Shown: in pieces, positions 1-41,580 of the stretch
Layout: every line of letters starts with the position of its first letter
Position numbering within the stretch: position 1 is the first letter of the stretch
Assembly: GCA_028287505.1 (NCBI GenBank)
Contig: JAQBPN010000017.1
Coordinates: 1-41,580 of the forward strand
Direction: 5' to 3'
DNA: 41,580 nt
From: Fibrobacterota bacterium
Lineage (GTDB): Bacteria; Fibrobacterota; Fibrobacteria; UBA11236
The notes under the pieces: model-generated
Told to the model about the DNA's origin: nothing
Databases searched by the model: none
Seen by the model: only the letters and a program-made list of their open reading frames with translations
Program-made: the position numbers and the translations under genes

Positions 1-3000
1 CGGTGGGATTGGGCGTATACCCCGTGCCTTCATAGGCGCCGATATCGGGGGCGGAACCGATGGTGCGCGCGCTGCCGAATTGATCGAGGGCTGAGACGCT
101 GGAGTAGGACCCGGCCCCGGTGGAAATGGTCGCGGTCCCTGCATCAATGGCAGGAGACCCGGGCAACAACTTGAAGGCGTTGGGGTTGCCTAGGGTGGTA
201 TTGGCGAAGAGAGGATCTTTCAAGACCTTGGCCGCATCGGTCTCCCCCACCACCTCCTGGCCCGTAGTCACCAGGAAGAACAGGTTGTTGGAAACCACCC
301 CGATTTCGTTGTTGGCATCCAGGGTATGGATGCCGTAGTTCCAATTGTAGAAGATGTTGTTGCTGATGGTGAATTTCTCATCGAGGGCGCTGAATCCCAT
401 GTAGATGCCCTTGGAGGCGCCTCCCGATCCGTAGAAAACATTGTTGATGATATTGGTGCGGTTGTCCGTATGGATCTCGATGCCGTAGACGTTCGGCTGG
501 TAGATCACGTTGTTCATGATCAGCATGTATTCGCTGGCGGAATTGCAGGTTCCGATGGCGGTATCGTACACGTTGGCCCCGCTGTTATAGATACGGTTGC
601 CGTCGATGGTGACGGAGTCGGCGTTATTGCGCGTATAGATGCCCAGATGGCCGTTCGCGGCCGCCCTTACATCCATTTGCCGCAAGGTGATGTCGTCGTT
701 CAGTGCCACGGTATAATTCCAGGTCCGGCCATTTTCCGTCACGCTTCCGCTTCCGTTCAGGATGGCGCGGGAATTGTTGTCGAAGGAAACAATGTTGGCC
801 CTGAGCACGCCGGCGTTTTTGGTGAAGGAGTTGTCGTTCGCATAGGTTCCCGGCATCACGCGCACCACCAGGGTATCGCTGGCCGTGCAATTGGTGACCG
901 CGCTGCTGATGGTCAGCTTGGGGGTGGCGGGATTCTGGGCCTGGGCGCACGTGTTCGCGTCGCTGCCGATGGCGGAGTCCACGTACACGGTGTCCCCGAA
1001 GAAGAAGGAGCCCAGATTGGCCGTGTCGGAAGATGAGGTGGTGAAAGGACTCCACTTGCCGTTGGTGTTGCGGACGGCCAAGGCGAAGTAATAGGTGCCG
1101 GGATAAGTGGCGGGATAGGTATAGGCGGAATCGGTCTTGACCAGGTTGGCCACGTGGGTGGCGGATCCGGCGCTCGCGGCCGGGGCATTGGCGGAATCCG
1201 GGAAGGCTGTGTACTTGACCCAGAGTCCCACGGAGTCCGAGTTGGAGGAGTCGGACACGGGAGTATTCCAGGACAGGGAGATGTTGCCGGGCGCGACCGC
1301 GGTGGCGGTGAGGGTCACTTGGTTGTTGGGGCTGACGCGGTTGTTCCAGAACAGGTTGCCGGTCCGGCGCTGGGTTTCATAGTCCAATCTGATCCAGTTG
1401 GAATCCTTGGCCACGTCGTAGACGCGGACCTCGTCCAGTTTACCGTTGTAGAGCTCTCCGCCGACCTCCGTACCGCCGAGGGCGAATGCCGCCGTACCGG
1501 TAGTGACCAATGAGCCCGTGACGGTCGCATCCGAGTAGTACAAAGAACCGTTCCGGTAGACTTTATGTCCCGTCGTCTTATTGTATTGTGAAACGTAATG
1601 CTGCCAGGTCCCGTCATTGAAGGTGGGCGACCAGGTGATGGTGGTGCTGGCGCCGCCACCGCCGTCCCATCTGGTAATCATCGCCGTTGAGGCGCTGTTG
1701 ACCTGCAAGGCGGTGAAATGGCCACCATGCCTGATGATGCTCTTATTCGCCGCGGCCGCCTGGGAAGTCCTGAGCCAGGCTTCCACGGTGATATCGTCGG
1801 TGATGTTCTTTAGGCTGTTGCCGTTGCCGAAGGTAGCGTACTGAGCCGTACCGCTGAAGGAACGGCCGGAGGAAGACACGCCCTCTCCGTCTATGGATCC
1901 CTGGTTGGTCCCGTTGTTCGCGTTGATGGTGATGTCGTTCAGGGTATTGTTCAAATGCCAGGTGGAGGCGAAACCGTTGGCCGTGTCGAATACGCAGCTG
2001 GCGCATTGGCCGTCCGCCACCGTGGCGACGGAAGACTGCTGATAATACATGGTGATGAAATCATGATCGCTGTTGCCGTCCACCTTGGGGACCCTGACCC
2101 AGATTTCCGCCGAATCCGGCGACGTGGCCGTGCTCCATCTTTCCACCTGGTAATTGAGCCAGGTCTTGCCGTCCCCGTCCAGGAACCGGATATCGGGCGC
2201 GCCGCCCTGCACCAGGCTCAACAGGCCTCCATCCGCATCCGTGAAACGCACCAGGACCGGGTAATCGGTAACGTCGTTCAGGACATTGGCGCCGGTCTTG
2301 GTGGTGTTGAAGACGTACTTCTTGGACTTCTGGAAATCCGCTATGGAGGGATTGAAGAGCGGTGCGGCGTCGCGCCGTTGGTTCTGGTAGGAGAGCTTTA
2401 TCCAGTTGGAATCGCGGACCACGGTGGTGACGCTGAACTCGTCCAAAGTGCCCGGAGAATAACCGCCTCCCCAGAGGTTATGCGCCAGATACATGTCGCC
2501 CGTTCCCGCATAGGCGCCATTGGCGGTGCCGCTGATATCAAGAGTCCCGTTGATATAGAGCTTCCTTGCTTTGGTGGCCAGATCGAACGTTCCGGTCAAA
2601 TACTGCCATGTCCCGGTGGTAGCATAGGTATTTGTGCTGTTCAAATCATCCGAATAGAAACCCAAGGTCAGAACGTTGGTGCTGCGGAATCCGAAGTGCA
2701 GGCCATTGTCAGTGGCTCCGGTGCCCTGAGTGATGACATATTGATCCGTGCCCGCGCTGGTGCGGTTGAACCACCCGCTCAGGGTGAAGCTCTTGTTGTT
2801 GATCGCTACCGCCGTGCCGGAGGAGGGTACGTTGATGTACTGCGAGGAGCCGTTGAAGGTCTGGCCCTGGGCGCTCAAAGCGCTCACCTGGGTGCCGGCG
2901 ACCATGTTCACGCCGGTGCCGTTCGAACCATTCCCCGTCGCATCGACATAGTTCGCGGCAGTGTTGTTGCCTGCCTGGTTCAAATGCCATGCCGCGGCGA

Positions 3001-6000
3001 AGCCGTTGGACGGAGAGAACACGCAGGAGGCGCACTGGCCGTCGGGCATGTTCCCGCTGACGCTCGCGGCCTGCTGATAGTACATCGTGATCGTATTCGA
3101 AGTGCTGTTGCCGTAAATCCGGGGCACCTTCACCCACACCTCGGCGCTGTCCACGCCCGCGGTCGGATCCCAGCGTTCGATCTGATAGTCCAGCCAGGTC
3201 ACCCCGTCTCCGTCCAAAAAGCGGATGTCCTGTCCGGCCGATTGGGTCAAGTCGGTGATGGGAGTGGCCGTCCCCACGGCATTGCCCGAGATGCGCAGGA
3301 GCAACGGAAAGTTGTAGACGTCCCCGGCGATATTGGCCCCGGAGGCGCTAGTGTTCAGCTTGAACACCTTGGACTTCTGGAAAGAGGCGGTTGTGAAAGT
3401 GGTGGTGGAGAACAGCGTGCCGCCCGCTTTCTGGTTCTCATAGGACAGTTTGATGAAGTCCGCGGAGAGGGCGCTGGCCGCCATGGCCACTTCGTTGACG
3501 TTTCCCTGGAAGCGGGAGCCGATATTGTCCCCTCCAGCCGTGAACGGAATGGCGTTGTCCAAGGTTCCCAACGCATGCGCGGTGGTTCCCCGGGTCGCGC
3601 CGTCGACGAATAGCTCCACCGCGGCGGCGGTCTTCTTGCCGACCAGGAAATGCCAAGCCCCGTCATTCAAGGCGGAGGCGCTGAGCGGGGATTTGATCTG
3701 GGTATTGTTGCTCCAGATTTCGAAATAAGCCTTGCCCCCGCCGGCCCCCGCCTGGTCAAAGATCATCCCGTAGCCATATCGGGCGGACACGTTGTTTTCC
3801 TTGCCGAAGGGCGTGACCCACGTGGACGCCGCAGGGGTATAGGAAGTCTTGGCCCAACCCATGATCGTGAAATCCCCGGTGCCCACGTCCAGTTCCCCTC
3901 CCGCCGGATCGTTTACGTACGCATAGCTGCCCGTGGACCCGGTGGACCCGTCGAAGTAAGGGGCCAAAGGCGTGGTCAATCCCGCGGAGAGCGCCACATC
4001 ATTGGTATAGCTGAGATGGTTCTTGTATTTGGTCGCGTCCGTCCCCTTGTTCTCGTTGCTGCCGTTCAGATGGTAGGCGCAGCGATAGGCGCTGAACACG
4101 GAATCGGATACGTCGTAGGGACTGGCGGTGCAGGTGGCGCAGCCATAGTAGAGGGTGATGAAGTCGGCCAGGGAATTGCCGTCCACCTGGGGGACCCGCA
4201 CCCAGACCCTGCCGATGCCGTTGGCCTTGTCCCATTCCACCACATCGTGATAGAGGTAGGTGCCGTCCTTGTCGACGAACTGGATGTCGTTGCCGCTGTT
4301 CGTGGTCACGGAAAAATCGAAGTTGGAGGAAGAGAGATTCACCAGGATGGGGATGCCGGTGACGTTGGTCGCCACATTGGCGCCGGTGGCGGTGGTGTTG
4401 AAATTGAAGCGGACCGACTTGGCGAAATCGAAGGGGCGGGACCCGAGGGAAACCACGGTCGATCCGGATTTCTGGGACTCGTAACTGAGCTTGATCCAAT
4501 CCGCGCTCCGCAATGTGGTGGATACTTCCGGTTCATCCTCGTCCCCGACCCAGGGAAAAGTCACGGTGCTCATTTTTCCGAACGTCCAGGCGGCGGTATT
4601 GCCGAAATCCGTGCGGACGGTCCCGGAAACCACCTGCACGCCATTGTTGTAGAGAACCGCCGTGCCGGCGGTCCGATTGACTACCGCGGTGAGATGATAC
4701 CAGGAACCAGCGAACGCCACCTGTCCGCTCGCGGAAACGGTGCTGGCGGAGGCCGCTCCGTTCCCGGTCTCGAAGTGGATGGTCCCGTTTGTCGTGGCGC
4801 TGGAATTCACGAAGAAACGGAACCCGTTTGAATTCGCGCCGTTGTTTCCATTGGAGCATATCGTGATGATGTCCGAGGGAGTGCCGGGCTTGACCCAGGC
4901 CGAAACCGTGAAGGTCCCACCCAGGCTCAGGGCCGGAGAAGTCATGTAGGCGGAACTGAAGGTCCGGCCGCCGGCTATATTGGCGGCGCTTTGGTTTGTC
5001 GTTGAGGAATTGACAAGGGTATTCCCGTAACTGGTAGCATCGCTGAAGCTTCCGTTGTGCAAATGCCAGGCGCCCAGGAAACCGTTGCCGGCCTGGAAAA
5101 CGGAAGCCGCGGACGACAACGATGTGGCCGTCGCTTTGCCCCAATACATTTTGAACCATTGGGAATTGTTATTGGCCTTTATGGCCGGCATCAGGACCCA
5201 GACGTCCGCCAGTTTGTTGGTGGCGTCGAATCGCTCGATTTCATACGGCAGCAAGGCTCCGGTGCTGTCCGTAAACCGCAAATCCCCGCCGTCGCTCTTG
5301 GCCTGGGTGAAATCGAAATTGCCCTGGGTCAAGCGGACCAGGAGCGGGAAGCTGGTCTGATCGGCGGTGATGTTGGCGCCCGAGGCGGTGGTATTGACGT
5401 ACACCTTGGACGAATAACTCCATGTGGACAAGGCCGAGTTGGAATAGCTGAGGATGGCGCTGTTCTGCTTCTGGTTGTAATAGGAGAACTTGATCCAATC
5501 CGCGCTTTGCTCGCTATGGTTGATGCGGACCTCATCGAGCGTGCCGTTGAAATAAAAGCTGGTCGGGACCGGCGTCCATGATCCGCCGATATTGTCGTAA
5601 CCGGCGCGCCAGTAGCCCGTGGTGTTTTCCGCCGTGGTGATGGATGCATTGGATGCGACTTCGATCCCGTCCACGTAGAGAAATTCCCCCGAAGCCCCGA
5701 AACGGGAGGTCACCAGATGCCAGGCGCCGTCATTGTAGGCCGAAGTGGAAGAGACGGTCCTGATCGCACCGTTGTAGACGCCGAAGTTCAGTTTTCCGGT
5801 ATTGTCCATCCAGGTATGCCGGTCGTAATTGCCGCTCCCGCCCGTCTGGGAGCTTCCGAAGCCGATCAGCTTGCCGCCCGAGGTGGTGGTGGTCTTGAAC
5901 CAGCAACTGGTGGTAAAGGTGCCAGGATTGGAATAGGATACCGAGGAAGTGAGGAATTTCGAACTTCCATCGAGCTTGTATCCGTAGCCGATGATTGCCG

Positions 6001-9000
6001 TGGAGGTATCTCCGTTCGCCACCCCTTGGCCCGTGGCGGTATTGCCGGTCGCCGAGGCGTCGGAAAAGGAGGGTTGCGCGCCGCTCTGGTTCAAATGCCA
6101 GACGCCTTTCCAGTTCATGCCGGAGTTGAATACGGCGGAACCGCTGGAGAGGGCGGTGGCGGCGCTGTTGCCCCAATACATGTCGATATAATCGCGATCG
6201 CTGTTCGCGTCGATTTGCGGCACCATGACCCAGATTTCCGCTTTCTTCAGGGTGGCGTCCCAGCGGCCGATTTCATAGGACAGGATGTTCCCGTCCGGAT
6301 CGGCGAAGCGGATGTCCTTACCTGCGGGATCCGCTTGCGGGAATATGAAGTTGTTGGAATCCAGGCGCACCAGCAATGGGAAATTGGTCAGGTTGTTGGT
6401 GATGTTGGCGCCCGTGGCCGTGGTGTTGAAATTGATTTGGGAGGTATAAGTCCAGGCGGAGAAATCCGTGGTAGGGAAGTTCCAATCCAGGTTGCCGCCC
6501 TGGTTGATGCTGTTGGTGGCCACGCCCGTGCTGGTGGAGGCGGAAGCGTTGCTGTTGGCCACATAGGCGTAGCTGGCGGTCAGGGCGCCCGTGGAAGTTA
6601 TCGTCCAGGCGGTAGCGGGATTGGCATCCAACAGGCTGCCGGCGGTACCCGCGAAACTGGACGAGCCGGCCACGGTCAAGGTGCGCCCGCCCAGGTTGGC
6701 GAAGGAAGCGGAGGTTCCATTGGTCACGGCGAAATTGCCGCTATTGTTGGTGGTGAGATTCTGGCCGTTGAAATCCAGGGTGCCCCCGGACAAGGTGAAC
6801 GCGCGCGCGATCAGGGGATTGGTGGAAAGTTGCAATGTTCCGGCGCCGGCCTTGGTGACGGCGGGATGGGTGCTGCCGGATTTGGGTGTGAACACCTGGG
6901 TGCCGGTGGCGGCCGAGAAGGTCAAGCTGGAACCGGCGCTCACATTGAGGGTTCCCAGGCCGGAGAAATCGGCTTTGCCCGTATTGATCGTCAGGCCGCT
7001 GGTCCCCACCGTCATGGTGCCGCTGCCGGAGGTGGCGATGGAAGCGACGGTATGGCTCAGGCCAGTGCCCCAATCGAGGGTTCCGCCGCTTTGGGTCACG
7101 TCGCCCCCGGTGAATCCGTTGGTCGCGATCTGAAGAGTGCCTGCCCCGGATTTGCTCAGGGAATCATAAGTGGCGCCGGATTTGGGCGTGAACACCTGGG
7201 TTCCGGAGGCGGCGGTGAAAAAGAGGCCGCCGCCGTTCGTCGTCAGCGTCATGCCGGAAACAAAGGTGGCATTCCCGGCGTTCAGGGTCATGTTCCAGCC
7301 GCCGAGATCGAAGGTACCGGTATAATTGGTGAAGTCGATGCTCCTTTCCAATAAATCTCCGCCCCCTTGCGAATTGGCGTCCGAAGCGGCTCCGGTTCCG
7401 TTGAAGGATAGGTCGTTGTCCGTTGCGCTCATGTAGTTGCCACCCCCCTCCAAATCATCGAAAGCCACTGACATGGTAGTGCCGGTATTATGGGAACAGA
7501 CGAAGAGCCCCACTTGCGAGGCTGTCCCGCCGGCGATGCCTGCCGGAACCACGGTGGAGTTGGATTGGGTCCAGGCGTTGCTTTGGCTGGTACGGTAATA
7601 TCCCGATACGTTGTTGCCGTTCCGGACCAGGCGGATCCAACATGGAAAGGTCAGGACGCCGCCGCCGGTGCCGCCGGGGTCGATCTGGCCCGTCGGCGCG
7701 GCCACGTCCGCTTGGAAGGAAAAGTTGTTGCCCGGGGTCACGGCCATGAACGCATAGCCGCCGCTGGTCAGGTTGGAAAAGTCGTTGGCCATGATCAGGC
7801 CTGCCTTGCCCCAGACGTCGGAATTGGATTGGGCCGTGATCTTGACGGTGACGTCGAAAACGTCTCCCGTAGTCGTCAGGTCCGTCCGGTAAAAGGTCAC
7901 GAATTCGTTGGAAGCCCCATAGACATCCGCGCCCCTCGCCGACATCAACAGCTGGCCGCCGGACAGCGCATAGGATCCGGTTGCGTCACTGTTGTCCAGA
8001 TCCTTCCAGATCCAGCCCGCGTTCAGGGTCTGGCTTTCGAACTTGTCGCTCTGCGAAGTTTCGGGCCGGTATCCGGTACCGTCCGCATTGGAGGTCCAAT
8101 TGTAGATGCGATTGATATTGAGGCTGGTGTTGATGACATCGTTACGATTCCAGTAGAAGGTCCCTTGCTTGATGGTCCAACTGGAATTGCTTCCCGCGTC
8201 CGTGGTCTTGAAGGCCAGGCCCGCCGTGCCGCTGGCATTGCAATTCCCCAGGTTTCCGTAGTCGACGGTGAGACGGCCCGTGGTGTTCAAGGTCCAGGCG
8301 CTTCCCGGATTCAGATTCACCAGGCTCCCGTTCGAACCGGTGATGCTCGTGTTCCCGACCACCGTAACCGTCCGGCCTCCCAGATTGGCGAAGCTGGACG
8401 TCCCGCCGTTCCAGATCTGGAAGTCGCCGCGATTGGTGCCGCTGGCCGCCGTAGTGACGTTCAGGGAATTGAAATCGAAGGTGCCGGCGCCTTGGAAAAA
8501 ACCGAGGGTAGTCAAGGCATTGGTGGACAGCTGCAAAGTGCCCGCCCCTGAATGCAGGATGTTTGGCATGGTCTGGCCGCTGCGCGGGACGAAGGTCTGG
8601 GTGCCGCTGGGCGCGGCGAAATCGATCCACCCGTCTTGGGCGGTGACGGTGCCAGCCGCCATGTTGAGGGAAGTGCCGGTTCCGGTGATGGTGAGTTTTC
8701 CCGCGAACAGGGATCGCTTGGGGATGATTTCCTTTATCTGTGAAGTAGCGCTGGACCAACGCAGCTTTTCGGAAGCGTTGCCGGCCGATTCCGTATAGGA
8801 AAGGTGGATCGCGTAGCGCACGCCGGCGGTCAGGGAGATGGTGGAACTGGTCCGCTCCCCGCAGCAGGTCCCATAGGTGTCGATGATAAGGACGTTGTTC
8901 ACCCATAAGCGGGCGCCGTCGTCATGGTCCGAGTAAAAGGTGTAGGTGTCCGTATAACTCGGCACTACGAAGCCTTCCCAACTCGCGGAGAAATTGTCGG

Positions 9001-10078
9001 TCGAGGCGATACCGGCATCGGGGGATCCGCCTCCCCAATCGAAATTCACGGCGGTATCCACGCGGGCCACGGAAGTACCGGTAAGGCTGGCGTTCGAATA
9101 GTAGGTCCCGAACAGGCCATTCTGGCCTCCCATTTTGAGGGTCCCGGTGTAGCCGGTGAAGTCCAGGCTGTTGGCGGAGATATCCGCCGAGCCCAGCGTG
9201 GCGTTTGCATCCGCATTGGCGCCCGAGCCGTTCAGGGAAAGATCGAATCCGGAGTTGATGGGTCCGCCCCCGGCGAAATCGTCGAAAACGACCGTGCAGG
9301 TGGTGGTCGTATTATGCGCTGTCGCATACAAGGCCACATCCTGCCTCATGCGGGTGTTCTGCGACGTCTGCGCCGTGCCTATCTGGGTCCAGGCGTTTCC
9401 CACCGCGGTCTTATAGTAGGCGGTGACATTAAGTCCGTTCTTGGCGACGGCCAGCCAGATGGGATAGCCCAAGCCGCTGCCGGCCGTCGCGAAATTATCC
9501 AACTGACCCTGGGTGCCGGTTTGATCATACACGAATTGAACGACCCCGCCCGGCGTCATGCCGAGTTCGAAAAACCCGCCATCGGACAGGTTGGTCATGT
9601 CATTGGCGATCAGGAAACCGGCATTGGCGCTGGAGGAGGTATTGGTCTGGCTTTCGATTTTGACCGAGGCGAAAAAATTGCCGTGTATATCGCTACGGTA
9701 CAGGAAAACGCCTTCATTGGTAGTCCCATATACATCGGTGCCGCGGGACTTGATGCTCATTTTGCCGCTGTTGGTGGTGACGTCCGCCGAGCCCACAGCC
9801 GAGTTGTCCTGATCGATGTAGTGCCAAACCGGATCCATGGTTCCGCTGGTGAAATCATCGTCATTGCTGGACGGGGCGAAAGCGCCCGTGCCATTTGCAT
9901 TCACCGTCCAATTGTAGGACCTCGAAAAATCCTTATCGTTGGTCAGGACGCTGTTGTGGTTCCAGTAATAGGTGGCTCCCAGGGATTGGGAAGCGAGGAA
10001 TGCAATGGCGATACAGAGGAGGAAAAGTCCCCTGTATAGGAAACGGGATGTAGCACCTTGCAGGCGCATCTCGTCCAT
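1..10078 (-). CDS. Giant secreted multidomain surface protein (PA14, five DUF2341+LamG modules, FN3, beta-helix); C-terminus outside window
   Basis: One reading frame stays open for about 3,359 codons and leaves the window at base 1. The start (MDEMRLQG, ATG 10078; a second ATG at 10069) precedes a signal peptide ending near residue 35 (FLASQSLGA). Domains by my translation: concanavalin-like region about 80-265; PA14 about 322-460 (LFGTYYSNASL to the GARLWVNN motif); a second concanavalin-like region about 670-870; autotransporter-type strand repeats containing SGTQxFxPKSG and GAGTLQ; five DUF2341+LamG modules from about 1200 to 2900, each with a TTATGAN-like opening, a WHLN-like core (YHLN in module 3) and a closing DWIKLSYENQ-like strand; a fibronectin-type module about 2915-3005; and a right-handed beta-helix from about 3030, ending at the window edge with the DIGAYE motif of that fold. 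Such proteins bind or process polysaccharide at the cell surface. The catalytic role, if any, is unknown. It is probably monocistronic. Confidence 0.9.
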   Translation of the reverse strand, partial: MDEMRLQGATSRFLYRGLFLLCIAIAFLASQSLGATYYWNHNSVLTNDKDFSRSYNWTVNANGTGAFAPSSNDDDFTSGTMDPVWHYIDQDNSAVGSADVTTNSGKMSIKSRGTDVYGTTNEGVFLYRSDIHGNFFASVKIESQTNTSSSANAGFLIANDMTNLSDGGFFELGMTPGGVVQFVYDQTGTQGQLDNFATAGSGLGYPIWLAVAKNGLNVTAYYKTAVGNAWTQIGTAQTSQNTRMRQDVALYATAHNTTTTCTVVFDDFAGGGPINSGFDLSLNGSGANADANATLGSADISANSLDFTGYTGTLKMGGQNGLFGTYYSNASLTGTSVARVDTAVNFDWGGGSPDAGIASTDNFSASWEGFVVPSYTDTYTFYSDHDDGARLWVNNVLIIDTYGTCCGERTSSTISLTAGVRYAIHLSYTESAGNASEKLRWSSATSQIKEIIPKRSLFAGKLTITGTGTSLNMAAGTVTAQDGWIDFAAPSGTQTFVPRSGQTMPNILHSGAGTLQLSTNALTTLGFFQGAGTFDFNSLNVTTAASGTNRGDFQIWNGGTSSFANLGGRTVTVVGNTSITGSNGSLVNLNPGSAWTLNTTGRLTVDYGNLGNCNASGTAGLAFKTTDAGSNSSWTIKQGTFYWNRNDVINTSLNINRIYNWTSNADGTGYRPETSQSDKFESQTLNAGWIWKDLDNSDATGSYALSGGQLLMSARGADVYGASNEFVTFYRTDLTTTGDVFDVTVKITAQSNSDVWGKAGLIMANDFSNLTSGGYAFMAVTPGNNFSFQADVAAPTGQIDPGGTGGGVLTFPCWIRLVRNGNNVSGYYRTSQSNAWTQSNSTVVPAGIAGGTASQVGLFVCSHNTGTTMSVAFDDLEGGGNYMSATDNDLSFNGTGAASDANSQGGGDLLERSIDFTNYTGTFDLGGWNMTLNAGNATFVSGMTLTTNGGGLFFTAASGTQVFTPKSGATYDSLSKSGAGTLQIATNGFTGGDVTQSGGTLDWGTGLSHTVASIATSGSGTMTVGTSGLTINTGKADFSGLGTLNVSAGSSLTFSAATGTQVFTPKSGSTHPAVTKAGAGTLQLSTNPLIARAFTLSGGTLDFNGQNLTTNNSGNFAVTNGTSASFANLGGRTLTVAGSSSFAGTAGSLLDANPATAWTITSTGALTASYAYVANSNASASTSTGVATNSINQGGNLDWNFPTTDFSAWTYTSQINFNTTATGANITNNLTNFPLLVRLDSNNFIFPQADPAGKDIRFADPDGNILSYEIGRWDATLKKAEIWVMVPQIDANSDRDYIDMYWGNSAATALSSGSAVFNSGMNWKGVWHLNQSGAQPSFSDASATGNTATGQGVANGDTSTAIIGYGYKLDGSSKFLTSSVSYSNPGTFTTSCWFKTTTTSGGKLIGFGSSQTGGSGNYDRHTWMDNTGKLNFGVYNGAIRTVSSTSAYNDGAWHLVTSRFGASGEFLYVDGIEVASNASITTAENTTGYWRAGYDNIGGSWTPVPTSFYFNGTLDEVRINHSEQSADWIKFSYYNQKQNSAILSYSNSALSTWSYSSKVYVNTTASGANITADQTSFPLLVRLTQGNFDFTQAKSDGGDLRFTDSTGALLPYEIERFDATNKLADVWVLMPAIKANNNSQWFKMYWGKATATSLSSAASVFQAGNGFLGAWHLHNGSFSDATSYGNTLVNSSTTNQSAANIAGGRTFSSAYMTSPALSLGGTFTVSAWVKPGTPSDIITICSNGNNGANSNGFRFFVNSSATTNGTIHFETGNGAASASTVSASGQVAFAGSWYHLTAVVNRTAGTAVLYNNGVQVVSGTVRTDFGNTAAWTFGKMSTVTFPWVGDEDEPEVSTTLRSADWIKLSYESQKSGSTVVSLGSRPFDFAKSVRFNFNTTATGANVATNVTGIPILVNLSSSNFDFSVTTNSGNDIQFVDKDGTYLYHDVVEWDKANGIGRVWVRVPQVDGNSLADFITLYYGCATCTASPYDVSDSVFSAYRCAYHLNGSNENKGTDATKYKNHLSYTNDVALSAGLTTPLAPYFDGSTGSTGSYAYVNDPAGGELDVGTGDFTIMGWAKTSYTPAASTWVTPFGKENNVSARYGYGMIFDQAGAGGGKAYFEIWSNNTQIKSPLSASALNDGAWHFLVGKKTAAAVELFVDGATRGTTAHALGTLDNAIPFTAGGDNIGSRFQGNVNEVAMAASALSADFIKLSYENQKAGGTLFSTTTFTTASFQKSKVFKLNTSASGANIAGDVYNFPLLLRISGNAVGTATPITDLTQSAGQDIRFLDGDGVTWLDYQIERWDPTAGVDSAEVWVKVPRIYGNSTSNTITMYYQQAASVSGNMPDGQCASCVFSPSNGFAAAWHLNQAGNNTAANYVDATGNGSNGTGVNMVAGTQVSALSAQGQTFNGSSQYINVPSSGTAVAINNKSFTLSGWFNRTSAGTDQYVITQGTGATDNGLHFGFRSTNVLTLGFYSDDLNSTNTYATTGTWQYLTGTFDLATKARKLYINGTLDISGTANGAYAGTGDMYLAHNLWGGGYSPGTLDEFSVTTVVRDSNWIKLSYQNQRRDAAPLFNPSIADFQKSKKYVFNTTKTGANVLNDVTDYPVLVRFTDADGGLLSLVQGGAPDIRFLDGDGKTWLNYQVERWSTATSPDSAEIWVRVPKVDGNSDHDFITMYYQQSSVATVADGQCASCVFDTANGFASTWHLNNTLNDITINANNGTNQGSIDGEGVSSSGRSFSGTAQYATFGNGNSLKNITDDITVEAWLRTSQAAAANKSIIRHGGHFTALQVNSASTAMITRWDGGGGASTTITWSPTFNDGTWQHYVSQYNKTTGHKVYRNGSLYYSDATVTGSLVTTGTAAFALGGTEVGGELYNGKLDEVRVYDVAKDSNWIRLDYETQRRTGNLFWNNRVSPNNQVTLTATAVAPGNISLSWNTPVSDSSNSDSVGLWVKYTAFPDSANAPAASAGSATHVANLVKTDSAYTYPATYPGTYYFALAVRNTNGKWSPFTTSSSDTANLGSFFFGDTVYVDSAIGSDANTCAQAQNPATPKLTISSAVTNCTASDTLVVRVMPGTYANDNSFTKNAGVLRANIVSFDNNSRAILNGSGSVTENGRTWNYTVALNDDITLRQMDVRAAANGHLGIYTRNNADSVTIDGNRIYNSGANVYDTAIGTCNSASEYMLIMNNVIYQPNVYGIEIHTDNRTNIINNVFYGSGGASKGIYMGFSALDEKFTISNNIFYNWNYGIHTLDANNEIGVVSNNLFFLVTTGQEVVGETDAAKVLKDPLFANTTLGNPNAFKLLPGSPAIDAGTATISTGAGSYSSVSALDQFGSARTIGSAPDIGAYEGTGYTPNPT

Positions 10079-10173
10079 TTGCGAATCCAACCCGGCTGGA
10101 ATCCTGCCAAATCGGCAAGACCGGCTTCCGGGACCCTCGTCTGATTCTACTTGGTGGAGACGCGGCGTTTTAA

Positions 10174-10187
10174 GTGACGGGGGTCAC
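10174..10187. promoter_or_regulatory. Inverted repeat upstream of the giant surface-protein gene
   Basis: GTGAC and GTCAC arms flank a GGGG spacer, about 90 bases upstream of the giant gene's start and inside the 242-base gap after the lipoprotein gene. It could be an operator or a small hairpin. No clear -35/-10 pair was recognised nearby, so the assignment is tentative. Confidence 0.2.
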
Positions 10188-10320
10188 CGGCGGGTAAAAG
10201 TATTGGGGAGGTTTGAACCTTTTGGGTTTTACTTCAAGTTCAGGCGCATGCTCACCGGGAATACCGGTCGAGCGGCCCGCGTGCCGGGGCTGGGCGCCCC
10301 TCAAGCGGCGGAAGGTAATC

Positions 10321-11313
10321 TCAGGGCGTGGGCTGGACCAGAGTTCCGGTCCAATCGCGGATGGCCACGGTATGGTCCGAATACAGATCGATGAAGCCCA
10401 GGGTGTCCACGGCGCCGGCGGCTGTGCCGGGATGCAGGATGGGGCCGCTCAAGATCTTGCCCAGGGAAGGATTGCCGCCCCAAATCGGAAAGAGGTCGAC
10501 CACTTTGAAGGGCCGGGCCTTGGCCAGATCCATTTTGAAGGAATAGCCGTTCTGCCAGGAAAGCTGCAGGCTGGCGCTGCGGACGTTGACCGTGGAATCC
10601 CCGTAGATGACCATGGCATCCACGTCATAGGAGTCGATGTTGATCTTCATGCCGTTGTTGAGGAGCATGCGGCCGGTGGCGTGGGTCAGGTAGTTCGGAA
10701 GCGTGTTGTCGTCCAGGATCTGGATGTCGATCTTTTCCCAGACCTCGCCGCTGGCGTCGTTGATCATGTGCCGGGCATGGGTCTCCCGCGTCGTGGGATT
10801 CTGCCAATCGCAATGCGGCAGGTTCTTGGAATCGTAGTAGGAAATGGTATCCAGGCCGTAGATGGTGTTGTCGCTGAAACGGAGTCCGGCGATCTCGCTG
10901 ATGCCCGTGCAAGCCTGGGCGGCGGCGGCCTTGGAAAAGGAACCGAGGGGAGGAACGATCTTGGGTTGCACGCTGTACCGCGTTCCCATGGGCATGGGCA
11001 ATTGCCGCATCTTGTTGGCCAATTCGATCAGGGTGGGCTTGTACTTGTTGGGGAAATCGTCCCAACCGCCGATGCCGGTGTGGGTGCCGTTCTTGAGGGA
11101 ATCGTTCTTCGCCACCGCCAACCGGAGCGAATCGTTCACGCGCTGGAGGGAGTCCAGCTTTTGCGCCAGCAGGATCGAGTCCAGCACATAGACGATTTTG
11201 GTCGAATCGTTGCCCGTGGTCTTTCCGTTTCCGACGGTGGATTGCTCTTCGGTGGAAAAACAACCGGCGAACATCGCCATGCCCAGGAGCGCCGAAAGAA
11301 GCTTGAACCGCAT
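10321..11313 (-). CDS. Lipoprotein with N-terminal coiled-coil segment, unknown function
   Basis: A 330-residue protein with a lipoprotein signal peptide: basic start MRFK, hydrophobic stretch, and lipobox FAGC with the modified Cys at residue 18. Residues about 40-75 have regularly spaced Leu, Asp and Ser (VLDSILLAQKLDSLQRVNDS), suggesting a short coiled coil off the membrane. The remainder is a mixed globular region that I do not recognise. The start is supported by AGGGGA seven bases upstream. It lies 176 bases downstream of a TIGR02147 regulator on the same strand, an arrangement repeated at 20179-22970, so the two may be functionally paired. No enzymatic motif is visible. Confidence 0.8.
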   Translation of the reverse strand: MRFKLLSALLGMAMFAGCFSTEEQSTVGNGKTTGNDSTKIVYVLDSILLAQKLDSLQRVNDSLRLAVAKNDSLKNGTHTGIGGWDDFPNKYKPTLIELANKMRQLPMPMGTRYSVQPKIVPPLGSFSKAAAAQACTGISEIAGLRFSDNTIYGLDTISYYDSKNLPHCDWQNPTTRETHARHMINDASGEVWEKIDIQILDDNTLPNYLTHATGRMLLNNGMKINIDSYDVDAMVIYGDSTVNVRSASLQLSWQNGYSFKMDLAKARPFKVVDLFPIWGGNPSLGKILSGPILHPGTAAGAVDTLGFIDLYSDHTVAIRDWTGTLVQPTP

Positions 11314-11382
11314 GTGAACATCCCCTAAACGAACGTGAGGCCAATCTGGTTACAAAACTAAGTACGCGTCCCTATGATAAAG

Positions 11383-11400
11383 GACGGAAACCGGTCCGTC
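11383..11400 (-). terminator. Possible weak terminator hairpin after the TIGR02147 gene
   Basis: GACGGA and TCCGTC arms with a six-base loop, followed on the minus strand by CTTTAT. It lies between the regulator stop (11490) and the lipoprotein start (11313). The stem is short and the T-run poor, so it may only attenuate transcription between the two genes. Confidence 0.3.
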
Positions 11401-11489
11401 TTTGCATTTGGTTACGCCAATCTGGCGTTTCCATTGAATTTTGCGGAAAAACGGCCTTTTTTCGACCGCCAATTCCGAGGCATAAATGG

Positions 11490-12407
11490 TTACGCTTCCT
11501 TGGCCGGGGACGCCGCGGGACCCGTGGTCCGGGGCCGTCTGCCGCCTCCGCGGGGCAGCACCTGGATATTGAAAAGCACCACCCGGTCGGCTTGCTTGTC
11601 CTCCCGCACCAGGCGGAGGATCTCCTCCCGCATCTTCTCCACCTGCTTCAGGATGGCCTTGTAGGTATCCTCGCCCACCGTGAGGAGCGCGGAAGAGACG
11701 TGCCGCTCGGAGGCGGGGACGGAGTTGATGTGGAAAATCGATTGGGACAGCCATGCCTGTTGCAGGCGCACCAGGGCATCCCGCATTTCCTCGGGCGGCT
11801 CCAGGAAGGAATGGGTGACCTGATACTTGCCGTCCCTGTCCTGGCTCGCCAAGCCCCATTCGCACAGGTCCCGGACATACCGTTTCACGGAAGCCGCCTG
11901 CATGGGAGGGCGCAGGAAATCGCCCAGCACCTGGTAGTTGCCGCGGAAGTCGCAAGCCTCGATGGCGGCGCGCACCAGGGGGTAGTTGAAGTCCAGGTAA
12001 TACTTGGATTGGCTCTGGTTGAGGCGGCGGAAGAAATGCCGGTTGCGCCGCAGTTCCAGTTTTTGATGGGCCTCTTCCCGTTCGCCCAGATCCTTGGCTT
12101 CCGTATAGGCCACCAGCACGCGCAGGAATTCGGTCTCATTGGTTTCCAACGACAATCCCTGACCCATCCTATCGATGGCGGCGGCGCTGAGTTTCCGCCG
12201 GCCCTGGATCACTTCATTGAAGAATCCCGGGTTGGCGAATCCCGCGGTGCGCGCCAGTTTGCGTTGGGAAAAGGCGGCGTCCTTGGATTGCAGCCAATGG
12301 AACCGGTCCTTCAGGAAAGTCCGGTAATCCACGTACTGGTAAATGTTGGTTTCGGGACCGGGAGGCCCGGCCGGCTTTTCGCTATCGGATTTATCCATAC
12401 TCGGCAT
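11490..12407 (-). CDS. TIGR02147-family putative transcriptional regulator
   Basis: About 305 residues from ATG 12407 (MPSMDKSD; ATG 12398 is also possible). The frame extends further upstream, but that part looks non-coding and lacks the family pattern. The N-terminal half carries the family signature: a YxDYRTFLKDRF-type opening, then a helix-turn-helix region with FSQRKLARTAGFANPGFFNEVIQGRRKLS. The C-terminal half, with Tyr/Phe-rich helices and VASVKRYV-like segments, fits the DUF4423-type effector region. The last 20 residues are Pro/Arg-rich (GGGRRPRTTG) and look like a tail. TIGR02147 proteins are presumed DNA-binding regulators expanded in Fibrobacter; direct targets are unknown. The gene is upstream of the lipoprotein gene at 10321. 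Confidence 0.85.
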   Translation of the reverse strand: MPSMDKSDSEKPAGPPGPETNIYQYVDYRTFLKDRFHWLQSKDAAFSQRKLARTAGFANPGFFNEVIQGRRKLSAAAIDRMGQGLSLETNETEFLRVLVAYTEAKDLGEREEAHQKLELRRNRHFFRRLNQSQSKYYLDFNYPLVRAAIEACDFRGNYQVLGDFLRPPMQAASVKRYVRDLCEWGLASQDRDGKYQVTHSFLEPPEEMRDALVRLQQAWLSQSIFHINSVPASERHVSSALLTVGEDTYKAILKQVEKMREEILRLVREDKQADRVVLFNIQVLPRGGGRRPRTTGPAASPAKEA

Positions 12408-12544
12408 CCATCGTCCAAACGCGGCCCGCCACGGTTCCCGATGGAATGCCGGAGCGGGCTTCAATCCGAGTACAATGTAAATCCTATCACGATGCAATCC
12501 GAACGGGGAACGGCCCGGCGGACGCTTCACGCCGCCCAAAAATC

Positions 12545-12841
12545 CTAAGCAACCCCGGATTCTCTAGTCCCGCATGGCGCCAAAGCGGCGGCCCAGGCGC
12601 GCTCGGAGCGGGCGACGGCTTCCCTGGCGGCCGCGGCATCGGCATCCAGGCGCGCCAGGTATTCGCAACTCGATTCCAATTCGCGCCGGCGCGCCCGCAA
12701 CACTCCCTGGGAAAGACCCGGGGTCCCGGATACCGGTCCATCTTCTTTGTGCCGGAGCGCGGCCCGGAAGGCGGACGCGGCCGCCATCAGGAGTTCCATT
12801 TCATTGCGGGCCGCTTCCAGGGCCCGGAAAATATCCTGCAT
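12545..12841 (-). CDS. Small helical protein, 98 residues, unknown function
   Basis: Start chosen at ATG 12841 (MQDIFRALEAARNEME) because GGGGA lies six bases upstream. The same frame is open further upstream, but that part translates to low-complexity Gly/Pro/Arg. The product is mostly Ala/Glu/Arg/Leu with heptad-like spacing, predicted helical or coiled coil, and has no signal peptide. It could be a small cytoplasmic adaptor, chaperone-like or flagellar/secretion-accessory protein; I do not recognise a family. It lies upstream of, and on the same strand as, the TIGR02147 gene, with a 137-base gap. Confidence 0.5.
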   Translation of the reverse strand: MQDIFRALEAARNEMELLMAAASAFRAALRHKEDGPVSGTPGLSQGVLRARRRELESSCEYLARLDADAAAAREAVARSERAWAAALAPCGTRESGVA

Positions 12842-13206
12842 GTTGATTCCCCACTGGAGGATTCCCATCAACCTGGAAATCCCGACCGGCCGATAAACTA
12901 TTTCCAGAACCTCGCGGCTGACAAATCGGTACCCGCGCGGACACCGGACCGGAGGCTTGCCGGCGCCCCTCCCGGGCTTTTTTCGGGGGTCCGGAATCGC
13001 ATGCGTAACCACTCCGACCCGTTGATTCCCGGATTTTTCGCTCCCGGCGCCGCCGGCATCCTGAAATCCCGATACCGCCATCGCATCCCCGTAACCAACC
13101 GGTTTCGGCGGGCCCGGGCCTCGGCCTTCAGATCCAGGGCGCGTCTTATCTTTCGATTCCATAGGGCACAGGCAGCAATCCAACCCCATCTCAGGAAAGT
13201 CGCAGC
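12842..13206. other. Divergent intergenic region between the small helical protein and the short TIGR02147 gene
   Basis: This stretch separates two divergently transcribed genes and must hold both promoters. It is GC-rich. It contains the ribosome binding sites of both genes (GGGGA before 12841, AGGAAAG before 13207). No convincing -35/-10 pair, tRNA or additional gene was recognised. Confidence 0.5.
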
Positions 13207-13578
13207 ATGAATACTCTTCTTACCGAACCGGACATCTTCCGCTATGAGGACTACCGGAGGTTTCTCCAGGACCGTTTCGCGGAACTGCAATCCCGGGACC
13301 CGGGCTTTTCCCAACGCGGCCTTGCGCGCAAAGCCGGCATCGCCAACCCCGGCTTCTACAACGAAGTCATCAAAGGACGGCGCAGGCTCAGTCCCGCCGC
13401 GGCGATCAAGATGTGCAACGGCCTGAATCTGTCCCGGGAAGAGTCCGAGTATTTTTCCGCCCTGGTGGAATACGGTGAAATACGCGAGCCCGACGCCAGG
13501 CTTTCCGCGGGCCAACGCCTGATGAACCTCAGGAACCAAAGGTTGGTTCAAGCGTTCGAAGAGACGCAGCTGCCTTAA
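13207..13578 (+). CDS. Half-length TIGR02147-family protein (N-terminal DNA-binding half only)
   Basis: A 123-residue protein starting at ATG 13207 with AGGAAAG seven bases upstream. It aligns by eye with the first half of the regulator at 11490-12407: FRYEDYRRFLQDRF, then FSQRGLARKAGIANPGFYNEVIKGRR, then the LVEYGEIREPDARLSAGQRL segment. It stops where the full-length paralogue enters its C-terminal effector half, so it is less than half the usual length of about 270 residues. The stop codon overlaps that of the convergent dehydrogenase gene (shared TTAA at 13575-13578). It may be a decayed copy or a functional short form that competes for operators or dimerises with paralogues. The frame is intact and the RBS is good, so I keep it as a gene. 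Confidence 0.7.
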   Translation: MNTLLTEPDIFRYEDYRRFLQDRFAELQSRDPGFSQRGLARKAGIANPGFYNEVIKGRRRLSPAAAIKMCNGLNLSREESEYFSALVEYGEIREPDARLSAGQRLMNLRNQRLVQAFEETQLP

Positions 13579-15269
13579 TAAACCATTTTCCGGACACTGC
13601 GGCCCGCCGGCGCATTCAGGAAAAGGAAATAGATTCCGGGTTTGCGGATTTCCCCAAGACTGAACCGGGTCCGCCCTGACCCATTGCGCACGGCCACAAG
13701 CCTTCCCGCCACGTCGCGGACTTCCAGGCGGAATGCGCCTGCCGCGGAAATCTCCACGACCGCACCGCGCGCTTCCAGAAGGTCCGGCGCCGGTGCGACC
13801 GGATTCCATCCGGCCGGATCGCTTCCGGGATGCATGGAAACGGGAACCGGTTTTTCCAGCTTGGGCTCGGCGGGGCGGCACGTTCCCGTATACTCGATGC
13901 GGATGATGCCGGTCTCGGCGCTGACGGTGCGATAACCCGCATAGTTGTTGACGTACAGGGCCCCGTCCGGTCCTTGCTGGATATCCAGGGGTTTGTAGAG
14001 CGTGACGCCTTTGAGCACCTGCTCCGTGGCCGTAATGGCTTTGCCGTCCGCGCTGAGGGTGGCCAGGGTGACGGGATTCTTGGCGTTGGGATTGAAATCG
14101 GTGAAGAACCATTTCCGATGGAAGTGGGGCGGGAATTTCACGGAGGAGTTGAGGTCCCCGTCATAGCGGTAGATGGGCCCCGTGACCGCGCAGCCGCGGG
14201 GATACGGGTAGATGGCGGGAACCGCGGGAGGCAAAGTGTCCAGCCCGGTATGCGGCACGCCCGCCCAATCCATGCCCGCGGGGATGATGGGCTTGGACGC
14301 ATTGACGCCTTTTTTCAGCACCTTGTTGGCCCCGGCGAAAAACGGGTAGCCGAAGTTCCCGGGCGCGACCGCCAGGTTCTGTTCTTCGGTGTTGTCCGGA
14401 GCCCCGGCCGCATTGAGCGGATCGCCATCGGCGGTCTGGTCATCCGGACCCACGTCCCCGAAGGCGGCCCAGCGGCGCACGGGATCAAGGGTCAGGGTAT
14501 AGGGATTGCGGGCGCCCATCACGTAGATCTCGGGCCGCGTGCGGCCGGCCGGGAACTTCCCTTCCGGGAACAGGTTGCCTTCCGGGATGGAATAAGAGCC
14601 GTCCGGTTTGGGGTGGATGCGCAGGATCTTGCCCCGCAGATCGGTGGTATTCGATGAACTCCACACCGGGAATTCCGTGGCGGCATTGATATAGTTGTTG
14701 CCCACCGTGATCCAGAGATCGCCGTAGGCATCGAATTGCAGGGCGCCGCCGGGATGCGTGGTGACGAGTTTCTCAGGGATTTTCAATACCACCTTTTCCG
14801 AAGCCATGTCCAGGGTCTGGTTGGCATTGTCCAGGGTGAACCGGGAAATCCGCCAGCTGATTTCCCCCGGGCCGTTGAAGGAGTAGTAGAGATAGAGCCA
14901 GTGATTGGACTTGAAGGCCGGATCCAGGGCGATGCCGAGCAGGCCGTCGGAAGTCTGGCCCGCGGTCACCAGGTTGAAGGTGGCCAGGGTGACCACCTTT
15001 TTCTGCTTCGAGTCGAACTTCCGCAACAGGCCGTTGCGTTCGGTGAAATAGACGTCCACCTTGTCCTTGGCATCCTCGCCCGGACCGGCCAGCAGATCGA
15101 ACGCCATCTTCATGGGCTCGTTAACCTTGTCCACCGCGCGCGTGGCGATGGGTGTGACCTTGAAATCCGCATCGGTCACGTCCGCGCACCCGGGCCATCC
15201 CAGGGCGAAAGTGGCGGAAGGAGCCAGACAGGCGGCGGCGAGCAAGAGGCATGTGGGAATGGCGTGCAT
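13575..15269 (-). CDS. Exported PQQ-dependent sugar dehydrogenase-like beta-propeller (GSDH family) with C-terminal sorting tail
   Basis: 564 residues from ATG 15269, preceded by AGGA at good spacing; an in-frame TTG two codons upstream is less likely. A signal peptide ends near residue 22 (PSATFA). The body matches the glucose/sorbosone dehydrogenase six-bladed propeller: VYFTERNGLLRKFD, DGLLGIALDP, THPGGALQFDAYGDLWITVG, DLRGKILRIHP, VMGARNPYTLTLDP, GNFGYPFFAG and GPDGALYVNNYAG. Known members oxidise sugars with PQQ, though many homologues have unproven substrates. From about residue 500 there is a type IX-like tail: VRDVAGRLVAV with D at about 519, then KPGIYFLFLNA near the end. It ends by overlapping the stop of the convergent TIGR02147 fragment and lies just downstream of the beta-helix protein gene, 10 bases away, probably in one transcript. 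A paralogue is at 33816. Confidence 0.88.
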   Translation of the reverse strand: MHAIPTCLLLAAACLAPSATFALGWPGCADVTDADFKVTPIATRAVDKVNEPMKMAFDLLAGPGEDAKDKVDVYFTERNGLLRKFDSKQKKVVTLATFNLVTAGQTSDGLLGIALDPAFKSNHWLYLYYSFNGPGEISWRISRFTLDNANQTLDMASEKVVLKIPEKLVTTHPGGALQFDAYGDLWITVGNNYINAATEFPVWSSSNTTDLRGKILRIHPKPDGSYSIPEGNLFPEGKFPAGRTRPEIYVMGARNPYTLTLDPVRRWAAFGDVGPDDQTADGDPLNAAGAPDNTEEQNLAVAPGNFGYPFFAGANKVLKKGVNASKPIIPAGMDWAGVPHTGLDTLPPAVPAIYPYPRGCAVTGPIYRYDGDLNSSVKFPPHFHRKWFFTDFNPNAKNPVTLATLSADGKAITATEQVLKGVTLYKPLDIQQGPDGALYVNNYAGYRTVSAETGIIRIEYTGTCRPAEPKLEKPVPVSMHPGSDPAGWNPVAPAPDLLEARGAVVEISAAGAFRLEVRDVAGRLVAVRNGSGRTRFSLGEIRKPGIYFLFLNAPAGRSVRKMVY

Positions 15270-15279
15270 GATCAACTTC

Positions 15280-16755
15280 CTATTCAGGGGCCAAGACAGG
15301 AGCTAAGACAGGGACCACAAGCGTCCGCAAGCGACCGGTGAGATCGAATGCTTCCGTCCGCTTTTCAATGTCATCGGGATGCTTCAGGATGAGCGGAGAA
15401 CGATCCCGGAAAAGAGTGTACCGGTAATACCCGCGCTCCCCTCCCCTATCCGGTTTCCGGTGCGCCAGGGCCGTGACGGACAAGGAGTCCACAATGGACG
15501 GATCGATGCCGTGGAGCAGCTTCATCTGGGCCCAGTAGAGATTCCTGGGCGATATGGCATCATTGGGAATACGCTCTACGAAAGGATTTTTTCCCAGGGG
15601 AGGAGCCGTCCTCAGGTTTTCCCGGCCCACCGCGATGAAGTTGTTGTTTTCCGAGGAGACATCCGGATCCGAGCCGGTGGATTTTTTCCCTTGGATGTTC
15701 CAGAACGTCTCGTTCAGGAAAACCCGGGGAGGCGCGGTGGCGCCGCTGGAGTTGTAGATGTCGGAGCCTTCTCCGGCGTCGATATCCGTCCACAGGTTGT
15801 GATCCGTCCGCCTCAGGCTGCTGGTATGGTGATCGAAGCGGGCGTCCGGCAGTTTGCCCTGGGAAAACACGTTGTAGCTGGCCCTTCCGGGCGCGGCCGG
15901 GGGCTCCACGGAAAGATGGTGGAAGTAGTTGCGGGTGAACTCGAAATTGTGGAAAAGGTTGTAGCTGGCATAACAGTTGACGCCATGATGGCCGCTGACG
16001 CTTTGCCCCTTTTCTCCCCCCGTGGGAATGGTTTGCGTTTCCCGCACGCCCAGGAACGCCAGCTTGAAGTTCAGGCAACTGACCTGCTGCGCGTCCCGCA
16101 GATAGATCCCCAGGTCGGCATTGAGAAGGGTGATATTGCGCAGCCAGGCGTCCTTGACCCCCGCCGCGAAGCCGATGCCGTTGTATCCGCGTTCGTGCCA
16201 ATTATGGCCCACGTAGATGCTGTCCGGGAAACGCACGGTCAGGTTTTCGATGCCCACCTCGGAAATGTTTCCCGTGAACAAAAGCATTGCGCCTTCCCAG
16301 GACCAGGAACTCTGGGATCCGTTGTACTTGGGATAAAGCTCCTCAAGCCCCCGCTTGAAAAAGAGCACGGTGCCGTCCCGGCTTTCGCCCCGCAGGCAGA
16401 TGCCGCTCTTGCCAATCTGAAGGCTATCGTTCAGGACATAGATGCCCTTGGGCAGGAACACCGTACCGTTGGGGGCGCATTGCCGGATGGCCTTCTGGAT
16501 GAACGGCCGGTCGTCGCTGACGCCATCCCCTTTGGCGCCCAGGGTCTTGATGTTCACGCTGACCGGAAACGCGGGAATCGGTTCCCGGCCCTTCCGATAG
16601 CCTGCGTTGGTGTAGTCGGCGATGCGGGTCTTGTCCCACTTTTCGCCGTTGACTCCCCACAGGCTTGAGGTTTGCGGTTGGGCGAAGACGGGCATTGACG
16701 CGAAAACGCTAAGACATAAAATCGATGTACATATGGTGCCGGCGAAGCGCGTCAT
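15280..16755 (-). CDS. Exported pectate-lyase-superfamily beta-helix protein
   Basis: 491 residues with a signal peptide (MTRFAGTICTSILCLSVFAS, cut near PVFA). Residues about 66-110 hold the opening motif of the Pectate_lyase_3 family: VNIKTLGAKGDGVSDD, FIQKAIRQC and GTVFLPKGIYVL. The remainder shows the irregular Asn/Gly-rich coils of a right-handed parallel beta-helix (for example GIENLTVRFPDSIYVG and WLRNITLLNADLGIYL). Members include lyases, hydrolases and epimerases acting on acidic or complex polysaccharides, so the substrate cannot be read from sequence. The C-terminus has a short tail, AFDLTGRLRTL (D at about 471), followed by PVLAPVLAPE. Start ATG 16755 has GGGGG upstream. The gene is followed after 10 bases by the dehydrogenase-like gene. 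Confidence 0.85.
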   Translation of the reverse strand: MTRFAGTICTSILCLSVFASMPVFAQPQTSSLWGVNGEKWDKTRIADYTNAGYRKGREPIPAFPVSVNIKTLGAKGDGVSDDRPFIQKAIRQCAPNGTVFLPKGIYVLNDSLQIGKSGICLRGESRDGTVLFFKRGLEELYPKYNGSQSSWSWEGAMLLFTGNISEVGIENLTVRFPDSIYVGHNWHERGYNGIGFAAGVKDAWLRNITLLNADLGIYLRDAQQVSCLNFKLAFLGVRETQTIPTGGEKGQSVSGHHGVNCYASYNLFHNFEFTRNYFHHLSVEPPAAPGRASYNVFSQGKLPDARFDHHTSSLRRTDHNLWTDIDAGEGSDIYNSSGATAPPRVFLNETFWNIQGKKSTGSDPDVSSENNNFIAVGRENLRTAPPLGKNPFVERIPNDAISPRNLYWAQMKLLHGIDPSIVDSLSVTALAHRKPDRGGERGYYRYTLFRDRSPLILKHPDDIEKRTEAFDLTGRLRTLVVPVLAPVLAPE

Positions 16756-17052
16756 CCTACCCCCTTTGACGCTTTATCGAGTATCAGCAACAGTAGTGAC
16801 GCCGGGCCCGTTTTTATTGGAATAAAGAGGGGAAGTGATTGGATTTATTGCGGTTGGAGAAAGTGCCCCGGGGACGGGGCCCGGGAACAGCGCGGCGAGC
16901 AGGATGGACCGGAGTGGGCGTCGGGTATCGGCGGCGTCGAAAAGGCCTACTGTCCGCGAACAAACCCGGGTAGGCCGGCCCCGGAATGGCGCCGCCAATG
17001 CATGCAAAAAGAGCGATGGGAATGTTAGAATCAATCAGTGATATTCCCAGCG
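16756..17052. other. Divergent intergenic region between the beta-helix protein and the pseudopilin operon
   Basis: Holds the promoters of two divergent transcripts. On the plus strand TAGAAT at 17026-17031 could be a -10 element, but the upstream hexamer is poor. No further gene, repeat or RNA is visible. Confidence 0.35.
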
Positions 17053-17574
17053 ATGTCCATGGGCCTGAAAGCCGCGATCCCGGGCCACCGGCATGCAAGC
17101 AAAGGGATGACCCTGTTGGAAATCCTGATCGCCCTGGTTGTAGCCGGCGTGCTGACCGGGGCCGGAGCCATGGCCCTCTCCAGGTTCGGCTCCCGCAACC
17201 GCATCCGGGCGGAAGCGGAAAAGGTGGTCGACACTCTCTGGGAACTCCGGTCCGATGCTACCACCGGCATGCGGAATCCCTGCATGGATTTTCCCGCCCC
17301 GGATTCGGTCCGGATCTACGGCGATACCAGCGCCATACCGGACGGCTATGGCTCCGGCGACCGCCCCCTGGGAGGTTTCCGGTTCAAAGGCGGCGTGCAC
17401 GCGCTGGACATATCGGGAGGACAAGGCGCCTTCCACGCCGTCTGCTTCGAGACCCGTGGCACGATGGGCTCCGCGGGCGCGGCCCTGCTCCTCTCCCTCG
17501 GATTGGCCCCGGGAGACCCCGACGGCAAACGCGTGCGTTTGCTCCCTTCCACCGGAATCGCCAAGGTGTTATGA
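17053..17574 (+). CDS. Type IV pilin-like / GspH-FimT-type pseudopilin
   Basis: 173 residues from ATG 17053; an in-frame GTG at 17038 and ATG at 17059 are alternatives and no strong RBS decides. The prepilin signature is clear: a short basic leader ending in Gly, then MTLLEILIALVVAGVLTGAG, with Glu at position +5 of the mature protein, where the prepilin peptidase would cut and methylate. The following region (SRNRIRAEAEKVVDTLWELRSDA) is the amphipathic helix typical of GspH/FimT minor pilins. It is expected in the inner membrane and pilus or pseudopilus tip. The stop overlaps the next start (ATGA at 17571-17574), indicating translational coupling. No assembly ATPase or secretin gene is nearby. 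Confidence 0.8.
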   Translation: MSMGLKAAIPGHRHASKGMTLLEILIALVVAGVLTGAGAMALSRFGSRNRIRAEAEKVVDTLWELRSDATTGMRNPCMDFPAPDSVRIYGDTSAIPDGYGSGDRPLGGFRFKGGVHALDISGGQGAFHAVCFETRGTMGSAGAALLLSLGLAPGDPDGKRVRLLPSTGIAKVL

Positions 17575-18422
17575 ACGGCAACGCGCATACAGGCGGACAA
17601 AAAGGGTTTTCCCTGGTTGAACTGCTTATCGCCTCCCTGGTCGGCTTCCTGGCAATGGCGGGCATCATGTATCTCTACAAGACCCAGCACAAGAACATGA
17701 TGGTGCAAGGCGGCGCGTCGGAGATGCGCATGAACGGCCAATACACCCTGAACGAATCCCTGTATTATCTGGCGCATACGGGCTTGGGTCTGCCGCCCAA
17801 TTTCAGGAACCTGGCCGTGTCCTCCGGGGACCTGGTGATCCGCATGAACACGTCCAAGAAATCCTCCCCGGCCTCGATGGATCCCTCCAGTAACGTCTCG
17901 GTGACGGTATACCGCATTCCCCGCGCGGACATGCCCGTTTTTTCGGGCAGGGCATTCGCCGCCGCCATGGTCGGGAGCGGATTCCTGGAGGCCGCCATCC
18001 TCAGCGTGGATCCCCAGCCGGGCGACCCGTCCGGGGCCTTGGTTTCCCTGGCGGCAGGCAAGAGCGGATTCTCCCCGGCCACCACTCTTTATCCGGTGGA
18101 ACGGATCCGGTTGCATCGTTGCACGGGGGCGGGAGCGGATACCGCGGAAGGCGACTTCCGGGTGTTGCAGGAGAATCCCGGAAAGCGGGCGGGGCTGGTC
18201 CAGGATTCCCTGACCCTGGCGGAAGGCATCGAATCCCTATCCTACAGGTATTTTCTCATCAACCGCGATAGCGTAGCGGCCCTGCCGTCCAGCCTGGATT
18301 CCCTGCAGCGGATCAGGATCATCGTGGTGGCGAAATCCCCCGTCAAGGACCGGAATGTCTCCGGGGACGGGTATCGGCGCGATACCCTGACGGCCAAGGT
18401 CGCCTACCGCCGCAGCCTCTGA
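17571..18422 (+). CDS. PilW-like minor pilin / pseudopilin
   Basis: 283 residues. The start ATG at 17571 overlaps the preceding stop codon by four bases. The prepilin leader is MNGNAHTGGQKG, followed by FSLVELLIASLVGFLAMAGI, with Glu at +5. A long helix (YKTQHKNMMVQGGASEMRMN) follows, then a beta-rich globular part. The pattern and length fit PilW-type minor pilins that prime pilus or type II pseudopilus assembly. Cys residues are few. The usual partners (PilV, PilX, PilY1) are not in the window, so this pair either works with a distant core machinery or forms a specialised two-component set. Confidence 0.8.
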   Translation: MNGNAHTGGQKGFSLVELLIASLVGFLAMAGIMYLYKTQHKNMMVQGGASEMRMNGQYTLNESLYYLAHTGLGLPPNFRNLAVSSGDLVIRMNTSKKSSPASMDPSSNVSVTVYRIPRADMPVFSGRAFAAAMVGSGFLEAAILSVDPQPGDPSGALVSLAAGKSGFSPATTLYPVERIRLHRCTGAGADTAEGDFRVLQENPGKRAGLVQDSLTLAEGIESLSYRYFLINRDSVAALPSSLDSLQRIRIIVVAKSPVKDRNVSGDGYRRDTLTAKVAYRRSL

Positions 18423-18445
18423 ACCGGGATCGGAGCCGGGTTTTT
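18422..18445 (+). terminator. Possible rho-independent terminator of the pseudopilin operon
   Basis: AACCGG pairs with CCGG-G-TT across an eight-base loop, with one bulged G, and is followed by a run of five T. It begins at the PilW-like gene's stop codon. The short, bulged stem keeps confidence moderate. Confidence 0.35.
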
Positions 18446-18454
18446 CCGCCTGGG

Positions 18455-18547
18455 TCAGGCGGCCATCTGGCGCGCCTTCACCAATGTCTTCAGGTATTCC
18501 GCGCCCCATTCCCGCATCTGGATGAGAATGGGCTTGAGGGTGAGCCC
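18455..18547 (-). pseudogene. Remnant of an HxlR-family regulator (C-terminal 30 codons only)
   Basis: Directly after the stop codon of the alpha/beta hydrolase (TAA at 18548-18550), and in the same frame, the minus strand reads GLTLKPILIQMREWGAEYLK and then TLVKARQMAA before a TGA at 18455-18457. The pattern G-x-x-L-x-P-x-L, then W-G, is the C-terminal end of HxlR-family winged-helix regulators, which normally continue from a YxLTxxG strand. The rest of the domain (about 80 residues) is missing and no start codon or ribosome binding site is placed to express the fragment. I read it as debris left when neighbouring DNA was replaced. A chance match is possible because the fragment is short. 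Confidence 0.5.
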
Positions 18548-19924
18548 TTACCGGGGGGCGCGGAATCCAGGTAACTTACGTGTTACCATACGACGGCCCT
18601 CGGCATCCACCCGCGGACCCGAGGATGGCTGCGCCGGCCCTGCTTGCGGTCGGCGCATCCCAGTGACGACTTGCGAGGTGTTGAACATATCGCTTCCCGT
18701 GGAAACCTTGCGGGAATCCGTCGCCTTGGCGTAGAAGTCCGTTTTCCTGGAAGAAAGGGAATCGGGAAGGATGGCCGTGTAGACGCCTTGGGCTCCGGCC
18801 ACGGCGGTCACGGAATCCCATTGGCGGGATTGCCAATCCGCTCCCGTTACGCTATAGTGCACGCGCACCGCCGAAACCGCCACGCCCGCCGGCGGCGCTA
18901 CCGTCAGGGTGATTTTCCGTCCTTGTCCCGCGGCGGCTTCGCTTCCGGTTATCGTCACTTTCGAAAATCCGTTTCCCTGGCCTTTCAGGTGATAGTCGAA
19001 CCAGAACCGCTGCATGGCGGGGCCGTCGGGCAATTGCATGTGATTCAGGTTCGGTCCCCAGACATGGTTCTTGGCGGCCCCGGGAATCGCGTTCAGGGTC
19101 GCTCCCACGGCTTCGGGCCAGAAATAGGTGTCGTTGGTCTCCCCTTCCAGGAAATAGGCGGCCTTGATGTCCGGGGCGCGCCGGCCCGCGTCCAGATTGG
19201 CCAGCCACACGTCCCGGTCGGCGGCGGACAGGCCCGCGATAAGGGTTTTCCAGGCGGAACCTTTATCATAATACCCGCAGCCGAACACGGCATAGGCGGC
19301 CTTGACCTTGTCGCCCAGCAGTCCGGAAAGCATGGTGGTGGAATATCCGCCCCAGCTGAATCCCGTGATCCCCATCGCGCCGGGATTCACGTTGGTCTGG
19401 GAGCGCAGCCAATTGAACGCTTCCAGGCCCGCGACTTCCGCGTCCACCAAGGTGCTTTTCCCGGGATCGGGCGCGACCTCGAAGCGCGGCGCTTCGCCCA
19501 AAGGCCTGGACTTCCAGGGGCCGGTGGTATTGGGCGTGTTGGTGGTGCCGCAGATGCCTGGGAGGTCGATGGCCAAAGCCACGTAGCCGCGCTTGGCATA
19601 GTCGACCGTCATGCCGGCCAGGGTTTCCGCGTTGCTGCCGCCCCCGTGAAGCTGGAGAATGCCCGGATAGGCGCCCGCCGCTTGCGGATAGGAAAGGATT
19701 CCATAGATGGTATTGACGCCCTTGCGGGAAGGAAACGTGAATTTGCGGGTGGTGATGGCCTGGGTCCCGGAACCGGAATTCACCGTGCTGAGGGTGGTGG
19801 TGGCGGCGGGAATGCTGGAGAGGAACTCCGCGAAAGGATCGACTGACGCCGCCCCGGCCCAGCCGGCGCCAGACAGGATCATTGCCGCGCATGCCCCGGC
19901 GAATCCCCGCCTCCAGGCCCCCAT
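18548..19924 (-). CDS. Exported alpha/beta hydrolase (acetylxylan-esterase / dienelactone-hydrolase-like) with Ig-like C-terminal domain
   Basis: 458 residues from ATG 19924 (MGAWRRGFAG) with AGGG five bases upstream; earlier in-frame starts lack a signal peptide at the N-terminus. The signal peptide ends near residue 26. The hydrolase fold shows the oxyanion-region motif LQLHGGGSNAE, the nucleophile elbow GFSWGG (Ser190), a candidate acid in GETNDTYF (Asp265) and His in NLNHMQLP (His295). Residues about 320-415 form a beta-sandwich, FN3/Ig-like. The last 19 residues begin with DAEGRRM, the short tail shared with other exported enzymes here. Likely an esterase acting on polysaccharide side chains; the substrate is unknown. 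A palindrome at 20129-20146 lies about 200 bases upstream, matching that before the regulator at 22970. Confidence 0.82.
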   Translation of the reverse strand: MGAWRRGFAGACAAMILSGAGWAGAASVDPFAEFLSSIPAATTTLSTVNSGSGTQAITTRKFTFPSRKGVNTIYGILSYPQAAGAYPGILQLHGGGSNAETLAGMTVDYAKRGYVALAIDLPGICGTTNTPNTTGPWKSRPLGEAPRFEVAPDPGKSTLVDAEVAGLEAFNWLRSQTNVNPGAMGITGFSWGGYSTTMLSGLLGDKVKAAYAVFGCGYYDKGSAWKTLIAGLSAADRDVWLANLDAGRRAPDIKAAYFLEGETNDTYFWPEAVGATLNAIPGAAKNHVWGPNLNHMQLPDGPAMQRFWFDYHLKGQGNGFSKVTITGSEAAAGQGRKITLTVAPPAGVAVSAVRVHYSVTGADWQSRQWDSVTAVAGAQGVYTAILPDSLSSRKTDFYAKATDSRKVSTGSDMFNTSQVVTGMRRPQAGPAQPSSGPRVDAEGRRMVTRKLPGFRAPR

Positions 19925-20128
19925 GGTATCCCTGAAGTTACCCCTGGCAACCATCCGGGTATCGGTTACGTCTCCCTTGGATTCAGTCCGCACGTTTGCC
20001 CACCCTGGTGAAAATGGAGGTTCTTTCCGGGCTTCCCCGGAAAGAACCATCGCCTCTCCCCGCTTGAGGCGATTCCGTTCCATAATTTATTCCAGGACGG
20101 AAGCCCATGGCCTCGTTTCAAGCACCTC

Positions 20129-20146
20129 CGTTTACATAAGTAAACG
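20129..20146. promoter_or_regulatory. Palindromic candidate operator upstream of the alpha/beta hydrolase
   Basis: CGTTTAC and GTAAACG arms with an ATAA spacer form a perfect 7-base inverted repeat. The same core (GTTTAC-N4-GTAAAC) occurs at 23042-23061 upstream of a regulator/lipoprotein operon. It lies between the lipoprotein stop and the hydrolase start, where an operator would be expected. Confidence 0.5.
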
Positions 20147-20178
20147 AATAGGGCGCCGCACAGGCAAGAACACGATCA

Positions 20179-22143
20179 TCACGGCGAAAGGACGCTTACA
20201 TTCATCCAGTTGAGCTCCAAAGCGCCTTGGGTGCTCTGGAGCCGGAGGATATGCAAGCCCGCTTCCAGATGGATATCGGCGGCGGTGGAAGTCCAGACGG
20301 AGGTGGCCGGCAGATTCACCGGGGTCTCAACGGCGGAAAGGCTGTCGATGAGTTTCAGTCCGGATTGCGCCAAGGAACGATATCGGAATTCCACCGTGTA
20401 GTCTCCCGCGGCGTCCACCTGGATCGGATACTCGGTCCAACCGCCCACCGCCTTCCAGGTCACCACGTCCGTTTGTTCCTCCGCGCTGGAGTCCGCCGTC
20501 GCATTGGAAGCGGCGCGATAGCTTTCGGCTTCGATCCTTCCCGTCCAAGGCCAGGGATGATACGCGGCCGGATCGGTGATGACGTTGAAGAACTCATCCT
20601 GCATCAACTCCCAATCCGTGCCTTCCGCCGGGATGTCCACGAAATCGAACGCGGCCCGGGTGGAAACGTCCGCCTTCAATGGAGGTCCTTTCAAATCAGC
20701 AGGCGTGGCGCCTGTCCACACCTTGGGCCGGAACAGCCAGGTGGCCGCACCGAAGTCCCCGTAGAATGCGAAGGTCGCGAGAGTCGCCGTGCCGCCCTTG
20801 GCGTATTGGGTGCGAATGGATTCGCCCAAGCGGTTGCCGGGGAAGCTATCCTGGTCTTTCTGGGAGATGTAGGGCCAGATGTAGTCCCGGGCCCATTCCA
20901 CGAAGCGGGCCTTCTTCGACACCAGGGCCAAGGCCAGGGAATCTCGGATGTTGTAATTGTCGTTGTTGGCGCCGAAGACCACCATGCGATCGGCGATGGC
21001 GGGATCCAGCAGCAAGGCCTCGGCCGCCGTGGTAAGATTGGCGCCGCTGAAGAACACCAGCGGCTTGGCCACCGTGGCCTTGCGCGCCTCGCGGATCAGC
21101 AGCAAGGCCCCATCGCTGGCATCGGACTTGATATCCTCCAGGCGGCCGCCGGGAGCCTTCGTCAGCATGCGCCGGGCGCCGGCCACGGGCTCCACCATGC
21201 CTCTCATGCCGCTGTTGCGCGCAAACCTGATTATGCGTGCGCAGGCCTTGAGGTTTACATTGATGGCCGCCGCCCCCGTGTCTTGCGCGTAGGTGACGAT
21301 GGTGCCCCGCAGGTCCAAGTGGCCCATGCTGGCCTTGGCCCAGAGGTAGGCGCCGTCCACGGGATTCTTGGACGCTCCGTTCTCGAAGATGACGGGATTG
21401 GTGGAATCGATTCCCGCGAGTTCCAGGACGCCGTCGGCGATCCGGAATCCCTGCTTCAGGCCGCGTTGCAGAAGGATCTCTCCCGCGTCGCTGGAGGCGC
21501 CCGGAGCGACGCCCACGTCGGGACGGTCCGCGGGGAGGATGAAGGGATCAAGGCCGGAAAAATGCAGGGTATATCTGCCGGCGGGCACGTTCCCGAAGAA
21601 ATAGGCGCCGGAGGCATCGGTGACGACCGCGCGCTCCAAGCCGAATATCCGCACCAACACGCGGCCGGGGGCCCCGTCCTGGAATCTCACGCGTCCCGTG
21701 ATCGTGCCTACGGCACGCACGGTGGCGGCAGCCAGGGTGAGCCTGCCCTTGTCCCGGTCCACGTTGAACCGCACGGCCACGGCCTTGATTTCCCGGTCGC
21801 GGGATTCCAGGGTATAGCTGCCCAGCGCCACCTTTTCGAAAGCGAATACGCCGGCGGAATCGCAAAACGCGTCCAGCACCGTTCCGCCGGAGGCCGTCTC
21901 TCCCAGGGAGTCCTGCGAGGTGGGATCCTTGCCCAGGTAGTCCGCGGGACGGAGCAGCACCAAGGCCCCGACGGCGGGGGAACCGTCATCCCGCTGGATG
22001 ATGCCGGCCACCTTCGGCCCGGTCTCCGTGTCCGTCCAGCCGCCGGCAAGCAGAGGGCCGGAATCCTGCGAGCAGGCCATGAGCAGCAGGGCCGCCCCGG
22101 AGGCGAGCGCACCCATGCGGTGGATCCATGCGAAACGCTTCAC
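20179..22143 (-). CDS. Lipoprotein with carboxypeptidase-regulatory-like domains, nucleoside-hydrolase-like core and CBM6-like C-terminus
   Basis: 654 residues. The GTG start at 22143 has GGAG six bases upstream and overlaps the TGA of the preceding regulator gene (GTGA), so the two are translationally coupled. The lipobox is LMAC with Cys24. Two beta-sandwich regulatory-type segments follow: about 43-130 (VAGIIQRDDGSPAVGALVLL) and 145-215 (GTITGRVRFQDG, then DASGAYFFGNVPAGRYTL). The middle, about 240-500, resembles the inosine/uridine nucleoside hydrolase superfamily (PVIFENGASKNPVDGAYLWA, LRGTIVTYAQDTGAA) but lacks the canonical DTDxGxDD metal site, so I doubt hydrolase activity. Residues about 535-654 look like a CBM6-type domain (RIEAESY, GGWTEYPIQV, LEAGLHILRL). 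It would be anchored to a membrane and exposed to sugars or wall polymers, possibly as a sensor or binding protein for the partner regulator. Confidence 0.85.
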   Translation of the reverse strand: MKRFAWIHRMGALASGAALLLMACSQDSGPLLAGGWTDTETGPKVAGIIQRDDGSPAVGALVLLRPADYLGKDPTSQDSLGETASGGTVLDAFCDSAGVFAFEKVALGSYTLESRDREIKAVAVRFNVDRDKGRLTLAAATVRAVGTITGRVRFQDGAPGRVLVRIFGLERAVVTDASGAYFFGNVPAGRYTLHFSGLDPFILPADRPDVGVAPGASSDAGEILLQRGLKQGFRIADGVLELAGIDSTNPVIFENGASKNPVDGAYLWAKASMGHLDLRGTIVTYAQDTGAAAINVNLKACARIIRFARNSGMRGMVEPVAGARRMLTKAPGGRLEDIKSDASDGALLLIREARKATVAKPLVFFSGANLTTAAEALLLDPAIADRMVVFGANNDNYNIRDSLALALVSKKARFVEWARDYIWPYISQKDQDSFPGNRLGESIRTQYAKGGTATLATFAFYGDFGAATWLFRPKVWTGATPADLKGPPLKADVSTRAAFDFVDIPAEGTDWELMQDEFFNVITDPAAYHPWPWTGRIEAESYRAASNATADSSAEEQTDVVTWKAVGGWTEYPIQVDAAGDYTVEFRYRSLAQSGLKLIDSLSAVETPVNLPATSVWTSTAADIHLEAGLHILRLQSTQGALELNWMNVSVLSP

Positions 22144-22970
22144 GGCTTCTCCTCTTGCCGATGGCTCAGGGGAATCATGCTCACCGTCAATTGATAGACC
22201 CGCTCCGGATTCTCGTCCAGGCTGACCATATCCGCCAAGTGCGCGCGGAAGTTGCGGACTTTCTTGACCACCCGCTCGAAAGTGGCCTTGGACACTCCCA
22301 TGGTGGAAGAGGAGATCATGCGTTCATCGGCCCGGCAACGCTCGAAGGCTTCGCTGGCCAATTGCATCATGCGCATCTGGTAACGGATGACCTGGAAATC
22401 CTGTACCCCGGGGCCCGTGGTCACCACCGGATCCACCTGGAGGTACCGGCCCTTTTCCTTTTTCAGGAAGCCCAGTTCCAGCAACAGCTTGACGGAGGCT
22501 TCGGCCTTGGCGGCCGGAATGGCGGGGTTCAGCATCTTTCCCAGGCGGACGTAATCTTCGCCGAAATCCGACATGGTGACCAGTTCCCGGATGACGCAAT
22601 GGTGCCATTCCGCGAAGTATTCCATCTGATCGGTCTTGATGCGGGGCAGGTTGCGGTGCCGCTGGAGGGAAATCAGCTTGTCGAAATAGACGCTCTTCTC
22701 GTCCGCGCTCTTGGCCTGGTTGAAGAACACCAGATGTTCGAAATACTCCGCTTCCTTGTCCTTGAGCTTGAGCGCGACGCAGGTCTTGAGGATGGTCTTC
22801 TTGCTCAGGTTGCGCTTGCCCTCGATCACGAACTTGAAATAGGGGGCGGAATTGATGCCCGCCTTTTCCGCCAGGAACCGGTAGGAAAAGCCCGGATGCA
22901 CGGCCTTATTCCGCTCGTAGTGGTCCTTGATGAATTGCCGATAATCGGAATAAGAGTAGATGTCGCTCAT
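22140..22970 (-). CDS. TIGR02147-family putative transcriptional regulator
   Basis: 276 residues, the typical family length. It opens with IYSYSDYRQFIKDHYERNK and continues with FSYRFLAEKAGINSAPYFKF and VIEGKRNLSKKTI, the helix-turn-helix-like half. The DUF4423-type C-terminal half follows, with WHHCVIRELVTMSDF, a KLLLELGFLKKEKGRYL wing-like segment, and a final ISSSTMGVSKATFERVVKKV region. Known only as a presumed cytoplasmic regulator family. It is the first gene of a GTGA-coupled pair with the lipoprotein at 20179, so the two are very likely produced and act together. A perfect GTTTAC palindrome is about 70 bases upstream of its start and may be its own operator. Confidence 0.9.
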   Translation of the reverse strand: MSDIYSYSDYRQFIKDHYERNKAVHPGFSYRFLAEKAGINSAPYFKFVIEGKRNLSKKTILKTCVALKLKDKEAEYFEHLVFFNQAKSADEKSVYFDKLISLQRHRNLPRIKTDQMEYFAEWHHCVIRELVTMSDFGEDYVRLGKMLNPAIPAAKAEASVKLLLELGFLKKEKGRYLQVDPVVTTGPGVQDFQVIRYQMRMMQLASEAFERCRADERMISSSTMGVSKATFERVVKKVRNFRAHLADMVSLDENPERVYQLTVSMIPLSHRQEEKP

Positions 22971-23041
22971 GATACCGGCCTGAGGCCGTGGCTAGAATGT
23001 ACTCCATGGGGGGCGGAACCGCATCGCCAATCAGGGGGGTG

Positions 23042-23061
23042 CCGTTTACTTTTGTAAACGG
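23042..23061. promoter_or_regulatory. Palindromic candidate operator upstream of the TIGR02147/lipoprotein operon
   Basis: Arms CCGTTTAC and GTAAACGG with a TTTT spacer form a perfect 8-base inverted repeat. The core is shared with 20129-20146 and, with mismatches, 35759-35776. It lies about 70 bases upstream of ATG 22970, consistent with an operator. The binding protein is unknown; the adjacent TIGR02147 protein is the simplest candidate. Confidence 0.55.
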
Positions 23062-23163
23062 ATTGCTCCCCGTCTGCAGGGGTCTTTTGGGGATTTTGTC
23101 CCTCATTCCCTCGCAATTTTGTAAACAGAGGATCAAACTATCCCCACTGTGGAGAACGCAGCT

Positions 23164-23192
23164 AGACTCCCTTCTTAAAGGGATTCGAGTCT
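23164..23192. terminator. Bulged hairpin at the left edge of the AT-rich island
   Basis: AGACT plus CCCTT pair with AAGGG and AGTCT across a CTTA loop, with a five-base bulge on one side, giving a ten-pair stem. It lies about 100 bases past the end of the island's three-gene operon. It could end that transcript, though the following T-run is weak in either direction. Confidence 0.35.
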
Positions 23193-23291
23193 GAAGGTCA
23201 AGACCATCATCGCCCTTATTGAAATGAGTTCAATCTACACATGCCTTCTCCCTGGCATTCAACAAATACTGCCTATCGGACAGGGCCGAAA

Positions 23292-23792
23292 TTACGAATA
23301 TTTCCAAATCCATCTTTCCCGTTCTTCCGATGTTTTAATGTCTTCCCACAAAATATATGGTCGATTTTTATAGTCGATGCCCCGAATGATTTTGAACTTC
23401 CCTCGGCACTTTCCTTCAGGGTACCGAATTAGGTTTATTCCTTTTTTGTCAACCATTGTTTTTAAATAGCCTTCATAATTAATCGGAAAGAACCAGGCTT
23501 CAGAAAGAATGCCATTATAAAATTTCAATCTCAAATTACCTGCACTACCAAGATCTTCCCATTGAAACTCTATAGCAAGAATATCGAATCTTGGGCGTCG
23601 ATCCCCTTGAGCCAAATGATGATCTTCAACTACCTGATACTTGGACTGATCCAACCCAAGTTTTTTTGAAACCTCTTCAAACGTTGACTGGGGCTGAAGA
23701 TCGGAAATCCAATATTCCGGAAACTTTTTGGAGCAGGCGGATAAAAAAACCAAAAATAATGTAAACCCAAGAAGCCGAAAATTAGCCCTCAT
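23292..23792 (-). CDS. Small lipoprotein, candidate immunity protein for the RHS toxin
   Basis: 166 residues with a lipoprotein signal (MRANFRLLGFTLFLVFLSAC, Cys20 in the lipobox LSAC). The mature part has no recognised family. It is mixed alpha/beta with FEEVSKKLGLDQSKYQVVED and a hydrophobic strand LRLKFYNGILSEAWFFP; the alternation faintly recalls small BamE-like folds, which I cannot confirm. The ATG overlaps the stop of the RHS gene (ATGA at 23789-23792), so it is co-translated with the toxin-like protein. Small genes immediately downstream of polymorphic toxins usually encode immunity proteins, and a lipoprotein would protect in the periplasm. That function is inferred from position only. 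Codon and base use is AT-richer than in flanking genes, like the RHS gene. Confidence 0.7.
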   Translation of the reverse strand: MRANFRLLGFTLFLVFLSACSKKFPEYWISDLQPQSTFEEVSKKLGLDQSKYQVVEDHHLAQGDRRPRFDILAIEFQWEDLGSAGNLRLKFYNGILSEAWFFPINYEGYLKTMVDKKGINLIRYPEGKCRGKFKIIRGIDYKNRPYILWEDIKTSEERERWIWKYS

Positions 23793-26700
23793 TGAATAAC
23801 CTCAAGTCCGCCACCCGCGTAGCTATCCATGCACATTTGTTGACAGCTCCTTGCTCCTGCCGATTTGCCAGCTTTCCGTCCTTCCTTATTATTGTGCTCA
23901 TCCATTTTGCGTTCTTTGCAGGTTTGGCCTTTAGCATCACCGGCATTTTCATGATTCTCACCGGCGGTTGCAGCGTTATCTTCTCCCATATCTTGCGTCA
24001 TAAGACATGACCATATGCAATGTCTCATTGCATCTTGCGGACCATCTGATTCACCTTCATAACCCATTCTTTTGGCAGACTTACTGGCAATTGCTGCATC
24101 AAATCCAGCAGAAGCTGCACCAGAGAGTCCAATATCCTTGGAGTCCTGGGAAAACTCTCCAGCATTATCCTCAGCTTTTCCAAACCAATCATAGAGACCT
24201 AATGGGTCCATAAAATTAATTGGATTACCGTGGACGTAACCATAAAGATTCATTCCTCCTAGTTCCTCAATTGGATCCCTGGAGCTCCACCCTCCCAAAA
24301 GAGCATTATAAACTCTATACTTGGCAAAACTTAACCCACTAACCGAATGTACAAAGTATCCTGCGAAACCAAAATCAGCATCTTGAGCACCAGAGACTTT
24401 CGTTTTTACCCCATATGGATCATAGGCATAACGGGCGACCACACTACCTAAAGAATCGGTCATTTCTAATATGCTTCCGAGATGGTCCTTTGTATAAAAA
24501 TATTTGCTGGTTCCAATTTTTACCCCATATCCGAAGTATCTCTGCAAAATGGTGCCTCCCGTCGAATCTCTTTCCTCAGCAATTAAATTCCCTGTCCACA
24601 AATACTTTTTCTTCGAGATAACCGTACCGCTACTTTTCTCGATAATTTCCACTCGTCGGTTCAATCCATCATAGAAGAATTCACTTCGTAGGCCTCCATT
24701 GACAATTGCAGTTAACCGATTTTCTGCATCCCACTCATAGGTCCGCATCCCGTCATCGGTTAAGTTTCCGACATCATCGTAGGTAAAGCTCTTGGACGTT
24801 CCGGAAATGGTCAGTCTATAACGGTTTGTGATGGAGTTGTTCGAGTAGTCCCGGGCCTCAATCGTGGCCGTGTCCGTACCACTACTCTGGCCCAGGAATC
24901 CATCGAATTCATGGCTTGAGGACACGGGAACAGATTGACCGTTGATGGTGATTGTCGCAGCTTCGCTAACTGTTCCTTTAAAACGGGTGTTTCCTCCGGC
25001 CTGCTGTGAAGAGATCTGGTTCAGGTCGTTGTAGCTGAAACTATTTACTGTACTATCTTGCAGGCTGCTTAGCCTATTGCCAGATTTGTCATAGCTATAG
25101 GCAAAATGGGTCAAGATGGGATTCCCCCCGCTCGCGCTTCGGACTACATCTCCCAGCAACTGGTTCACAGGATCGTGGGTGAACGTTTGGGTCGAGGCCA
25201 CCGCCGAATCGGATTGCTGGGTCCATGTCTGGATTTGGCTCTCTGCATCATAAGTGTAGCCGGACTTGGAAAGTTGGGCAAGCGAAGGCAAAAGGTTTTT
25301 GATCTCCTGCAAGAGAAAATCCCCGGTAGAAGTGAAATAGCTGTATTTGGTTTTTTGCCCATTTGGGTAAATCAACGAATCCATCCTGCTGGTCGCCCCC
25401 ACAAATTTGTATGCAAATGTACCCAGCGCATTCGTCGAAGACTTTACGCGTCCCAGATTATCATAAGTGTAAGAAACCGAAACCCCATTGATCGAACGTG
25501 ATGCCACACGTCCCAGGGAATCATAGGTGAAAATCAGGGAGTCATTGGCCCAAGGACCATCCACACTTTTCAATTGTCCTGCGCCCAAGGAAGGGCTTCC
25601 AGAAACGGGGTAGTACCTATAAGAAGTTGTTCCCTGACCATCGGCCATACCGAGAAGCCTGTTATAGGTGGAGTCATAGGTAAAACTGACAGTTGGCGTA
25701 CTCACAATCGCGTCCATATAGCTGGTTTGAGCGAGATTGTCATCCACGTTGTATTGGTAATCGGTTTTTTGATCCAAGGCATCAGTAAGCCGTTTCAATC
25801 GCCCGCTGGCAGGCTCATATTCATATTGCACTTTCTTTCCGTCCGCATACACTTTTTCCTTAACGCGGCCTTGAACGTCTCTTTTCCAAGTAGTGGACTT
25901 GCCCATGGGGTCGGTTTGACTTGCAAGGTGGCCGCAACTGCACCATTCAAGATTGGTTGTTCTTCCGAGGGCATCCTGGATGACCGTAGGCTGCCTGAGC
26001 GCATTATGAAGAGTGGTAGTCCATCTTCCCAAGCGATCGCGGTTCCTTTCCACATCTAATCTGTTATAGACAATCTCCTCGTAGGTACTGTCGGGATAAT
26101 GCACCTTGATCGGACGATTCAAAGAGTCGTAATCCGTGGTCAAAGCGTATCCATCATTTTGGGTCACCGTTCGCACCCGACCAAATACGTCATAAGCGAA
26201 TTTTGTTGTATCCCCGGACACAGCTCTCGTTATCCGGATCAAATATCCCAGACTGTCATAGGAGTAGGTGGTGATTTCCCCGCGAGGATTGGTGGATGTG
26301 AGTACTTGCCCGGATCCATTGTAGGTAAGAGAAGTAAGCTGGCCGGAAGCATCGGTTACGGTTAGCGGTGAATGCAGGGAGTCGTAAGTGATGGTGTCCA
26401 GTAACTCATTCACTCCTCCTGTTTGCTGACGAATGGAAACCAAGTCGATATTGTTGGAGTCATAGGCATAAGCTGTTATTCGTTTTGAAGGATCCGTATA
26501 TTTTGTGATCTTCCCAATGCTGTTATATTCATATTGTATGAGTTGAGTAGCGCTGTCGTCTAATACGCGGCCAATTTTTGTGGGCCTGTTGAGTACCCCA
26601 TCTGTAATTTGAAGGTATGTGTCCTGGTTCTGGTAATTGTAATATGTCCGCCTTTCCAAAGGTTTCTTGATACTCGCGAATATATTGCTTGCGACGCTTA

Positions 26701-28813
26701 AGCTGGTTGAACGTATCCATTGATAAACAACTGCGTTTTTAATATCGCCGACGCCTTCCATCATAGCCTTTTTATCCCAAAAAATACTGTATGGCTCATG
26801 GCCAACCATGCTGGTGCTGACAAGCATGCTATCGGGAAAGGGTGCGCCATCATTTATAAATGCATCATGATGCCTGTATTCCAACCTTTCTCGTTGGCCC
26901 AAAGGATCCCGGCCTTCCAACCATCTTCCATCAGAGATACTACCTCCAAGAAAATGAGTGGTACCGTATGGAGTGATCATGGAGTTGATGAAGTCCCCAT
27001 CGCCATAGGTGAACGAAGAACTGAGACCGGCCATATCCGTGATGGATTCAAGCTGCCCATCATTGGTGTAGGTCAAGGCCGCCGTTCGTCCGAAAGGATC
27101 CGTCACTTCGGTGATTTTCAAGGAATCACTACCTAAACCGTAGGATATGGTCGTTACCTGGCCTAATGCGTCGGTTACCGTGGTTATTCGCAATGCGCCA
27201 TCGTAAGAAAACGAAAGAGTCTGGCCCTTGGGATCAATAATTTGCGAAAGGAATATCTTCCTCGGAAAGGATATCTCCCCATTTGGAACGTCGAATATTT
27301 CCTCAGCTCCGTTTGGCAGCCTCCGTTCATAACGGATCGGCGAAGAGGAAACTCGTACCAGCACAGCTTGAGACTGGATCTGCGGAGCATAGCTGGATGT
27401 CACGGTATCGAAATCCGAGTAGACCTCCGTTCCCCCTCCCTGGACAAATAGATTCGCATCTGCCGTGAGATAATCCGGATCATCGGTCACATAGGATAGC
27501 CAATCAAGGGTCCATTTATTCCCAAGATTGGAATAATTGAATATATCCGGCTGCTTGGCCTCTCTTTGATTGTACGTGATTCTGAAGTTGACACCCGGGC
27601 CACGAGGAGGGTCGTAGGCCAAAGGAATATCGATGATGTTAAGACTTGCTAGCATAGTGTGGAATCTATATGTGGGCATGGCTATGGATCCACCTGGACA
27701 GCCATCACCGCCGGTTGTGTTATCCGATGGCGTAGTAGAGTTAGGATCACTTGAAGACGTGCTTCCTTTCCCCCATACATTTCCCGCTTCTTTTTCATCT
27801 ACCGCTCGCCACCCTTTGGGGAGCTTTTGGGTTGGCACCAAGAAATAACCACTGGCTTCCATATCCAACGTTTGCTGGCTAATCCACCTGTCATCACCAA
27901 AGGTTGGATCCTGGATATGGTAGGCCCCATGTTCAAGAGCAATAATGGCCGCATAATGTCCCACCTTCCAGTTCACTACAGCTGGGAAAAGCACAGGAGC
28001 ATTAACATCTCGTTTCGCCAATTGAAGAGAAAGCCCCACCTGCTTAGATAGCTTATAAACGTTTAACAATGAAACGCCCTTTGTGGTGGATTTCGAAGCG
28101 TAAATCTTATCCTGTAATTTTATATCGGATTTTTTTTTGAATAGCAAACGGGCCAACGCATATGGGCCACACTTAAACGCATCTTGCGGCTTATTTTTCA
28201 TCAGCCATAGACCTTCTTTGGCGCCTTGGATTTTCTCAGTAGCCGCGCCACGAACGTTTCGATTTTGAACCTCCTTCAGCAACGGTTCCAATCGTTCTAG
28301 TCTTCCTAACTTAGCATTCATTATTGCCAGTTCACCTACGCTACGATCTCCTATGGCCTTTCCCAGGACATCAGTCCGGCTTTTGGATAGCCGCCAAGCC
28401 TCTTCCCAAACATTGAGTGCCTTGGAGTAGTAACCGGTTCTGTAATACATTGTTCCCAGATTACACAACAAAGACGCATTCCAGGGTGAATTCGGGTAAG
28501 AAGAGATGAAGTTTTCGAGAGGCTGGGTTTCATGGCTACTGGAGTGGGCCATCATCCCATTGATAGCAATAGCCAATGCCTGATTTTCCCGTTGAGTCGG
28601 AACTCCCAGAGGCACTAGGGGCTCGTCAAACAGCCTTGCGCTTGAAATTGCCCGCGAATCCGATTCTGTTAAAGCAGATTGTTTGGAGTCCGCGTTAACT
28701 TTTCCCACCAGCACCATTAAAAGGAGGAAAAAGAATGCCATCTGAAATGCAAATGGACTCATGCTCGAACCACAGTCGGTCTTCAACACCGGGAGATTGA
28801 ATTTAGGATTCAT
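23789..28813 (-). CDS. Sec-exported RHS-repeat protein with N-terminal C39-like peptidase domain and C-terminal toxin-like tip
   Basis: 1,674 residues from ATG 28813, with AAGGTG seven bases upstream. A signal peptide ends at about residue 41 (VGKVNA). Residues about 95-190 look TPR-like (NLGTMYYRTGYYSKALNVW). A C39-type papain-fold domain follows, with FKCGPYALARLL (Cys215), WKVGHYAAIIA (His286) and YHIQDPTFGD (Asp302). From about residue 390 the RHS shell begins, with many YDSLGR-type repeats, ending in the core motif RDPIEELGGMNLYGY and DPLGL (1536-1540). The last about 134 residues form a variable tip with conserved-looking RHCIW (His1598), ENHEN (His1621) and MDEHNNKEGR (Asp1638, His1640). 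This resembles a putative-toxin domain family, DUF6973-like as far as I recall. Export by a signal peptide points to surface display or release rather than type VI delivery. It lies between the RCC1 gene and the lipoprotein gene. Confidence 0.9.
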   Translation of the reverse strand: MNPKFNLPVLKTDCGSSMSPFAFQMAFFFLLLMVLVGKVNADSKQSALTESDSRAISSARLFDEPLVPLGVPTQRENQALAIAINGMMAHSSSHETQPLENFISSYPNSPWNASLLCNLGTMYYRTGYYSKALNVWEEAWRLSKSRTDVLGKAIGDRSVGELAIMNAKLGRLERLEPLLKEVQNRNVRGAATEKIQGAKEGLWLMKNKPQDAFKCGPYALARLLFKKKSDIKLQDKIYASKSTTKGVSLLNVYKLSKQVGLSLQLAKRDVNAPVLFPAVVNWKVGHYAAIIALEHGAYHIQDPTFGDDRWISQQTLDMEASGYFLVPTQKLPKGWRAVDEKEAGNVWGKGSTSSSDPNSTTPSDNTTGGDGCPGGSIAMPTYRFHTMLASLNIIDIPLAYDPPRGPGVNFRITYNQREAKQPDIFNYSNLGNKWTLDWLSYVTDDPDYLTADANLFVQGGGTEVYSDFDTVTSSYAPQIQSQAVLVRVSSSPIRYERRLPNGAEEIFDVPNGEISFPRKIFLSQIIDPKGQTLSFSYDGALRITTVTDALGQVTTISYGLGSDSLKITEVTDPFGRTAALTYTNDGQLESITDMAGLSSSFTYGDGDFINSMITPYGTTHFLGGSISDGRWLEGRDPLGQRERLEYRHHDAFINDGAPFPDSMLVSTSMVGHEPYSIFWDKKAMMEGVGDIKNAVVYQWIRSTSLSVASNIFASIKKPLERRTYYNYQNQDTYLQITDGVLNRPTKIGRVLDDSATQLIQYEYNSIGKITKYTDPSKRITAYAYDSNNIDLVSIRQQTGGVNELLDTITYDSLHSPLTVTDASGQLTSLTYNGSGQVLTSTNPRGEITTYSYDSLGYLIRITRAVSGDTTKFAYDVFGRVRTVTQNDGYALTTDYDSLNRPIKVHYPDSTYEEIVYNRLDVERNRDRLGRWTTTLHNALRQPTVIQDALGRTTNLEWCSCGHLASQTDPMGKSTTWKRDVQGRVKEKVYADGKKVQYEYEPASGRLKRLTDALDQKTDYQYNVDDNLAQTSYMDAIVSTPTVSFTYDSTYNRLLGMADGQGTTSYRYYPVSGSPSLGAGQLKSVDGPWANDSLIFTYDSLGRVASRSINGVSVSYTYDNLGRVKSSTNALGTFAYKFVGATSRMDSLIYPNGQKTKYSYFTSTGDFLLQEIKNLLPSLAQLSKSGYTYDAESQIQTWTQQSDSAVASTQTFTHDPVNQLLGDVVRSASGGNPILTHFAYSYDKSGNRLSSLQDSTVNSFSYNDLNQISSQQAGGNTRFKGTVSEAATITINGQSVPVSSSHEFDGFLGQSSGTDTATIEARDYSNNSITNRYRLTISGTSKSFTYDDVGNLTDDGMRTYEWDAENRLTAIVNGGLRSEFFYDGLNRRVEIIEKSSGTVISKKKYLWTGNLIAEERDSTGGTILQRYFGYGVKIGTSKYFYTKDHLGSILEMTDSLGSVVARYAYDPYGVKTKVSGAQDADFGFAGYFVHSVSGLSFAKYRVYNALLGGWSSRDPIEELGGMNLYGYVHGNPINFMDPLGLYDWFGKAEDNAGEFSQDSKDIGLSGAASAGFDAAIASKSAKRMGYEGESDGPQDAMRHCIWSCLMTQDMGEDNAATAGENHENAGDAKGQTCKERKMDEHNNKEGRKAGKSAGARSCQQMCMDSYAGGGLEVIQ

Positions 28814-28885
28814 GTTTTCACCTTTTGGACTGTATTTCCATTACTTTGCATGTCGATTCGATGCCTGGTACCAACAACTTCTGCG

Positions 28886-31800
28886 TCAAGGAAGCAGAAC
28901 TGCGTCCGTCGGGAGAATCAAGTCAATTGTGGGAGCGGCCACATCTCCTGGAGTCGAACCAGGGGCGGTTGAACGGGAGGGATCGAGAGGGAAATCATCC
29001 ACATCGTCAGTCACCCCATCCCCGTCGGTATCGTTTGATAATGGATTGGTTCCATCGATGATTTCCTGTGCGTTGCTGATCCCGTCCCCATCCATATCAT
29101 CTTCTGTGACGCTGAGTCCGGATTTGTAAGCGGCTCCGTCTAGAATTCCGTCCCCGTTGGAATCCCGGTTATTTGGGTCGGAACCAATGACGGCTTCAAC
29201 GGCATTTGAAAGGCCATCATTGTCCGTATCTACGTCCGTTCCAAATTGCGCGATCTTCGTGGGTACTAATACGTCGGTATTGCTTCCACTTCCGACCTGC
29301 CCATAAAAATTGTATCCCCAACCCCATTCGGTCCCATCATTTTGAACAGCGATTACGAAATCCCCATATGCCTTTACGGAAACAATTCCCGTCAAACCAA
29401 CGGCTTGAACCGGCGAAAGCCTTGATGTTCCTGTACCATCCCCTAGCTGTCCATATGTATTCTGCCCGACCGTCCAAACGGTGCCGTCACGCTTGGCAAC
29501 GACCGTAAAATTCTGACCGGCCGCAACACTGATTACATCCGTCAAGGTGTCTATTTGCTTGGGATCCGAGAGCCCCCCGCCGCTTGTTCCATCTCCGCAT
29601 TGCCCGTAATAGTTGTATCCCCAGCACCAGACCGTTCCATCCGCTTTGAGTGCCACTCCGTGGCCGAATCCTCCATCTATGGCAACAACATTGTAGAGTC
29701 CGCCCAACTGGACCGGATCAAGATGGGTTATGTTATCACCCAGTTGCTGATAAGGACTGGCCCCCCATCCCCAGACTGTTCCGTCCCCTTTAATCGTAAA
29801 GACGAAGTCATTTCCGGCACCAATTGCTACTGCATTGCTCATGCCCGATTCCACAGGCTCGAGACGACTGTCGGTTGTACCATCCCCAAGCTGCCCCGAA
29901 GCATTGCTACCCCAGGACCAAACCGTTCCATCGTTTTTAAGAGCGAGGCTGAATGCGTTACCGGCTGACACCCTTTGCACTCCCGTGAGGATATGGGATT
30001 GCACCGGAACGGAATCAATATCGAGGGTGGAATCGCCCAATTGCCCATAAGTGTTGTTACCCCAGGCCCAGACTGTACTATCATTTTTCAACGCAAGATT
30101 ATGATAGCTCCCCGCCGTAATGTCCTTAAAAAGGTTCGCCGAGTTTAATGGCCCAGGCTCCCATCGTTCAAGAACATTGTGAACCCCAAGCTGGCAGTAG
30201 TCATTGTTCCCCCATGTCCATATTTGCCCGGCTGTTCCCAACGCCAAACCGTGGCTATATCCTCCGAGAGCGATACCTCCGATATTGTAAAAACCCGCTT
30301 TCGTAAAGCTTGGGTCGAGTCCGGATTTGAATGCCTTTACCCTTATAGTTGTAATTGGATCTGTAACGGATATGCTACCCCCGTCGCTTACATTGGTGCT
30401 GGCCAGAGTCGGTTCCGACCCATCTGTGGTATACCGGATACTGGCTCCTGATGTGGCACAATTCACAATAAGGGTTTGGCCGCTGAGATAAAAACCGCCT
30501 TCTTTGCTAAGAGTTGGAGTGGCTACACGTGGATTGAAACCGAATTGAACAACCTGTACCGGCGAATCCCTCTCGATCTTGGTGCCATCCCCAAGCTCCC
30601 CATAGTAATTGTCCCCCCAGCTCCAAATAGTGCCATCACTTTTTATGGCGAAGACGGAATTCCCGAAAGCGGCTACAAGGATGATGGAGGTCAATCCTGA
30701 CACTTGAACCGGCGAATGCTGGTACATAGTCGTGCCATCACCTAGTTGCCCGTAATCATTGTTGCCAAATGTCCAAACCGTGCCATCACTCTTAACAACA
30801 ACTGTGAAATTCTCACCCGCAGCTATGCTGACAACGTTGGTTAAGCCCGGTACCCGTTTGGGAATCGAAAACGCATTGCCGCTAGTACCATCCCCGCATT
30901 GCCCGTAATAGTTGTACCCCCAGCACCATACGGTTTGGTCATCCCTAAGAGCGATAGTGTGACCAAATCCGGCACGGGCCGAAACAACCCTGCTTATCCC
31001 CGGTATTTGCCAAGGGTCGAGATGAGTAGCATTGTCCCCCAGCTGCCCATAGGCATTCCCTCCCCAGCCCCATAATGTCCCGTCGTTCTTGATGGCCAAT
31101 GCGAAGTCTCTACCCCCTGCGATGAAAACAGCGTCCGCCATCCCGCTCTGCACTGGGGAAGTTTCATCCGTAGTTGAACCGTCCCCTAATTGGCCGGAAC
31201 CGTTGTAACCCCAGGACCATACCGTTCCATCGCTCTCAAGCGCCAGACTGAAGTAATTTCCGCCGGCCACGCGCTTTACGCCACTTAATCCGGCAACTTC
31301 GATGGGTAATGAGGTATCTGAGCTGGTGGCGTTTCCCAACTGTCCATAAACATTGTAACCCCAGGACCACACCGTACTATCGCTTTTGACTGCAAGCGAA
31401 TGTTCATTTCCGGCAGCTAAATCCAGCAAATCGCTTATAGTTGTCAACGGATAGGGGAATAACCTGCTTCCCATGTGCCCGCTTCCCAATTCGCCGTAGT
31501 AATTGATTCCCCACGTTTGGACCTTTCCGTCGGGCGTCAGGGCCAAAGCATGGTTCGTGCCCGCTACTATGTTCCATCCGATTTGAAACAGGGCGCTACG
31601 CGGATAGCTTGGCAAGAAATAGTCCCGGAAGGCCTTAACCCGGAGATTCCAGATCCCCGTAGGAATGGTTATACTAGCCCCCGACGCCACGGAATAGTCG
31701 CTGGTCGTGGGTTCGGAACCATCGACTGTATAGTACATAGACACCCCAGCCGTGGGACAAGTTACGGTGACCACTTGAGAATCCGGGTAATACCCCCCGT

Positions 31801-33244
31801 CTCGGTCCAAGGTCGGAGTCAGAACTCGTTGCGCGAATTCAATGGATTCGATTCGGCTGGGTGAATTGCGATCCGTAGTCGATCCATCTCCCACCTGGCC
31901 GCCAAAGTTGCTTCCCCAACTCCATACGGTGCCGTTTCGTGCGAGCAAAAGGGTATGGTCCCCACCGCTCAAAGCAGCACCGGCAGGCACGCTACCTACT
32001 TGGATGGGCGCTATTTGATCCGTGTTCCCCGCGTCTCCCAACTGGCCGTAACCATCGCTGCCCCAAGCCCATATTGATCCATCTTGCTTTATCGCCATGG
32101 AGTGGTTTCTGCCGGCGGCAATTGCGATTACACCCGCCAGGAATTCAACTTGGACAGGAACATTGCGGGTTGTTACAGAGCTATCGCCCAATTGCCCGTA
32201 GGTATTGTCGCCCCATGCCCATACCGTGCTATCGGATTTGAGCGCCAAGACATGGTTCAGACCGGCTGCAATCGCAGTAACGCCCGATAAGGACGTACCT
32301 TGGATTGGTACCAGAGAAGAACTATTGAAGCCATCTCCCATTTGGCCATAAGTCCCAGATCCCCATGTCCATACCGTACTATCCTTTTTTAAAGCAACGG
32401 AATGATACTGTCCGGCCGCGATGTCTACAATTCCAGTCAAAATGGTGGTTTGGACCGGCGGGGAGGCAGGCGTAGAATTTCCATCGCCAAGATTTCCGAA
32501 ATAATTGGAGCCCCATCCCCAGACCGTGCTATCGTTTTTCAAGGCTAGGTTAAAGGATTCTCCAGCCATGATTTTCACGATCCCGTTCAATGAATCGACT
32601 TGGACGGGCGAATCACGTTCTGTAGTTGTACCGTCGCCCAATTGTTGGTTCAGGTTCAACCCCCATGCCCATACCGTCCCATCCGTCTTTACAGCTACCG
32701 AATGCGACCCACCAGCCGAGACGTCAGCCACGGTGGAAATGGCCGTGACCAATATGGGAGATGGGACATCGGGACCCGACCCAAGACCTGTTTGACCATA
32801 ATAGTTGTAGCCCCAAGCCCATAAAGAACCATCGGGGAAGAGGGCAAAACTGTGGTTGTATCCCGCGGCTACTTTTCCCAAGAGGAGGTAATCCTCAACC
32901 GAGGTTGAGCCCCAACTACTAGAAAGGTAAGCCGTAGCGTTGACGGTTTTCGACTTGTTTATCAGAATAGAATCGCCTGATGAAATGCTAGGAGAGCCGG
33001 TTGTAGGCGCAGTTCCATCGACGGTATAGTAGATGGTAGCCCCTACAGTCGGACACGTGAATGTTACGTAAATCGAAGATCTGAAGATCCCGCTGGCTGG
33101 GTAAAGGCCGACATCGGAGATTTGCGCGTGGGAGAGACCGCAAAAGAACAATGCCGGAAATATCCAGCTTGTACGCAGCTTGACCTTCCGATGGGAAAGT
33201 GAAATGAAGAAGCCCTTAAATTTTTCCGATGGAAAAAACATCAT
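28886..33244 (-). CDS. Exported protein with three seven-bladed RCC1 propellers, three chitobiase-type domains and calcium-binding-type repeats
   Basis: 1,452 residues; ATG 33244 has AAAGGAG just upstream. The signal peptide ends near residue 41 (FFCGLSHA). I count 21 RCC1-type blades with WxWGxNxYGQxGDG cores, in three sets of seven. Each set is preceded by an 80-90-residue beta-sandwich of the CHB_HEX_C/FN3-like type, with YYTVDGTAPTT, YYTVDGSEPTT and RYTTDGSEPTL. Approximate positions: sandwich 43-120, propeller 121-470, sandwich 472-560, propeller 561-903, sandwich 904-995, propeller 996-1335. Then come thrombospondin-3-like DxDxDG repeats (1337-1430: DTDNDGLSN, DSNGDGILD, DMDGDGISN, DTDGDGVTD). 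RCC1 propellers bind proteins or ligands; no catalytic residues are expected. The protein ends abruptly at PTIDLILPTDAVLLP. The RHS gene starts 72 bases downstream, so they are probably co-transcribed. Base composition is AT-rich. Confidence 0.9.
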   Translation of the reverse strand: MMFFPSEKFKGFFISLSHRKVKLRTSWIFPALFFCGLSHAQISDVGLYPASGIFRSSIYVTFTCPTVGATIYYTVDGTAPTTGSPSISSGDSILINKSKTVNATAYLSSSWGSTSVEDYLLLGKVAAGYNHSFALFPDGSLWAWGYNYYGQTGLGSGPDVPSPILVTAISTVADVSAGGSHSVAVKTDGTVWAWGLNLNQQLGDGTTTERDSPVQVDSLNGIVKIMAGESFNLALKNDSTVWGWGSNYFGNLGDGNSTPASPPVQTTILTGIVDIAAGQYHSVALKKDSTVWTWGSGTYGQMGDGFNSSSLVPIQGTSLSGVTAIAAGLNHVLALKSDSTVWAWGDNTYGQLGDSSVTTRNVPVQVEFLAGVIAIAAGRNHSMAIKQDGSIWAWGSDGYGQLGDAGNTDQIAPIQVGSVPAGAALSGGDHTLLLARNGTVWSWGSNFGGQVGDGSTTDRNSPSRIESIEFAQRVLTPTLDRDGGYYPDSQVVTVTCPTAGVSMYYTVDGSEPTTSDYSVASGASITIPTGIWNLRVKAFRDYFLPSYPRSALFQIGWNIVAGTNHALALTPDGKVQTWGINYYGELGSGHMGSRLFPYPLTTISDLLDLAAGNEHSLAVKSDSTVWSWGYNVYGQLGNATSSDTSLPIEVAGLSGVKRVAGGNYFSLALESDGTVWSWGYNGSGQLGDGSTTDETSPVQSGMADAVFIAGGRDFALAIKNDGTLWGWGGNAYGQLGDNATHLDPWQIPGISRVVSARAGFGHTIALRDDQTVWCWGYNYYGQCGDGTSGNAFSIPKRVPGLTNVVSIAAGENFTVVVKSDGTVWTFGNNDYGQLGDGTTMYQHSPVQVSGLTSIILVAAFGNSVFAIKSDGTIWSWGDNYYGELGDGTKIERDSPVQVVQFGFNPRVATPTLSKEGGFYLSGQTLIVNCATSGASIRYTTDGSEPTLASTNVSDGGSISVTDPITTIRVKAFKSGLDPSFTKAGFYNIGGIALGGYSHGLALGTAGQIWTWGNNDYCQLGVHNVLERWEPGPLNSANLFKDITAGSYHNLALKNDSTVWAWGNNTYGQLGDSTLDIDSVPVQSHILTGVQRVSAGNAFSLALKNDGTVWSWGSNASGQLGDGTTDSRLEPVESGMSNAVAIGAGNDFVFTIKGDGTVWGWGASPYQQLGDNITHLDPVQLGGLYNVVAIDGGFGHGVALKADGTVWCWGYNYYGQCGDGTSGGGLSDPKQIDTLTDVISVAAGQNFTVVAKRDGTVWTVGQNTYGQLGDGTGTSRLSPVQAVGLTGIVSVKAYGDFVIAVQNDGTEWGWGYNFYGQVGSGSNTDVLVPTKIAQFGTDVDTDNDGLSNAVEAVIGSDPNNRDSNGDGILDGAAYKSGLSVTEDDMDGDGISNAQEIIDGTNPLSNDTDGDGVTDDVDDFPLDPSRSTAPGSTPGDVAAPTIDLILPTDAVLLP

Positions 33245-33815
33245 GAACTCCTTTGTCCTGGGGCTATTCTCTTTTCAAATCCGCACTATAAAGATATATG
33301 TGACGATATGCTTAATATTCTGGAGCATTCAGGGGATTTTCGCGGCGCCGACCCATGGAAGCAAATATTAATCGATACGATTTTTACATTCTCAACTTTT
33401 CGATGAAATGATTTTCGATTTCGCGCACAATCTGTACACAGGGCTTGAAGGACATGATGCGCCATTTGCCGTCTGGGCGCGAGATGATTCTTTATTGTTT
33501 CAATGTTGCGACAATGGATTTTACAACTTCTATGGTAGTACGTAAGCTGTCTTACTGATACAAGGAATATCGAAGCCGGGACAGAACGTGTGAGATAGGC
33601 AATCCCATATGCATCAGGTGGTCGAAATATGTACGTGGTTTGGCGCAGCTGGAATTGAAATTGCGGAACGCCCATCCCTGAATGGTCTCACGAATGAAAC
33701 CGCTACGATTGGAAAGCAGATTTATCTTCGGTTATCCCGAAGGCTTTAAAACGCCGAGGACTTGAGCGTCGCGGCGGAAAAGCAGGATCTTCGAAAACAG
33801 GAAAAGTGTGGCCGG
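33245..33815. other. Intergenic region at the right edge of the AT-rich island
   Basis: About 570 bases between the RCC1 gene and the second dehydrogenase-like gene, both on the minus strand. The composition is AT-rich to about 33700 and then GC-rich. A possible -10 (TATAGT, read on the minus strand about 50 bases before ATG 33244) may serve the RCC1 operon, but no good -35 is placed. A 129-codon open frame at 33286-33675 has no RBS, no family pattern and atypical composition, so I do not call it. No tRNA, integrase or flanking direct repeat was found. Confidence 0.5.
33726..33742. terminator. Hairpin downstream of the second dehydrogenase-like gene
   Basis: CTTCGG and CCGAAG arms with a five-base loop form a perfect six-pair stem about 75 bases past the stop at 33816. 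On the minus strand it is followed by ATAAAT rather than a T-run, so termination is only possible. Confidence 0.3.
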
Positions 33816-35567
33816 TTACGGAGCGGTCAGATAGCGCGCCCGCAGCACGCCATTCCCAAGTTCCCGGGGAACCTCGATGGCCTGCGCTTCGCCGGCATCC
33901 GCGCGCACCTTGCGGAACACGGATTTGCCGGTCAGGTCGAACAACTCGACGCCGCGAAAGCCCGCGGGGATCCGCAGCATGCCGTCCAGGATGACCGGGG
34001 ACAGCAGACGGTTTTCCCGGGAAGGCTCCCGCAGCGCGGAGGTGGGCAGGTGCGGCACCGGAGTAAGCGGGCGGCAGGTTCCCGTGTATTCCAGGCGGCC
34101 GATCTTGGTCTGGGGCGAGGTGGACGCCCAGCCGGCATAGTTCAGGTAGTACAGCGCGCCCTCGGGACCGAGGGTCAATTCCAGTACCCGGTACTGGCCC
34201 GGGATGCCGCCTGGGAAGTTCTGCAAATCGGTCACCTGGGTCAGGGCGTTGTCCACGCTGGCCACTTTGATCCAATCGTCCGCGAATTCGGCGACGAGCC
34301 ATTTGCCGTCGAAATGGGGAGGCAGCTTCTTGGTGGAGGGATTGCTGCCGTCATAATGATAGACGGGGCCCGCGATGGCGGCCGTACCGCCGCCTTGGGG
34401 CAGCAAGGGCGTGATGTTGGCCTGCTTGCTTTCCGGCAGGATGGCGGGATGGGCCGGAGGCAGTTTCTGCACGCCCGTGTTGTTGACGGAAGTGTTCATG
34501 GGGGAATTCACGTCCCAGGTCTGGTTGAGGCTCTTGTCGTTCACGTAGTCCCACTTCGTATAGGCTTTGTTGGCGCCCACGAAATAGGGCCAGCCCATGA
34601 ATCCCGGTTCCTTGATCAAGTTGAACTCATCGTTGCCGGCGGGGCCGCGATCGGCCTGGACCTGTCCCGCGTCCGGACCGATGTCCCCCCACGCGACCCA
34701 CCCCGTATAGGGATCGACGCTCAGGGAATAGGGGTTACGGTGGCCCATGGTATAGATCTCCGGCAGGATCTTGGCCTGATCGGCGGCGGCGTAATAGCCC
34801 TTGGCGGTATAGAAATCCCGCAGGTTCCCGGCGGGGATGGTGTAGGTCTTGCCGGCTCCGGGCGCGGGGGTTTCCGCGTCGGTGAAGGCGATGGGTTTGA
34901 TGCGCAGGATCTTGCCGCGCCAATCGTTGGTATTGGCCGTGCCCTGCTGGTTGTCGTTGATGATGTCGCGTTCGTCCGTGACCGAGAAGTTGTCCGCGTT
35001 GTTCTTGTTGTTGCCGGTGGAAACGTAGAGGATGCCGAATGCGTCCCAGCCCATCGCCCCGCCCTGGTGGCAGCAGGTTTCGTACGTCCACGGCATGTCG
35101 ATCAACGGCTTGACCGTGGCCATGTCCACGGTCCAGTCCGCCTTGACGTGCACGCGCGCCAGGCGCAGCACGTGGGGGTTGGGGGGCGTCAGCATCAGAT
35201 AGAGCCAGCGGTTGGCGGCGAAATCCGGATCGGGGGTCACGTAGCGCAGCCCCAATTCATTGCCGTTATTGATGGCGAACTTGCCCATCAGCTTGACCGA
35301 GCCGTCCAAATCGATCATCTTCAGGTTGCCGGAGGCGCGCTCGGTGAAGAACACGCGGCCGTCCTTGCCCACGGTCATTCCGATCGGTTCATTGAGGGTG
35401 GCGTCGTTCGCCTGGCTGGCGAGCACCACGTCCTTGAAATCCGTGGCGGCCAAATCGGGGCATCCCGGATAGGAGAATGCTCCTTGGGCCGGTTTCGCGA
35501 TCCAGGAAAGTCCCGCCGCGGCCAACCCGATCAAAAGTTTTGCGTTTTTCATATTGCCACTTTTCAT
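33816..35567 (-). CDS. Exported PQQ-dependent sugar dehydrogenase-like beta-propeller (GSDH family), second copy
   Basis: 583 residues from ATG 35567, or 578 from ATG 35552. Both starts lie in a perfect 15-base tandem duplication, each preceded by GTGGC. A frame extension of 118 codons upstream is rejected because it crosses the divergent esterase promoter and has no signal at its start. The signal peptide (MKNAKLLIGLAAAGLSWIAK) ends near PAQGA. Propeller motifs include VFFTERASGNLKMIDL, ELGLRYVTPDPDF, CCHQGGAMGWDAFGILYVST, WRGKILRIKPIAF, YTMGHRNPYSLSVDP and GPEGALYYLNYAG. An N-terminal pattern YPGCPDLAATDFK matches WPGCADVTDADFK in the paralogue at 13575. The C-terminal tail has ELFDLTGKSVFRK (D at about 544). 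Probably a periplasmic or surface sugar-oxidising propeller, or a non-catalytic sugar-binding relative. A CCHQGG insert is specific to this copy. Confidence 0.87.
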   Translation of the reverse strand: MKSGNMKNAKLLIGLAAAGLSWIAKPAQGAFSYPGCPDLAATDFKDVVLASQANDATLNEPIGMTVGKDGRVFFTERASGNLKMIDLDGSVKLMGKFAINNGNELGLRYVTPDPDFAANRWLYLMLTPPNPHVLRLARVHVKADWTVDMATVKPLIDMPWTYETCCHQGGAMGWDAFGILYVSTGNNKNNADNFSVTDERDIINDNQQGTANTNDWRGKILRIKPIAFTDAETPAPGAGKTYTIPAGNLRDFYTAKGYYAAADQAKILPEIYTMGHRNPYSLSVDPYTGWVAWGDIGPDAGQVQADRGPAGNDEFNLIKEPGFMGWPYFVGANKAYTKWDYVNDKSLNQTWDVNSPMNTSVNNTGVQKLPPAHPAILPESKQANITPLLPQGGGTAAIAGPVYHYDGSNPSTKKLPPHFDGKWLVAEFADDWIKVASVDNALTQVTDLQNFPGGIPGQYRVLELTLGPEGALYYLNYAGWASTSPQTKIGRLEYTGTCRPLTPVPHLPTSALREPSRENRLLSPVILDGMLRIPAGFRGVELFDLTGKSVFRKVRADAGEAQAIEVPRELGNGVLRARYLTAP

Positions 35568-35575
35568 ATTGCCAC
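35546..35575 (-). repeat. Perfect tandem 15-base duplication at the start of the second dehydrogenase-like gene
   Basis: GTGGCAATATGAAAA is repeated twice head to tail on the minus strand. Each unit carries an ATG, in frame five codons apart, so either copy can serve as start. Confidence 0.85.
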
Positions 35576-35758
35576 CATTTCCCGGCGGATTCCCTTCCGC
35601 CTTCTTGACGACGCCGGCACCACTCCCGCCGCCCTCCGTATTCCGTATTCCGTATTCTGAAGGTAGGGCACCGGCCGTGAAAATCAAGCGGACGATGGCC
35701 GGATTGCATTGGAATACCCAGAGGCGCCGATTTTTTACCTGAAATCCTGCCGAAATCG

Positions 35759-35776
35759 CGTTTACTTTTGGAAACA
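35759..35776. promoter_or_regulatory. Degenerate copy of the GTTTAC palindrome upstream of the esterase gene
   Basis: CGTTTAC, a TTTT spacer, then GGAAACA in place of GTAAACG, with two mismatches in the right arm. It is 81 bases upstream of ATG 35857, and also upstream of the divergent dehydrogenase-like gene. Confidence 0.35.
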
Positions 35777-35856
35777 CGGCCTTCCCACGCTGAAATTCCC
35801 CGGACATTCCCGACCGTATATTGACCCCGCAGCCATCTGCGAAACCGGGGGGTTCA

Positions 35857-36771
35857 ATGACAAAGATATTTTCCATGCTGGTTGTGATTCTGTCCAGCCT
35901 GGCGGGAGCGCAAACTTCCAAATTCCTGATTGGCGGTCAAACCGCCAAAGACGGCCTGCGCATTCCCTACCGTTTGTTCGTTCCCAGGAATTACGATCCC
36001 AAAAAAGCCTATCCCCTGGTCCTGGCCTTGCATGGCGCGGGAGAGCGCGGCACCGACGATTCCATTCAGCTCACCACCTACCGTCTGGCCACCCTCTGGG
36101 CCGTGGACAGCAACCAGGCCAAATACCCCAGCTTCATCCTCGCGCCCCAATGCCCGCTCTATCCCGCCGTCTGGGTGAACACGCCCTTCGGCGCGGGGAC
36201 TTACAATCAGGACAAAGTGCCGTTGGCGCCGCCCCTGCGCGCGGTGGTGGAAATCCTGGACTCGATGCTGATCAAGTACCACATCGATACCAACCGCGTG
36301 TACGTGGCCGGACTCTCCATGGGCGGATACGCGACATGGGATATCCTCATGCGCTATCCCAAGCGCTTCGCCGCCGCCATTCCCATTTGCGGCGCGGGCG
36401 ATACCGCCAAGGCGGCCCTCTTGAAGGCCATACCCATCTGGGCATTCCATGGGGATGCGGACAAGACCGTGCCCGTAGAGGGTTCGCGGCAGATGATCGC
36501 GGCGATCCGGAAAGCGGGAGGCGCTCCGGTCTATACGGAATATCCTGGAGTGGATCATGGCTCCTGGGGTCCGGCCTTGCAGGAACCCAAGCTTGCGGAT
36601 TGGCTGTTCGCGCAAAAGCGGCCCGCCCCTACCGCGATCCGTTCCGCCCAATCCCCGCGCGCGCATCCGGAGCGGTCGCGCACCGGCGGGATCATTCCGC
36701 CGGGCGGAGGATTCAGGATGCCGGGGGCCAGTGTGGACGGCCTGGGCAGGGAAGCGGCTCGGGTAAAATAG
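35857..36771 (+). CDS. Exported carbohydrate esterase / phospholipase-carboxylesterase-like alpha/beta hydrolase
   Basis: 304 residues from ATG 35857 with a G-rich RBS five bases upstream; an in-frame TTG at 35821 is not needed. The signal peptide (MTKIFSMLVVILSSLAGA) is short. The domain resembles predicted peptidase/esterase proteins (COG4099-like, CE1-related): PYRLFVPRNYDPKKAYPLVL, LHGAGERGTD, the nucleophile elbow GLSMGG (Ser154), acid GDADKTVP (Asp202) and base VDHGSW (His234). Such enzymes remove acyl or feruloyl groups from plant polysaccharides; the exact ester is unknown. Residues beyond 250 are a Pro/Arg/Gly-rich linker ending in VDGLGREAARVK, a short version of the D-x-x-G-R tail (D294). 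It is divergent from the dehydrogenase-like gene and is followed after 216 bases by the SGNH gene on the same strand. Confidence 0.85.
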   Translation: MTKIFSMLVVILSSLAGAQTSKFLIGGQTAKDGLRIPYRLFVPRNYDPKKAYPLVLALHGAGERGTDDSIQLTTYRLATLWAVDSNQAKYPSFILAPQCPLYPAVWVNTPFGAGTYNQDKVPLAPPLRAVVEILDSMLIKYHIDTNRVYVAGLSMGGYATWDILMRYPKRFAAAIPICGAGDTAKAALLKAIPIWAFHGDADKTVPVEGSRQMIAAIRKAGGAPVYTEYPGVDHGSWGPALQEPKLADWLFAQKRPAPTAIRSAQSPRAHPERSRTGGIIPPGGGFRMPGASVDGLGREAARVK

Positions 36772-36987
36772 GCGGCGCACGGCCATTCCAACGAGTCGGG
36801 TCCACCGGGCGCCGTTGGAAACACCGGAAACATGGATGTGCCGGATCAATCCGGGGCCGGGGACCGGAATTCTGGTTTTGCGCCCTTATTCTCCCGGAAA
36901 CCACGCTTCGTAACCGGAGCCCCCGGCTATATTTGCAATGACCTCCGGTATGCATCCGGAGGCGGTCGGCTACTAGTGGGGGCTTGC

Positions 36988-38415
36988 ATGTTTTTTTCGC
37001 GTCGCGATTCCGTTTCCATCCGCCGGATCCATGGCCGCATCGCCATGGCCGCCATGACCGTGCTATCGGTCGCTTGCGGCCTGATGGCCCAGACCGCGGT
37101 TCCCATCCGTTGGTCCACCATCGGCGCGAGCATCACGGCGGGCAGCGGTTACCCCGCCAAACTGCAAGGCCTGTTGGGACCGGCGTACAAGGTGGAGAAC
37201 GAAGGCGTCTCGAGCTGCACCATGCTCAAGAAGGGAGACGTGCCCTATTGGACCAGCGGCCGCCTGAAGGAAACCTTCGCCTTCAAACCGGACATCGTCA
37301 GCGTCGACCTGGGAGGCAATGACGCCAAGCCCCTGAACTGGGACGCCCACAAGAACGAGTTCATCCCCGATTTCAAGGCCATGATCGACACCTTGGCGAC
37401 CCTGTCCACCAAGCCCCGCACCATTCCGTGCACGCCCCAGCCCTCTTGGCTGCGCAACGGGCAATACACCTTCGGCATCAGCGACATCACCATCAAGAAC
37501 GAGATCATCCCGAAGATCAAGCAGATTTCCCTGGACACCAAACTGCCCTACGCGGATACCTATACGCCCCTGGTGGGCCCGGATATCACCTCGGACGGCG
37601 TGCATCCGGATCCCTCCAAGCCGGGCGCGGACTCCATCGCGGCCGGCATCTTCCGCGCCTATCGGGACAACGTGACGCGCGTGGCCTGCATCGGCAACTC
37701 CATCACCGACGCCAGCCATGGCCCCGGCGCCTACCCCATCAAGTTCAACCAATTGCTGGGCCGGGAGTATTTCGTCCTCAACGCCGGCGCTTCGGGCACC
37801 ACCCTGTTGCGGAAAGGGGACTCGCCTTACATCAACAACAATTGGTTCAAGGAAGTGTTCAAGTTCAAGCCCGGCATCATCACCATCAAACTGGGCACCA
37901 ACGACAGCAAGCCCCAGAACTGGGGAACCCATAAGGATGAGTTCGTCCCCGATCTCCGCTGGCTCATCGATACCCTGTCGACGATTTCCCCCAAGCCCCG
38001 CATCTACCTGTGCACGCCCATTCCCGCCTATAAGGATGCCTCCGGCAACGACCCCTACGGGATCAGCGGCGACATCATCAAGAACGAAATCATCCCCAAG
38101 GTGAAACAGGTGGCCCAGGAAAAGGGATTGACCGTGTTCGATCTGTATACGCCCTTCCTGCCCTATAAGTCCACGCAGGCGGACGGCGTGCATCCCAACG
38201 ACGTCGGGCTGGATACCCTGGCCCACATCCTCTACCGCGCCTTCAAGGCCGTGCCCACCTCCTTGGCCCAAGGGGCGGTCCCGGAACGGGCGGAAAGCAA
38301 AAGCCTCCGCCCGCATTCCATGAACCCGTCCAATCCCTTGGCTCCCCTGGGTGTCGACGCCTCCGGCCGTATTCTCGATGCGGGCGCCGCAGGCGCGCCG
38401 GAACTGAAACCATGA
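36988..38415 (+). CDS. Exported protein with two tandem SGNH/GDSL hydrolase domains
   Basis: 475 residues from ATG 36988, with GGGGG seven bases upstream; the longer frame from 36832 has no signal. The signal peptide ends near residue 35 (CGLMAQ). Domain 1 (about 40-225) has block I TIGASITAG (Ser48), block III LGGND (Asn110) and block V DGVHP (Asp202, His205). Domain 2 (about 230-420) has CIGNSITDA (Ser237), LGTND (Asn304) and DGVHPND (Asp398, His401). Both copies keep the catalytic set and are clearly a tandem duplication (compare KNEIIPKIKQ and KNEIIPKVKQ). Expected to deacetylate or de-esterify polysaccharides. The C-terminal tail is LGVDASGRILDA (D457). Its stop overlaps the next start (ATGA at 38412-38415), so it is coupled to the DUF2341+LamG gene. 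Confidence 0.88.
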   Translation: MFFSRRDSVSIRRIHGRIAMAAMTVLSVACGLMAQTAVPIRWSTIGASITAGSGYPAKLQGLLGPAYKVENEGVSSCTMLKKGDVPYWTSGRLKETFAFKPDIVSVDLGGNDAKPLNWDAHKNEFIPDFKAMIDTLATLSTKPRTIPCTPQPSWLRNGQYTFGISDITIKNEIIPKIKQISLDTKLPYADTYTPLVGPDITSDGVHPDPSKPGADSIAAGIFRAYRDNVTRVACIGNSITDASHGPGAYPIKFNQLLGREYFVLNAGASGTTLLRKGDSPYINNNWFKEVFKFKPGIITIKLGTNDSKPQNWGTHKDEFVPDLRWLIDTLSTISPKPRIYLCTPIPAYKDASGNDPYGISGDIIKNEIIPKVKQVAQEKGLTVFDLYTPFLPYKSTQADGVHPNDVGLDTLAHILYRAFKAVPTSLAQGAVPERAESKSLRPHSMNPSNPLAPLGVDASGRILDAGAAGAPELKP

Positions 38416-39665
38416 GGACAACGCTCTTGATCCTGTCATGCCTGTCCGCCTCCGCGTCCATCTTCGCCGCGGAAGAGAACTACGGGCAATGGAGCGCTCT
38501 GCGGGAAATCACCCTGAACACCTCGCCCGCCGGAGCCGGCGTGGCCGTGGATCAGATCGGGTTCCCGGTGCTCATCTCCCTGACTTCCCAGCAGGCGGAC
38601 GTGTTCGCGCAGGCGAACGCTACGGGAGCGGACTTGCGCTTCTCCAGCGCCGCGGGCGCGCATCTTCCCTACCAGATCGAGTCCTGGGATCGCACCGCGC
38701 AGAAGGCTTCCATCTGGGTCAGGGTCGACACGGTCAAAGGCGGGAGCGCCGTCCAGCGCGTGCGCCTCCATTGGGGGAAAGCGGGCGCCGCCGACAGCTC
38801 CAACGGCAAAGCGGTCTTCCAGGCGGCCGACGGGTTCAAGGGCGTATGGCACTTGGGGAGCACGCTGGAGGATGCGACCGCCAACGGAAACAACGGCACG
38901 GACAGCGGCACCGCCTCCGCGCCGGATGGCCGGATAGGCGCGGCGCGATACTTCGAGAATCCCGATCCCTACGTCACGACCGGGAAGTACATCGCCCTGG
39001 GAAATCCGGCGGGCCTGAACCTGGCGGGCAGGATCACCTTCGAGGCCTGGGTAAAATGGTTGAAACGTGATGGACATCGCATAATCATCTGCCACGGGGC
39101 CGCGGCAGGATCGGATCTGGAAACCGTGCTGCGCGTGGGCGAGACCAAGGATTACCGCACCGGCGTCTGGACCAACGCCAGCCACTATGCGACCCTGGTC
39201 GCTCCGGCCGCGGACAGCAACGCGTGGGTGCATCTGGCGGGAGTCTATTCGGGTTCCGCCTGGATCCTGTACCGGAACGGGTTGAAGGTTTCCGAGACGC
39301 CGGCGGACACCAACGGAGCCAAACCTTCCCCGGGCGCCTGGCGCATCGGCGCGGAATTCGCCTCCCCGCCAGGCTCACCGACCAGGAGCGTAACGCGCTA
39401 TTTCCATGGCTGGCTCGATGAGGTCCGGGTCTCCAATGTGGCGCGGAGCGCCGAATGGATCAAGCTGGCCTATGAAAACCAGAAGGACGCGCAAACCCTG
39501 GTGACCGTGGGCCAGACCGTCACCGCTCTCGCCGCGCCGCAATCGCGCGCCGCGATGCGGTCGCAATCCCCGCCCGTGCTCCGTTCCGGAGAACTGCTCT
39601 TCCGCGTTCCTTCCCGGAAGAAGCGCGGCTACTCCGCATCCGGGGCCGACCGCCGCATCCCTTAA
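38412..39665 (+). CDS. Exported DUF2341 + LamG (concanavalin-like) protein
   Basis: 417 residues; ATG 38412 overlaps the preceding stop. The signal peptide ends near residue 19 (SASIFA). Residues about 45-130 are DUF2341-like (GFPVLISLTSQQADVFAQAN, DLRFSSAAG, LPYQIESWD, VRLHWGK). Residues about 140-365 are a LamG jelly roll (GFKGVWHLG, ITFEAWVKW, WVHLAGVYSG, GWLDEVRVSN, SAEWIKLAYENQK). This is a single copy of the module repeated five times in the giant protein at 1-10078. The C-terminus is Arg/Lys-rich with GYSASGADRR, a possible degenerate sorting tail. Probably a carbohydrate-binding partner of the co-translated SGNH enzyme. Confidence 0.85.
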   Translation: MRTTLLILSCLSASASIFAAEENYGQWSALREITLNTSPAGAGVAVDQIGFPVLISLTSQQADVFAQANATGADLRFSSAAGAHLPYQIESWDRTAQKASIWVRVDTVKGGSAVQRVRLHWGKAGAADSSNGKAVFQAADGFKGVWHLGSTLEDATANGNNGTDSGTASAPDGRIGAARYFENPDPYVTTGKYIALGNPAGLNLAGRITFEAWVKWLKRDGHRIIICHGAAAGSDLETVLRVGETKDYRTGVWTNASHYATLVAPAADSNAWVHLAGVYSGSAWILYRNGLKVSETPADTNGAKPSPGAWRIGAEFASPPGSPTRSVTRYFHGWLDEVRVSNVARSAEWIKLAYENQKDAQTLVTVGQTVTALAAPQSRAAMRSQSPPVLRSGELLFRVPSRKKRGYSASGADRRIP

Positions 39666-39939
39666 TCGCGGCCGCCGTCCTCCTTCCCCAACAACTCCAA
39701 TTCCCCATCCGCCTTATCGCGCGCTTTCCGGCGCCGCGCGGCCCGGATCGCTACCGTCATAGTTGGAGCATATGAAATATTGCGCTAACGTCGCGCACGT
39801 GCTACGGGGGCATCTTGGCCCCGAAACTTGGGGAATCCATCGCTTCGGATAAATCGGGGGACGATACCTTCACAATGTGCAATGGGTCCCGAGGCAACGG
39901 GAAACCTTAAAAACAGAACGTTCCACATCCGGGGGCAAC

Positions 39940-41025
39940 ATGATCAAGGTCAACTCCAACACTTCATCCGTCGGCCGCATTGGCGGGAAAGGATTGGTTC
40001 TGGGCATCGCGTTGGCGTTGGGCTGCGGCCAGGCCTTCAGCCAGGCCAAGCCGAAAGTCCTGGATTTCTGGGGCGTGGGCGGATTCGCGCACGGCAGCCG
40101 CACCGCCGCCAATACCTTCCTGGACTCCCTTTCCAAGGCCTGGGGATTCGATCTTGTGCAAACCGATCAGGCTTCGGCCATGACGGCGGCCAACCTGGCC
40201 CAATACTCCGTGGTCATCATGAACAATTCCACCGAGTCCGGCAAAATCTTCAATACAGATCAGCGCGCCGCCCTCCTGGGCTATATGGATAAGAAAGGCT
40301 TCGTGGCCATGCACGGATCGGGCGACACCAAGGGCAGCTGGCCCGATTACACCACCTACCTGGGCGGCGAGCTCAGCTCCCACGGGGGCGGCATCGCGAA
40401 ACTGGACATCGATTCCTCCGCCTATGCCAAGAACCATCCCATCCTGGCGGGCTTGGCCACCACCATCTCTTTCGATGAGGAATGGTACGCCTACAAGACC
40501 AATCCCCGCCTGGCGGCGAACGTGAAAGTGCTCTACACCCTGGACGAAGCGAGCTGCCCGGGTTGCACCAAGATGGGCGGCGATCACCCCGTCATCTGGG
40601 TGAAGGAACCGCCCGCCGGCGGCCGCACCTTCTACTATGCCATGGGGCACGGAGACAACATCTTCAAGACCAACGTATTCTGCAAAACCGTGCTGGCCCG
40701 CGCCATCGCCTGGACTTCCGGATGCGTCATCCAGGATCCGAAGACCCCTATGGCCAACTGCACCAGCCACGCCTTCGAAGGACCCCGGAAGTCCAACTCC
40801 GGAGACATGAACATCCATGGCGGCGCCCGCTCCCTGACCGTGCAAACCCCGGCGGAAGGCGCGCATCGGATCGAGCTGCTGACCTTGAGCGGCAAGCGCG
40901 TCGCCCAGAAATCCGGCACCGGCCTCCAGAGTTACACGTTCGGGGATCTCAAAGGCTCCACCGTCTACTCGGTGGTGACGTTCACCAAGTCCGGCCGCCA
41001 GGCCCGCCTGGTGACGGTCCAGTAA
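39940..41025 (+). CDS. Exported ThuA-domain (trehalose-utilisation-like) protein with C-terminal sorting-type tail
   Basis: 361 residues from ATG 39940 (MIKVNSNTSS) with GGGGG upstream; an in-frame earlier ATG lacks a signal. The signal peptide ends near residue 33 (GQAFSQA). The ThuA class I glutamine-amidotransferase-like domain spans about 36-255: VLDFWGVGGFAHGS, YSVVIMNNSTESG, AMHGSGDTKGSW, YLGGELSSHGGG, NHPILAGL, SFDEEWYAY and GDHPVIWVKE. Biochemical function is unproven for most ThuA proteins; they are linked with sugar oxidation and often occur with GSDH propellers, as here. A tail from about 290 has LLTLSGKRVAQK (T at 315, then SGK), followed by DLKGSTVYSVVTF. Separated from the preceding gene by 275 bases, so likely its own promoter. 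Confidence 0.85.
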   Translation: MIKVNSNTSSVGRIGGKGLVLGIALALGCGQAFSQAKPKVLDFWGVGGFAHGSRTAANTFLDSLSKAWGFDLVQTDQASAMTAANLAQYSVVIMNNSTESGKIFNTDQRAALLGYMDKKGFVAMHGSGDTKGSWPDYTTYLGGELSSHGGGIAKLDIDSSAYAKNHPILAGLATTISFDEEWYAYKTNPRLAANVKVLYTLDEASCPGCTKMGGDHPVIWVKEPPAGGRTFYYAMGHGDNIFKTNVFCKTVLARAIAWTSGCVIQDPKTPMANCTSHAFEGPRKSNSGDMNIHGGARSLTVQTPAEGAHRIELLTLSGKRVAQKSGTGLQSYTFGDLKGSTVYSVVTFTKSGRQARLVTVQ

Positions 41026-41032
41026 TCCCGGC

Positions 41033-41066
41033 CGGGCGGCCGCCTTCATGCGAGGAAAGCCGCCCG
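41033..41066 (+). other. Hairpin spanning the ribosome binding region of the discoidin-domain gene
   Basis: CGGGCGGC at 41033-41040 pairs perfectly with GCCGCCCG at 41059-41066. The 18-base loop contains ATGCGAGGAAA, including the only purine-rich RBS candidate for ATG 41069. No T-run follows, so it is not a standard terminator. It could tune translation. Confidence 0.35.
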
Positions 41067-41068
41067 TC

Positions 41069-41580
41069 ATGGAATCCAATACGATGAAATCCGCTGCACC
41101 CTCCCGGCCGCGCGCCGTTCCCCTGCTCATCCTCGCGGCCTCGATCTCCGCGGCTTTGAGCGTAGCCTCCGCGCAGGCCGCGCCCGTCAACCTGGCCCGC
41201 AACAAAATCTGCAAGGCCTCCAGCGTGGAAGGCATGCTGACGCCGGACAAGGCCGTGGACGGCCCAAAATCCCAGGGTTCCCGCTGGGGCAGCAATTACG
41301 GCACGGACAAGAATAAGGATTCCGCCTGGATCTTCGTCGACCTGGGGCAGAAACAGATCGTGGATTCCGTGGCCATCTATTGGGAACATTCCGGCGCCAA
41401 GCGCTACACCATCCAGGTCTGGAAGTCCGCCGTGGACACCCCGTCCTACGACGACTCCGGCTGGATCACGGTCCTGACCGATACCACCCTGCAATACCAG
41501 CCCAGGCCCGTGGACATGTGCCTGAGCTTCCTGAAGCTGGATCCCGTGGAAACCCGCTATCTCCGCGTCCGTTGCTACAA
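41069..41580 (+). CDS. Exported F5/8-type-C (discoidin, CBM32-like) domain protein; 3' end outside window
   Basis: An open frame running off the window, about 170 codons seen. In-frame ATG codons at 41048, 41069 and 41084 precede a signal peptide (VPLLILAASISAALSVASAQ). The mature part opens with NLARNKICKASSVEG and continues PDKAVDG, GSRWGSNYG, WIFVDLGQKQIVDSVAIYWE, RYTIQVWKS and RYLRVRCY, the F5/8-type-C/discoidin fold that binds sugars in CBM32 proteins. Downstream domains are unseen; in carbohydrate-active proteins this module is often fused to an enzyme. It follows the ThuA gene by 43 bases and is likely co-transcribed. Confidence 0.85.
   Translation, partial: MESNTMKSAAPSRPRAVPLLILAASISAALSVASAQAAPVNLARNKICKASSVEGMLTPDKAVDGPKSQGSRWGSNYGTDKNKDSAWIFVDLGQKQIVDSVAIYWEHSGAKRYTIQVWKSAVDTPSYDDSGWITVLTDTTLQYQPRPVDMCLSFLKLDPVETRYLRVRCY

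What the first reader, a model, noticed from the sequence alone, without database searches (positions are those of the whole stretch)
28886..33244. Three complete seven-bladed RCC1 propellers in one chain, each with its own chitobiase-type sandwich
Seen: 21 blades in three sets of seven, each set preceded by an xYTxDGxxPTx beta-sandwich. Propellers 2 and 3 match blade for blade (both have WCWGYNYYGQCGDGTSG as fifth blade, followed by a GxNFTVV segment), so a whole sandwich-plus-propeller unit was duplicated. The DNA is also repetitive there (about 29595-29650 versus 30890-30945). Such a regular beads-on-a-string layout in an exported bacterial protein is unusual.
Basis: seen in the sequence. 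Interest (0 to 1): 0.6.

Follow-up and report, generated by a model that had tools for sequence, protein, structure and literature searches.

The report
Triple-propeller partner of an RHS protein
A bacterial exported protein really does carry three seven-bladed propellers in a row, which is ordinary for its family, but its tail appears to be the missing strand of a domain inside a neighbouring toxin-like RHS protein, so the two are probably built to lock together.

Summary
In detail: 21 RCC1 blades in three sets of seven, each set behind a chitobiase-type sandwich, with AlphaFold2 giving 7+7+7 four-stranded blades. Unit 2/3 duplication is real and old, not an assembly artefact. The layout is not unusual: bacterial relatives carry two to seven propellers per chain, and eukaryotic HERC2 carries three.

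The more interesting result lies at the protein's C-terminus and in the next gene. The protein ends in two TSP3 repeats plus a short tail, (P)PxIxLxxPxxAxLxP. Fifteen loci with this cassette, in the window's phylum, Acidobacteriota, Planctomycetota and Myxococcota, were all followed by an RHS gene; seven of them were found from the cassette alone. The tail looks like the first strand of an Ig-like (Glucodextran_B) domain. The RHS partner carries the rest of that domain, without its first strand, inserted among its repeats: 12 of 12 assessable partnered RHS proteins, 0 of 10 complete unpartnered relatives. The bodies in front of the cassette are exchangeable (RCC1, PKD, F5/8C, beta-helix).

Best reading: the propeller chain docks on the RHS shell by donating a strand. 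The docking is inferred, not shown, and what the propellers bind is unknown.

The parts
28886..33244 (-). RCC1/CHB triple-propeller exported protein, 1452 aa
   Evidence: ORF; Pfam; AlphaFold2
33122..33244 (-). signal-peptide-like N-terminus (residues 1-41)
   Evidence: basic then hydrophobic stretch ending AQ, read from the sequence; no signal-peptide program available
32873..33121 (-). chitobiase-type sandwich 1 (residues 42-124)
   Evidence: CHB_HEX_C_1 / Fn3_assoc
31835..32872 (-). propeller 1, 7 RCC1 blades (residues 125-470)
31577..31834 (-). sandwich 2 (residues 471-556)
30536..31576 (-). propeller 2, 7 blades (residues 557-903)
30281..30535 (-). sandwich 3 (residues 904-988)
29246..30280 (-). 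propeller 3, 7 blades (residues 989-1333); sister of propeller 2
28937..29245 (-). TSP3 repeats and DxFPLDP linker (residues 1334-1436), first part of the conserved C-terminal cassette
   Evidence: TSP3_bac E 8.5e-17; alignments over 15 partners
28889..28936 (-). tail APTIDLILPTDAVLLP (residues 1437-1452), candidate donor strand A of an Ig-like domain
   Evidence: matches the strand-A part of a full-length Ig-like HMM; ORF ends 9-20 residues after the motif in 15 of 15 partners
23789..28813 (-). RHS protein, 1674 aa, own signal-like N-terminus, TPR-like region, C39 peptidase domain (residues 213-329), RHS repeats and core, DUF6973 tip
24800..24985 (-). Ig-like insert in the RHS protein (RHS residues 1277-1338), strands B-G without strand A
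23292..23792 (-). 166 aa lipoprotein-like gene overlapping the RHS stop by 4 bp; candidate immunity gene
   Evidence: (weak YdcD match)
22501..34500 (.). low-GC island holding the three genes
   Evidence: GC 46-55% inside against 58-65% outside; GC3 0.53, 0.48 and 0.37 for the three genes against 0.74-0.82 in flanking genes

Best explanation
The triple-propeller protein is the exported partner of the RHS protein encoded right behind it. SHOWN by sequence: three sandwich-plus-propeller units, then two TSP3 repeats, then a C-terminal tail that looks like the first beta strand of an Ig-like domain; an RHS partner carrying the rest of that domain without its first strand; and strict linkage of the two features across four phyla, with the bodies in front of the cassette exchanged. 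INFERRED: both proteins are exported, the RHS repeats fold into a shell around its variable tip, and the tail of the partner inserts into the shell's incomplete Ig-like domain, completing it by strand donation and fixing the propeller chain to the shell. The TSP3 part would act as a calcium-stiffened spacer and the propellers and sandwiches as an outward binding or anchoring arm. MORE SPECULATIVE: the RHS tip (DUF6973) is an antibacterial toxin, the small lipoprotein gene is its immunity gene, and the arm decides what surface the shell meets.
For: Cassette and adjacency: 15 upstream partners end 9-20 residues after the (P)PxIxL motif and all are followed by RHS genes; gaps are short where measured (window 72 bp, L112 4-bp overlap, L157 3 bp, L170 12 bp, L169 20 bp, L186 2 bp, L187 18 bp). 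Seven of them (L186, L187, L259-L263) were found by searching only with the cassette, and RHS was then seen behind all seven. Complementarity: RHS inserts match positions 34-44 to 96 of a full-length Ig-like HMM; cassette tails match positions about 3-31. Pfam Glucodextran_B matches to the RHS inserts start near profile position 19-22, while most matches elsewhere in the same genomes start at position 1-5. Insert in 12 of 12 partnered RHS with that region available, 0 of 10 complete unpartnered C39-RHS. Exchangeable bodies: RCC1+CHB x9, PKD x2, F5/8C+CHB x1, pectinesterase/beta-helix x3. The RHS core ends in the PxxxxDPxGL motif (sequence NPINFMDPLGL), which PMC8765631 gives as the mark of the barrel end and autoproteolysis. 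RHS tips differ among homologues and a lipoprotein gene overlaps the RHS stop in the window and L170.
Against: The tail is about 16 residues and its HMM scores are low (0.4-8.0 bits); in the window protein it ranks third among all 16-residue windows, behind sandwich strands. Partnered RHS proteins need only three changes of label on the RHS tree and one origin is not ruled out, so 12/12 against 0/10 is not a set of independent cases. L261 and L262 are close relatives. The insert could draw its first strand from RHS sequence just before it. Three partnered RHS genes (L112, L171, L186) could not be checked for the insert because the contig ends or the frame is broken. No toxic activity is known for DUF6973 and no held paper mentions it.
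Confidence: 0.6

Rival explanations
1. Fission relic: an ancestral single protein was split between the cassette and RHS, and the tail is a functionless leftover of an Ig-like domain.
For: The genes are adjacent with overlaps or gaps of a few bases; the tail resembles a domain's first strand.
Against: The rest of the domain is not at the RHS N-terminus but about 960-1660 residues into it, where a simple split cannot put it. Most RHS starts read have their own signal-like N-terminus. The tail has kept its motif and end point over 15 partners in four phyla while bodies changed.
Confidence: 0.12
2. Independent surface adhesin or polysaccharide-binding protein that merely lies next to RHS in a gene-rich island.
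For: CHB-type sandwiches and propellers are common in exported bacterial binding proteins; many RCC1 multi-propeller genes have no RHS neighbour. An RCC1 repeat protein is found in Myxococcus outer-membrane vesicles (PMC4158809).
Against: All 15 cassette-bearing genes precede RHS, seven by prediction. Even in the unselected RCC1 set, 7 of about 93 loci have RHS within 1 kb downstream on the same strand against about 0.04 expected from RHS density (my arithmetic).
Confidence: 0.15
3. Inhibitor or chaperone: the propellers bind and silence the C39 peptidase or RHS tip of the partner, as BLIP-II (same fold class) inhibits beta-lactamases.
For: Foldseek matches BLIP-II among RCC1-class propellers; co-transcription with the RHS gene is likely.
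Against: Bodies are exchanged for PKD, F5/8C or beta-helix domains with the RHS kept, so a propeller-specific inhibitor is unlikely; L187 has the cassette and insert without a detected C39 region; a separate small lipoprotein gene sits where an immunity gene is expected.
Confidence: 0.07
4. One reading: just an exceptionally regular beads-on-a-string protein from a recent unit duplication.
For: Units and duplication are real.
Against: The duplication is old, such layouts are common, and it does not account for the cassette, the RHS linkage or the low-GC island.
Confidence: 0.05

Closest known systems
RCC1-like domain proteins (RCC1, UVR8, HERC1/2; bacterial BLIP-II)
   Same: Seven-bladed RCC1-type propeller; best structural matches UVR8 (TM by target about 0.9, 32% identity), HERC2, RCC1, BLIP-II. 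HERC2 also carries three such domains.
   Different: Exported bacterial protein, each propeller preceded by a chitobiase-type sandwich, ending in TSP3 repeats and the tail; no ubiquitin-ligase or GTPase context.
Polymorphic RHS toxin systems (PMC3482391)
   Same: RHS repeats and core, PxxxxDPxGL motif, differing C-terminal tips, small gene overlapping the stop; peptidases and signal-peptide export are listed for such systems.
   Different: A second exported repeat protein with a conserved tail is encoded just upstream; the passages found in that review do not describe such a partner, and its only 'RCC1' hit is a virus name.
Tc toxin B/C components and T6SS RhsA
   Same: RHS shell with its open end closed by another element: a propeller in TcB, a plug in RhsA (PMC8765631).
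   Different: There the cap is part of the same chain; here propellers are on a separate protein and would be joined through a donated strand at an Ig-like insert near the C-terminal side of the repeats.
Donor-strand complementation in chaperone-usher pili (general knowledge)
   Same: An incomplete Ig-like fold completed by a strand from another protein.
   Different: No usher or pilus genes seen; strand A rather than the G-type strand is missing; the tail is C-terminal, while the pilin donor extension is N-terminal; complementation is inferred, not shown.

Membership tests
RCC1-like domain (RLD) propeller | Seven RCC1 repeats forming one closed seven-bladed propeller | tested here: met
   21 PF00415 stretches; 7 blades in each of three predicted propellers
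RCC1-like domain (RLD) propeller | Structural match to solved RLDs | tested here: met
   UVR8, HERC1/2, RCC1 top matches
RCC1 proper (Ran exchange factor) | Ran-exchange activity in the nucleus | not testable with these tools
   Exported bacterial protein; not claimed
Polymorphic RHS toxin system (the partner gene) | RHS/YD repeats plus RHS core | tested here: met
   PF05593 x8, TIGR03696
Polymorphic RHS toxin system (the partner gene) | C-terminal tip differs between close homologues | tested here: met
   Tips differ among the homologues listed; only the window's is DUF6973
Polymorphic RHS toxin system (the partner gene) | Toxic tip and cognate immunity protein | not testable with these tools
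   Overlapping lipoprotein gene is suggestive only
Donor-strand (split Ig domain) pair | Acceptor domain lacks a strand that the donor supplies in sequence | tested here: met
   Insert covers HMM 34-96, tail covers about 3-31
Donor-strand (split Ig domain) pair | Donor and acceptor co-occur | tested here: met
   12/12 partnered, 0/10 complete unpartnered; not phylogenetically independent
Donor-strand (split Ig domain) pair | Physical complementation of the fold | not testable with these tools
   Needs complex modelling or experiment
Tc toxin B/C complex | SpvB/TcdB-type RHS protein with its own propeller, plus a TcA pore partner | tested here: not met
   Pfam scan of the RHS protein shows C39, RHS and DUF6973 (plus weak TPR) only

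The most novel reading that the evidence does not exclude
A general docking system in exported RHS proteins: an Ig-like domain within the RHS repeats is made without its first strand and is completed by the C-terminal tail of a separately encoded, exchangeable arm protein (RCC1 propellers, PKD, F5/8C, beta-helix). This would be a plug-and-socket by which one shell type is given different arms.
Probability: 0.5. Interest if true: 0.78.

Novelty: new variant of a known kind. Interest (0 to 1): 0.62.

Why it matters
Bacterial RCC1 multi-propeller proteins are abundant and largely without assigned function. The linkage gives one subfamily a partner and a testable contact site of about 16 residues. 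If the strand donation is real, it would show how exported RHS shells outside type VI secretion and Tc complexes can be given separate, swappable binding arms, and it yields a sequence mark (TSP3 cassette plus tail, and strand-less insert) for finding more such pairs.

Tried and rejected
(1) Assembly artefact: rejected (56% DNA identity of units 2/3, longest shared word 23 bases; same 3 x 7 layout in an orthologue). (2) Readthrough or frameshift fusion with RHS: rejected; the RCC1 stop lies 72 bp before the RHS start, the orthologue has a GTGA overlap, and the RHS proteins have their own signal-like starts. (3) C39 as the pairing mark: rejected, since many C39-RHS genes have no partner and L187 has the pair without a detected C39 region. 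(4) RCC1 as the pairing mark: rejected, since PKD, F5/8C and beta-helix bodies carry the same cassette. (5) The same cassette for RCC1-RHS neighbours in Bacillota and Calditrichales: not found; their RCC1 proteins end differently. (6) Literature for RCC1 with RHS partners, DUF6973 and RHS donor strands: nothing relevant in the held library. (7) A first HMM scan of the tails failed on an option clash and was repeated.
Full report
WHAT IS THERE. The minus-strand ORF 28886-33244 encodes 1452 residues. Pfam reports 21 RCC1 repeats, three CHB_HEX_C_1 sandwiches and two TSP3_bac repeats. Blade starts are 48-51 residues apart in three runs of seven. Two AlphaFold2 models on shallow alignments of genus relatives cover the chain from residue 41 on (residues 41-990 with mean pLDDT 88.6, residues 470-1452 with 82.9) and show seven four-stranded blades in each propeller; one outer strand in propeller 2 is weak. 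Relative domain orientation is uncertain (pTM 0.66 and 0.59). Foldseek finds UVR8, HERC1/2, RCC1 and BLIP-II.

AGE AND KIN OF THE UNITS. Units 2 and 3 are 52% identical, against 40-42% with unit 1; propellers 2 and 3 are sisters with 100/99 support. The orthologue in genome G003 also has its propellers 2 and 3 as sisters (96/93), so either the duplication happened twice or gene conversion keeps the pair alike. Synonymous sites are near saturation and the longest shared DNA word is 23 bases: an old duplication, not an assembly fault. In two other genomes of the genus a different RCC1/CHB protein has seven units (L114, 4356 aa) and at least five (L113, contig end), paired by position between the species. 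In 80 loci from many phyla, chains with 14, 21 or more blades are common (that sample is biased towards long, similar chains). The layout is therefore ordinary for bacterial RCC1 proteins.

THE NEIGHBOUR. The next gene, 72 bp downstream, encodes a 1674-aa RHS protein with a TPR-like region, a C39 peptidase domain, RHS repeats, an RHS core and a DUF6973 tip; a 166-aa lipoprotein-like gene overlaps its stop by 4 bp. The three genes form a low-GC stretch (GC3 0.53, 0.48 and 0.37 against 0.74-0.82 in flanking genes), as expected of acquired DNA. In the G003 orthologue the RCC1 stop and RHS start overlap by 4 bp. RCC1 genes followed at once by RHS genes also turned up in Paenibacillus, Ruminiclostridium, other Clostridia, Calditrichales and Acidobacteria. 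With about 0.94 RHS cores per Mb in 40 of these genomes, about 0.04 such cases are expected among 93 loci and seven were seen (my arithmetic).

THE CASSETTE. Partners of the window type end in a conserved cassette of about 115 residues: TSP3 repeats, a DxFPLDP linker, then (P)PxIxLxxPxxAxLxP and stop. Searching Acidobacteriota with the RHS N-terminus gave 20 strong C39-RHS genes in 396 genomes; six have an upstream partner with the cassette, five of them RCC1 and one built of PKD domains. Searching with the cassette alone then gave two further Acidobacteriota loci, two in Planctomycetota and three in Myxococcota. All seven are followed by an RHS gene. With the window and its orthologue this makes 15 of 15. 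The bodies are RCC1+CHB in nine, PKD in two, F5/8C+CHB in one and pectinesterase/beta-helix in three.

THE SPLIT DOMAIN. The RHS partner carries an Ig-like insert of about 60 residues among its repeats (window RHS residues 1277-1338). Pfam calls it Glucodextran_B from profile position 19-22 on, while most such domains elsewhere in the same genomes start at position 1-5 and read D(R/T)TPPVITLTEPAEG... at their start. Against an HMM of those complete domains, the inserts cover positions 34-44 to 96 and the cassette tails cover about 3-31. The insert is present in 12 of 12 partnered RHS proteins in which the region can be read and in none of 10 complete unpartnered C39-RHS proteins. The RHS tree shows that partnered RHS proteins are clustered and that one origin is not ruled out, so these are not independent cases; the distant L187 pair, which has no detected C39 region, and the non-RCC1 bodies make inheritance by descent alone less likely.

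HOW IT MOST LIKELY WORKS. RHS repeats form closed shells around their C-terminal tips in RhsA and Tc B/C proteins (PMC8765631). The window RHS has the PxxxxDPxGL motif that the same paper describes as marking the barrel end. I infer that the tail of the propeller protein inserts as the missing strand into the Ig-like insert on the RHS shell, fixing the propeller chain outside, with the TSP3 part as spacer. What the propellers and sandwiches bind is unknown; a surface glycan or protein is likely. That the tip is a toxin and the lipoprotein gene its immunity gene rests on the usual layout of such systems (PMC3482391), not on a test. A simple gene split does not account for the data, because the acceptor part lies about 960-1660 residues inside the RHS chain and not at its start.

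LIMITS. Tail HMM scores are weak one by one; the case rests on position, recurrence and co-occurrence. L261 and L262 are near relatives. RHS genes of L112 and L171 run off their contigs and L186's frame is broken, so their inserts could not be read. Only openly licensed papers could be searched.

Noticed in passing
L022, L027, L037 (genome contigs): A separate RCC1-RHS pairing in Ruminiclostridium and Calditrichales: RCC1 proteins end in similar C-terminal sequences without the tail, and the following RHS proteins of L027 and L037 begin with a subtilisin-like domain (read from the sequence).
   Followed up: partly
L114 and L113 (same genus): A paralogue with seven sandwich-propeller units in 4356 aa (at least five in L113), preceded by many Ig-like domains; an RHS core lies about 8 kb downstream in L114's genome.
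   Followed up: partly
G000 contig C79 (L011): Second RCC1 locus of the window's genome: a 462-aa RCC1 protein and a 2525-aa protein in which propellers alternate with other repeats, next to an RHS gene.
   Followed up: partly
L119 (G004 contig C35): An RCC1 N-terminal fragment with a stop codon runs into the middle of an RHS gene that has the Ig-like insert: a likely deletion remnant of such a pair.
   Followed up: partly
L186: The RHS gene behind the cassette-bearing RCC1 gene is broken into overlapping frames, by decay or sequencing error.
   Followed up: no
window 2-10090 (-): A 3363-aa ORF running off the contig edge with PA14, DUF2341 and many LamG-type domains.
   Followed up: no
window 33816-35921 (-): Glucose/sorbosone dehydrogenase-like (GSDH) gene just upstream of the island, with the GC3 of the host flank.
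   Followed up: no
L035: Gammaproteobacterial C39-type RHS gene lying upstream of, not downstream of, an RCC1 gene with a TSP3 end but no tail.
   Followed up: no
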